This document shows positions 1-64,000 of a stretch of 64,000 bases of DNA, piece after piece. This DNA comes from Acanthochlamys bracteata. Lineage: Eukaryota > Streptophyta > Magnoliopsida > Pandanales > Velloziaceae. Both the position numbers and the translations under genes were made by a program. The notes under the pieces were generated by a model. That model was not told the DNA's origin. It made no database searches and worked only from the letters and a program-made list of their open reading frames with translations. Numbering within the stretch: the stretch's first letter is position 1; each line of letters opens with the position of its first letter. Location of the stretch: the NCBI GenBank assembly GCA_019914995.1, contig CM034130.1, forward strand, positions 2,666,001 through 2,730,000, given 5' to 3'.

Positions 1-195
1 GAAACCTCGCTGATGTTACTGTTCTTCAATTGAAGTACACAATGGAGAAGTTTCCAAAAGAAAATCGAAGGAGAAAAGTTTTTCCTTCCAATGAAAAAAT
101 TTGTTTCTTTCCACAGCATTATTATTAATGACTCTGAATAAGTTTATTAGTGTATATTTGTTGTTATTTCATCTCTTTATATGTTGGTGAAGCAG

Positions 196-3100
196 GTTTG
201 GAAAATGGAGAAAGATGTGAAGAATCGAATTGCTAAAAGGCCACAAGGTAAATTTCGTGATATCATTGTTTTCACTTGCATCTGGTGAGACCCTGTATTT
301 TTGTTCATTGAATGTGCAGCTGACTTTCCTTATGAAAAAGTTTACTGCTTATTGCCACATTATCGTTGTGTAAATTCCAAATTATTTAGAAAGAGACATA
401 TTAACATTTTCTTCAATAAAAGAAACTAAGTCGCTAGTTACAAATGAGCTTCTGTACTATGTATTCAAGGGATAGGAAGCGTAGTTCACTTAGAAGGTGA
501 CAAATTCTAAACTCACTCTTTGAAGTCCTGAATTTTCTAAAGCTGGTATGCTGCTTACAAAAACTTTTTTAGTTAAAAAAAATTATAGTGCTTGTTCAAC
601 TAGAATTAATGTCAAACATACAGAATATAATTGGTCCGAAGTATTGAATATAAAGAATGAGTTAAATTATTCCCACATTAAAAAAAAATACAAAATAAAG
701 ATGGTTCATAGACTATAGAATCTCTAGACGCGTTGGCTTAAACTTTTGGGTTGTATTGGACTTTATAGTATATGGGCCAAACCGTGAGTGAAATACTTGT
801 CTTGGATTGGCTCCTCCGGTGTTGTATCTCTCCAACAAGTGGTATCATAGCCGATGGTTCAACTGAGCTCTTGAATAACCAATGCAAAGTTGAGGCTCTC
901 ATTGGCAGCGGGATAAGCTTGTTAAGAGCAGTGTGATTCATATGAGCTCTATATGGTGAGTGATGATTCAGAGCAAGTTAGTCTCTGAAAGTTCTTGATG
1001 TGCAATAACGGTGCTCGGATGAGGAGGAAAGATGCGGGTAACCATCTTTAAAGGAGAGAAAATGAAAGATGGTTCATATAGTAGAGTCTTTAGACCTATT
1101 GGTTTAAGCTCCTTGTCTTAGGTTGGCTTCTCCGGTATTGTATCTCCCCAACATGAAGTGCATAAGTTTGTGAATGTAACATGGAGGTATCATAAATTTA
1201 GGAACAAGGGTAGGTGCTTCAATATTATTATGTCCATTAAGTTCCAAGTTGGATATGACAGCTGGTTTCAGGACGTCCTGTGGTGTAATTATTTTTTCCC
1301 TCTAATCATGTTTTGTGCTTGTTTAAAGATGAAAAAGTTCTCATGCTTAGCCTTGTATTTAAAGCCGACTATTCATTCTTAATATGTTATCTAACTTGTA
1401 TAATTTCCATATCCATTAACGCAGTTTTAATATGTAAAGCTCAGTTCATAGCCTGTCTAAAGTTTGCCAGTTAGCAGTATGGGATCACAGCTCTTCTTTG
1501 TTTGTCACATTGTTTTTGAAATTCAATTCTGACCTGATGTCATTCTAAACTAACAGTTCTTTATTTCACAGCAAATTTGAAATTCAATTGTAACCAATTT
1601 CAATTCCAAGTGAAATGTGCCTACTATCTTTTATCATGCAGGAAATAAAAATATCTTATCATGTCAGAATGGCGAGTTTAGGAAGGAAATTTTAGGTCAA
1701 CTAACTATGTTATCTTGTGGAGTAACTTCATGGTTGAGCTCAGCTCAAGTAGCACATTCAAGTACAATACAAGGAACAAACATGATGTACGAGACCGCAG
1801 AGCTTTTTGAACTAGGAATACAGCTGACATACTTGCTCATTCTTTTGGGCTTACTTGGAGTTGGTACCTTCTTTGTCATCCGACAAGTCCTTGTGCGTAG
1901 GGAGCTTGACCTTTCTGCTAAAGAACTACAGGTGGATATCACTTCTTCACATCATACAGATAGCATACATTGAAATGTTTATAGCATGCATCACTTCGTA
2001 CTACAGCGTATATCACTTCTTCACATAATACAGATAGCATACATCAAAATATTGTTGATGAAACTTTATTTGTTCTACTGCTTGGTGTTACTTATCTGGC
2101 TTGATTTGCTTCGTAGTTAGTGACTTCACATCAAAGTAATTGCTACAAGATGCTCTATTTATTTTCTTGCATGAATTGTGTATATTTGGATTGATTTTGT
2201 TCTTTAATGTTGAACATTCTTTTATCCAGAGCTGAAATTAATTCAAGAACAGGAAAAAGAAAATTGAAAACTACATTTCAACTTGTGATAAAAAAAATAA
2301 TAAATGAAATGCGAAAATTATGGAATAAACAGAACTTTTGCTTCCTGTTAATGTTACTGAGTTGGTATCTGTGTTCACAGCTTATGTATCATATCCCTCA
2401 AGACAGAATTGCAAAGCTTCTTTCGTATCTTCTCTGCAATATAATTCATGCTTATCCTGCTGAAAATACGCTTCTCTCTTCACCTTTTGCTTATTAATCT
2501 GTGTGAGGGAGAGTCGTCAATACTTAATACATCGGGCATGCGAGCTGATTATTTTTTGTATTTCCATTCTTTAGGAGCAAGTCCGAAGTGGCGATGCTAG
2601 TGGAACCGAGTTATTCGAGCTTGGTGCAGTTATGCTAAGAAGGAAGTTCTACCCTGCTGCAATTAAATATCTACAACAAGCTATTGAAAAATGGGATGGT
2701 GATGATCAAGATCTAGCTCAGGTAAGATATGAACATATTTCTATCCACTGTAGGTAGAGTAGCATCTCACTTTCTAGAGATTACTTATTGCCTACCAATA
2801 CCGCAGCTTTGTTTAACTTTTGCGTATATCATCACAGTGACAATAAGCATAAATCTTGTACATAATTATTTAATCTTGGATGCTTAAGAGTTAACCCCTT
2901 CAGGACAATTAGCTGCTGGATTTTGCTCGAGTTGTGTGATCATTCCCCCTCTGCGGTCTTTGTTACAGGCTCTCCAAAGTATATATGGAAAAGAGAGTCT
3001 GTGGCTCATATCAGTGCAAGCTAATATATGTATTTTTTGTATTCAGATGTCTGAAAACCACGACTTATATTATCATTGTTACTGTTGAGTTGAGTTGCTG

Positions 3101-3595
3101 ACAAGTTAGTTGAGTTGAGTTGCTGATGACTGAAATGTTGTTAAGTTTGATTCTTTGAACAAACTCTCTTTCAGTAACATAGTAACTTGATCAAGGACCA
3201 TGTTTTACGTCACAGTTTTTAATCGTAGTTTTAGGTCCTGCAATTCAAAATAGATCATATACTATCCTATATTACACTTTCTGAACTGAATTTTGGTTCA
3301 CTGCAATGTGTAGGTATATAATGCTCTAGGAGTGAGCTATGTCAGAGACAACAAGCTCGACAAGGGAATCCAACAATTCGAGAAGGCTGTGAAGCTTCAA
3401 CCAGGCTACGTAACAGCTTGGAACAACCTAGGGGACGCATATGAGAAAAAGAAAGACCTAAAAGCCGCACTGAAAGCATTTGAAGAAGTGCTGTTGTTCG
3501 ATCCTAACAACAAGGTGGCACGACCAAGGCGTAATTCACTGAGAGAACGAGTGAAAATGTATAAAGGTGTTGCTGTAAAATCAGATGACCGGTAA
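196..3595 (+). CDS. PYG7: PYG7-like chloroplast TPR protein, photosystem I assembly (5' end outside window)
   Basis: Plant counterpart of cyanobacterial Ycf37, a thylakoid-associated tetratricopeptide protein needed for photosystem I accumulation (family knowledge). Exons read here: 196..247 (tentative), 1642..1931, 2575..2721 and 3314..3595; phases agree at every junction and the frame ends at TAA 3593-3595. The 1642 exon holds the stretch [18 protein letters not shown], a membrane segment, then [17 protein letters not shown]. The next exon continues EQVRSGDAS and carries the first TPR. The last exon carries two further TPRs, with [20 protein letters not shown] and [20 protein letters not shown], and ends in a basic tail. 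The transit-peptide exon(s) must lie left of position 1, so this is partial. The first listed exon rests only on splice sites and phase and could be wrong. The intron 248-1641 contains a TRIM element. Confidence 0.88.
696..1153 (+). mobile_element. TRIM-like miniature LTR retrotransposon in a PYG7 intron
   Basis: Two related direct repeats, about 696-837 and 1063-1153, share GATGGTTCATA near the start, a CTTGTCTT..TTGGCT..CTCCGGT core, and end in CCAACA. Two bases after the first repeat is TGGTATCATAGCC (840-852), a near match to the initiator-Met tRNA primer-binding site. Directly before the second repeat is a purine tract, aaaggagagaaaa (about 1050-1062), as expected for a polypurine tract. 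About 225 bp of non-coding DNA lies between. The second repeat lacks roughly 50 bp present in the first. The order LTR-PBS-PPT-LTR at about 460 bp total fits a terminal-repeat retrotransposon in miniature. No target-site duplication could be recognised. Confidence 0.75.
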
Positions 3596-4202
3596 CTTCT
3601 TTCTCACATATATATTATTACATATGAGATTTTTCTTAACGCTTTTTTCTCACCTAACCAAATAGTGCTACGTATTTATTAGTTTTTTACACATATCTTG
3701 AAATGATGCAATGCGAATGTGAATTATAAAGGGAAAAGAAAACCTGGGCATCTTGTGAATGGTCTAGCTCCCCTTTATTAGAGCTGATTATTTCACACGT
3801 ATGTGGAAGTTTTGATTTTTTCTTTTTTTGGGGAAAAGCGGAAAAGGAGCAAAAGTGTTGGTTTATTATATGAGGGGATGGTGTTTTGTTCCCCAATACA
3901 CCAGCATGCATCAAGCAGTGTGCAGAAGTGTGTTCTGACATTATATGTCATGCCTATCTCATTTCATTTGATTGCATTTTATTCCATGATTCAATCCTTT
4001 CCAGCTTCTCCACTGCAGCAGCAACAGCAGCTGATTCTGTGCATATCTTTTTCTTCTCTTCTCTTTTGTTTTATTTTGTTTTCTCCTGAATAGCAAGTTT
4101 TGCTTATTTTTTACATGCATTCATAAAATAAAAACGAACTACAGCCACGTTTGTGTGTTAACTGTTACGTTATTTCATCAGCTGATTATAGCGATTAGGA
4201 AT

Positions 4203-4383
4203 GTTTTTAAAATATAATTTTTCTAAAATAAAAAATAATTTATTATTTTTTAGAAAATGAGTTTTATTTTTATTTTAAAAAATAATAAATATAAAATAAC
4301 AAAAAATTTTTACGTATTTATAAATATATTTAAAATATAAATTAAAAAAATAAAAAATATTTTTCTGAAAATTTTATCCAAAC
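4203..4383. repeat. AT-rich MITE-like copy, family A (degraded)
   Basis: AT-rich block whose right edge reads ATCCAAAC, the reverse complement of the GTTTGGAT-type end seen in other copies. Its interior shares the family pattern of a TTTTATTTTTATTTTAAAAA run followed by AAAATTTTTACGTA. The left end is poorly kept. Confidence 0.5.
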
Positions 4384-5171
4384 GCCGAACAATGCCAAGT
4401 TCCTAATTTTTTTTTAACCACGCCGAGCCTGTTAGATGAATAAATGAAAAAGAGAGAGAGAAAACGTGGGAAAGCCGCAAGCACTACAATCACAAGAGCA
4501 GCTGCCGCTGCTGCGCGCGTGCACTTCGATTACCGCGCCCGGTTAAGTGAGCCCATGAAATTATTGTATAAAGCTTAGTTTGCCTGCAGTCAAACAAAAA
4601 CAAATCAAAAGCTTCTGCTTTTTTATTTTCTTTTATTTTTCGCTTTTTTCCCCAAATGCTTTCCACTTTTGGTGTGCTTCGTTTCTCTCCTGTCTTTGGT
4701 TGATTCCCATGATCCTACAACAGATTCCATGATTTGGAATTTTTAATTTTTTGGAAGGTAGTGGCAGTAACAGTAGGCAAGCATGAGAGCAGCAAGCACG
4801 ATGGAAGAAACGGGAGGCACTACAGAAGAAAAAATAGATTTTGCAATATAAGGCCTGAAAGTAAATTCTTTTAACTATGAGCATGTTGAAGAAGTTTTTA
4901 TTTCTCAACTTTTTATTTTATATTTTTAATAAATTTTTTAAAATATTTTTCATAATTTTTAAAAAAATTTTAAAATATAAAAAAATTATATTTTAAATCT
5001 TTTTATTAGTTATTATTTTTTTTTTAAAATGAAAAAATTAAAATTTAATTTTTAAATATTTTCAAAATATCTTTTTTTTGAAAAATTTATTTTCAACTCC
5101 CATATAATCCCTACATAACACAATCATGATCTCTTGAAAAGTAGATACATAATGATTATATACTCAGTAGT

Positions 5172-5374
5172 CATTTGGAATTGCTTATCAAAAAGTTTAT
5201 AACTAACAAATTTGTCTTTTTTTAACAAAAATAAAAATTAAGTATAGATTATTTTATAAAGTACAATTCTATGAGTTTTAAAATTTTTAAAAATTTTTAT
5301 AATACTGTAGAAAAAACTTTTAAAAATGAATCATAAAAATAAGATGAAATAAAAAACATAAGCAATACCAAATG
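5172..5374. repeat. MITE, family A, best-preserved ends
   Basis: Starts CATTTGGAATTGCTTAT and ends ATAAGCAATACCAAATG; the two 17-base ends are inverted repeats with one mismatch. The 203-bp interior is AT-rich and non-coding. No convincing target-site duplication; only a GT dinucleotide is common to both flanks. The superfamily cannot be assigned by eye. Confidence 0.75.
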
Positions 5375-6493
5375 GTCCCTCAAAGCTATCTTATAGAGTA
5401 TATACTCTTTTTAATTTTGAAAGCCCCTCGTGCTTAACTTTTCTTTTAGTTTTACAAGTACGTAAATACTAACGGTTTGTATTTAGGGATTCTATACCAG
5501 TGAAGTGAATTCTTACAAATTAAGTTTTTAAAAAGTGAGTTTGAGATATTTAATTATATTTAAAAGTGAGAGTCTTTGTTTGATTATGTTTAAAATTGAG
5601 TCTGAAAAATTTGATGATAAAAAACAAATCGGAACGAACTGACACAACTAATTGAAGAATAATTGAAGTGAGTTTTCTTATCGCTTATTTCAAAAAGAGT
5701 TCTAAATTTTCAATAAAAATAAAAAATAACTAAATTAATTATATTGATTTTAAAATTTTGAACGTGAATCACTAATCATAGTTAATCTTGTAATATTTAA
5801 AAATTATAATTTATGAATTAGGGTCAAGTATTGGTTGAATCAAGTTATATAGATTCACAAAAAAAAAAAAACAATCATGCACACGACAGAAGAATAGAGA
5901 GTTATTTAAGAGCTACATCAAGTACAGAGTTTTTCTACAGAATAATCACATTATAACCAGCTGCATATAGAAGACATCTTTATCTAACGCAAATAGTATG
6001 AGATCTATAGTCTGCTGAAAAATTTTCATTGTTCATAACAAATATTTTTTAGCTAATAGTATCCAATTTATGAAGTCAGGCTCTTAATTGGCACATTTAT
6101 TTACACAAAAAGGAATTATTCAAAATAAATAATTTTTAATACGAATGAAAAAAAAATATATATCTTATGTTTTGTAGAATAAACGTTTTCGTGAAGTTAC
6201 ACGTAACTCTTTTATGTTTTCCCATAGCGTTGGAATATATTTCGTTGTGCTAGTAAAAGCATTTCGGTATTTTTTATGTTTATACTTCTTTATTTTATTT
6301 ATTTAAATTTATTTTTAAAAATATGGTATTTAAAATTTCTAAAACATTATATGAATAAATTTATGTCATAAAAATATTATATATATAATATTTTTTAAAC
6401 AAAAAAAAAACCAAGTTACTTTAAAAAACTTAACAAAAATTTGTTTCCACTAGAGCACTTTATTTTATATAGTAAAAACTTTAGAAGCGTTTT

Positions 6494-6684
6494 GAAATAC
6501 GTTTAGAATAGAGCTTTCAAAAATAAATTTTTATTTTTTATTAAAAACTAAAATTTTAGTACGTATAATCTTTTTATATTTAAATTTTTAAATAAGTTTT
6601 ACAAAATATTATATAAATTTATTATAAAATAAAAATAAAAAATATTTTTATAAAATATAAAAAAAATAATTCTAAACGCTCTTT
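6494..6684. repeat. AT-rich MITE-like copy, family A (degraded)
   Basis: Bounded by GCGTTTTGAAAT on the left and TTCTAAACGCTC on the right, which are imperfect inverted ends, around an AT-rich interior resembling the other family A copies. Confidence 0.45.
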
Positions 6685-7300
6685 TGTGATAATCTTTCTA
6701 GCAATTAAATCACACGCATAAATATAAGTATGTTAACCAACTACACAAATACAAAACATAAAAGAAATTACTCTGTGTCAAGTATGGGCGTGTTTCAAAC
6801 GCCCGTAATTTCACTTTTTTTTCTAAAATTTTGAGTTTTGAATAATTTATATGTTTCATTTATACAAAAAATTCAGAACTTTATTTTTACATACAAAATT
6901 TTAATTCTAAGTTTTTTATTTACACATTTTTTAATACAACTGTATATTTCAATTTTCAATACACTTTTAAAATCTATTAAAACATAAATACTGAACTCTA
7001 CTTTCAGTTTATTTTTTAAAAAATTTTATTTTTTATTTTTCACTTTTACGAAATTCAGTTACGGATACCTTATGTCAAAATTGTTTTGGTCTTAATTGAT
7101 TGATACTAATTATAAATTCTGACTTATATAAGGATCATAAAAAGGTTAGGAGCGATATCAAAAGAAATTGAGAGCAATTCATGGTACGGACAAAAACGAA
7201 TTTGTTTTTTTAAAGTGAGTTAAAAAGTTATTAAATTAAATTATTAAAAATAAGTATATTTATTTGTAAGAAAAAGTAAATATTAAAACTTCGGTTAAGG

Positions 7301-8474
7301 TAATATTATAACTTCCCTCTTTTCTCGTTCTTCTCAAACGGTCAAACCGTTTCCCTCCTCTACGCAACCTTCTCTTCTCTCTCTCTTCTCTTGCGTTCAT
7401 TCATTCATTTCATAGCTGTTGATTGATATTCTAGTTGAGTTTCAGTGCACTGTCAAATTTTCTTATTATTATTAATTGTTATTATCATTATTATTTTGTT
7501 AAAATTTTCTATATAAAATTTCATGAAACAATGTATTTGTTTATTCATAATGTGAAGAACAGAGATCAAATTAGACAAAAGTTTATTGTTTATTGTATTT
7601 GTAGTACGGCAGCTCTCATTAAAAAAGACAAAAATCTACGAACGACCAACCAACCAACCAAAAGAATTAAGAGAATCATACGGATTCTTTTCTTCCTTTA
7701 ATATATAGTTTTTGAGAGAGACGAATCAACAACGCACGAGATGAAGCACAAATCAGATTATGAAATAGAAAAAAAATAAAAGAATTCATTAAAAGAATAT
7801 ATTTCTTTTCTTTCTCTTTGATCCTATACTGTTTAGTTGTATGCGTAGCAGTACAGTACGGAGGCTGGCTTTCGTGTTCAACTCTACTTTCCCCGACTCT
7901 AAACCAGAAAAGCTGCCATCGCAACAGAGTAAAGATGGTTAAAAGAAAGATCTTGGTTTGTGAAACCATTAATACAGAGGGAAGGAGAAAAGGTTTTCTG
8001 ATTTTGTGTGTGTTCCGCCGAAAGCAAAAAGGGTCAAGATTTTGAAGCAGAATGATCACCAGTTCCATTGATGAAAGGTTTGCATCTTTTTGATATAGAG
8101 ATCATTACCATTGATACAGAAAACGTTTTCTTTCATTGAATTCAATTGAAATCTTGATACTTCGTATATACAGAGGTGTCTACAGAGAAGAAAGAGAGAG
8201 GTGAAGTAAAGAAATAAGAAAATAAGTGTTCTTCTTGGGAATTGGACAACTAGAGCGATTCGTTCGTATCTTTATCTCGCGTGCTCTTTGCTGTAGTGAA
8301 ATTTTTCTAGAGAGAGAAGAAGAAGAAACGAACACACTTTGCCATCTCTCTCTTGTCCCTTTCAACTGTTCACAAACTTGATACTGAAGCGGGTTCAAGT
8401 TTTTTCTCAAAGCATCCAGCCAACCGGTTTATTGACAACAGTCAATTTTATTTGCAAATATTGATCTCTGGTTG
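7301..8474 (+). promoter_or_regulatory. ARF5 upstream region and probable 5' leader
   Basis: From about 7310 the sequence changes from A/T tracts to a pyrimidine-rich stretch (ccctcttttctcgttc, then ctctctctcttctcttgcg), typical of plant 5' leaders. It stays mixed in composition up to the ARF5 start. I see no protein-coding gene in it. The transcription start and any leader intron cannot be placed without RNA data. Confidence 0.45.
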
Positions 8475-8667
8475 ATGAAATTTCGTGAAAGTTTTCACCT
8501 CCCCGACTCTACTTGTTAGAGCAATTACAAGCAAACCAGTTTTGGGATATTGCAAAAGTTTGAAGTTTCTAGTCTTTTATGTTCTTGATTCTTGGGTAAT
8601 GATAAGTTTATATTTAAGAACTTGTTCTTCACTTCAACGATTGGGCCTGGAGCATTTCTTGTCTTAG
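8475..8667 (+). promoter_or_regulatory. Cluster of three uORFs ahead of ARF5
   Basis: Three short ATG-started frames end before the main ATG at 8679: 8475-8519 (14 codons plus stop), 8579-8599 (6 plus stop) and 8599-8667 (22 plus stop). The second and third overlap through TAATG, and the third stops 11 bases before the ARF5 ATG. In Arabidopsis, ARF5 translation is known to depend on uORFs and on ribosomal protein L24/eIF3h re-initiation. A similar role here is inference. Confidence 0.6.
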
Positions 8668-8678
8668 TGAAAGACAGA

Positions 8679-11600
8679 ATGTCATCTGTGTCCAGTAGTG
8701 CAGCTGTGCTACTTGAGGAAATGAAGCTTTTGAGTGAGATTCAAGGAAATTCAGGTCCTTTAGCTGTTATTTCTTTTTATATCTACTTGCTGAAATTTGT
8801 TCTAATACTTGTTTGAATAAAAAGATTGTTTTCCTGCTGTTCAGGTCCAAGTCAAGCCATAAACTCTGAGCTCTGGCATGCTTGTGCCGGGCCTCTGGTC
8901 TCCTTGTCGCAGCCAGGAAGCTTGGTGTATTACTTCCCCCAGGGTCATAGTGAGCAGGTTTTAATAGTCTTGCTATGTTAGAGAATTTTCCGGATATTGT
9001 TGCATCACCATATGATTTGTGTTCTTACTGGTAGTTTGCTGTTGTTCTAACCTCTGCTATTCTATAGATTCTTGCATTGGCACAACATGTTTTTTAGACT
9101 TCTAACAAGCTAAAATTTATATATCAATGTAGTTCTTGTCATTGCTATGTAGGTTTTACATGTCAGTTCATGTTTCTCACTTTGATATCAGCATCCTCTT
9201 TTGATTTTCCATTAGGTGACAGCTTCAACGAAGAAGAGCGCAAATTCACATATCCCAAATTACCCAAGTCTTCCATCCCAATTGATTTGCCAGGTTCACA
9301 AGGTCACTCTGCATGTGAGTATATCTGGATGCAAGACATCCTAAATTGTAAGTTCAAGGTATTTGGGAGATACTTATCAGGTGGTTGACCTTTCCTCAGG
9401 CTGATAAGGAAACGGACGAGATATATGCTCGACTGACACTCCAGCCAGTAAATTCTGTAAGAACATCAGTCCCTTATACAGGCGTGAGTTAAGCTATAAA
9501 GTTCATTATGAAAGATTGGTTGTTTCTAAGATTTCGTCGTTTTTAAGGCATGACAATTCTCTGCATCTCTAGGAACAAGACGTTTTTCCAATTTCGGATT
9601 TTGGACATGCAAGAAGCAGGCAGCCAAACGAGTTTTTCTGCAAGATACTAACAGCGAGTGATACAAGTACACATGGTGGTTTCTCTGTTCCTCGCAGAGC
9701 TGCAGAAAAGCTATTCCCCCAACTGGTTAGTGTCCGTGGAGTTAAGTTTCTTGCAAAAGTTTTGTATATGTGATTCTCATTTACTTGTGCAGGATTACGC
9801 AATGCAACCTCCAAATCAAGAGCTTATTGTCCGCGATTTGCATGATAATATGTGGACTTTCCGTCACATCTATCGTGGTAAGTTTGGGTGTTAAATATGA
9901 AGAACGTTCTTACTGTTGTCTAGTAGGGTTAATCACAGTGCCTTGACCTCAATTTTAAGGTTCGATCAAAATTGACGTTCTAAACAAACTTATCTGCATG
10001 ATGACGCCATTGAGTTGATGAGTTTCACAAGAACTATGTAATGTAACTGGCATTTGATTTAAAGTGGTCACCTCTTTCCAGGACAGCCGAAACGACATCT
10101 CCTAACCACTGGCTGGAGTTCGTTTGTTGGTGCAAAGCGGCTTAAAGCGGGTGATTCCGTGTTGTTTATAAGGTATAATTTAAGAGCATTCAAAGAATTT
10201 GGGTGTAGAGGTCACTGCATTATAAAATTGCATTACCACAGGTTTTGATAACTATGTTATAACACCGTTGAACAAGCTCTCCTAGCATGACAGTTTCTTC
10301 TCTTGATGGATCTTATTGACATCAGAAGTCTTCATTATCGACTACCAAAAATTGTGTTGAATAGATGTTCAAAGTAGAGCTAACAAACATTCTGACTAAC
10401 TTGCACAGGGATGCAAAGTCACAATTGCTCTTGGGTATAAGACGTGCTAAACGTCAGCAATCAGCAATGCCATCTTCTGTCCTCTCCACTGATAGTATGC
10501 ATATGGGTGTACTTGCTGCTGCTGCTCATGCTGCCGCAAACCGCACCGTATTTACTGTTTATTACAATCCAAGGTAATCTTCCTAATCTCTAGCATTCTC
10601 TCCAGAATCTCTGTTTATGATTGTTTTTCTCATTGTCCAGGGCATGCCAATCAGAATTTATAATCCCTTTGGCAAAGTATCATAAAGCTGCATATACTCA
10701 AGTATCAATTGGGATGAGATTTGGGATGATGTTCGAGACAGAGGAATCCACCAAAAGAAGGTTCTTGTTTACATGATTTATTTATTAGGCATCTAACGTC
10801 CCATTAGAATATTTAAATCTACTAATAATGTTCAAGAAATTACTATTACTGTCTTTTATTATTACTATCAGGCTTCTATCTTTATTGCCCTATTATCTAC
10901 TGGACTGGTGCAATATATAATTCATGTTAGTATCATGTACACCTATTTGGAAGTTTCTGAAAGACCATAAGCCTTGATTCTATTGTAGATATATACCTTC
11001 TAGGATGGCAGCTTCTTGAATTGTGTAATCTGTATTCAGTCAGAAAGTAGGATTGTTGCCGCTAGCAATTCACCTCGGACATGTGCACATTAAACTCACT
11101 AGTCAGTCTTGCAGATACATGGGCACAGTAGTAGGGATTAGCGATTATGATCCATTGAGATGGCCTAATTCAAAATGGCGCAATTTACAAGTGAGTTTCA
11201 ACTTTTGTTGACATATACCCTCATTTCCAGAATACGTTTTACTTAAGATGTATCTTCTCCTCAGGTAGAATGGGATGAAAATGGTTTTGGTGAAAGACCA
11301 GAACGGGTCAATGTATGGGAAATAGAGACTCCTGAGAGTGTATTTGTTTTTCCTAATATAGCACCAAGTTTTAAACGGCAATGCATACCTGGGTTTGCTG
11401 GTAAGTTGCAGAACTCCTTCTAATTGAAGATGCTCAACAGTTTGTTTTCTTCGAGAACCTCCTTCTTTGAAGCTACCCATAGATGAATAAATAGATTTGA
11501 TGTAGGGAAGATTATTCAGTCCTGAAATCAAGCGATTACACATTTTGTGACTTTATGAAAATGTCTTGTGCAGCGCCTAGAGTTGAAGAAGCATGGTTTG

Positions 11601-13893
11601 CTGATAGTAACGCTCTATTGCAATACCCAGATAATGGAGGTCTCAAAGTTAACCCTATATTTTCTGGGATTGAATCGGAACAGTTGTTGAATATGCTATT
11701 ACAATCCCACACATCAAATCTGAATGGACAAATTGAATGTGGTCCACCACCATATAGTAATACTTTTCGTAACATCACATGTAGCAATATCCCCAGTATA
11801 TTTTCTTCCACCCGGTCAGTAGTTGGTACATCGACAAGCACAATTCTCCAGCAAGAATGTGTTGATAGAACAGCAAATCAGCAGGAAAGCCAGGTACCTG
11901 TAATGCAAAATTTTCCAACACAAATTAAAAGGAATGTCAGTCATGAAAATCAACATGGTCCTGACAGAATAGTGTGTGCCTCTTTTGCAACTATGAAGCC
12001 AAGTGAAACTAACATAGAGACATCAACTGCAGAGGAAAAACCTTCAAATAAAGGTCAGAAAAAAGAGCAAACAACTCCAGAGAGTTCAGATGAATCAATT
12101 ACTTCGAGAGCAGATGTAAAAATAACCGTAGAAGGAAATAAATCAGATGAGCTTTTAGTGAATAGTTCTGATACATCATTTCGAAAACCAACCTCAGAGC
12201 TAAGGCACCAGCCTCCGGCAGACCAAAAAGTGTTTAATGTAGTGCACACACCTAAGCAGAACATTCTGAGTTCTAAAGATCAAGAAGTGCAAATTAACAA
12301 ACAGAATAGTTGCCAGGTACCTCAACAACAGTTCAAGCTGAATATTAACCAAGAATTGAGCACCATCAGCAACCAATCAGTGCATCCTGATACTGAACAT
12401 TTGTTTTCGCACTATTCTGGTCATCAACTTTCACCTGCTCCATTGAGAGTGGGAGGCTCTTGTAAGATGGATCCGCTACATTTATCTGCAACAGAGAACA
12501 ATCCCAACACCCTGGGAGATGCATTTACCACTTTGAATCAAGAAAATTTTAATGCTTTGGACGTGTTTCAATTTTCATATGGTTCTGACACACTTGCTCC
12601 CCTATACATTTCGACACTGGCAAATGCATGCTTTGGATCTCAGGAGCTAAATTCACACCAAGAACAGAATGCTACAGCATCTGTCCTGTCATCTATGGTG
12701 CATGGGTCAACATTTCAAGAAGGTACAGCTTTACAGAATATATCTGGCATTCAAGATTTATCTGTTGAGAATCGTAACCTGAAGACAGTTTACAGTGACG
12801 TCCAGATTCAAGCTTGTAACGGAAGCATTATTACTGATCCGTGCAGTACAAGTTCTATCTTTGATAGCTTTAACACATTGAAGGATTCAAATTATGATTT
12901 TCTTCCGGATTGCCTGGTTAGTAACGTGGGTTCTGAGCAGGATCTCCAGTCTCAGATTACATCCACTAGCCTTGTAGACTCTCAGGCCTTTGCCTTACGG
13001 GATTGCGCTGTTGGTGCCTCTTCCAGTAGTATTGATGCTAATGAGTATAGTCCTTTAAACAATGGTTCCTGGAAGCCAGTATGTCCACAGCCTCTGCGAA
13101 CGTACACAAAGGTATCGACATCACAGGACATTTTAGGTCATGTTTATATTACTATGGAAAGATAGTTTCAGAACTTCTACAAAAATTTAATCTTCAATTC
13201 TTTTGTGCGGCACAGGTCCAAAAGCTAGGATCTGTGGGAAGGTCAATAGACATCACTCGTTTCAAAAATTATGAAGACTTGAAGTCTACTATTGCACGCA
13301 TGTTTGGACTTGAAGGGCAGCTAGAAAACCCAAATTGTTCCGAGTGGAAGCTTGTGTATGTTGACTATGAGAATGATGTTCTGCTTGTTGGCGATGATCC
13401 ATGGGAGTAAGTTCTCTATATCCGCACCTACCATAAGCCTTTTTCTGTGTTTATTACTCCAAGCCTGCACAAGCTGAAAATGTCTTTTTACAAGAGTGAG
13501 GCATTTATAAATTTTTAGCTACAAAGACAGTAAGTAATTCAAAGATATAACTGAGTTTTTGCAGCTTTTCATATTTTCTGTTTACGGACGTAAGCTTTTA
13601 CCCATGGATCATTGACATTGTAAATTTTGCCAATGTCATCCACTCAAGGTTCCTCTTTGAATTGTCTTCCAAAGTATTGCCATTACCTTATAGAAAGTTG
13701 TTGGTGATGATCATTCCTTACTGTTTGTAGGGAATTTGTCAGTTGTGTTCGGTGCATCAGGATCTTATCAGCTAATGAAGTACAGGAGATGATCCACGAG
13801 GAAACGCAAGTTATGAACAGTTCCACACTAAATGAAATAAATAGGAGTCCGTCGCTTAACTGTGTCGACGAATGGGATCAACAAGTTCCTTGA
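8679..13893 (+). CDS. ARF5: Auxin response factor 5 (MONOPTEROS), activator ARF
   Basis: Nuclear transcription factor that binds auxin-response elements and drives embryo axis, vascular and flower patterning; repressed through Aux/IAA partners. Fourteen exons: 8679..8754, 8845..8957, 9216..9314, 9400..9456, 9573..9725, 9793..9877, 10082..10172, 10409..10573, 10641..10760, 11115..11190, 11265..11400, 11574..13111, 13216..13406, 13731..13893; total 3063 nt, 1020 residues (Arabidopsis 902). The N terminus has LLEEMKLL then [16 protein letters not shown]. The B3 domain spans about 136-238 ([36 protein letters not shown]), and the auxin-response domain about 260-390. A long middle region (391-903, one exon) is followed by the PB1 domain with [32 protein letters not shown]. 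The N terminus, [18 protein letters not shown] and QSQIT..S..DSQAF motifs point to ARF5 rather than ARF6/7/8/19. The ATG at 8679 fits the family; all phases close. Confidence 0.96.
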
Positions 13894-15424
13894 AGCGAAG
13901 ATTAGGCGCCCTTTATGTTTATCCTGACACTCTTGCTGCTACAATACTTGAATGGTAGTTTGACAAGAGAATCATGTAGTCCCATCATATGCACTACAAA
14001 CAAATGAATCGCTGCAAGTCTATGAAATCTGTAAATTGTGGTAGCTAAATGTTATTATGTAGCTGTTAGTCTTTGTAGGTTAGGCTGCTGGGGAAGGTGT
14101 AATTGTAGTAGCTCCTGAAGTACAATATACTGAGGACTTGTAACCTAGAATCGCTTATATGCTTTCCATCATTTAATGGAAGTTTTCTGTTCTTCCAGTT
14201 TCTTGTTTTATAACGACATCTAAAGACAGTTCAGCAGCATATACATTTTATTGCTATTTCTTTACATCAGAACAGCAGCTCCTAAGTAATGGTTGAACAT
14301 ATTTTGACTAAAAAGCCGAAGAAAGAAGAGTTGGTAAGACATAATAATATAAGAGAGAAATTCTTAAGAGATGACTTGATTGAACTCTGTACTGTACATT
14401 TATGCAGAGAACTAGATTCAGAAAAGGCAACGAGCAGTTTAAACTTAAAAGAGAGCCAGCCATCCACTTTTGTGATTGATTATAGCAAGTTATTGCATAT
14501 TCTTTTCAAATTTTTGTTTCTCAATAAGCCTTCTAAAATTCTCCACAAATTCTTCTAAAATATTTGATAGGCCTAAATGAATTGTATGTTATAAAATTAT
14601 TATATGTATAAGTTTTCTTTTAAATCAAAAGAAATGGTTTCCAATAAAACTAAAAAAAAAAAGAACTGCTTTTTCCATTTTGAGCATTTTTTCTTCCATT
14701 TTGTTACAAAATCAGAGCAGAATGTGATTTAAATAATTCCCTGAACTTCTGATTTCGCATTCTATAATATACTTTTCTGGGTATAACATTCTATAATATA
14801 CTTTCATTCCAACAGAAAATAACAGGAACAAGCAAGATGAAAAAGACTACCTTGGTGACTGACAAGAAGCAACATCCAATAAATTAACTATATTGTCTCA
14901 CAAGAAAATCAAACAATACGTAAATCTTCAAAGATGACAAGTAACTAAAATGTCATAAAAAAACAATGATTATTTACAAAATACCAGCACGATTCCAACA
15001 AATCAACACAACTTTTGTTAATTAAAGGCTTAAAAGAATGCAAACAATGCACAAAGCGACTTGAATCAGATCATCTTTTCGAATTAAACAAAGCAAACAA
15101 GAGCTTCAAGAACAAGGAGTTTAATCAATAACGTTCTTGTGTACTTTTTCAGCTCAAGCAAAATTTACAGTTCTCGCAATGAATCAATGAGAAACATACA
15201 AGTTTACTCCACTTACATATGTCATCAGCATACGAGATGAAATGCCCGTTGAGCCAACATCTATTTTCCACACAGGAATTAAGAACAACAAATTGTGTAG
15301 CATCTATGGTTCCAAATGAGAACCAAATTTAACATAAAAGAATGATAGGCATCTTAAGGCATACCTTTGTGTCTTCGACACTGTATTCTCATTTACTATT
15401 TTCCCAACCAATATGCTTCGGCAT
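13894..15424. other. Convergent 3' regions of ARF5 and the methyltransferase gene
   Basis: The first ~280 bp after the ARF5 stop probably form its 3' UTR. The rest is ordinary AT-rich sequence, and the right part likely holds the 3' UTR of the minus-strand methyltransferase gene. No further gene or repeat is supported. Confidence 0.5.
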
Positions 15425-16609
15425 TCAAACTCTAGGCGGTTTCTGCAAGACAGCTGATAGGTAAACTTGCAACTTTCTAGAAGCATCTGGTCGTTCTCTA
15501 ACTACCCACTTTAGCTTCTTAAACCCTAGCTTCTCAATCAACCTAGCTATCACTCTCTTCCTCTCCTCATCCCCGCACTGATAATTATCTATCCAAAACA
15601 GCCCTCCAGTTCGCAACACCCTATCAATATCAAACACCAAAAACTCCAACGCATTCATCCCTTCAATCAACTGTGCCGACCCAGCAGCACCTTCATCAAG
15701 CCCACGCATAGCATGGACCAAATCAAACACCGAATCATAAAACGGGAACCTGTGTGCCGGACTAATCATCAAAGGAAACAATCCCCTAGCTGCCGCAACG
15801 TCACCACCGTCCAAGGTAGTAGTCACAACAGTCACATTCTTCTCAGCCATTCTCGCCGCAAAGTTCCCGCCACCACCAGCAATATCAAGCCCCGTCCGAA
15901 CCACACCCTTTGCCAACGCCAACACTTTGTCAATCTTAAAATCCAACTCATCACGAATTTTCACAAACAGGTTATAATCAAACCCATTATAACCTCCGCG
16001 GCCAGAAAAACCTGTCGAATGCCATAGTGATGAAGGAAACGGATTCAACTGCAAAGGCAACGAAGACAAACGAGTCCAGCAACGGCGGCGAGGCAATGGT
16101 TCGCAAGCTTTCGAGATCAATTTACGAGCTGAAGAATAAGAATCGACAGGGCAAATCGAGTGTGGATCGTAAGTCATGAAGATCGACAATGCGTCGGTGG
16201 ATCGAGCGCAGAGGTGACCGACGGATGAGGTCATCGATGTGATCCCCGACCTGGAATCCTGGCCGAGAGGCAACGGGTGCCGAGCGAGGAAAAGCTTGAG
16301 CTCAGGCGGTAACGATGGTTTGGAAGGATCGATCGTGTCGAAACCAGAGAGATCGCGTTGGATCTGGTGAAGCCTTCGTTCAGACATCTCGATCTCGCGC
16401 AAGATTAATGAAACGTGTTCGGATATCAAAGAAAGGTTTCGATTTTGTTGGTGATGAGAAGAATGGTGATAAGTGAAGGCGTAGAACGCGAAGAGATTTG
16501 TTGTAAGAACAGAGAAGAGCATAATAAGGTGAAGAGCAGAGGAGCAGATCGGCACGCGGCGGAATCTTACCGTGCCGTCGCCGATTTTGAGAGAAACGGA
16601 GCCGGTCAT
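15425..16609 (-). CDS. Membrane-anchored SAM-dependent methyltransferase-like protein (At1g29790 type)
   Basis: Single-exon gene of 394 residues. I start it at the ATG giving MTGSVSLKIGDGTVRFRR, the usual N terminus of this plant family, rather than an in-frame ATG 27 nt upstream. One hydrophobic segment (about residues 23-45, ALHLIMLFSVLTTNLFAFYA) suggests a Golgi-type or other endomembrane anchor with the C-terminal domain facing the lumen. The C-terminal part is a methyltransferase fold: the SAM-binding loop is TGLDIAGGGGNFAARM (about 240-255), followed by the segments FDLVHAMRGLDE and ALEFLVFDIDRVLRTGGLFW. The family is annotated as probable methyltransferase; substrate unknown. Complete and intact. 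Its nearest upstream neighbour, MSRA5, is divergent and 2.4 kb away. Confidence 0.9.
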   Translation of the reverse strand: MTGSVSLKIGDGTVRFRRVPICSSALHLIMLFSVLTTNLFAFYAFTYHHSSHHQQNRNLSLISEHVSLILREIEMSERRLHQIQRDLSGFDTIDPSKPSLPPELKLFLARHPLPLGQDSRSGITSMTSSVGHLCARSTDALSIFMTYDPHSICPVDSYSSARKLISKACEPLPRRRCWTRLSSLPLQLNPFPSSLWHSTGFSGRGGYNGFDYNLFVKIRDELDFKIDKVLALAKGVVRTGLDIAGGGGNFAARMAEKNVTVVTTTLDGGDVAAARGLFPLMISPAHRFPFYDSVFDLVHAMRGLDEGAAGSAQLIEGMNALEFLVFDIDRVLRTGGLFWIDNYQCGDEERKRVIARLIEKLGFKKLKWVVRERPDASRKLQVYLSAVLQKPPRV

Positions 16610-17640
16610 TTGTGTTGCGGTGAGAATATGGTTCACTGCTGCTTAAGCTCACCGCTCTAAGCAAGTAAACTCCTCAGGTGAGCGAGTAGTCAATTCCCGG
16701 TGATTTCGCGGAGAAGAAGAAAGAGTGAAGACTAGTGCCTGTAAAAGCGCGTTTCTTTTGCTCGGAGTTTCTGAATTTTGTTACCATAAATTTTTAATAA
16801 AATTTTTATATTTATTTATTACTAAAAATAAATTTCAGTTAAAAATCAAATAAATTAAATTAATACTATTCTAAAAATAAATTGAGAATACTTTTATAAA
16901 TAAATAAATAAATATTTGAAAGTAATTATAAAAAAGATTTTTTTAAAAAACGAATATTATTTATCTTATTTTAAAAAAGAAATAATAATATAATTTTAAA
17001 TATAACTTTTTAATTTTGTAATAAATTTTATAAAAAATTATTTTAAAATATGAAAGAAGTAAAATGAAATTTTTTGAAAAACGGAAATTTAAAATGCTTT
17101 TAAAATAGAATTAAACTGAATAAAAAATATTTTTGTTAAAAATAAGTTTTATTTTTTTATTTGAAAAAATAATAAAGCTAAGTAAAAAATATATATAATT
17201 TTTAATATTTTTAATATTTAAATAAATTTTAAATATTTATAAATATATATAAATAATATAAAACAAAAAAAAATGAACCTTTTAAGAAAGGTTTTCCCAA
17301 ACGCCCGCTCAAAAAAGAGTTTGTAAATACGTCGCCCTAACAGAAACAAGGTTTGGTCTGTTGCATAGATTTAGAGTACCAAAGATAGTGAGATTGAATC
17401 CAGACTGGAAGCAGGCTTTTATTTGCTTAGCGAGATCTAGATCTGATGCGGACGTAAATGGGCCTGCTATATTATTAAAAGGCCCTAAAAACCAACTTAT
17501 TCTGACATTTTTTAAAATTTCTAGCGATAATACAACCGTCTACCTAATCAATATTTATAGTGCCAAATTTGACATTTAAAAAGATTTTTTTCAATAAATG
17601 TTTTCTTAAGAGAATTTAAAATTTTAAAATATAACCTATA
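16610..17640. other. Methyltransferase 5' region then AT-rich repeats
   Basis: The first 150 bp include the probable 5' UTR and core promoter of the minus-strand methyltransferase gene. From 16780 to 17290 the DNA is almost purely A/T with several family A-like tracts (for instance a TTTTATTTTTTTATTTGAAA run near 17150 and an end GAAAGG..CCCAAACGCCCGC near 17285-17308). No coding region is seen. Confidence 0.5.
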
Positions 17641-17654
17641 TATATATATTAGAA

Positions 17655-18030
17655 ATTATATGTATATCTGCGTACATCGATTCAGTTCTACTGATATAAA
17701 ATTTTAGATATGATCTTTCCTGTTAAATATAAAGTACAATAAGTAGATAATATATTGACAAAATTTCAAACCCAATCAGATCAAGAATTAATTCTTATCA
17801 AACATCTTGATTAATATGACAAAAAAAAAAAAAAATTAAACATATATATATATGTATATATATTTTCATGTTGATCAAGAAGTTAAATGAAAGTTTGATT
17901 TAAATCCGATTAAACTAAAATTTTATCAATATATTTTTTATTTATAATTTTTTATATTCAATATTGAATGTCATAATTAAAATTTTGTACCGATAAAATT
18001 GAACCGATGTGTATTGATGTGTGTCATATA
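17655..18030. repeat. Long foldback (inverted-repeat) element
   Basis: The left arm (about 17674-17820, starting ACATCGATTCAG and ending CTTGATTAATATGA) aligns along nearly its whole length with the reverse complement of the right arm (about 17866-18010, starting TCATGTTGATCAAG and ending GAACCGATGT). A loop of about 45 bp of A-tract and TATATA lies between. The arms are diverged but alignable throughout, and weaker pairing extends a further 15-20 bp outward. It has the shape of a foldback MITE. No coding content. Confidence 0.7.
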
Positions 18031-18183
18031 TATATATTATTTTTAGACAAATTCAAAAAATTATAATTAATTCCTTTTGTTTTTGAAGCTTTTTGTTTTA
18101 ACAATTTCATTAAAGGATTACAGTAAGAAGTACTTTTTAGGTTTTTAGAACAACAAGAGCCGTCGTAAGAAAGAACAAGAGAG

Positions 18184-18282
18184 ACTCGGGTTTGGACTCG
18201 GGCTGTAGCCAGCATGGTTGAGGTTCGGGTTAACTCGGGTTTGGACTCGGGCTGTAGCCAGACATGGTTGAGGTTCGGGTTA
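18184..18282. repeat. Two-copy 49-bp tandem repeat, GC-richer than surroundings
   Basis: The unit ACTCGGGTTTGGACTCGGGC..GAGGTTCGGGTT occurs at 18184-18232 and again at 18233-18282, differing by one inserted base. Within the unit, ACTCGGGTTTGG/ACTCGGGC is itself partly repeated. Confidence 0.8.
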
Positions 18283-18966
18283 AGTGCGTAGAATGTTCAC
18301 CCTTACTATCACTGCTTTTTAATTAAGAAGTATTTATAATAAAAACTCTTTTTATGATAAAATTTTTTTATAATTTAAAAACAAACTTAGCTTTATTGAA
18401 TTAAAAAAATAATTATATATAAAATTATAGATATAAGCTTTCTGTTTTTTTAGTAAAATAATTCTATAAAATTGTGAAAAAAATTTAGTTCTAACATTAT
18501 CATTTAGGACAACTCACTTTTTAGGTGGCGTTTGATTCAACTTTTTTAAAAACTAATTTTTAGTTTTCTTAATATATATTTTTTGTAGCTTTTAAAAATT
18601 TTTTTAAAGTTTTAAAAAGTATAAAAAATTTTATATAATAAAATTTTTTAATTACTTATTTTAATATTTTAAAAAAAATTTCATTTTAAAAAAATTATTT
18701 CAAAATTATTTCTGAATGCCTTTGTAGTAATCAATTTCTAATTCAATTATATTTTAATTACATAGAATTTTTTTTTGACAAATTGTAAGTTTGAATTATT
18801 CTGTGTTTTAAGTTTACTTTAAATTTATTTCTAATTTATATTTTATAATTCAATTTTAAGGAATTTTTTGGTTTAGCGAACTCATTTTCTACCTATTAAA
18901 ATACACACATTGAATGATAAATTTGGTGGGACCTCGTGAAATAATTGATCTGGTTCATGTTCGCTA
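18283..18966. other. AT-rich region upstream of MSRA5
   Basis: Mostly A/T tracts, with a degraded MITE-like block about 18530-18720. The last 80 bp are the likely 5' UTR of MSRA5. No gene seen. Confidence 0.5.
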
Positions 18967-21284
18967 ATGAATGCGAAAAAAATGAAGCTAAAAGAGTTGG
19001 TGCCGATCTGTTTGTTTCTTCTTCTCGCCGCCCGTGAATTGGTGACGGCTATCAGGTTGCCGGAGAAATCGAAGCAATCCAGTGGAGTTGAACAACCGGC
19101 GACAACGAAGATTGCGGTGTTTGCTTTAGGAAGTTTCTGGTGGTCTGAAGCAGAGTTCGGGTGTGTTCCCGGCGTGGTTAGCACCGTCGTTGGATACGCC
19201 GGCGGAACAAAGGTTAACCCTGAGTTTCGCAATATCGGGGATCACGCTGAATGCGTTCAGGTTCTCTATCTGTCTCCTACAAATTATTTACTGTATATGA
19301 TTATGTTGGATTTGTTATCTCAAGTTTGCAAGCGATCTATATTGCTGAAGTGATTGGGAAAAGTTAATGTGGAAATATACGGTTATGCAGCTTTTTCCTT
19401 AGGATTGCTTTTTTCTCTTCGCTAGGGATGCATGCAGATTTGATAATGAAATTGCAGTATTACTTCATGAGTTGTTAGTTTAAGAGGCTTATTTTTGTGC
19501 ATGCAGGTTGAATATGATCCCAGATTGATACAGTTTAAGCAGCTTTTGGATGTCTTTTGGGTTAGTCATGACTCTCGGGAAGTTTATGGCCAAGGACCAG
19601 ATGTTGGTAATCAGTATAGGTAATTAACTTTTTATGTCGCATTGTTAGGTGACCATTGGTAGCATTGTATAATCGTAAGTTTCTTGATATGGCATGGGGC
19701 TGGTCAAGCTTTTCAGAATTTCCCGATTATATGACACCAATTGTGTTTACATGATAAATTGGAGGAAATTGTTTATTCTTCAAATTCGGTATAAATTTCA
19801 GAACAAAGCTAGAAAACAAACTACCATGAAAATTGTTAATGTTGATTCATTAAAATTGTTGAGAAATGCGGCAATGTACCCAGCTTCTTAATGCATAAAC
19901 TATGTACTCCAGCTCCTTAATGCATAAACTGTGTGCAAGGTTAGTCCCTGTCGAACTGCCACCTTTAGTGAGCTAGCTTTGCATATAACCTCCAAGATCA
20001 TGAACCCATTGAAAGCATCTCAATAAGCCAAATTTCCATCTCCAGAAACCAAGATCTTTAAACTACACAAGACTGGCTACTAACTGAAACTTTCCATAAA
20101 AGCATGTATTTGTGCAATATTTCTTATAGAACACTTTTGATGGCTTAAGTCTTCATAACTTAAGATGTATAATTTAACGAGTGAGTTTCAATTGAAGCCT
20201 TTCCCTGGTGAAATTTGTAGGTCTATAATTTTCACTAATGGTACTCAAGAGGCTAGATTGGCTGCTGCAAGCAAAGAAAGAGAACAGACAAAAGATAGGA
20301 GCAGCATTGTGACTACTCAAATACAGCAGCTACGCACATTCTACATTGCTGAATCTGAGCATCAGGTGTCTGTCTCATTTTGCACAACCTTTATCTTATA
20401 GGACCTGTTTGAGGGGGTGGCGGGGGGTTGCAAAATTTGTGTTGGAATGGGACTTAGTTGGATCTATGCAAATAAGTGATATTGTGGCATAGATACTATT
20501 AAAATTGTTCTCAGGAGTTGTTAGTTTTTTCAGTTGTAACTTATGCAAAGGCTTCTATTTCTATGCTTGCATTTAGGGGAAGAATGCTTGAAGGATAGGT
20601 CATTGAAGTTAATCCACCTTTGATCATGAATTGAGAGAAATCAAGGTTGTTAGATAAGCTGTATGCTGAAACTTATGTGAAGAATTTATTTATCTGTTGC
20701 TCTTAGGGAAGAATGCTTGAAGGATAGTTCATGAGCATTAATAGTCAAATGGCTTGATCATTATATGTTATGGTCCTCAGTCTTCACATATTGATAGAGT
20801 CTAGCTTTAAAATATTATTCAGCATATCCTAAGTTATAATGGATGTTTGAATTTATTCAGCCAACTCATATATGCTAGTTATTCATGCTTAAATCCCTCA
20901 GAGTTACATCTGTATACATTTAGTGTAGCACCAAACTCAAATATTATAAAAAGATTTTAGACAGAAATATGTATATTGGCTTTCATTATGAAAAGTTGAA
21001 ATATATTAGAGCTAGGGAGGTTCTTCAGTCTCTTTTTAGTAGATGTAGAACTGATTCTCTCTAAATCGTTGGACCAAATTCTGCAGAAATTTCAGTTGAA
21101 GCGCAACAGGTTTTTCCTGCAGTTGATGGGTAACATTCCTGATGAGGAACTAATAAAGTTGAGCTTAGCTGCTAAAGTGAATAGTTATGCTGCCGAGCTT
21201 TGTCCTCCGAGGATCCAGAAGAAAATAGAAGCTAAGATTGATGAAATTATGAAGAATGGTTGGCCTGTCTTGAGAGAAGTTTAG
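18967..21284 (+). CDS. MSRA5: Peptide methionine sulfoxide reductase A5-like, secretory pathway
   Basis: MsrA enzymes reduce methionine-S-sulfoxide in proteins. Exons 18967..19260, 19507..19619, 20221..20365 and 21087..21284 give 750 nt, 249 residues. An N-terminal hydrophobic stretch (ELVPICLFLLLAARELVTA) looks like a signal peptide, matching the A5 type rather than the cytosolic or plastid forms; translation could also start at Met6. The MsrA core is clear: TVVGYAGGTKVNPEFRNIGD, VEYDPRLIQFKQLLDVFW, SHDSREVYGQGPDVGNQYRS and AELCPPRIQKK. The family motif GCFWG reads GSFWW (residues 55-59), so the classical catalytic Cys is Ser56. Cys66, Cys97 and Cys223 remain. I recall Ser at this site in the Arabidopsis A5 protein too, so it is probably lineage-wide and not a local mutation. 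Enzyme activity is uncertain. Confidence 0.92.
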
Positions 21285-22084
21285 TTTGAGTGCTCATGAA
21301 GGGTCTGTGACAGTGACATGTTTTTTGAGGGCTGTATGTAGAAGATTATGCCTGTAAAGCATTTTGGTTTGCAAAATTCTAACTCAAAAGGCGTGGGAAG
21401 TCAAGAAACTTCGAGCTAGGAAGGCTTCTACATCAAGGATTATATAATGATATACAGAGGGAGTGTTACTGATCTAAACGACAGAGGCTTCACTCCCTCT
21501 GAAACAATCTCCTGTTAGCCTTTTGCCAAGCTTTAGATACATTACTTACCTGTACAATGTGAAAGAAATTCTTTTGGCTTGTTATGCTCCAAGCTTTGGA
21601 TGTGGCTGCAAATACATATAGATGTGATGTTCTGATTGGTTGTAGTTACTGAACATGGTAATGCTTTCATAGAGATGTTTGGGGCTACAATTTGGTGAAC
21701 TTGTATTTGTTTCTATTAGTGGCTATGGCAGATTGGTTTGTTAAGCTTTCTACTCTACCGCCTTATGTTTAAGTGATAGATTATGTGATAGTTCTCTGGT
21801 TTTGCTTTGCAATTTGGGTTGTAAACTTAAGGTTCTATATTCATATAGTAAATCATATGATTCAAGGCTATGTTCTTCTAATGCAAGCTGGAGTGAATGC
21901 TTTTTCTTGTTTATTTCTTTTAAATTCAGGTACGTAGCTACTTGAGTTTTGGATGCATGTTTCCAGTGCTTCCTGTTGCTTTGATTAGTAGATTGATGGA
22001 TATGTTCTCTGGTAATGCAAACATGATGTGAACTCTCAATCCTCAACATTCAATAAGAAAACAACGATGGAAGTAAGTTGTTTC
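21285..22084. other. MSRA5 3' UTR and intergenic sequence
   Basis: Non-coding sequence of average composition; the first several hundred bases likely include the MSRA5 3' UTR. Frames on either strand are short and unlike known proteins. No repeat or RNA gene recognised. Confidence 0.5.
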
Positions 22085-22660
22085 AATGTAGGGTATCCTT
22101 TCGTTGAAGAATAGGGAGATGAGGGAATAACTCCTGATCGCCCTCCTCCTTCCCAACTTGTCCAATTAGGCATGTCTTCAAACACCTCTTGCATATGAAA
22201 ACCTGCAGCACCAGGATCACCTTACAGACTGCTTCCGTAGAAACTTCTTGCTAATTTGTTCAAGTGCAGTTTTCCCTTTGATGTTGAGTCTCTCCAGAGA
22301 AGGATGATGTCCTAAATATGGGAGGTCATTGCATCTTCCATAGTTGATAAAAAATAATAATGAATTCTAACTCGAGGCCAGAGATGTGCATCCATCTTGG
22401 GAATGAAAGGGGCTTCAAAACCTTGTATATAGCTAGATGCTTAATCTTCTTTGTAGCTCCTGTCACTTGAGAATTTCTGCACGAGTAGCATATACGCTAC
22501 CGGTGCTACTCTTGAAGACACCCCATTCCAAACTTGATGTATCAATGCGCTCTTTGTGTCTTAGTTGTGCTTCAATGGCCTGTTCTCCTTCTCGAATCTC
22601 GACTATGAGAATCTGTCAATCAAGCACATTACAATCTTTTCAACTCTGCTATGTCGTGGC
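22085..22660 (-). pseudogene. Fragment of an NBS-LRR (NLR) resistance gene
   Basis: Read on the minus strand, short pieces of a coiled-coil-type NLR leucine-rich-repeat region appear in order: a segment with EQAIEAQLRHKERIDTSSLE, then IYKVLKPLSFPRWM, then NDLPYLGHHPSLERLNIKG, then FEDMPNWTSWEGG. These follow the usual order of NLR LRR consensus pieces (leftmost linker, FPSWM, LP.LG.LPSLK.L.I.GM, FE.MPNW..W). Frames change and stops occur between pieces, and no NB-ARC domain is present, so this is a short decayed relic. No intact NLR lies in the window. Confidence 0.6.
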
Positions 22661-22872
22661 CCTTTTCATTTAAACTTGAAACTCAAGTCTCCCGAATTTC
22701 ATAAGGTACTCTAAGGTCTTAGGTAGCACACAAGATCCCCCGTGCACAACCAAAGCTTGCAGATGGTATAACTGACAACATGATTCAGGCGACAACAAAG
22801 AATAATATGGGCGCTTATTTAGAACAAGGGATTCATGTGACAAATAGAATTTGGCACAATTCCAGACAAACA

Positions 22873-23028
22873 TTCTAAAATATTCTATAAAATCTTCTTT
22901 CAAATATAGAAAATATAAAAAAATTTACGTAATAAAAATTTTATTATTATCATTTATTTTTTAAAAAATAAAAAAATAAAATTTATTTTAAAAAAATTCT
23001 AGAAAATGTACTTCCAAACATGCTTTGT
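22873..23028. repeat. AT-rich MITE-like copy, family A
   Basis: Shares the family interior (AAAAAAATTTACGTAATAAA, then AAATAAAAAAATAAAATTTA) and ends near TACTTCCAAACATG. The left end near 22873 (AACATTCTAAAAT) is a weak inverted match. Confidence 0.5.
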
Positions 23029-24078
23029 GTTAAGCCAAGAATGTTGTCTATAGACTAATCTGTTCTAACCTATATGGAGATGTCTGAAAACGCTCACTCC
23101 AAAGACGGTCTGCTTCAAGAGAAGAAACATATCGTTGATTTCTTCCAATCCATTTCTTTGATATAACTCAATAATTTTGTCTTCTTTTCAAAAGCAAAAG
23201 ATAAGGGCGTGCAACTTACTTTTTCGCCTAAAACTCACATCTTAACTCATTTTTTAATACAATTCAATATAAAAATATAATTAAACACTTTAAAATTCCT
23301 ATTCATTTTTTAAACCATTTTTTACAAATTTATTTATTAATTACTCACTTCACTTAAAATGATACTATGCCCTAGATCATACATTAGATGCTTTCTTATC
23401 GTTGAATAAATTTGTTTTGCTGACAGGCAATGCTAAGGACAGTATAATCTTCTCATTCTCTTCAAGTTACGGTTTGTTCGCAGTAGCACTCTCTTTTACA
23501 GCCCAGATTTCAGAATTTATGGTATGCCTGTATTATCAAAATATAGAATTGCAGAAAACAAATCCGAAAGAATATATTCAGTCAGCTTGTAGAGGGGCTT
23601 AATTGCTTGCGACTTAGCAATTTGGCAAGCTCATTACTCAGATATTCAAACACATCCAAGGCAGTCATCTTTAAGTACTCTGTGAACCCCACAAACATGT
23701 ACAAGGTGAGACATAGAGCACTACTACGAGTCGTGAGAACCATGGATCAAGTCACAAAAGATCCTGGAGTCCGCGTACAACAATATAGAAAAATAACGTA
23801 TGCCAACAAACAAAACCATCGTATTGCACTTAGAAAATTTAAAAATCTGAAACTCCAAACATAAGTTTCATTAACCAAATCCAAGCAAATCAATTGCTAC
23901 TAACCATTTCCCATGATGACCATGGCAATAGAACTCTCCTCTAATTATTGCTTGTATTTCAAAAGTTTGCCAAAAGATTAAAGGAGCATGAACCCTTCAC
24001 AAACTAGGATGCTGACTCAGTCTGAAGAGCTTTATGAATGATGACATGATATAATGACATCTGATGACAATCAGCTTT
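23029..24078. other. Intergenic DNA and 3' flank of the ATP synthase e-like gene
   Basis: No coding region is supported. The right part, from about 23850, probably includes the 3' UTR of the minus-strand gene that ends at 24079. Confidence 0.45.
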
Positions 24079-26474
24079 TCAGTGATGGCTCTTTGCTTCA
24101 GCCTTTGCATGAGACTTGGCCTTGGCCTGCAAAAACATTTTCATGGAATGGAGGAGATTAGCTTGCTGTTAAAGAGCAGCAAATATGTGCAAGTCAACAA
24201 AACGTATGATATAACTATTTAATTTTTTTGGAAATATCCTTTTCTTGTTGATCAGGAGGAGTAAAATCGAACATGGAATCAAGCCACTGTACATGCAGTT
24301 AAACTTTGCGCAATCAAACACCAGTAGCTTAACTTGTCCTGGATGTTCATAAAGTGGATCTATAGAGCCACTTAAAATTTGATGAATCTGTAATTTTCAT
24401 GAGTAGTTGTACAGTTAAAATTTATCCTTCTAACAAAACAACCAAATTATTCATTCGCAATATTGGTTCGGCTAGAGACCTGCCCATTTCCACAAAAGAA
24501 ACATATGGCATTACTAGAAAACATAGTATAGACACCAACATATACAGATACATGCTAAGAACAGCTCATCCAAATTTATTAGACATTACAGACTCACAAG
24601 TATGTTTAGAATGTAATCTCCATATCCCTATACTCTCTTCATTATTAATGTCAGTTGCTGCAAAAACTACATGAATTTTACAATAAGAAACATAAATTGT
24701 ATTAAAGAAAAACAGTGAACAAGTGAGAAAGAAAAACAATTAATAAGTTTATTCAATACTATATTTAAGCGATATGACCTTTATTGGGCCTCCAAATTGG
24801 GCAATGCTCGGTTAGTCGCAGAGGGGCCTACGAATGGTGCCCAAATAAAAAACGGACTACTCAATTTGGAGGTGAGCTAGCAACTCACCTTAGATTGAAT
24901 CAAATGGATACTTGTTTGGTGAGCTTAATAACCCACACACTTAATTAGTTCCAATTGACCGAGTGCTGGAATGGGGATGTGCTTATATGTGAAAGATGCT
25001 AACCCTTAAGTGGTTAGCCAATTATTTTAGCTTTGGAACCCGATCCTACAACCTTGACTATGTTTGAGTTTTTTGAAAGTATATATAACTAGGAGAGTTG
25101 CTTTCTCAACATAGCCCTGTAAGCATGTAGCAAGCATATCTTCTTGAATTATGCACAAATATCACCTTAATGGGCACTAACAACATTGTAAGATCATCAT
25201 ATTTTAATTTCAAAGTAATGACCATTGACTTAGAAATCAAAGAAAGTCCCATTACAAACAACATAAAATTATCTGCTTTCTATGTATTTTGCCCACTTCA
25301 AGTACAACAATGTGAAATCAACATTGAAAACTACTTTCTTCATTCACCAAATTCAAAAGCAAAACAATTTGCCACCCTTTCTCTAAGGCTCATGCATATA
25401 GAATATGGGTCGAGAGTGATCATGATAGAGAAAGATAAACTTATAAACTTCCCAATCAAGGACCCTATAGAAATTCATAGGACAAGGAACCCTCTAGCAA
25501 AGTAAGGAATTATTTCTCGATGTACACATCTGCATGTATTGGAAGTTTTTTATTCCCCTCAGGAACCAACCAAATGCAGCTAGGTTTGTTCAGACCTTCA
25601 CGTACTTGTTATGTATGCTTAAGATTTCTCAAAACTAATAAATTCAATATCGTAGTCATCTTCACTACACCTAGAAAGATTAATCTGTTTTTCCCAAAAT
25701 GAAGTATCATCACAAGCTAAAACGAACCGCCAGATTCCTTGCCTCCAAAAACAAGAAATAAAGACTAGAGACAGGCGAACCACATCAATGCATTATTCAA
25801 TGCAAATGGCAAGCTAACATATATTAGGGTTGCTATATCAAATTTGTGAAAATTAACTAGTGCTAAGCCATGGCAAACCCCTGAATAGAAAGCCCCCTCA
25901 GCTACAGTGCCAACTTCACTTAATCTGGAGCTGAGAGCCTCACTGATACATGCAACTTCTAAACCAGAACAAAAATGGAGAAGCTAACAAGTGCATCACC
26001 ACAGGTACTCTTGAGCCATCATTATTTAACACTGTATTCAGTTATCCTAAAAATTGAAGACAAAATGCCACCTGGTACAACCATTATTCGAGAAATGCCG
26101 TACAAGACTTTGCTCATATAAAACCAATATTCCAAAGAAATTAACAACTACTGACAGCAAATAATGAGGAAGAAAATCACTAGCCAAACCATAATATTTC
26201 TAAAAAAATATGTATACCTGAAGCACTTTGAGCTTAATGCTGCCGTAGATAACACCGAATGTCAACGCCGACGCGCGTGCCACCTGAAATCAAAATTTAA
26301 AAAAACCATAACTAATTAAGCAACAGCCTAAACTACAAAAGCAATTCTATAAATAGTTAAATGATAAATGTAGTCCACAATTGATGGATCGCGATCTGAA
26401 GAAATTCGTACGAGTTCAGTAAAACTTACGAAGGCGAGAGTGCTAGCACCGGAATAAGGTCCAGGAACAGTCAT
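24079..26474 (-). CDS. Mitochondrial ATP synthase subunit e-like small protein
   Basis: Three tiny exons on the minus strand, 26430..26474, 26218..26283 and 24079..24126 (coding order), give a 52-residue protein. It opens MTVPGPYSGASTLAF, continues VARASALTFGVIYGSIKLKV and ends AKAKSHAKAEAKSHH. This matches the small plant ATP synthase E-chain family (Arabidopsis At5g15320/At3g01130 type): a PGPYSG start, one hydrophobic inner-membrane helix, and a short Lys/Ala/His tail. In other eukaryotes, subunit e sits in the Fo membrane part and supports dimerisation. All junctions are in phase 0. The 2.1-kb second intron is unusually long for so small a gene and holds unexplained sequence (24750-25500). 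It is divergent from the TLDc gene, 542 bp away. Confidence 0.88.
24789..24872. repeat. 11-bp inverted repeat inside an intron
   Basis: CCTCCAAATTG (24789-24799) and CAATTTGGAGG (24862-24872) are perfect inverted repeats about 60 bp apart, in a stretch with a GC content unlike the rest of the intron. It may be a fragment of an inserted element; the rest of that element is not recognised. Confidence 0.4.
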
Positions 26475-27016
26475 AGCGGCGGCGGTGGCGGCGGAGAGAT
26501 CTTCAAGCTGCCGGGAACGAATTAGAGAGAGAGAGAGTACCAGCGCCGGCCAAAACCCTACTGCGATAGATCGAGAGAAGTTTTTACAACTAATTCATTA
26601 TTTAATTTGAAGTAGAACTCGTTCGTATTGCTCAAAATGATTGAAGCCCAAATAGTAGGCCCAACTAGACAGCGCAATCATGACAAACGGATTAAGGGAG
26701 ATTTTAATTGATTGAATAATTGACAAAATGGATTAAGGGTGCTTTTAATTGATTACAATGAATTTCCTCAAAGAGAATAAAACTGATTTTGTAAAAGTAA
26801 AAAAAATACAAATACACCTAATATAAATAAAATTAAACTTAAATTTAATAAAAAAAAGTGAATTATTTGTAACGCAAATACGCTCCAAGACTCGAAGTCC
26901 ACGTCTCTACTTAACGCAACGTGCAACGCTGGAGTCTACCGCGCAAACGTTCTCGAAGAGTTTAACAACAAGAAGAGAACCAGAATTGAAGTCATCAATT
27001 CAGAAAAAACAACGTC
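26475..27016. promoter_or_regulatory. Shared divergent promoter region (ATP synthase e-like / TLDc gene)
   Basis: 542 bp separate the two divergent start codons and must hold both 5' leaders and both core promoters. Near the minus-strand gene are GA repeats (gagagagagagag) and an AAAACCCTA motif. The centre (26590-26870) is AT-rich. True co-regulation is not shown by the sequence. Confidence 0.5.
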
Positions 27017-29841
27017 ATGGGCGCTAGTTCATCAACTAACTACGGCGGCACTCCGCCTTCTACGGCGGAGCAACAGGCGGAGGAATCCCTCGCCGCCTCC
27101 ACCGGCTTTCTCCCCTCTCTCCGCTCTGCTTTCTCCACGCTCTCTGTCGGCTCTGTCGTCCCTACTCCTTCTCTCAAGGTCTCTCTCTGTCTCTCTTTCT
27201 CTTAATATCTCGATTATTTGTTTACTATTCTTAGCTAAAAGTTTTCGCTCTCAGGAATCATTTGGAATCAAAAATTTGGAGAAATTACAACTTGTTTCTG
27301 ATTCAACACCAGTTCCAGAACATATCCATAAACTACTGATCAACATTGGTGAAGCGATCGCTGACGTTTTCTTTTCTCCATCGAAGGATGGAATCGATTG
27401 GGTTGAATTCTTGAAAGGTTACAACCGGTGCTGCGCTCGAATGCCCGCTTCCGCATCTATTAATTTACTTTTCAAATTATATTCTTATGCCAGTGAGATA
27501 TCTGGAGCTTCGACGCAGTTGGAATTTGATATTGATGATCGGGAGAATGGAAAGGTTGGTGGCTCGGTTAGTTCCAAGGATTTGTTGATGATTTTGTGGA
27601 TGTGCTGGATTCTTGAGTGCAGTTCGAAAGGTGGTGCTAAGGCTGGTGATGATGGTGGGGAATTGGAATTGCCTGATTTGAGACATTTGGTGCTTTCGGC
27701 GTGTGTATCATGCGGTGAAGTCGAGGATGATGAAAATGTCTGGGGTTGTGATGTGTTTGGGATGGAGAAGAATGTGCAGGCACAGAAGCTTCCTGTCTGG
27801 GTTTTGTCAACAGTGCCAGGACTAGTGCAGTGTCTTCCTCAGTATGTACAATGGAGGATTCAAACAGTTGGGGCTTCTGAGGTATGTTGGAGTTCATTTT
27901 GCTACTAGTGTGTCTTTAATTTGAGTGTGCTTGCTTGCTATAGGTAAATATATTCAGATGTTTGTTTGCAAATAATGATTAGCGCTTCTTGGAACTATGT
28001 TGCAGAATTTACTGTTGAATTTGGTTTTCTGCACTCATTCTGTACCAGGAAATGCAGAGCTACTTTTGATGAGGCAGCACTTTCATTCCACAATATGATT
28101 TGTCTTTTGCTTTTGTGCAGGTTGAGAACTCTTTGAAGTCATCTGCAAGTAATTATACTCCTGTGGATGTTTCTAATTCTTATCTCTTGACATGTGGAAG
28201 CGCTTGGTCCATCTCTCTTACCAAGAGAAGCACTTGGAGTAAAGAACTTTCAAGCTTATGTTTTCCACAAACAAGAACCGATATGTTTGATTCCCTTTTG
28301 TACAGGTTTGTTCTGTTTAAATTCTTGCAACTATCTAACCCTTTTTCCTTCCTTTCTAAATAAGCTTCATTGTTATCGTTTGGGACTAGACTGTTAACCC
28401 GTACTCATTTTGGTGCATGCGGTTGCTCTTGTCAATATCTCTGCAACTTTTCATGTAACATAGAGACATCCATACGTTATTCAATTGTTATTTTCAAGAG
28501 CATTAAGTTGTATCTATATGATTTGGCAACTACTTGCGTTATAGAAGCATATTTTTATTGTTTGATGTTGCTGTTTATATTATATCTCATGCCTTTAGTC
28601 CAATTCAATCAAAAAGACTGAATAATGATATGTGTTAGGTACTGTGATTGGTTTGTTGCATCTCAGGTTGACTATTGAAGATATTATGTTAATGCAGTTG
28701 GCTTCTTATTGACATATACTTGTTAGACATGTCTAGACATTTCGTTTGGTCCTAGAATATTTCATTCTTAAAAATTGTAGGGATTTAAACCGGAATCAGC
28801 GTTAATATGCAGGTCATCAATTCATGGAAAGGGGCTGAGCAGGTTCTGGTCGAATGTTGAAGGATATAACGGCCCTTTGTTGGCTTTACTGTCTGCCATC
28901 TCATCAGATTCGTCTCAGGAGAGCAGTACTATCAGAAGATGGGTGATTGGGATACTAACTGAAGAAGGGTATGAGAATAGAGACACATTCACTGGGAGCT
29001 CAGCCTATCTTTATGCTATAAGGCCTATCTTTCACGTGCTTTCTCCTTCCGGTATTCAGTACAAAATTTTCTCTTGTTATATATACACTTCATTTCTTCA
29101 TCATTATATGACTTCTTGAATGTTGTACAGGTAAGGACAAAAACTTTGTGTATTGTCATTTGCATCCTACTGGCAGAAAATATGAACAACATCCAAAGCC
29201 TGTTGGCTTAGCATTTGGAGGGACAATTGGGAATGAGAGGATATTCATAGATGAAGATTTTGCAAGAATTACAATACGGCACCATGCTGTTGATAAGACT
29301 TTCCAGTCCCGTTCTCTAATTCCTAATCAGGTAAGTTCTTATAACAGGAACAGAGTAGTAGCAAACACTATTTGATACCTTATTTTCTAGGCAACTATCA
29401 AACTTAGCTCGTTTGCATTTTTTTAGCTGCAATTGTGTTTTGACATAGTTGATGTACTATACATTGCAGTATAGGGATGAGGAGGAGAAACTGCTAATTC
29501 TAATACCAAGTATGCTTATTGGCTGTTATGGCTTTCTTCTGCAGGGGTTTTTACCTGTGGAAGCTTCATTGCTGGAGTTTGAAGTGTGGGGACTTGGTGG
29601 TCAAGTGGCAAAAGAGCAACAGAATATATACAAGAAGAGGGAAACTATCTTCACAGAACAACGCAGAAAGGTTGGTTTAAGATATACCCTCTTTGTCATG
29701 CAGTAGGTAATTTTATTGCTTATCTAGGTCACTGTGATGCAGGTTGACTTGAAAACATTTGCTAGCTGGGAAGACTCACCTGAGAAAATGATGATGGACA
29801 TGGTGTCAGACCCAAATAGGGTCCAACGCGAAGATCGTTGA
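27017..29841 (+). CDS. TLDc-domain protein with predicted N-myristoylation site
   Basis: Plant TLDc protein (Arabidopsis At1g32520-like). Exons 27017..27178, 27255..27881, 28121..28305, 28813..29051, 29131..29330, 29545..29670 and 29743..29841 give 1638 nt, 545 residues, all phases closing. MGASSST at the N terminus is a good N-myristoylation signal. An acidic segment with SPSKDGIDWVEFLKGYNRC (about 90-115) resembles the EF-hand-like helical region found ahead of TLDc in related proteins. The TLDc domain occupies about 310-520: FDSLLYRSSIHGKGLSRFW, the WVIG strand, FHVLSPSGKDKNFVYCHL, GLAFGGTIGNERIFIDEDF, and the closing GFLPVEASLLEFEVWGLGG. TLDc proteins in animals protect against oxidative damage and regulate V-ATPase. 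The plant role is poorly known, so I give no symbol. Confidence 0.92.
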
Positions 29842-30867
29842 GATGATTAGAGGATTGAAGGTCTAGATCTCTGAGATAATTTTTGTTACCTACCTCCATG
29901 TTATATACCACTTGTACTGTAAAGGTGTGTTAACTTGTAAATGTGTAACATAAATATGCGTAGATGACAGACCCTGAAAAAAAATTCCTTTTGCAGGTAT
30001 GCAGTTATTTGTAAAGGCAGAGCGTAAACTATAGAAAGAGCCAAGAATAACTTATTCAAGAGTTATCACCTTTGCCTGCTAGCGATATATTTATCTTCCT
30101 GTAACGAACATTTATATTTCTCATGGCTTTTGCACTGAGAGCTGGTACTGTCATTGTTACCGGTAATATTTCATAGCAAAATGACCCAAGTTTTGTCCAT
30201 AGAAATGTATAATCCTGTACATCGTGCGCTCAAGAGCGTGGAGTGTGTTCCTTACAGTTTCCAACTTCCCATTATCTTCCATTGAAGCTTCTCTGTTATG
30301 CGGACAATATATTACAAAAAAGTAAGGCATACCACAGTCCAAGTGCAACACACAGCTCGTAAGAAAATAAAAGCATGCTGGATATATGGATATGGTTGCG
30401 CTGTTCAGTGCTAGGGACCTGCTAAAGTAACTGCTCCAATAACGTACTTCATAGCAAAATGACCCAAGTTCTGTGAAGTGAGTTCCTTATAGTTTCCAAC
30501 TTTCCATTATCTTCCATTAAACCTTCTTTGATATGCCGACAATATATTACATCAAAGTAAAGCATTACACAGTCCAAGTGCAACACAGCTTGAAAGCAAA
30601 TAAAAGCATACATGATATATGGGTACAATTGCACTGTTCAATGCTAGGGATCCGCTAAAGTAAGTGCTCCAATAACATACCACTAAAATCAGAACTGTTT
30701 TTGGTTTTCATTGCCACCATACAGAACAGACTGACTCTAGGACATGAACTATTTCCTACATTCTTATAGTCATGGCTGATATTTCACAAATTCAACATCA
30801 CAGCAAACAGATCCATCAATGGGCCGAAGATATGTAATATGCAGAAGGAAGCCTGACCATTTTTCAG
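29842..30867. other. Convergent 3' region between the TLDc gene and NRPB6
   Basis: Both neighbouring genes end into this interval, so it holds their 3' UTRs. Most of it is occupied by a tandemly duplicated block, listed separately. No gene seen. Confidence 0.55.
30170..30681. repeat. Imperfect tandem duplication of a ~230-280-bp block
   Basis: Copy 1 (30170-30447) and copy 2 (30448-30681) both begin TTCATAGCAAAATGACCCAA and end with a GCTCCAATAAC(G/A)TAC stretch. Long matches lie between, such as TTCCATTATCTTCCATT-like and GACAATATATTACA segments. Copy 2 lacks about 45 bp near its start. The block has no coding capacity. Confidence 0.85.
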
Positions 30868-32835
30868 TCAGTCGCCACCAACTTGCCTCTTCCATGAATC
30901 CTCCACGATGAGCTCATCAATGCCCCAATCTTCATAACTGCAGAAAGTGATAGAATAAGGAGGTCAAAGACTGCAGTAACAAAACACACGGGCGCAAGAG
31001 GATGAATGAATCAAGTTCTTTACCTGCCATCTGGGAGATAACGGCGAATTGTAAATGGTATCTTGCTCTCCCGAAGCTCCTTCAAAGCAATCTGCATGCA
31101 AGAGCAGATTAGATAATCATCATCATCGTAAAGGTATTCGGATTCTAAAATTGAACATGATTGGTCACCTTGCCGTGAAGACACTACATCCAGATAACCA
31201 AAAACTTTGAATTTGTGTAATAACTGAAATATAATAGACATCTTTGCAAAAGGCTTCTAATTTTATTCTACTGAGGAATGACAGAGACATTAAAACATAT
31301 GCTTATTGTTCATATCTCTTCCAGTGCAATATCAAGCACCCAAAGGAGCAGATTAAAGATGACTCTTTGTGGCATGGCAAGCCTAGTATACAGATGAGTA
31401 GCTAGTAGAGTTCTATATATAAAGAAAAAATCCACACCCTGCAAAGCAGCATCAAGCAGTAATATTATAAGATTTAAAGACTAATAAGGTAGAGAAATTC
31501 TTTAGCTACAACCACAGGTCCTTGCAAAATCAAGCTCAAAGCATTACATCCTTTACTCATGAAAGTTCCCATAAACTAAATGAAGACAGCAAACACCCAG
31601 AAACCATAAACTTATTTCGATTCCCAAAATTATGTTAGAGGATTTTATCTTACCTCCAGTGGGTCTGTTTCACCCTCCAGCTCCACCATTACTGGTGCAT
31701 TCATGCTGTCAAAACCAAATTATGTTATTATGCTAACATTTAACTTTAGAATATCATAGATCTTAGCTGCAAACCCAGAATCCTAGCTGCAAATTGGAGT
31801 TTTTTAGCACACCTGATCTGCAACGCCCGCGTTCCTAGTATCCTAGCCCTCTCATACTTATTCATGTACTTTGAAGTTTTTCGTGGCCGGTCAACTGGTG
31901 GTTGCTCCTCCTTCTCTTCCCCATCCTCATATGTATCAGGTGCATCTTCGTTGTCATTCCCCACATCCTCTTCCTCTACTGCTTCCTATATAATGGAACA
32001 CCAGAGCTTCAGAATTGTTTATTTCTAGGTTATTTCAAGAGAGTTTACAACTCCATACACAAGGTACTACCTCGATCTCAGGTTCTGGTGGCTCATATTC
32101 ATACCTGCACCAACGCATTAAAATTTCTGAAGGTTCTTTAATCAGAAAATACTGCAAATTTTAGCTAGAAGACATCACTCAAGAAGAAACTGAGGGAGAC
32201 ATCATCATTGCAAACAGCAGTCATCAATGGGCATGAAGAATATAGTTATTATGGTTACAGAAATCCACAGTCTGGTAGGCAGTAAAAACTGAAACAGAGT
32301 TGCACAAAGGGAAACCCTTAAAATTGAACCTATGAAGTAATGCATAAGAATCAAATTAAAATTGAAAATATCAACTCAATTTGCTAAGAAAAAAGCATTA
32401 CACTAAAAGTGCACATATAGCCTACAAAAGGAGTCACAACACAGCATCAACGAATTCCAGAAACTTGAGTGTCTTTTTTAACAAGCAATCAATATTCCTC
32501 TCAATTTTCTTCTGTTCATACTGAATTCCAACAAACAATATAGCGAAAATCCTTCTGATAAATCGCGAATAATAATTGTCCAAAAGTTAAACCCTTGCAA
32601 AACCCTAACACTGCATTTCATGCGGGAATTCAACAACAGTGTGAGAGCAAACCATCACGAACCCCTACAAGTGTATTTCGCGCGAAAAATTATCTACACG
32701 GAGAGTGAGAACAAACTGAAACCTGAGAATCGAAACAAAGCCAAAAGCCCTAGAATCACTTCTTTGCTACCCAAAAGCATCAGCGGGAAAAGAAGCTCAC
32801 CCTATGTCAATGTCGTCGTAGTCGCCATCCGCCAT
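30868..32835 (-). CDS. NRPB6: RNA polymerase II/IV/V subunit 6 (RPB6/omega homologue)
   Basis: Small shared subunit of nuclear RNA polymerases, the eukaryotic counterpart of bacterial omega, which stabilises assembly around the largest subunit. Coding order of exons: 32801..32835, 32071..32104, 31813..31985, 31654..31705, 31024..31091, 30868..30937; 432 nt, 143 residues, the family's usual size. The N-terminal half is acidic ([20 protein letters not shown], then an E/D-rich run). The C-terminal core is highly conserved: [60 protein letters not shown] and ELIVEDSW. Every phase closes and the start is the only sensible ATG. Plants often have two copies (6A/6B); I cannot tell which this is. The first intron has an AAACCCTAA motif near the 5' end (about 32596). 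Confidence 0.95.
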
Positions 32836-33410
32836 GGTTACTGACTCGCTTGAATCGTTCCGATGAGAGACAGACGCAAGCGGCGCTGGTTCTTTCAACT
32901 TGTGGAGACCGAGTTGTTGTATTAGGCTTGGGTACTTAAAGATCTATTTTGCTCATACACTTTGGATTTGTTTTACTTGTCAAAGAAGTATATGAAAATA
33001 AGTTTCACAAAAATAAATTATTAAGAAGTGATTTTATGAGAATAAATTTATAAAAATAAATATATTAAGTCACTTCTAGAGTGACGACATGTATTCAAGA
33101 TTTCTGCGCATGCTAATGATTGTGTTTCAATTGCATAGAGTTAACTTTCTCTAGTTAGATTTTAAATTCGAATTTATTTTTTAAATTTTAATTTATATCA
33201 AACTCATTGAATTTATTTCTAATCCACTTCTTACAGAATTAATTTTTTCGAACTCAGATTCATAAAACTCACTTCTACTAATTAAATACATCCTAATTTG
33301 ATCTAATGCAACTGTGTTTTTATTAGTATTCCAACTACAAAAGAGGTGCATCTTATTTGGAGCTTAAGTTTTCGAATCCATTTAGCAAGTTGCCAGAGGA
33401 GCTGATTGAT
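32836..33410. other. NRPB6 upstream region
   Basis: The first ~100 bp should be the NRPB6 5' UTR and core promoter (minus strand). The rest is AT-rich and without recognisable genes. Confidence 0.45.
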
Positions 33411-33411
33411 A

Positions 33412-35163
33412 ACATAGCCCTTGGATGTGCTGAAATTTTTATACTTTTGAAATAAAATTATTTTAAAATACTATAAGCGGTTGTAAAACTTTTAATATAA
33501 AAATAGTTTTATTTTGAAATGTGTTTGGATAAAATTTTATTGTATCGTACTTTTTAATACTGAAAGCTGAACAAAGTGTTTGACTAAATTTATACTTATT
33601 TCTGTATAAAATACATAATGACTAAAGTATCCCTAAATATATAATAATTAATATTTTATAAAAATTTTAATTCTTTTTATATATTATTTATTTTAAAATT
33701 TAATAATTTGATTATGTAAATATTATATAAATAATTACTTATATCAATATTTATAAATTTATTAACAAATTATAATTGATATAAATCAATAATTAAATTT
33801 AATAATATTTATTATAGAATTATTATTATAATATTAAATTTAAAAAATATATTTAAATAATCATAAAATTTTTTCTATATTATTAAAATTTGAAAAAATA
33901 TATTTAATGAAAATGGCTCTTCAAAAGCATCTCAAGAGCATTAACCCTCTGGAAAAGATTATACATTCTCTGAAGGTCTTCAATACGATTTCCTTCCATA
34001 AGCATTGTGCATCCCTTGTTGAAATAAAATTCAAAGAACTAATTAGTAATGAATAAAAAGATCAGATCGCTGGCAAATGTACATAAGAAGTCATACATTA
34101 TACCTTATCAAGAATAGAGTATGTATGCCGCTGAAGAAGTTGTTTCCCGGCAGTTGCTATGAGTGGCTTCCTAGTGCTTGCATCTAGATAGAGCAGGCAT
34201 CTTCATGTTCCTCATGTAATCTTAGCTGAATAGTACTATTCTGAATAGTGCTATTCAGAATGAGAAACCAAAGAATTTTAAATCAATAAATAGATATATC
34301 TGAGATCATAGCACCTTAACATGCTTTAGATAGTCAGGCACATCTACTAGTTGCATATACTTCATACCTTCAGCAGCATAAAATTCAGAAGTACATTAAA
34401 GAAAGGGCTTCTCGAAACTTTTTGAGTAAATTCCTAAAGCACTAAACATCCTAAGAAGATGATTGAGGAGTGTTCTATCAACTGACATGTTCGAGTCCAA
34501 TAGAGCCAGCAAAATTCATCTATTTGCTTCACTACAGAATCACAAACAGAGAGAGTAAAAAAATATCACCTTTGTTGAACTTGATAATGAGCTGCTTCTT
34601 CGTGGAAGATTGCGGCGGGGTGGCCTTTTTCCTCGAAAGATTAGCAGCTACACCAGTCGCAGCGGGCCCAGCCGCTCCGGCTTTGAGCTCTTCTTGGTCC
34701 AACAGCATGGCGCCATCCTCCTTCGCGTGATGCGTGGTATGGATTCCGTTTTCTCCGGTTCAGCAGATTTCGTTTACTTCATGGCAGCGTTGGCGGAGGC
34801 GGCGGAGGAGGAAGGAAATGAAGCGGAGTTGATAGCAGCGAAGGGGTGTTTGTGGTGAGTCATCAATTGAATCGTGGAGTAGAAATCATCGCTCGTACGA
34901 ACTGTGTCGCTTGCGATGGCAGCGGCGAGCAATCGCGTGGCGGTGGAGAGAAGAAGAGAAACGGTGAAACAAAATTGGTCCTGATGTCGGATCTGCCTAA
35001 ATATATGTTGTAATTGTGTTAAGTTATCTTGGGCAAAATAGACATTCCCAGACTCGGGAAGAAAAGCCCCGCGCGGCTTTGCTTGAAAAGCTTCGATTCG
35101 AAGCTTTTTATTTTCTACCGTTAAAAGCTGCTTACAGCGGCTAAAAGCACAGTCAAATAGGGC
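33412..35163. mobile_element. Possible non-autonomous DNA transposon carrying a CULLIN4 fragment
   Basis: The left edge reads ATAGCCCTTGGATGTGCT (about 33411). The right edge, reverse-complemented, reads ATTGCCCTATTTGACTGTGC and continues TTTTAGCCGCTGTAAGC (end about 35163). The two share AT.GCCCT....TGTGCT and each adjoins an imperfect subterminal GCGG/GCCGC-containing stretch. The CUL4 relic lies between. I could not find a clear target-site duplication, so the element limits and the capture idea are inference. Confidence 0.35.
33912..34861 (-). pseudogene. Truncated, broken CULLIN4 gene fragment
   Basis: CUL4 is the scaffold of DDB1-type ubiquitin ligases. Minus-strand pieces in correct order: 34570..~34853 (N-terminal region, with GVAANLSRKKATPPQ and KKQLIIKF), 34315..34481 (DRTLLNHLLRMFSALGIYSK, then EFYAAEGMKYMQ and VPDYLKHVK), 34104..34225 (LRLHEEHE, LYLDASTRKPLIAT) and 33912..34014 (MLMEGNRIEDLQRMYNLF). 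The pieces end at normal splice sites with introns still present, so it is a genomic copy and not a processed one. It is dead: TAA at 34396-34398 interrupts KPFL..CTSEFYAAEG, a 1-nt deletion near 34195-34203 shifts the frame after LHEEHE, the exons between the first and second pieces are missing, and everything after the NALE region (most of the cullin repeats and the C-terminal cullin-homology domain) is gone. Confidence 0.85.
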
Positions 35164-35225
35164 AATACATGAAGCACGAATTGATTTTTGGATTCCAATG
35201 TTGAGGATTCAGCATGAACATTAAA

Positions 35226-35457
35226 AGCGTGTTTACCGACGCTTCAAACTTTATTTTTTTAACTTATTTTTAATATAAATATATATAAAAATTAAAATAA
35301 AATTTTTTTATCAAAATTTTTTTAAATCAATTTTAAATTTATTATAAATATAAAATTAATATAAAATTTTAATTTTTTAAAATATTTTTAATTTTATTTT
35401 TAAATTTATTTTTTAAAAATTCTACTTCATCTATTTTATTCATAAAGTAAACACGCT
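35226..35457. repeat. MITE, family B
   Basis: Perfect 11-bp terminal inverted repeats AGCGTGTTTAC / GTAAACACGCT bound a 232-bp AT-rich non-coding element. The interior is closely similar to the copy at 52542. Confidence 0.75.
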
Positions 35458-35543
35458 CTAAACATATATGCTTTTACTCGAAAAACAAGTTGCACAACAA
35501 ATCTCTTCCCCATGCTCATCATAAGAGTTTACTGTGTGAGTCA

Positions 35544-35787
35544 GTTTGGGATTGCATTTTCCAAACAAAATTTTTTAATTTTTTATTTCATATTTTCAAT
35601 AGATATTTTATAAATATTTAAAAATTTTATTTAAAAATTTAAAAAATATAAAAAAATTTTACATAATAAAATATATTTATTACATATTTATATTATTTTT
35701 TTAAAATAAAAAAATAAAACTTATTTTTAAAAAAAAATAAAATTATTTTTTATTTTAAAAAATTCTATTTTGTAAGAACTTTTAAAC
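35544..35787. repeat. MITE, family A
   Basis: Begins GTTTGGGATTGCATTT and ends TGTAAGAACTTTTAAAC; imperfect inverted ends around the family A interior (AAAAAAATTTTACATAATAA; AAATAAAAAAATAAAACTTA). Confidence 0.65.
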
Positions 35788-38700
35788 GTCCCCGGTCGTA
35801 CAATGCCAATTAGCTCTTGATAGTGGAACCAAAATTTTCAGCAGCGCAACTCCTGCATTATCGACTCTTCCCTTCTGCTTTTTTTAGGTTGGGAAAAAAA
35901 GCGTTAATCAACTTTAGTATACAATTTAAGCTTTTTAAGCATTTAAAATCAATTATCTATTAGACAATCTCAAAATGGATCGAGGGATGTTAGAAAGTAC
36001 TTAAAATAAGAAACTTTGTTAGAATGAATCTTATTTATGATTTTTCAGAAAAAAAGCTTGACTTATTTTATCTTAAAAAAATTATACGTACAAATATTGA
36101 CATACAATCTATTTAGACTTTTCAAATTTAAAAATAAAATTAAAATACTGTTGAAAATTTATTGAAAAATGTGAGAGCTTTTTTAGAATAAAAACTAGTG
36201 CTATAAGCACTGCTTAACACTTTCTGAATCACCAGAAAACATAATAAATCAGCTATTTGGACAATCTCAAAATGAACATAGCAATTCAAAGGAAACCTAC
36301 AATCCGTCAAAGGCTCAAAATGATACAGGAAACACCTCAAAAGCTTCACATGTCAATGAGTGCAGAACACTTCAGATTTTAATAGAACATTGATCTTACA
36401 AGATATTTATTAATCAAGATAGTGCTAACCACTCAGGTAATTTTACTCAAAGTACATTCAACGTGTGCCGTAAATGAAATATCACAGTTTAGAAGAACAT
36501 ATATGATTTAAGACAGTTCCAACAAATTCAAAGCCTCATGAAATACTTGTAAAATTCTGAAGTGCCCTAACTCAAATCTGTATCGTTATTAAAGTTTCAA
36601 GATATAAAACAAAGTACTAACCTCTATAATAATCATTAAATGTCTTGTTACAACATAGGAAAGTCCATTGAAAGTTTAGTTAAAGAGGCACCCTCTTGGT
36701 CTCGCTTTACAAACTTGTACAACAGTGCTGCCAGTATACCTAGCTCGTAGTTGTTTGTTCATGGCTCCTGATGTGATACTAAGTAGGTGCAATCTGTTGC
36801 ATTGAGTTTCTATTTATAGGTTAATCTGTAATCTAACAGATTTACTGATGAACTCCAGGCTGTTTGCTTTTCTGTATATAGGACTGCTGATATAGATGAA
36901 ATGATGCTGGTTGCTTGCAGTGCACAAATAGGCTTAAGGTTAAACTGCATTATTTTTCAAATTGGAACTCATTCTCCCACTAATGCAACCCCCAGAAGTT
37001 GTCATCCGATAAAATATATGTTCGACAAAGTAACTCATGGAAACTATAAACAAAACTGTAGAGGCAACTTCAAGTATGGTGTTAAAAGAATGAAGCAAAT
37101 TTTCTCTCAAATCAAATGGGAGCTACTAGCTTCTTTATTATCAACTAAAAGAATCTACAAGATTATTTCTGAAGCATGGTTCTCAACTTAGCATACCAAT
37201 TTGCTTAATTCATCAAGATTACTTTCACATTTTCCAAATCAGCTAGTAAAGATGAATCATGCATCCAATGATTCAGCAATGCGTTCAAATGCCCACTCAG
37301 TCATCTGTCACATATTGGCTGATTAATTCAAAATCTCTGAGGAAGGTGGAGCAGAATCTCCTCGTTTTATCTTATTCTCTAGTTGTAACACTAAATTTGA
37401 TGTGTAAATACACAGATCCTTCAATAGTAAGTAATCATGCTTCAATAAAACTGATCAATATTTTCCATGCAACTGTTGATACTGCTACAGTCATTTCAAA
37501 AAGATATTAGTTCCAGTTCTATAAATATTTCAGATATTGATCCTAGCTTTTATCAGGTTATCGTTCAAGCCCAAACTTAATCTTGAGAAACACCTGAATG
37601 GAAATTAATACCGAGGTTGTAGCAATGTATTCATCTGTAGCCTTTCCGTTAGAAAATTTTAACCACTGTATTCATCCCTATAATCAACCTTAAAAAGACC
37701 TTTTCAGAGATGGATTCTAAGTGATAAACATGCTCATTCAATACTTCGCAAAAGTCTAATAAAGTGGTTTAAATATAGCAATTTTGCTACTAAAGTTCAC
37801 TTTGGCATTACAGAAGAAAATAGATAAAGCCGTTGTACATATATATATATGGACTAACTCAGCCACAGGAATCCGAGCCCGTTTGGCACAGCTTATGATA
37901 AATTATTTATCAATCCATTTTATATTTTTTAATATATATTTTATAAATATATAAAAAATTTATTTAAAAATTTAGAAAGTATAGAAAAATTCTACGAAGT
38001 GAAATCTTTTTATTGCATATTTCTATTATTTTTTTGGAAATAAAAAAAATAAAGCTCATTTTTCAAAAAAATAAAAATATTTTCTATTTTAAAAAAGTTC
38101 TATTTTATAAGCACTCTCAAACGCTCTCTCCAACTAATCACTGCAAGTCATGTAATTCTTCACTCGTATCAGGTAAAACACATTGCGTGTTGATTTATGC
38201 CAAAACAATAACCATATTCCTGATTTCGATCTTTGGCATGATAGGCATCGATCAATGTAAACCTAAAAGGTTAAAACAATTATCTATTTTATTCTCTCTG
38301 TTTTGAGTACATACGCTAATGTTTGTCAATTTAGACTTTCGAAGAGAATTTTTCAAGAAGAAAGCGACGAAGACTCCTCAAGAACCAACTTCAAGTTGAA
38401 ACCTCAGCACCTACCACAAAGTTCTCTCATCTCAAATCTATAACAGAACCAACACCACTAAAGCAGCATGGTCAATGTGGTGACACATATCAGCTTCACT
38501 CATTTTCAAGCATGATAAAGCTAAATGGGCGATATTAAATTCAGTTGGGCGGTCGGATTTAATGTAGTATGTTATACATAGAAAGCGATCAACTTTATAA
38601 ACGACCTACAGATGAGGAAATAATGTGCCTGTCATCAGATATCACTCAAAATGGAAACTATTAGAAGATCAAAATGTCTCTAAATTAAAACCAAACACCC

Positions 38701-38829
38701 ACTGCATATGACCAAAACGATAGACACACGTCAAGAAATAGAACTACCCCGACAACATATTCGACGAAATGCTTTGCAGATGATTAACCAAAACAAAGCA
38801 AAAAGAAGCGAAGGGGTTAAAAAGCATAC
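35788..38829. other. Intergenic DNA without a convincing gene
   Basis: Moderately AT-rich sequence. The portion 36200-37850 is of near-genic composition on the minus side, and a stretch at 36640-36760 has open frames, but no recognisable protein family or consistent exon chain was found. A family A MITE lies at 37881-38122. Transcripts from the unidentified exon at 38830-38925 may extend into this interval. Confidence 0.4.
37881..38122. repeat. MITE, family A
   Basis: Begins GTTTGGCACAGCTTAT and ends ATAAGCACTCTCAAAC: inverted ends matching at GTTTG and GCTTAT. The 242-bp AT-rich interior matches the copies at 35544 and, inverted, at 62850. Confidence 0.7.
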
Positions 38830-38925
38830 CTTGGTTCCCGGAAAACTCATGTTGATCACGTCTTCAGGTATGAGAACAGGCCACTTATCTCCAGCTTCCC
38901 CAGACATCTGCTCGGTCTCAAGCAT
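38830..38925 (-). CDS. Unidentified first coding exon, 32 residues
   Basis: I do not recognise this protein. On the minus strand an ATG at 38925 opens a 32-codon frame beginning MLETEQMSGEAGDKWPVL and ending with VINMSFPGTK, followed at once by a good GTATGC donor (38829 downward). Codon use is non-repetitive and the local composition is GC-richer than the flanks, as in genic DNA. One possible continuation starts after TTAG near 36770 and would add about a dozen residues, but it is only a guess. It could equally be part of a longer gene, a short peptide gene or a relic. Confidence 0.3.
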
Positions 38926-38999
38926 CTGCCTTTCCCGAGAATCTGCTGCGTTATAGCTTGCGCCGGCGTAGAAGTAGCATCAATACACGCCTCCAGCGT

Positions 39000-40141
39000 T
39001 CAGGTAAGTCACCGTAATTTTCGGCGCCAGCGCTGGAATTCAAGCTGGCAAGCCGGGTTCGATTCCTTTCGCTTTCTTGCGGTGAACTGCATCATGCACG
39101 CTGCTGTCCTTGTATGTATCTAATGCGTTCTATTCAATTTTCACCTTTCACAAAAACTTTGACATCTTCGCCGGAAACTTTCGCGACGGAAAAAAAAATC
39201 TTTCACTACTCACCGCATGATCGCGACTTCGCGAACCTGATCAACGTAGGGAAGAAATATTAAATAGTTTGCAATATCAGTCTACAAATTGCCTACATTT
39301 GGATAAAGACCTTCATTTTTAATTATTCTTTTAGCCGACGTAATTTGAGCGAACATGATTAGCAATTTAAAGTCCTTAATATTACAGGTTTACAAGCAAG
39401 GCACTTATAAATTATTTTACGTTTTTTAACATTCATTACGTAACACGACCTGATCTGGTCGAGCCATATTGACTTTGGGGTTTGAAATTGAAGACGTTCG
39501 GGAATGTTTATACAAAGAATTTGTAATAAAAGTAAAATTTAATATTTTATTTAAAATAATAATATAAATATAATTATTTATAATTATATTATATATTTTA
39601 AATTTGTTAAAGAAATTTTAAAATTTATTATATAAGTTTTGGAGTTGAAAAGAGTTTTTGAAAATGATAAACATTTGCAAACGCAGTATTAATTAGGTTC
39701 CCGAGGTAAACACTGAAAGGCGAGAAAAAAGAACAATATTTATTTATTTAAAATTAAAAAAACAAATTACAGCGAACAAATAGACACTTGTAAACATTAA
39801 ATAAATAGAAATTGAGAAAACAAATTATAAAGACGGGCGGAGAAGAAACGGAAAGTCTCGAGATAGAGAGAAGGAGGAGATCAATTGAGACGCGTCTCTA
39901 TTCACTTCAAAAAATTCCTTTTTTTGGTCTGATCTACAATTTCTTCTTCCTCTTCTTTGTTATTCGATTGAAGAAACTGCAGCGCTAGGGTTAGGGTTTC
40001 AGCGAAATCGATCGCAATCGATTAATTGCTTTTGTGGATCTAGGGTTTCGACTTAAAGTAAACGAAATTAGAGAAACAAAAATTCGAGATTTGGTTGTTG
40101 TTTAAAAGAATCAAAAGAATTTTTTGGTTCGATTGTAGACG
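39000..40141. promoter_or_regulatory. C3H6 upstream region and 5' UTR
   Basis: 39250-39780 is AT-rich and featureless. From 39830 the sequence becomes a leader-like stretch (TC-rich, then GGGTTAGGGTTTCAGCG), leading directly to the ATG at 40142. Confidence 0.45.
39986..39999 (+). promoter_or_regulatory. Telo-box in the C3H6 leader
   Basis: TAGGGTTAGGGTTT is the plant telo-box (AAACCCTAA on the other strand), a frequent element near start sites of housekeeping and translation-related genes. A second, shorter TAGGGTTTC follows near 40040. Confidence 0.55.
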
Positions 40142-43100
40142 ATGGCGGGGATGAGGCAGTTGAAGAGGGTATCTTGGGCCCCGGAGATTTGCTTGCGCCA
40201 GGTAAAAAAACCATTGAAGAAGGAATGTGGAATTTCTTTAGTTTTAATTGCAATTTTTTTGGAAATAAATTAAACTATTTTTTTTAACTAGGATTCGTCC
40301 CCTTAATGTTGGACCTTTTGATTAGGTTTTTGGGGTCTCAGATGTTGTTTCTTTAAATTTTTTTTACCACCATTTGTAAAGTTTCATTTTCAGAGGAAAA
40401 TTGCTTATTTTACTTGTTAAAACTCTATAATCATGAAGAAATTGTTTTTTAAATGAATTACTAGCAAAAATCAACAATAAATCTTTAATGCTTACTTTAT
40501 TCTTGTGATGATAATTTCCTTGTCACAGTTATTCTGAATTAAAAAGAGAAACTTTTGTAATGAAAAAAATAATGGAACTTATCAAATTCTTTTTCATAAT
40601 TCTTGCAGCTTATTCCAAATCTGACAAAATGACAGCATCAAATCTTTATCATTATGGAACGTTTAATCCCATCACTAATAGAAAAAGGATTAATCCCTTC
40701 TAAGTTCTAACATTATTCAGAAAGTGTTCATGCTTTATACAATAATTGTCTTTGATGACAATGGAGCAATTTTCTCGCATGAAGATTTTTGGTTGTCTAC
40801 TAAGAGATTTTAGAAAGACAATTATACTAAATTTATCAAGTATTAGCCAGTTGAAAATAATTAATACAGGTTGCACGCATAAGACCAAATGCTTGATGAA
40901 TATAGCATTACAAAATTGTATTCATATTTAAACTGAAGATATATCAATTAATTAGGGATAAGAATTCTATTCACATGACGTATTTGTTTGGATAGATATG
41001 ATTCAATAACTCATGATTTAAGTTGTAACTAATGACAACTAAATGCTTGGTGACTTGATTCTCTGCATGCAATGATACCTCTTCACCGGTGCAAAAGTGG
41101 CAATGAAAGAGATACCTTATGCAAATGAAACATTTTTTTTTAAAAGGGAAATTCAGGAAACAAAAGTGAAACATGCATAAACCTGACCACGAGTTAATTG
41201 CAAAAAAAAAAAAAAGCAGCAAACAAAAGCTCAGTGAAGCAATATTCAGTCTGCGCTCTTGCACCTACATATCAAACAAATGGGATGATGACTTACAATA
41301 GTTACCTTGCTTGCTTTTCAAAGTAATGGAGAGGTCTTGCATTGCTATAAAATGAACTTTGTTTGTAAGACTGTTCGATAACTTCTTATTGAAGAATGGT
41401 CAATGCCTAAGAAAAACCATAAGGTTCTCATATAATGCATGTGAATGGATCTGGAGTTCAATTCATCTAATAAAAGTTGAGTGTGTGAAAGCTTCTTCCA
41501 TGAGGCTAACTGATGCTATAAATGCATCTTTAGGCACTTCGATGGCATAATTCAATCACGCAGGCAAGAGGTTTATGGTAAGAAATTTTCAGTAGCTATG
41601 ACTAAGTAAGTTGGTAGTTGCTTACGTAATAAATTTATAGAACAAGGTTCTCGTCTTTTTACAAGCCAAGGGATGATAAATTTGCAAATAACTTTTTTGA
41701 TTGCCAGCTGATGGGTTGATTTGGGTTTTTTAAATAGATAAAAAGAGAATCAATCAGAGGCTAAACAAACCCCATTTTGTTTGGTTAGATTTATGTGATG
41801 TGTATGAGCTATACACATTTGTGAATTTTTAAAGAATGCAGTTAAGAAGATATTAGATTCTTGAAGTTGGAGACATTCACCAAAGAATTTGAGCAACAGA
41901 TTGTTGCCTTTTTAAAAATCATTGTGGCGTCTTCATTTAGGTGTGACACTGGTCACCATAAGTCAGTTCTCAATTTTGAGGCTTTATTAGCACTTGAATT
42001 CTGAGTATGTTCTGTGTGCTTGTGCATTTGCAGTTATTGCAAAGTGTGTCAAATGATTTGATATTTGTCAAATGATGTGATATACTGCAGCAGACTCCCT
42101 TGGTACAAATGCTAAAGAGGAACCTTGCTATTATTCTCTGTTAGGCAATGATCAGAATGTGTATAATATAGCTTGATACTACTCTTAGCAGACACTTGGT
42201 AGACATGTTTTCTAGAAATGTTGCCTTATTCATGTTTATATTATAATGTGGATAGTAATTTATCAGTTAGTGAGTATATTTTTGAATCATGGAGTGAGTG
42301 CAGCTTATTGTTTCTTAAACATTCCTCCATTTTTAATCACATTCTTTGCTTTCCTGTGACATGCTATGGGCTTGGCTTACTTACCCTTTTCACTATGAAT
42401 GAAAAGGCAAATTTTTATCGGTGTGTTGGTAAATGTTCTTCTTAGGAGGGATATTGGACAAAATTTGCTTCCATTGTAACTCTGTTAATTGCTACAGATT
42501 TTTTCACCTTTGGTTAATACTGTTTTGGTTTAGAATCTTTAGATCATTGGCCTGTTTAGATGACCTGACTACATTGGATGGATAAAACTCCTTGAGACTC
42601 CTGGAAAAGTTATATTTATAAGATGTGTGTTTATCTATTCTATTTTAGCAGAACTCAGAATCCTTGATATGTTGAACTAGTTTCAGTATTATCTGAACCA
42701 ATAGCATTTTCTTTTTTGTTTTTTTGCTTAGAATCTAATTTTCCACTTCCATAGTTCTAGCCTATTTACTCATTTTTTGTTTGTTGTTCGATTGTCAATA
42801 CAACCTTGGTTTATAATCAATTTTCAGTCATGTCCTATGATCCTATTGACTTCCATCTTGATTGTCATATTTTGTTTGTTTTCTGATATTTGATAAAAAC
42901 TTTGGTACTGTTATTGTATTATGTAATGTATTTCCAGAAGTTCTGAAAGGAACTGAGGATGATATCTGGCTGTTGAGCTGATGTTTTTGTTACTGACATG
43001 TTTTTTCAAAGTATCTTCAGATTCTTGGCATGCCATTTTACTGGTTTGTGCTTAGTGCATCATCTTTCATCTTCATTAACTCCAACGTTCCATTACAAGC

Positions 43101-44736
43101 AGGTGAGGTTGTTTTTGTCAGAGGAGGCTCCCTCGCAGTCCAGAATTGGAGCACAAGAACAACTGAAAGCTAAGGGTTCATGGATGAGACAGACACCAGG
43201 AATAGGTCCAGATGACTCCTTGCCTCCTGGTTTTGATGTAACTGAGGATTCACATAAATTTCGCATCTCTCAGTTGCCGGTCATCAAATGGCGCTGTCCT
43301 AACAGAGTATGATGTTTTCTTGCAGCTGTCAGTGTTCAATATCTAGGAACTTTTAGAAATGACTCCAATCTGCGACTTTTGCAGTTTTTGTTGAACCCTG
43401 AGTGGCAAGTGGTTGCTGGTGAAGAGAGCAAAGAGGTACACTTGGAGAATCAGAGACAGCGTAGAGTCCTTGAGACAATCTATTCTTATCCGTCCACCAT
43501 CCCTCCCAAGTGAGTTTCCTGGGTATTTTATGAGGATTATATCTCAATGACTTCTTTCTTGTATTAAACTGCCAAACTATGTATTCCAGCCCATCTGTTG
43601 CTTCTGCTGTTGAGAATTCAATTCATGATGATTCTCTTACTCCTGTTATACCAATAACTGCAATCGAGGATGAAGATGCACTGGAACAGGTTGATCATGA
43701 ATCACCTGTACGTGCACCCAATCAGGACCAAAAACTAAATTTCGCTGAGAGATTTGTGTTTAGACCGTCCCTAGAAGCACCAGATACCACAGGTCAAAAT
43801 CAGCTACACAGTAATGTCCTTGCCCAGTGTACTGAAAAGCCAGCAACAACTGGTGGATTTAATGCACAGCCTGACATTGCAGCTGCTGCTTCTATCGCGT
43901 ATGCTGCAATTATGGGCAGTAAAGGAGGAGGTCCTGTTGATCCTGATTTACTCATCAAGCTCCTCAGCAATCCAGAACTAGTTGAGAAGCTAGTATCAGA
44001 TTCAGGAAAGCCTAACCAAACATTGTCTACTGCAGCTACAAGTTCCTTGCCCTTGCCTCAGACTCTGCCACCCTCTCATGTTAGACACAACAGTAACACC
44101 TTGCCTCCGCAAACAGGTCCGGACACATATCCTGCAGTTAATGCTGCCAGAGTTCCTGCTTCTAAGGTGCAGCGTGTAGAGGTTTATGAAAATTTTCCAG
44201 CAGTGAATGTGCCCAGACTCCCAGCTTTGGACATTTATGAGAAAATTCCTGCAGCCAATGTGGCCAGCATTCCTGCCAGGAGTATGCAGCCTTCTGACGT
44301 TTATGAAAATGTTCCAGCTGTGAATGCCCCCAGGGCCTCGGCAGCGAGCATACAGCCATCAGAGATGTATGATGTTGCAGCAGCCAAGCCTCCTGCTATG
44401 ACCCCGCAGGTGAAGGACATGAACTATTACAAAAGTTTAGTTCAGCTGCATGGACATGTATCACCTGATCCAAACCCCGTGCAGTTCGGTAATGTTCATG
44501 TCCAATCTAATAATTTCATTGGCATGAAACGTACTGATGGAGGAATCCAAATGACCAATCAAAGAGAGCAGAAGCACAAGGGCCCTAAGCCTTGTGCTTA
44601 TTTCAACACACCAAGAGGTTGCCGGAATGGGGCCAGCTGCCCCTTTGTGCACGACAGGTCTCTTGCGCAGAAGGTTGAACCCAGGAATACAACAAAAAGA
44701 ATTAAGCTGGATACAAGCATTGCCGGAAGAATATGA
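40142..44736 (+). CDS. C3H6: CCCH zinc-finger protein, C3H6-like
   Basis: Exons 40142..40201, 43103..43306, 43385..43509 and 43590..44736 give 1536 nt, 511 residues. It opens MAGMRQLKRVSWAPEICLRQ, a start conserved in this plant CCCH group, then VRLFLSEEAPSQ and LPVIKWRCPNRFLLNPEWQV. A long low-complexity middle includes a four-fold degenerate repeat (44124-44385). One C-x8-C-x5-C-x3-H finger lies near the C terminus (Cys465, Cys474, Cys480, His484: PCAYFNTPRGCRNGASCPFV). Single-finger plant CCCH proteins are taken to bind RNA or nucleic acids; the exact role is unknown. The first intron is 2.9 kb. It is next to IQD32, as At1g19860 is in Arabidopsis, which supports the C3H6 assignment. The 3' end converges on IQD32 with 1.1 kb between stops. 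Confidence 0.92.
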
Positions 44737-45869
44737 ATTTCCTTAATTTATTGTGTTTCTTTTATCCTCATCCATATTTACCGTAGTATATAAAATCTAC
44801 TCAGTTATTAGTTCCGTTCTATCAAAGATGTTCACCTGTTAGCTTTCCTGCACTATTCAGTGAGGTAAAGCAGTAAGGTCAGGGTAATAGTGCTACATGG
44901 CTTAGCAGGTTGACTCGAAAACGTGGAGCCTAAATTTAGGATGCGGTTCATTTTTCTGCATCTGTATTATGTGATTAGACAAAAAAGCAGTTTTGCAGAA
45001 TCATTTCTGTTACGACCTGTGAAGAATTTTCAATTTCAAGCTTTGTTTTTTTTTTTTGAGAAAGGTAAACGTAGATGAAAATCCAATTTCCTGATTCTAT
45101 GATTGAGGTACATCTTGTTCTTTACAAAAGGATTTGATATTCAAGCTAACTGCGGAAATGCAATAATGTAGCAGTAGCATCCACGGCTTTATATGCGCCT
45201 CATTTCATACCATAATGTAGATTGCCAGGTACAAACTAGCAAAAAATCACTTCCGAATATGTTAAAATGACTTTTTATATTTATTTTTATAAATTTACTT
45301 TAATTTTTTTTTTTTAATTCCTTGTTCTTTATAAACTTACTTTTCCGAAAGCCCAAAAGAAGCAACAATTGCTCAACAATGGACCGTTAGGCTATTGGAT
45401 ATTATTACACCCATAATGTTCTAAAAAGTCAAAAGTGGACTTCTAAAATTGCTTTAAAATAAAAAAAAATTTTAAATAAAAAATAATACAAATTATCAAT
45501 ACGTAAAATTTTTTGGTAAGCAATGCCAAACAGGGAGTAAGAAAAGGAATGCTTGGTATAGCAACAGTCCAACTCAAAAAGAAACCAAAATCAATCACTT
45601 TATTTCCACACTTTTGTCTAAAGCATCACCAAAATCTGTGCAGAATAACAAACCAAATATGTGATCAGGGTACAGTATCATAAACAACACCAATTTACAT
45701 GTATAAACCAAGCATCGCACTTGTCCCGTGCATTCATATGCATCTCCACACTAAAAGCAGATGTTAATAACTTCACAAACTGCAGGGGAAACTACACCAC
45801 ACAAAATCAGTAAGCTGCTAGGTAGAAACTGACAACACATCCAGGCAATTCTCGTCAAGCAAAGTTCAA
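44737..45869. other. Convergent 3' regions of C3H6 and IQD32
   Basis: Holds both 3' UTRs. Around 45260-45531 lies an AT-rich repeat whose right end reads GGTAAGCAATGCCAAAC, a good family A MITE terminus; the matching left end was not located. No gene seen. Confidence 0.5.
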
Positions 45870-48800
45870 TCATCTCTGCCATCTTCGCTCTGCAAAAGCG
45901 CATCCACATGTTAGGTGTCTCGAAGTCTAAAAGGCATCTGCTGGAAAAATAGCAACTACAGTTGTCGTAGGTGGAAGTAGTAAATAACTTAATGCAGAAA
46001 GGTATACTATTGCTGTCCCATGACAAGGTGTGTACCTGTGACAAGGGTGTATACCTGATTAAAAAGCGTGAAGAACACAAGCTCTTAACAGGTAGCAGCA
46101 TGTCTATGGGGTTGAATGAACTATTGGACTTTAGCACGGTCAAAAACAATAAACTAGTATAATATAAAGATATCTTCATCTGTAGCCAAATCATGTTTCC
46201 CAAGGTAATCCATTCACATACAGGTCACATTAGTCATAAAATTTCTAACCCACAGGGTAAAAAAACAATATTTTTGGGAAATGAGAATGAAGCCAGTAGA
46301 ATCTGCAAACTTGTGAAAAGAATAATCAACCTTAAAGGGCACCATTTTTGTATCCAGCTCATTATAAGCAGCTAGTAGCTGTGTGAAAGAAAATATCAGT
46401 TCATATTTCATCAAATACTCAAAAGTTTACCAGTAGAAGTCTGTGGAGAATTGATCCCATTGCCCTTTAGATTCTGTTGTGCTTGGGAAGTAGATCTCTG
46501 CATCCGCGGGGACGACCCTTGCGTTCCATTAGCCATAGGTAAAGAATGCCTCTTCTTAGGGTAGTTATCTTTGTCATGCACGTCTGGACTTGCTTTTGGA
46601 GAAACGCTTACATTGACCTTTGCCCTAGCAGATTCAGTGGCTTGCATATAACTAGGAAGGGAACTGCTGCTGCTGTTTCTAGGTTCATGATCAACCTGAT
46701 CCGGCTTTGTGCCAAAGAAACTTCGCCTCCTCGTAGTCATTGAGTCATTTGGCAAATGCTCAGTGCTGCTCCTTCCACCTGAATCACTGCTAGGATTGGT
46801 AGGTGACCTCTTAGGTGCTAGCTGAGATTTCTTCTTTCTAGCAGGAAGATCAGTCTTAGTTTTCTTGGCATTTACAGATAATTGGCTCACAGGTGTTCCT
46901 CGAGATTCTGGAACAATAATATGGCTTCTTGGCGATATATTAGGCGACGACTGATCAACTTCAGGATCTAATACTCTCTCAATGTTGACTTGCGGAGCAG
47001 AAGTATTCTTTGATGTCTGCATCTCCACCTGCATGGAATTAGAATCTACCAATGCGCTAGCATCTTCTCCATTACTATGCTCAACTTTCTGCAGCTCTGT
47101 TGATTGCTCAAGGGAACCATCTATGGATTCCGAATTAACCTTGTGATCAGACACAATATTAGTACGACCATTGGTACCATATTTCTCTTTTTCCAAAGAC
47201 GTAATCTCAAGTACAATCTCACCAGCTTCAGCTTCTGATCTGTCTGGAGAGTCGAGTGTAGATGAGATGGAAATTTCAGTGCCACACTCTGATGGGGCCA
47301 CATGAGATTTCGGATACTGGGAGTCGATAAACTTACGGTCGTCACCTTTTGGTGAAGAAACTGCCTTAACATTATCAGACTTTGACAAGGAATCTGCTTT
47401 GTGCTCATCAGTCAGTGAAGAAGGATTGACTTCATTTTGAAGTTTATCAACTTTTGATCGAGCTAACAAATCTCTGCTAGAGGATTTACATGGCTGCCCT
47501 ACCACTTCGCCTGAACTAAGCTCTTCAAACTTTGATTGAGCAGCAACATATGCAGGATTGCTTGCTTTCCTTGATCCCTTAGCAAACGTTTTCCCTTCAG
47601 ACTCTAATGGCTCACTGCTTAACCTTTTATCAGATTGCTGTTCGCTCTTGACATGGTCAGGCTTTTCAGCAGGGACATCTAAAGTTGATTCTGGAGTCAA
47701 ATCTGACTGTGCTGATATTTGAACAGAGAGAGAACCAGAGCTACCTTCCAAGAGTTTCTCAGAGTCAAATTGATTCAAATTTGAAGCCTCAACCTCAACC
47801 TGAGATTGCTTCATGGTATCTTTCTCTAATGAGCTCTTTGCATTAGGTGCATACTTAGTTGTAGGCATCAAATCACTTTCTCCAGTCGTAGCAGTGTCAA
47901 AAGTGTTTGACTCAGCAGGTGCTGCCACAGTTTCATCCCATTTATCATTAGGAACATTAGAAACACGTAATTCGGGATCTTCTTCCTGACTAAGGCAATT
48001 CTGATCCGGTAAATGCTTAATATTGACTGGGGTTACAACCATCCATCTCTCTAACCATTTCCAGGCTGCATCTTCTTTCGAAGGGTCGCACTTGATGCTA
48101 ACAGGTTTTGTGCTGGGAGTGGACTCCAAAAGCTTCATGGTAAATGAGGAAAATCTTAATTACTCCAACTGTACACCCTTAAAAAATTAAAAAATTTTAA
48201 AAAATGGAGGAAAACGGAAAGATGAGTTCAGGAGTTCAGACCTGACGAGCAAAGGCATTTAAGAATAACCCACGGGAGGCATATGCAATCTTCTGATTGA
48301 TGCTGGTAGTTCCTTTTCCCTAAAATAGAAAATTGATTACAATTCCAAAAAGTAAAAACTTGAAAAACCGTAACAAGGAGTTGGTGCATAAATAGACATA
48401 AACAGATTCCACAAGACAATCACTTGAAGAAATGTGACAGTTATGACAGAAGAAATTGAAGGTCGCACTTTCTTTAGAGCTATCAGTTACAGTGAAGTTT
48501 TGGTGTTGCCATCTATTTTAAGCCTCATTCTCTTTGTAGGCCGAAACCTCACAAGTTGAAGGAGTAACACAATCATATTTTAGAAATTATCTATTTATTT
48601 GTAACATACAAACTAATAATCAAAAATTCAAGTCATGCATTACATAGGATGCTTTTATTCAAATGTGAGGATCCTGCAGAATAACTTACCTCTTTCTTTC
48701 CAATTTCCACATTAGCTGAATTTATAGCTAGAATTTGTGCATGTCGAACTCGTACAAGCATTTGAAGTTTGACAAGGGCATGAAGACAGCGCAAAGCTCC

Positions 48801-51678
48801 AACAGCTTGTCTCCTGACTAGGTGTCCACGAACAGCTGCTTGCAGCTTGACAAGATGCTTAAGTTTTCGGAGTTCCTCCTGAGACTAGAAACATCACAAT
48901 TAAATCGGATATTGTGAACTTATCCAGAGTCTTATCAAACATAGACATATTGGTGGAGAGCTTACAAGATATCTCCTGATAGCAGTCTGGATAATGACTG
49001 CAACTGATTCTGGAATTTCCGCAGAAGCAGCAGCAGTACTGTCGTACACATGAGTATCAACTTCAGCAGGCTTTGCATCAGCAGCTCCAGAGTCAACCAG
49101 AGTTGAAGGATTATCAATCACCGTTTCCTGAGTGTGAGTCTTTTCAGGAATCGATGAACTTATTGGAGAATAGCAATTAATTGCAGTAGCTTCTTGGGTT
49201 TCCTTATCGCTATCAATAGGGAGTGGCTCAGAAGTGACATTATTGCTCAAAACACGATGCCCAGAAGATCTCTTTCGGAAACTCCATCTCCTTTTATCTG
49301 ATGATATATTTTTCTGGAAAATAATAGCATTCTAAGAGCTCCCATAAAAACACAAACATTTTACATAACTTATTTAATGTGCACTGTTTTTTATGAAAAT
49401 TTAAGAAAAAGAAGTGACTTCAAGCAAGACCTAAAAAGTTTTCCTCAAATGATAATCTAGTTACCCAGATGTTTTCTTCATCTTCATTACAATACTTTAT
49501 AGATCTTGGTAAGCTGAAAAGTAACTTAGTGGTTATAAGTCTCTTCCCAACTTATTGGAAGGAATGTCATAGTCAAGCTGGAATAGGAAGTACCTTTACA
49601 CAAGAACAAAATATTGAAACTCAAGCAACAACCTCTTCATGGAACATCAGATTTGAAAGATATAAAGGTAAGGAGTCTTTTTGGTCATTGCTAACATCGG
49701 TTTCATCTTGTCAAGAAATCCCTAGTCCACTAAAAAGTTCTGATCCTCTTCTCTTATAATTATAGGTCTTTACATCTAATCACTCCCTCCTATAAGTTGG
49801 CATGTCACAAGGATATAGCTCCAATAAAAGGAACTAGCTGCAAAAAAGATCAAGGAGGAATCACTTCATGCATCTGGCTTCTTTGCCTGGTTCATTTCCA
49901 ACAAGACTATAATATATTTATAGCTACATGGATTTATAGCGGTATCCATATGGTACTTTCACAAGATTAAATTGAGCACATGAATTCACTTGTTCAAGAC
50001 AAAATCTATACCCTGTGGTCTTCATAGACACCTACCAAAACCTCTATCAAAATGCTTGAGATGAAACAAGTTTACATTCATAGAAGATATAACTAAGCAT
50101 GGGGTTTGACCATTGGCCATGCATCTCCCGGAAGTGGAAAAATGTCAAATACAAGTTTAGTAACGTAACATGAACTTCAACTCCCTAAGAATATTTCTTT
50201 ATGCATAAAATTTAGAATATGTTCATAGCATGTGTATCATATTACTCATAGCACATCAGTCAACCCCACTTAAGGCATAGTTATTGTTGATGTGGTTTTC
50301 CCGAATGAACCAGAATATAATGCCTTTGTTGTGTCTTTAACCTAACAGTCTTTTGGCTGTGCTGTCAAAACCGAAAGGAGAAAGTAAAGCAATGCAACAC
50401 ACATCTTGGCTTCTTCCTGCATGAATCATTTGCCAACACAAAGTGAGTTCCACTTTTACGCACATGATACGTAATCATAGTGTTTCCAGGGTATAGTCCC
50501 ATTAGAAACTTCTTCTTTTTTTCATTTTGTTTACCCAAGCTCATTTAGGTAATAAATTTAAGATAAGAAAAGGAACTACTCCTAACTTTGGAACTGATGC
50601 ATTGCTACAATTTATGTTGCTTAGCAAATTGAAGGCAAGCTAATAAAACTGTGTAAGAGATTTATATTATCAGAGGATTGTCTTTTTTAGACAGACAATA
50701 TAAACACGTTAAATGACAAACTAGGCTGTGCAGAAAATCATTATATAGGTAGACCACAAGTCTGTGGTTTTGTGGCAGTAGTGAATATGAGGATTTAATC
50801 CCTTTGCTACTAACTTCATTTATACAACATTTCGTTCTACCATTAAAATAACAAACATTGCCTGCAAAGTTGGAGCCAATATCTCTGCTCTTTGAGGAAA
50901 TCAAACTTCGAAGCAATCGACTCACGGGGTTGTATTATGCTTGGCGTACTGTCATTCATGTTACTACTTCAGCTTTATTAACAGATTTGGCAGCGTCAAG
51001 GTTATGATTTCTAAAGACCTTCACTACAGCGCTGTAATTATTTTTTTGAGCTAAGATGTCATAAGCAGCAGGAGTATCTGAGCTCAAAAATTCGATGAAA
51101 AATTAAAAACGAGCTCGTGTCTTCTCTCTCTCTCTCTCTCTTTTTGGAAGACTTCGGCTTTGAAGTTAACTAAGACATTAATAATCTAATTAAAAGCTGG
51201 AAACTCTCTAGATCTAGTAGAAGACAAATGCTTTCTAACCAAACTAGGACTACACTATAACAACAATAACTCCACGACCAGTACTCAAACAACATTTTTC
51301 CTAAAACAAGACAACAACAACAAGCTGCACACTAGTGAACCTGCTAAAAATCAACGAACTTAGAAAAACAAACAATGTTAGTACCAGAATCTATGAAATA
51401 TCTACTTCCATCCCCAAACATTCAACTTCAAAAAAATCGCACAAGTTCACAGTAGATCGATCTACATTACGCTTCAACTCACTACAAAATCAACGTCCCT
51501 CTTCAAAATAACAAAAAAAGGTCAAACATTCACCAAAAGAAGCTAAAAATAAACGAAAGGAAGTAAAAGAATATATATCCACCTCTACATCCAGCTCCGG
51601 AACGCCGTCATCGTTCTCGGCACCAGCATCAGCTCCACAGGTGAGAATTTTAAAGCACGAATTCGAACTCTTTCCCAT
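45870..51678 (-). CDS. IQD32: IQ67-domain calmodulin-binding protein IQD32
   Basis: Plant IQD proteins bind calmodulin and associate with microtubules and membranes as scaffolds. Coding order: 51583..51678, 48966..49313, 48690..48884, 48242..48319, 46431..48132 and 45870..45889; 2439 nt, 812 residues. It begins MGKSSNSCFKILTCGADA, then KRRWSFRKRSSGHRVLSN. The IQ67 region (about 136-202) has VAVIIQTAIRRYL, split by an intron at the position usual for this family, then VKLQAAVRGHLVRRQAVGAL and LVKLQMLVRVRHAQ. After KIAYASRGLFLNAFARQ comes a WKWLERWM motif and a long Ser/Glu/Lys-rich tail rich in PEST-like sequence, ending PKKRHSLPM and, across a 20-nt last exon, the family terminus ERRWQR. Retaining the last intron would change only the tail (stop at 46411). 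Orthology is supported by length and by the C3H6 neighbour. Confidence 0.94.
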
Positions 51679-52541
51679 TTCCAATCAAAGAAAACAAATT
51701 TTCTTCTTTGTGTTTGTAAGTGTTAGATTTGAAGAACACTGCAACGAAGAACAGTTTGAAGCTTTCTCTCTGTATTTTTAAAAAAATGAAACTAAGCTCG
51801 AAGAAGGAAGAGAAAAGTAGAAACTGACTCGACGCTACTGTCTTGTTGTCGTTCACCGCCCGGTATCAATTACTCGCACCGGAACACAAAGTATTGGACT
51901 CAAACAGCGCCATTAAATTCAATTTAATTCATCGATTGAGTCCTCAGTTAATCTCAGCCGTTAGACTTGACTTGAAAGGACGGTAGGTGTACCGACGAAG
52001 GTGAATGCACCGAGGGTTTTTGTATCCAGTGCGTTTAATAGCGCCGGTTAATTATCACGAGAATCCCGCGAGAAATTGTGTAAAATATCGGGAATGATTG
52101 ATATCACGTTGTAGTACGGTGATCGGCGGCGGTGATATGTCACGGGTAGGTATTAAATCGTAATTAGTATTTTAATCAGGTGTGATTACAAAATTTAACT
52201 GTTTGGTTAAGTGACTGAAGTCACTGAAATGTGTTAATAAGGGACCCAACCCGTAAAGAAATTACAAGCTCGACAGTAATGCAGTTTTGAAAGTAGTTAA
52301 TGGAGAACTTTACTTATAACTACTAAAAAATGAAACAACTTCAACCGTCCATAGGAGAGTTTTGGGTTCAATACTTCAGAACTCCACTAGCTAATAGTTA
52401 CGAGATTGTCAAACAATCGAGGAAAAGAAAACAACATTTCATCTTTTAATTTAAGTAATTTGCAAATAGTTGACTAGGTAATTATTCGATAAGTGTATGA
52501 TTTTGTAACAGTTAAATATAGCTTAACAATTAACATTAACG

Positions 52542-52783
52542 ACGTGTTTACCAATATTCTAAATTTATTTTTTTAAAATTCATTTTTAATATAAAAATAT
52601 ATATATTAAAATAAAATTTTTTTATTAATAAAATTTTTTAAAATTTATTTTTAAAATTTACTATCAATATTATATTAATATATAATTTTATTCTTATTAA
52701 ATATTTTTAATTTTTAATTTAAATTTTTAAATTAAATTTAAAAAAATTCAGTTTACCAATTTTTTTATCAAGTTAAACACTCC
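52542..52783. repeat. MITE, family B
   Basis: Left end ACGTGTTTACC and right end GTTAAACACTC form imperfect inverted repeats. The AT-rich interior (TTTTTAATATAAAAATATAT; AAAATAAAATTTTTTTAT) closely resembles the copy at 35226. Confidence 0.65.
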
Positions 52784-55658
52784 CTAAAATCTAAATCATG
52801 ATAATATCTTGCTCAAAACAGTGAGATATGTCTCACATCATGTGACCCACTTAAAGCAAAACCCATAAAAAAAAAAAAAGGAAAAAAATTATATTTATCT
52901 CACTGTCTACCTCACATGTTTCTGCAGAATAACAACTCAAATGCAACAGAGAGCTGCCGGCATTCTGTTAGTGCCAACTGCTAAAGGCATATTAAACAAA
53001 AAATTAATAATCTTTTGTGAGATAATTCTGTACTTCATTTTGTATTTAACCTTACCTACAATAAAATACTTTACTCGGGGGTGTCTGCCTGTTCCTCTCA
53101 GATCAGATCAGGAGGCCAAGGGCCAATATTTTAGGAAATATTTAACTTTTCTTAATATATATATATATATAATAAATTTTATAATAATTTTATATAATAT
53201 ATTTTTTAAATTTTAAAAATACTACAAAATATATTATTAAATTTTATTTTTAATTATTTTAATTAAAAATACGTTTCTAAAAAAATAATATATTATTTTG
53301 TTTTAAATATACTTTTTTTAAAAAAGAATCTAAAAAATGTCTCTTTAACCACCGAAACAAAAAGAAATGCTGTTCAGCTCTTTAAAATAGTTTCATACAT
53401 AGCTCTACTCCGCATTTATTTACTTTTATAAAATAATTAAGTTTAAAAGAATAAACTTATAGAAGTATATAAAAATTATTTAAAATTTACTTATACAATT
53501 TACTTTATTTTAATAAAAAATACTTTTATTATATTTAATATAATAAGTTATTTCGGTTTACTTCTTACTACAAGAAGTTAAATAACACATAAATACTATC
53601 ATTTTAAAAAAATTATCTACAATAATTTATTTTTTAATAACTTTTAATTGAAAAGAACACAATTTTAAAATTACTCCGGTGCTGTTTGGCAACATTAAAG
53701 TAATTTTTAATTTTTTAATTTATATATTTTCAAAAAATTATATACTAAAATATTATTATTATTTATATTTTTAAATAAAAAATAAAATTTACTTTTTGAG
53801 ACTTTCTCTTTTAATAAAATATTTTAAAAGATGATGTCAAACAGTTTCTCGGTGTCTACTGTCCCGTCGGAACAAGATAAGCCCAATTTAGTGGGCCATA
53901 GGAAGCCCCCCAGGGCTCGTAGATCAGGACTGGACTCGGCCAGACAGTGTCGGCAAGTGAACAACAAGCGTGCGTGTGGGACCCTTCGAGTTTGTTGTTG
54001 CATGGCTCTCTTGATTACTAACGCCTTACCTTAATTTCCTTTCTTCCCAACAAACGTGATGAAGTTGGGGTTGTTCTCCTGTTGAACGAACTTCGTGAGT
54101 TTGTTGAGCTTCTAAAAAAATTTATCAATTATTTATTTATATTTTAAATAATTTCTTTATAATATGTATATAATTTATTTAAATTTTAAAAATATAATAT
54201 ATTCTACATAATAATTTTTTATTATTTTTTAAATCAAAATTTTGTATATCAAAATAGAATAAAATATTTTTTATTTTTAAAAAATTTATTCTATAATTAT
54301 TTTCAAACAAACGACTCCTTATTAACACCATAAAACATCATTAACACGATAAAACATATATGGTATTGAAGAGTTGAAATTATTGCAATTAAAGAAAGAT
54401 GTAGATACTATAAATTCTCTTTATACAAGATCCTAAAAATACTGAAATGATCTTCTTTAGCTACTAGCAAGTGTGTATGTTGTTGAATTGTTTGATATTA
54501 TATATTTGCCAAACTGAAAAATTATTAATATAAATTTGTGTGATTATTATTTATTGAGCTAATTTTGAATTGAATTCTACCCTAATTTAATATTATATTA
54601 AGAAACTGCGTGTGAAAATTAGACTCAATTATTTATATAAATGATTGAACGTTTAGTTGCATCTAATTGGCAGAAATTAGACTCAATCATTTATGGTATT
54701 ATTTAAAAATATTTATAAAAAATATTTTCATAGAATTAAAAATAATTTTATTTTTTAAAAATAATAAAATAATAAAATAAATTTTATTATATAAAAATTT
54801 AAATATTTTTTAAATTAAAATAAAATATTATAAAATATTTGTAAAATATATCATATTAAAAAATAACAAACTATTTTTGAAAATTAATACCAAATTTGTA
54901 TCCTAATTCCTAATGAAGAATAAATGCCTGGTAGGTATGATTCTTTCTTCCCATATATAATCAACTAATCATTGATTAATTAATGGTACACAAATTGCAC
55001 TAAGTTAATTAACTAATCATGATGCTGATTATTCGTTGCACCTTGTACGTAACCAAAGCTACCTATATATAATAGGATTGCTATTATTCTTCAAATTCAT
55101 GATTAGCACATTAATGCAAATGTCATCATTAATTAATTTACTCTTTTTGATTGAGTTACATACTTGATTATCTACTGTTTTGTTGCTGTTCATTGTAAAT
55201 GTCATCGTGTAGATTATAAGATGGACATCATTATAATTCTTCCTCTAGACGGTGATTAGGAATAATTTTGAATTAAAATTTTTTAAATAGATATTATTTT
55301 ATTATAATTTTTTTTATATTTTAAAATATTTATAAAAATTTTAAATAAATTTATAATATTTTAAAAAAAATTTAAAACATATAAAGTGAAAGGTATTCTT
55401 CTGAAGCACTGTAAAAATAATCCCAACCGCTGCCGGAGTCGCATGGTTATGGAGAGGGCAAGGCCAGGCTGCTCCATGTTGCTTGTTTCAGGCAAAAAGT
55501 CTTTGCCTTAAATTGAGGGTCTATTCCTGCATCCCACATGCTCCCATCCACAAAAAATTAACAAATATGCTAGTACAGTAATTAATTAATCACCATAAAA
55601 TAATTATATTAGTTATATAAGTGTGTATTAAAGTCATAGTTGTCAGATCCGGATTGAA

Positions 55659-55695
55659 CCGTCCGAATCGATTCGAAAACTATCGATTCGGATGG
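55659..55695. repeat. Short hairpin repeat
   Basis: CCGTCCGAATCGAT (55659-55672) and ATCGATTCGGATGG (55682-55695) are inverted repeats with one mismatch and a 9-bp loop. Related GATCCG/CGGATC words follow to 55790, suggesting the edge of a degraded transposon. Confidence 0.5.
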
Positions 55696-56950
55696 TAAAT
55701 CTATCTGAATTTGTAAAAAAATTATATGTGCAATTGATTCATTTTGACCCATTCTGTTTCGGTTGATCCGTCCGTTCGGATCAAACCAGATTGAATAAAA
55801 TTTAAAAAAATTAATTAAAAATTTTAATTTATGATATATTTAATGATAATATTAATAGTTTTTATGTTGAAAAATAATATGTAGTTTAGATTTTACATTT
55901 GAATATAATACTGCAAAAATATAATTGATTATATCTTATTTGTAAATATCAATTACTAGTAATTTTTAAATTTTTATATTATAAATTATTCAGACTTAAA
56001 TATATATATTCACAAAAATTGGTTATATTTTTTATAATTTATCTATTTTATGATTTTATCTTTTTCTAATCGTCTAATTTATTTAAATATTTCTCATACT
56101 GTTATTATTGTTGTTGGTGGTGGTAATACCATTGTGGCAATATTTTAATTTTTGTTATAATTATTGTAGTTGTTGTTGATAGTAATATTATAGTAAAAAT
56201 ACTTTAATTTTTTACTGTAATTACTACTGATATTATTATTGATAGTGTCACGATAACAACATATTTTTACTGTAATTGTTATTATTATTGGTCGAAAATA
56301 TTTTAATTTAGCGAGCTTATATTTATAAATTTTAATGTAGTGAAACTCAATTTCATATAATTAAAATAAATCCTAATTTGTTGTAAATTTTGAAATGTAT
56401 TGAGTTTGGATATATTGCATGCAAGTGCAAGGGATTGTTCTAGCTAAAATTGGACCCTAGCTCTTTGACGGAAACATATTTTCTACTAAACTGTTTCTGC
56501 GTCAACAATGAAAACAAACGACCAACAAATTAGTCCAAGATGAGAAAAAATAAGAGAAACTCCAAGTTTAATACATAAATAACTTCTTATACTAAACTTG
56601 TGTCATGAAAGAAACGTGAATGACTTCACAATTAAACATGGATGCAAATGTTTCACCTTATATATATATAGAAAACATATATTATAGAAAGCTAATTAAC
56701 TTATATTTGTAAAAGAAGCAACATCGAAGTTGTAACTGAAATGTCAGTGTCTTCTGAGTGCATACGAGTGCAACCTGAAAACCAACGTCTCATCTTTCTT
56801 TTCTCATGCGAAGTTGAGAAATAAAATATAAAAAAGAAAAATTATAATGCCGACACCTTGTCTGATTCACTCCTCAATCTTCATTCTGAAGGCATCATCC
56901 ATTTCACTCGGTAAATTACTTTGATGCATTCATGTATTGTTCTATACAAA

Positions 56951-57155
56951 GGAGGCGTTTCGCATTCAATTTCAGAAATTTTTAAAAATATATTTTTTAT
57001 AAGTTTTTAGATAATTTAAAAATAAAAAATATAAAAATTTTACTTAATAAGATATCTTTATTATTATTTTAGATAAAAAAGATAAAATTTATTTTTAAAA
57101 AAAATACTTTTCGTTCTAAAAAATTTTTATTTTAAAAATACTTTCAAACACATCC
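56951..57155. repeat. MITE-like copy, family A
   Basis: Begins GGCGTTTCGCATTCAAT and ends ACTTTCAAACACATCC, around the family interior (ATTTTACTTAATAAG; AAAAAAGATAAAATTTATTT). Confidence 0.5.
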
Positions 57156-57766
57156 GAAAATAAATAAATTAATTTCATATCAAAATTAAAATAAAATTTA
57201 AAATAATAGCTCTATTTTTGAAAAAATAATAAAAATAGAAATATGATTTTTTTATATTTATAAATTTAAGATTTTTCTAATAAAAATATGTTAAAAAATT
57301 TATTTAAAAATATATATTAAAAAATTATAATAAAATATAGTTCAAATGTACCGCCAAAATGGTGCTTAATTTTTGTTTTTGTGATATTTGTATTATTTTG
57401 TATTACTATTCTTGATTTATTACGAAATTTTGAGTACTAAACTCCAGAAATTATATTGGTTTTAATAAAATCTCTGAATTGGCTTTAGACTTGCAATTGT
57501 ATACATAGAATACATTTATTTCGAACATGTATACACTAAATAGATTGTCGAATTTGCTTGAAAAAATTATTCCAACTATAAATTTTCTTGATCCAAAAAT
57601 TAGTCCCTCTTTTATGTTGGGCCTACGAAGATCCATAACCAACCTACTTGTCGACAATTGGGCCAACGAAATGCGATATGGGCCAAAGCGACACAACTTA
57701 AAATTGAAAAGTAAATAAATAATCAAGGGTCTAATCAAAACATTACTCACTCATTGTTAAACCATC

Positions 57767-57958
57767 GTATTTGGAAGAGTTTTTTTTTCTTAATTTTTTT
57801 TTTCATATTTTTTAATAAAAATTTTAAAATATAAAAAATTTACTTCGTAAAATTTTTTTATTAGTTATTCTATTATTTTCTTTTAAATAAAAAAATAAGA
57901 CTTATTTTTTAAATATTTTTTTTGAAAAATTCTTTTTTAATAAGCATTCCTAAATATT
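57767..57958. repeat. MITE-like copy, family A
   Basis: Left edge GTATTTGGAAGAG, right edge AATAAGCATTCCTAAAT. The interior has AAATTTACTTCGTAAAA and AAATAAAAAAATAAGACTTA as in other copies. Confidence 0.55.
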
Positions 57959-59271
57959 TCAACCTTTTTCTATTTTTTTTCCTCTGGTTTTACTTTGCTC
58001 TGTTTTTGTTTTCATTCTAAAAAATTTTTCCCTAAAAAAAAAACATTTCATTTATTAAAATAAAATAAATATATTTATCTTAAAAAATATTTTTAAAAAG
58101 TACTTTCAAAATATTTCTTTTAGTAAATTGAAATTTCTGCATCTCCCACTCATTTATGTTTGTTTGCTGCTGAGCAAATTGGAAACCAGCAATTACACGA
58201 GCTAGGTAATGGTCGCATGACTTCGTTGTAAATGCTGGGGTTCAGAATAATTTCTTAGTTTTGGCCTCCGTTGGAATGGTGACTTTAAACAAGGCTACTT
58301 TTCCAAGTTTGTCACAAGTATCTACACTTGTGTGCATTTGCATTATGTAAGATCATTCATGTGATTAATTGATTGATTTTCTCCGGTGAACTTCTGATGA
58401 TTAATAGTTTAAAAATTAAATTCACTTACGACAGTATTATTTATAACAGTTATTTTTTAGCACTTTATTTTCAGTTTAAAATAACACATCCTTATTGAAG
58501 GGACCAATATGCCATCAAGCGTGATCCATCTCTTGTACAAGCCAGCAATGGTTTGCAATCAACAACACAAAACAATTTCCTGCATTAAAGAAGACAACCA
58601 TAATATCATAAAATAATATTTGATTCAAACAACAGACAACAAGTAAATCTTACACAATTTTGAACAACTTACAAAAACAAACTGGTGCGCAAGCTATGAA
58701 TAAAATCTTCAAAGGTCAGTGACCCATATATGAAGTATAAACGGCAAAGAGACGATATTATACGATAACATAACTGATGAGCTTTCCATCTGCAAATAGT
58801 TACCTGCAGACATAAAACTGGTCATGATAAGTTTTTTCACCAAAAAACAAACAAAAACAACTGTTATAAGAAATCATCATCAGCTAGGGACTAGCACAAA
58901 TCAAATTTAGTTACCAGGATGTGTAGCAGCCTTCAGTGGCCTTCATATATATATATATATATACTCATGGACGACAATGAGAGTCAGAGCACAAAAAAAT
59001 CATATATTCATGTACGTACTCAAGTTCAGAAACCATCTGAAAATAGATGTGTCATGGAGAAAATAATAAGTTTAATCATTTCAATCCGTAGCAATGTTTT
59101 CTTGAAGCTATGGGTATATATATAAAGCGAAACTGTTCTTCGCTGGCCGTGCTTTAAATCTGTGCCAGCAAAAATCGTCTTCCATCGAAGACCTGTATCT
59201 AGAGAAAAAGGATTATCATGAGTTAAGCTGATGTTCACTATCATGCAAAATTGAATGATGGAGTGATTAGA

Positions 59272-59373
59272 ATGGGTGGTGACAGATAGAGAGTGAGCAC
59301 AAATGGCTTCCAGCATCTTGCACTTGATGCCAGAAAACAAACTATCTGTGCTCACTCTCTTCTGTCACCCATC
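59272..59373 (-). ncRNA. MIR156: MIR156 precursor hairpin (copy A, minus strand)
   Basis: On the minus strand the 5' arm carries TGACAGAAGAGAGTGAGCAC (59367 down to 59348), the canonical miR156. The 3' arm carries GTGCTCACTCTCTATCTGTC (59300 down to 59281), which pairs with it almost fully. The arms are joined by a loop region of about 47 nt that itself pairs (TCTGGCATC with GATGCTGGA). The stem extends outward through ATGGGTG/CACCCAT. miR156 targets SPL transcription factor mRNAs and maintains the juvenile phase. Arm, loop and flank are clearly homologous to copies B and C, which lie 4.3 kb away on the other strand. Confidence 0.95.
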
Positions 59374-59496
59374 TCCACCTCAATTACTAAAAACCAACCT
59401 ATATATAATCATACAACATTTTATACGGCAGATAAAATCAAACAAAACATCAAAAAACATATTGCAGCCATGAATAACAACCCTCCCTGCCCTGAG

Positions 59497-59504
59497 AATA
59501 TATA
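59497..59504 (-). promoter_or_regulatory. Candidate TATA box for MIR156 copy A
   Basis: TATATATT on the minus strand, about 125 nt upstream of the hairpin. A start site 25-35 nt downstream would leave an ~90-100-nt leader. A second TATATATA at about 59401-59410 lies too close to the hairpin to be preferred. Confidence 0.4.
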
Positions 59505-60925
59505 GATCAGTCAAGCATGAACTAATTAACCTCAACAATTAATCTTTTGCTCTTTTTTTCCTTGATCAGTATCCCTGAATTGACACTCTACTTCACTTGC
59601 AACTAAACACCATGAAAAACAAAATCAACTTCGCAATTGCACTCGTAAAATAGATTAAAGCATGCACCTAGAAAGGAATTGGGAGTTTTAAGGATGAGTT
59701 GCAGAGTTTTTCTTCACTTTCAATGGGAAAGATGGGTCATGGCCGACGATGATTAATTCTTGATTCAAAATAACACATACCAATGCGCCTTGTGATTCCA
59801 AATCTTAATTCATCACAGCTATCTAGAAGCTTGCAGAGACACGCGCATAACAACCGTATTTATCAGATACCATTCAGAAACACATTCAATGAAAAGATAG
59901 TGAAAGATTGAATATATTTCTTTCTCCATTTTTTAAAAATTAAAACAAATAAATATAAATAAAAAGTTTTTGGCATCAACTGCCTGAGAAGGGATAACGT
60001 AGCACTGGTGTAAAGCATGGGAATGATTCCGGAAGCTTTTGGGTTGTTTTTGCATGAGAGCGGCAAGCAATTGGGCAAATGTTTTTGGTATAGTTTATAA
60101 TAATAGTAGTGGAGAATTTAAAGAAAGCTTTTAGAACAAGTTGGATTCTCTATACCAGCAAACGAGAATTAAAAAATAATTTATGTTTGTCAAAAGTCTG
60201 AAATATATTTTTGACCGGCGGCTAACTATGGTGGAATATTTCTCAGCTGGAAGCAAGTGAGAGATTTTATTATTCATTTAACTGAAATACGGTAGCCGGT
60301 GATCGGAAAGAAACCAGCCACCCGACCTCGATCAATTGCGATATGATCCGGTAGTGCTATAACAAATAAAGCAAAAAGACTATAACTGCCGCCACCGCTG
60401 CTCGACGGCGGCTGTCGAAAACCAAAGTAGGTAAAAGAGTAGTCACGTGCATACACATTTTGCCGCACGTGACCAGTCATTTCCTACTTATTAAAATTTT
60501 TAAAAAATAACAATCATAAAATCTTTTTAGAAAAAGTGTCGAATATTAAAAATTAGTTAAAAGTTTTGATAAAAATATAACTATATTTTATATATTTATT
60601 TACAATCAAATCCGATTTGTTTATCCAATCTAGTCACTGTTTTTATGAGCCTTCCAATCTCTTTTCTAACTCTAATTACCAATCTTGATTTCAACTCCGA
60701 TAGCTTGAACACTGTATATGAAAGAGATTCTAAGTTCTGGAAAATGAGTTTTATAAAGAGCTAGCGAAATTTTTTAGCCGAAATCACTTCTACGTAATAA
60801 AAGAATCAATCAAATGTATGTTTTAAAAATATTTTAATAATTTGGTAAAATAAAATAATCTGAATTTTAACACTTTCAGAACTCATCATATTCTAAACAT
60901 TTTTATTATGCATGTGAACAGTTCT

Positions 60926-61100
60926 CATACTTTTAAAATATAATTTTTTTAAAATAAAAAATATTTTTATCTTATTTTAAAAATAAGTTTTATTTTTTAT
61001 TAAAAATAATAAAAACAAATAATAAATTTTTTTTACAGCGTTAAATAAATTTTTTTATAAGAAATATATTAAAAAATAAAAAATAAAAAACTACTTTCTA
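60926..61100. repeat. AT-rich MITE-like copy, family A (degraded)
   Basis: Interior resembles the inverted family A pattern (AAATAAGTTTTATTTTTTAT, then AATAATAAATTTTTTTTAC). The ends are not well preserved. A TATATATATATA run follows directly. Confidence 0.4.
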
Positions 61101-62849
61101 AAAAAAAACATATATATATATATATGTCCACATATATACTTGTAATGTAAATCAAGAAAAATTTTGGCAGGCTTTTCTTTTGCATCCAACAATTATTCTG
61201 CAGTTCTCGATACACAATGTTAAACAGGTTGGACATTGGCGGATATTAGATTTATGTATGTAATATCTTCAAACGGCAAAGGTCTATAAACACTAGAAAC
61301 CATGACATTCTTAGAACAACAGCAGCAGCAACACCAAATTAATGCCAACATATATACTATAATTGGTTCATCCAACAAAAAAGGTTACTTACTATAACTA
61401 CAAGGCACTTTAATTACTCATGGATCAATTAGTGAGATGAGTTTAATCTCAGAAGAACTAATCGTTCCGATTCCAAGGGAGAAGGAAAAACCGTAACCCT
61501 AGCTAGGTAGGGTATCTTTCATATGCTACAGTGCCATGCAGTTGCAGTTGGGATGATAAACTAAAATAATCCCATGCCCACGCCAGGAAAGGAATCAAAA
61601 CCAAAGCTGCTGCATGCTGGTGCTGCAAAAGTAATGGCGCCACCTTCACTCTTGAAAAGGAAAGTTGTACTTTCCTTTCCACCATTCCAGCTTCTACCTT
61701 TTTTGACTTTATCCCTTTCCTCTTTCTGCTGGCAAATTCAAACAGCATCAATGCCATTGCATGCACTTGCAATCCTGCAGACTTTACATATAATATGCTG
61801 ATAAATATTGTACATTTAAGTATGGGATGGGTATGGGAAGATCAAGGGATATATCACCACATCTCTATGCTATTCAATATTGTTACTGCTAATTAACCAG
61901 CGCTGTACATGTCTTTGGAAAGTTTTGAAGTTAAGGAAATAGTAAAATACCGACAGAAGTACTTCTACATAAAATTAATGGAGGCATCAGCATTTCAAAA
62001 GAGAGATTTAAAATCATTCCATATATAGGAAGCACCAGTCGACACTTGATTTTATATCACGAGAGAAAACACTCGATGATTTCACACTTAAAATATGCAA
62101 CCATGTATAATTCTGACCATGTTCCACCAATATCTAGACGAACTAGAACTTGTTCCTTTCCAAAGAAAGAAAGAAAATCTACCACTTGCAATTAAAGGAA
62201 AGACAAATCTGATTCCTACTTCAGTTAGAAAATTAATCAATCAAAACTCAAAAGTTTAGCATAATAGATTTTGAAACATGCACATGCTGCTTTAATAATG
62301 TTGTTACTTACCTCATCACCACTACAGAATGTCAGCACGCAACAAGTTGATCGATCAATTACCCAAACTTAGTCTCTGTTTAGAATAGCTGAATTTAAAA
62401 AAAAAAGTTTTAGAAAAAATATTTTAGAAAATATCTTCAATTTGTACCTATAATAATTTATAATTTATAATTTATTCATATTTTTTTAAATTTTTGAAAT
62501 TTTTTTGTATAACACTATGCATAACTATTAAAAAAATAAAAAGATTGGTGTAAAACGGGATGCCAAATGCAACCTTAATTTTAAACAGAGATATCAAGAT
62601 GAGGTCTGATTTGCTTTCTGATTTAAAGGTAAATTCTACATATCTTGAAAGTCTTCTGGAAAGATTGAAGATGCATTGGAAAGAAGCGATAGCATTATTG
62701 CATTGATATATTTTCTAATTTAATGCACGCAAGATAAAGAAAGCTAGCTAAGATTTAACATTCATCAATATTATTTAAAAGTACGAGGCATTTTGCTTCG
62801 GTATGTACATGTCGTTTGATAGATAGATGGAGATGGGAATTTAGTGTGC

Positions 62850-63097
62850 GTTTGGGATTGCTTATTAAATAAAACTTTTGTGAAATGAAAGATATTTTTG
62901 TCTTTTTTTTGAAAAACAAGCTCTATTTTTTTACTTCTAAAAAATAATAAAAATATGTAATAAAAAGATCTCACTCAATAGAATTTTTTTATACTTTCTA
63001 AATTTTTAAATAAATTTTTTATATATTTATAAAATATATATTAAAAAACGTGAAATGGAGAATTGAAAAATAGGATTGGGGATAAGCTGAACCAAAC
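62850..63097. repeat. MITE, family A
   Basis: Begins GTTTGGGATTGCTTAT and ends ATAAGCTGAACCAAAC: inverted ends with shared GTTTGG and GCTTAT. The 248-bp AT-rich interior is in opposite orientation to the copies at 35544 and 37881. Confidence 0.75.
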
Positions 63098-63219
63098 AGC
63101 ACCTTAATTGCAGCTTGCTAGCTTAGGGTTTCATTCAATTTTTTTATTTAAAAATATTGCAGGAACATTTACTCCTGGCTTCCGGCAAATATTATTGCAA
63201 CAGCAAATATAGCGTCGCA

Positions 63220-63415
63220 TAAAATAATTATATAAAATATTTTAAATAAAAAATAGTTTTATTTTATTTTTAAAATATTTTTATATTTTATTAAAATAAT
63301 AATAATAAATTTTAGAATGAAAAATAATAATAAATAGAAAATTTATTAAAAAATATAAATTAAAAAATTTGAAAAGTGTTTTGTCATAGAGCATTCTCAA
63401 AACGCGGTACACTTT
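63220..63415. repeat. AT-rich MITE-like copy, family A (degraded)
   Basis: AT-rich block with TATTTTAAATAAAAAATAG and AATAATAATAAATTTTAGAA segments, ending GAGCATTCTCAAAACGC, which resembles a family A right end. It lies about 50 bp upstream of the MIR156 TATA box. Confidence 0.4.
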
Positions 63416-63464
63416 CTATTTTCGGAAAAAGAACAAAAAATTCATCCATTCATTCATCTTCTTC

Positions 63465-63471
63465 TATATAA
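63465..63471 (+). promoter_or_regulatory. TATA box of the MIR156 B/C transcription unit
   Basis: TATATAA within CTTCTATATAAGCCCC, followed by a pyrimidine-rich stretch and TTCATCAAT about 30 nt downstream, a good initiator context near 63497-63501. The two hairpins begin about 140 and 330 nt further on, the usual spacing for plant MIR genes. Confidence 0.7.
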
Positions 63472-63635
63472 GCCCCTCTCCTCTTCTTCCTTTGTTCATC
63501 AATACAAATAAGAAAGAGCTAGCAATACAGAAGCTCTCTCAATGTATATCCACTGGCTTGATTTGTTCTTCTTTAACTAGTTAGTTTGTTGTTAAATTAG
63601 TTAGTAGACCAGAGGAGAAGGGTGATGGAGATGAG

Positions 63636-63731
63636 AAAGTTGACAGGAGAGTGAGCACAGATAGTTCTTTTCTAGCATCAAATGGTTAAGATGTTGGAAG
63701 CCATTTGTGCTCACTCTCTCTCTGTCACCCA
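63636..63731 (+). ncRNA. MIR156: MIR156-type hairpin (copy B) with a 2-nt deletion in the miRNA strand
   Basis: The 5' arm reads TGACAGGAGAGTGAGCAC (63641-63658), two bases shorter than miR156 between TGACAG and GAGAGTG. The 3' arm, GTGCTCACTCTCTCTCTGTC (63707-63726), keeps full length. Loop and flanks match copy A closely (CAGATAGTT.TTTTCT.GCATC and GGAAGCCATTTGTGC). The hairpin still forms, with a bulge opposite the deletion. It may be a decaying copy or may yield a shorter or shifted small RNA. Confidence 0.85.
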
Positions 63732-63826
63732 CCATTCATTGCTTCTCCATGGACTGCCCGTATTTATGTGTTTACGCGTTTCATATTTTATGCATATTGG
63801 TTTATATGTATGTGATCTGAGAGCAG

Positions 63827-63920
63827 ATGGGTGACAGAAGAGAGTGAGCACAGATAGGTTTTTCTTGCATCAACATGATGCTAGAAGCAATTTGTGCTCA
63901 CTTCTCTTTCTGTCACCTGT
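63827..63920 (+). ncRNA. MIR156: MIR156 precursor hairpin (copy C)
   Basis: The 5' arm carries TGACAGAAGAGAGTGAGCAC (63832-63851), identical to canonical miR156. The 3' arm, GTGCTCACTTCTCTTTCTGT (63894-63913), pairs with it with few mismatches. The inner loop pairs through TTGCATCA and TGATGCTAG. The stem extends through GGGTGACAG/CTGTCACC. It lies 95 nt after copy B in the same orientation, so the two probably share one primary transcript started at the TATA box at 63465. Confidence 0.95.
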
Positions 63921-64000
63921 TTCATGTCTCCTCCATAGATCATATATCGTATCAAATATGTTAAATTAAGCCCTAACATTAGATAATTGATTTTTGCATG

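What the first reader, a model, noticed from the sequence alone, without database searches (positions are those of the whole stretch)
59272..63920. Three MIR156 hairpins in a divergent cluster
One MIR156 is on the minus strand at 59.3 kb and two are in tandem on the plus strand at 63.7 and 63.9 kb. All three share loop and flank sequence, so they arose by local duplication, including one inversion. The two units fire away from each other across 4.1 kb that could act as a shared regulatory region. Tandem MIR156 pairs are known in plants; a divergent trio with a degenerate member looks less usual.
Basis: partly seen in the sequence, partly recalled or inferred. Interest (0 to 1): 0.72.

Follow-up and report, generated by a model that had tools for sequence, protein, structure and literature searches.

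The report
Divergent MIR156 cluster, present twice
A plant chromosome carries a group of four related hairpins for the juvenility microRNA miR156, one pointing left and three pointing right, and a second chromosome carries the same group, so the layout is probably old and copied by a genome duplication, with different members decaying on each copy.

Summary
The three MIR156 hairpins are real: A 59279-59368 (-), B 63640-63728 (+), C 63831-63916 (+). The trio is an effect of the window's edge. A fourth, decayed copy (D) begins about 86 bases beyond it, at C5:2730086, so the layout is 1+3. The same 1+3 array, colinear and in the same orientation, lies on contig C3. Two open frames in a neighbouring shared block give Ks 0.33 and 0.36, and the other four MIR156 loci found also pair up. 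The inversion therefore predates a block or whole-genome duplication. The "degenerate member" is a 2-nt deletion in B on C5 only. A is intact on C5 and damaged on C3, B the reverse, C intact on both, D decayed on both. B-C-D follow a TATA box conserved on both chromosomes and look like a polycistron of the maize/rice MIR156b/c kind (PMC2773440, PMC4409300). A's promoter was not found. A shared regulatory region is possible but not shown; an excess of RY motifs in the arrays is a weak lead. No expression data could be examined. Modest interest: a conserved variant of a known layout.

The parts
59279..59368 (-). Hairpin A, MIR156 precursor, divergent member; mature 59348-59367 (-), exact miR156
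   Evidence: Rfam RF00073 76.2 bits; fold z -7.65; counterpart at C3:8681462-8681552 (-) is damaged
63640..63728 (+). Hairpin B, MIR156 precursor with a 2-nt deletion in the mature sequence (19 nt, 63641-63659)
   Evidence: RF00073 58.7 bits, below gathering 62; counterpart C3:8684748-8684836 has the exact mature sequence, 72.5 bits; 7 of 19 mature bases unpaired in the MFE fold
63831..63916 (+). Hairpin C, MIR156 precursor, intact; mature 63832-63851. A fourth, decayed copy D follows outside the window at about C5:2730086 (64086 on the window's scale)
   Evidence: RF00073 77.5 bits; counterpart C3:8684939-8685031, 73.4 bits; D
63465..63471 (+). TATA box of the B-C-D unit (inferred); start site expected about 30 nt downstream
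   Evidence: TATATAA at the aligned position on C5 and C3; start site inferred, not mapped
59776..60228 (.). Spacer block alignable with C3:8681941-8682409, upstream of A; candidate A promoter region
   Evidence: blastn 72% over 490 columns; no TATA pattern conserved on both chromosomes
61504..61771 (.). Spacer block alignable with C3:8683162-8683413; holds RY motifs aligned on both chromosomes (61535, 61758)
   Evidence: blastn 77% over 277 columns
62626..62835 (.). Spacer block alignable with C3:8684145-8684387, with a nearly ungapped core at about 62630-62700
   Evidence: blastn 70% over 248 columns with large gaps; core seen in the alignment
62838..63108 (.). Dispersed AT-rich repeat (MITE-like) on C5 upstream of the B-C-D unit, missing at the aligned place on C3
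   Evidence: gap in the C5/C3 alignment; related copies elsewhere on C3, 83-88% identical

Best explanation
This is a MIR156 gene cluster of a plant, probably a monocot, made by local duplication in which one copy was inverted, and later copied whole by a block or whole-genome duplication. Hairpins B, C and D on the plus strand are most likely made as one Pol II transcript starting about 30 nt after the conserved TATA box at 63465; DCL1 would cut each intact hairpin to give miR156. Hairpin A is a separate unit read the other way from a promoter not identified here. The miR156 would cut SPL transcripts, which carry the matching site, and so hold the plant in its juvenile phase. After the duplication the two copies decayed in different members: C5 keeps A and C intact, C3 keeps B and C. 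Shown: hairpins, layout, the second copy, its divergence, SPL sites. Inferred: transcription units, start site, processing, activity and direction of each loss.
For: Rfam and folding. Colinear homologous array, 59270-64154 on the window's scale against C3:8681468-8685350, same order and orientation. The gene block at 39.8-52.0 kb matches C3 too, and two open frames in it give Ks 0.33 and 0.36. The four single MIR156 loci found also form two pairs with alignable flanks, C8/C11 and C19/C20. A TATA box before B is at the aligned place on both chromosomes. Of the 16 genome sites with 1-2 mismatches to miR156, 13 were checked as SPL sites (the 3 left out are A and D of C3 and a miR157-like site on C7): 12 of 13 lie 1.2-3.1 kb beyond an SBP first exon on the matching strand, covering 12 of 20 such exons. 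In the predicted B-C-D transcript C pairs with its own arm at 20 of 20 mature bases on both chromosomes, and B does on C3. Maize MIR156c/b, 198 nt apart, is polycistronic by RACE (PMC2773440, passages read).
Against: No small-RNA, capped-RNA or RNA-seq data could be examined, so activity of every member is inferred. In the long C5 fold, C's ensemble pairing to its own arm is 0.77 against 1.0 on C3. A on C3 has only 3 of 20 mature bases unpaired and might still be processed. A low Rfam score is not by itself a sign of decay: the well-folded single loci on C20, C19 and C11 score 57.7, 53.8 and 50.9, also under the cut-off. Gene order around the cluster is rearranged between the chromosomes. In the precursor tree 5 of 9 nodes are under 60 and neither the A pair nor the B pair groups, so pairing of the members rests on colinearity. 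The 2-nt deletion in B could be a base-level assembly error. There is no outgroup, so which state is ancestral is an inference.
Confidence: 0.82

Rival explanations
1. The spacer is one shared control region: A and B-C-D are held down together by B3 proteins of the VAL kind bound at RY motifs (CATGCA), with Polycomb marks spreading over the whole cluster.
For: CATGCA occurs 12 times in 5.1 kb on C5 (0 of 300 first-order Markov sequences reach this) and 11 times in 4.1 kb on C3 (1 of 300); density 2.35 and 2.68 per kb against 0.64-0.86 per kb in the rest of the two regions compared. It is the commonest of 180 motifs of the same letters (23; next 15; mean 2.9). Four aligned occurrences at three places (61535, 61758, 64011/64013). 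In Arabidopsis VAL1/2 bind RY motifs and lower miR156 (PMC8270478, passages read).
Against: Not enriched at the four single MIR156 loci (3, 2, 1 and 2 within 2.5 kb). One of the 17 ordinary 10-kb loci counted has 22, and other 5.1-kb windows reach 12. Palindromic TGCATGCA counts twice. The motif was tested because it is known. [quoted passage not shown] None of the aligned motifs is near A.
Confidence: 0.15
2. The second array is an uncollapsed haplotype or assembly error, and the inversion is an artefact.
For: Gene order around the two arrays differs.
Against: The spacer and gene blocks shared by the two arrays are mostly 69-81% identical and Ks is 0.33-0.36, far too diverged for haplotypes; the four single MIR156 loci are paired as well.
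Confidence: 0.02
3. A is a silent relic and only C (and B on C3) are expressed; the divergent layout has no function and persists by chance.
For: A on C3 has a changed mature base and has lost the foot of its 3' arm; no TATA pattern conserved for A; spacer blocks are mostly near synonymous identity, 71.5-73.5%, and the whole array aligns at only 62% (2394 of 3835 columns, hairpins included).
Against: A on C5 keeps the exact mature sequence and full pairing, and a 453-base block upstream of it remains alignable with C3.
Confidence: 0.25

Closest known systems
Maize MIR156b/c tandem (Corngrass1) and rice MIR156b/c
   Same: Same family; same-strand MIR156 hairpins in tandem (102 nt apart here, 198 nt in maize), stated to be one transcript in maize and rice (PMC2773440, passages read).
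   Different: Here a third hairpin D follows, and a divergent hairpin A lies 4.3 kb away on the other strand. Orthology to the grass locus could not be tested.
Rice MIR156b/c against MIR156l, and MIR156d against MIR156h/j (duplicated blocks)
   Same: A tandem MIR156 array copied by block duplication and then unequally retained (PMC4409300, passages read).
   Different: In those passages one member stands opposite a pair; here all four members are still recognisable on both copies, with different ones damaged. Rice block Ks is about 0.8; here two frames give 0.33 and 0.36.
Ipomoea nil tandem miR156 EST
   Same: Tandem MIR156 outside grasses (PMC2358906, passage read).
   Different: Two members separated by 590 nt; no divergent copy is mentioned in the passage.

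Membership tests
MIR156 (Rfam RF00073) | Score above the curated gathering cut-off | tested here: met
   Met by A 76.2 and C 77.5 bits against 62; not met by B, 58.7, nor by D, no match up to E 1
MIR156 (Rfam RF00073) | Exact 20-nt miR156 on the 5' arm | tested here: met
   A and C exact; D also exact; B has a 2-nt deletion
MIR156 (Rfam RF00073) | Mature sequence paired to the opposite arm with few mismatches | tested here: met
   A and C: 0 of 20 mature bases unpaired; not met by B (7 of 19 unpaired) and D (7 of 20)
MIR156 (Rfam RF00073) | SPL/SBP genes with complementary sites in the same genome | tested here: met
   12 of 20 SBP first exons have a site downstream on the matching strand
MIR156 (Rfam RF00073) | Small-RNA reads for miRNA and miRNA* | not testable with these tools
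   No read data are offered
MIR156b/c-type tandem polycistron | Same-strand MIR156 hairpins a few hundred bases apart | tested here: met
   B to C 102 nt, C to D about 170 nt on C5; same order on C3
MIR156b/c-type tandem polycistron | One transcript carries all hairpins | not testable with these tools
   Only a conserved TATA box before B
MIR156b/c-type tandem polycistron | Synteny with the grass MIR156b/c locus | not testable with these tools
   No grass genome was reachable; one search states that G000 has no relatives here

The most novel reading that the evidence does not exclude
A four-member MIR156 cluster with divergent units under one RY-rich silencing region was fixed before a genome duplication; since then the two copies have split the work by losing different members, so that both chromosomes are needed for the full set of miR156 outputs.
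Probability: 0.1. Interest if true: 0.5.

Novelty: new variant of a known kind. Interest (0 to 1): 0.3.

Why it matters
The dose of miR156 times the juvenile-to-adult change in plants. A cluster held in the same unusual layout on two duplicated chromosomes, with reciprocal damage, is a natural case for asking which members and which control region set that dose. Otherwise the biology is ordinary.

Tried and rejected
Rejected: MIR529, MIR535 and other families matching the same hairpins, each below its gathering score. Plus-strand reading of A: lower score (51.9 against 76.2 bits) and its 5' arm is not exact miR156. A dicot origin, my first thought: miR528 is present once, exact, in a hairpin, and miR403 is absent within one mismatch, so a monocot is favoured; miR444 is also absent, so probably not a grass. 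That miR528 is confined to monocots is recalled; that miR403 was found in dicots is from a passage of PMC2358906. Against this, the miR528 locus gave no Rfam match at gathering. The species was not identified; a guess from genome size gave no usable paper (listing only).

Led nowhere: precursor tree (5 of 9 nodes under 60); search for A's missing foot beside the C3 array (no convincing match); a TATA pattern conserved for A (none); sigma-70 scan, not meant for plants; a miR157-like site on C7 folds no better than shuffles (a first fold covered the wrong side). Literature: the listings of searches (25 of 87 shown; 20 of 75; 20 of 1,003; 15 of 223; 9 of 9; 10 of 199) showed no title on a divergent MIR156 array; I saw passages of 13 papers and read none in full, so this is no proof of absence.
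Full report
Observation. The three hairpins are there as described. Rfam's MIR156 model gives 77.5 bits for 63831-63916 (+) and 76.2 for 59279-59368 (-), above the cut-off of 62, and 58.7 for 63640-63728 (+), just below it. The exact 20-nt miR156 occurs at 59348-59367 (-) and 63832-63851 (+); no match with up to 3 mismatches occurred in 100 shuffles. All three fold far better than shuffled sequence (z -7.65, -6.11, -7.69 for A, B, C; 0 of 200 shuffles each).

The cluster is larger than the window. The window is G000:C5:2666001-2730000 of a 195.5-Mb assembly in 557 contigs. A fourth copy, D, begins about 86 bases past the window's end, at C5:2730086. Its mature sequence is exact but its 3' arm no longer matches; Rfam finds nothing there up to E 1, and 7 of 20 mature bases are unpaired in the best fold. 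The layout is therefore one hairpin leftward and three rightward.

The same array exists again. On contig C3 there are MIR156 matches at 8681462-8681552 (-), 8684748-8684836 (+), 8684939-8685031 (+) and 8685280-8685369 (+). The two arrays are colinear and in the same orientation, from 59270 to 64154 on the window's scale and from C3 8681468 to 8685350. Flanking gene blocks match too, notably 39.8-52.0 kb against C3:8704222-8715931, though on the other side of the cluster, so there has been local rearrangement. Two open frames in that block give Ks 0.33 and 0.36, Ka 0.15 and 0.16. In the whole genome one search lists 20 rows, which are 11 distinct places when the two strands of one place are counted once; with D there are 12 MIR156 copies found: four on C5, four on C3, and one each on C8, C11, C19 and C20. 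C8 pairs with C11 and C19 with C20, with alignable flanks, while the three cross-comparisons made (C8/C19, C8/C3, C20/C3) gave nothing at E 1e-8. A block or whole-genome duplication explains this. One search scored only 59 of 8898 candidates, so further weak copies may exist.

Which members are intact. On C5, A and C keep the exact mature sequence, fully paired; B has lost two bases of it and D its 3' arm. On C3, B and C are intact; A has a changed third base and the foot of its 3' arm no longer matches (3 of 20 mature bases unpaired, so it might still be processed); D has two changes and poor pairing. Thus I count 4 of 8 as intact: A and C on C5, B and C on C3. The Rfam score alone does not show decay: only 5 of the 11 places pass the cut-off, and the well-folded single loci on C20, C19 and C11 do not. 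In B on C5 the best fold pairs the star arm's foot with an upstream copy of the foot sequence; forcing the normal pairing costs 5.3 kcal/mol (-51.3 against -56.6). Calling it a loss assumes that the intact state is ancestral.

Origin of the inversion. A resembles B in its 3' arm (50 nt, 92%) and C in its 5' arm (39 nt, 95%), so it is a duplicate of the tandem members placed in reverse. A and C have the foot GGGTGACAG at the start of the mature sequence (with one change in A of C3), while B and D have extra bases there, which suggests two classes. The precursor tree is too weak to order the duplications: 5 of 9 nodes are under 60, the C pair groups (75), the D pair weakly (56), the A and B pairs do not. 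A of C5 and A of C3 are matched by position and by A's best local alignment to C3 (88.6% over 114).

How it most likely works. The TATA box at 63465 lies at the aligned position on both chromosomes, with hairpin B 175 bases downstream. B, C and D are 102 and about 170 bases apart. Maize MIR156c/b, 198 nt apart, is one transcript by RACE (PMC2773440, passages). I infer one primary transcript for B-C-D. For A no TATA pattern conserved on both chromosomes was found; the block 59776-60228 is the best candidate region. The product should act on SPL transcripts. One search lists 16 sites with one or two mismatches; I checked 13 (leaving out A and D of C3 and a miR157-like site on C7), and 12 of 13 lie 1.2-3.1 kb beyond an SBP first exon on the matching strand, covering 12 of 20 such exons; C20:3024424 has none. 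The 17 sites with three mismatches were not examined.

Is the spacer a shared control region? Parts of it align between the chromosomes (70-77% in the longer blocks), but synonymous sites in the two frames are 73.5 and 71.5% identical (pS 0.265 and 0.285), so most of this is no more than expected without constraint; the whole array aligns at 62%. The motif CATGCA is dense in both arrays: 12 in 5.1 kb and 11 in 4.1 kb, against 0.64-0.86 per kb in the rest of the two regions, and it is the commonest of 180 same-letter motifs. In Arabidopsis it is bound by VAL proteins that lower miR156 (PMC8270478, passages). [quoted passage not shown] I keep it as a lead.

Organism. Contigs C1-C20 run from 14.9 to 6.4 Mb and C21 is 40 kb, so about 20 chromosomes are likely. 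miR528 is present in a hairpin, though with no Rfam match at gathering; miR403 and miR444 are absent within one mismatch. A monocot that is not a grass fits, on largely recalled knowledge of these families. The species was not identified.

Compared with what is known. Tandem MIR156 pairs are reported in grasses and in Ipomoea nil (PMC2358906, passages), and unequal retention after block duplication is reported in rice for MIR156bc/l and d/hj (PMC4409300, passages). What is added here is the divergent member, its presence on both duplicated blocks, and reciprocal damage. I saw no description of such a divergent array in the listings of searches, most of which were cut to the best rows. I rate it a variant of a known kind, of modest interest.

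Noticed in passing
window 62838-63108: AT-rich dispersed repeat (MITE-like) sits about 0.36 kb before the TATA box of the B-C-D unit on C5 and is missing at the aligned place on C3; 37905-38124 matches the same C3 copies.
   Followed up: partly
window 39825-51974: Gene block with a DUF4005 open frame (46411-48159, -; IQD-like by recall) and a frame at 43534-44736 (+) with a CCCH-like motif seen by eye and no Pfam match, shared with C3:8704222-8715931 but on the other side of the MIR156 array there.
   Followed up: partly
window 59270-59290 and C3:8681460-8681470: Homology between the two chromosomes stops inside or just beside hairpin A's 3' foot, as if a rearrangement breakpoint damaged A on C3; the missing foot was not found nearby.
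   Followed up: partly
G000:C20:3024424-3024443: A one-mismatch miR156 site of the SPL-target type with no SBP exon nearby: a possible non-SPL target or SPL relic.
   Followed up: no
G000:C5:2750780-2754568 (outside the window): A 3.8-kb element matching C3:8640971-8644762 at 89%; its about 0.58-kb ends each also match the opposite end of the C3 copy at 90-91%. Looks like an LTR retrotransposon.
   Followed up: no
window 13051-13410, 18949-19353, 3314-3595: Gene pieces: AUX/IAA-type domain (ARF-like by recall), peptide methionine sulfoxide reductase, TPR repeats.
   Followed up: no
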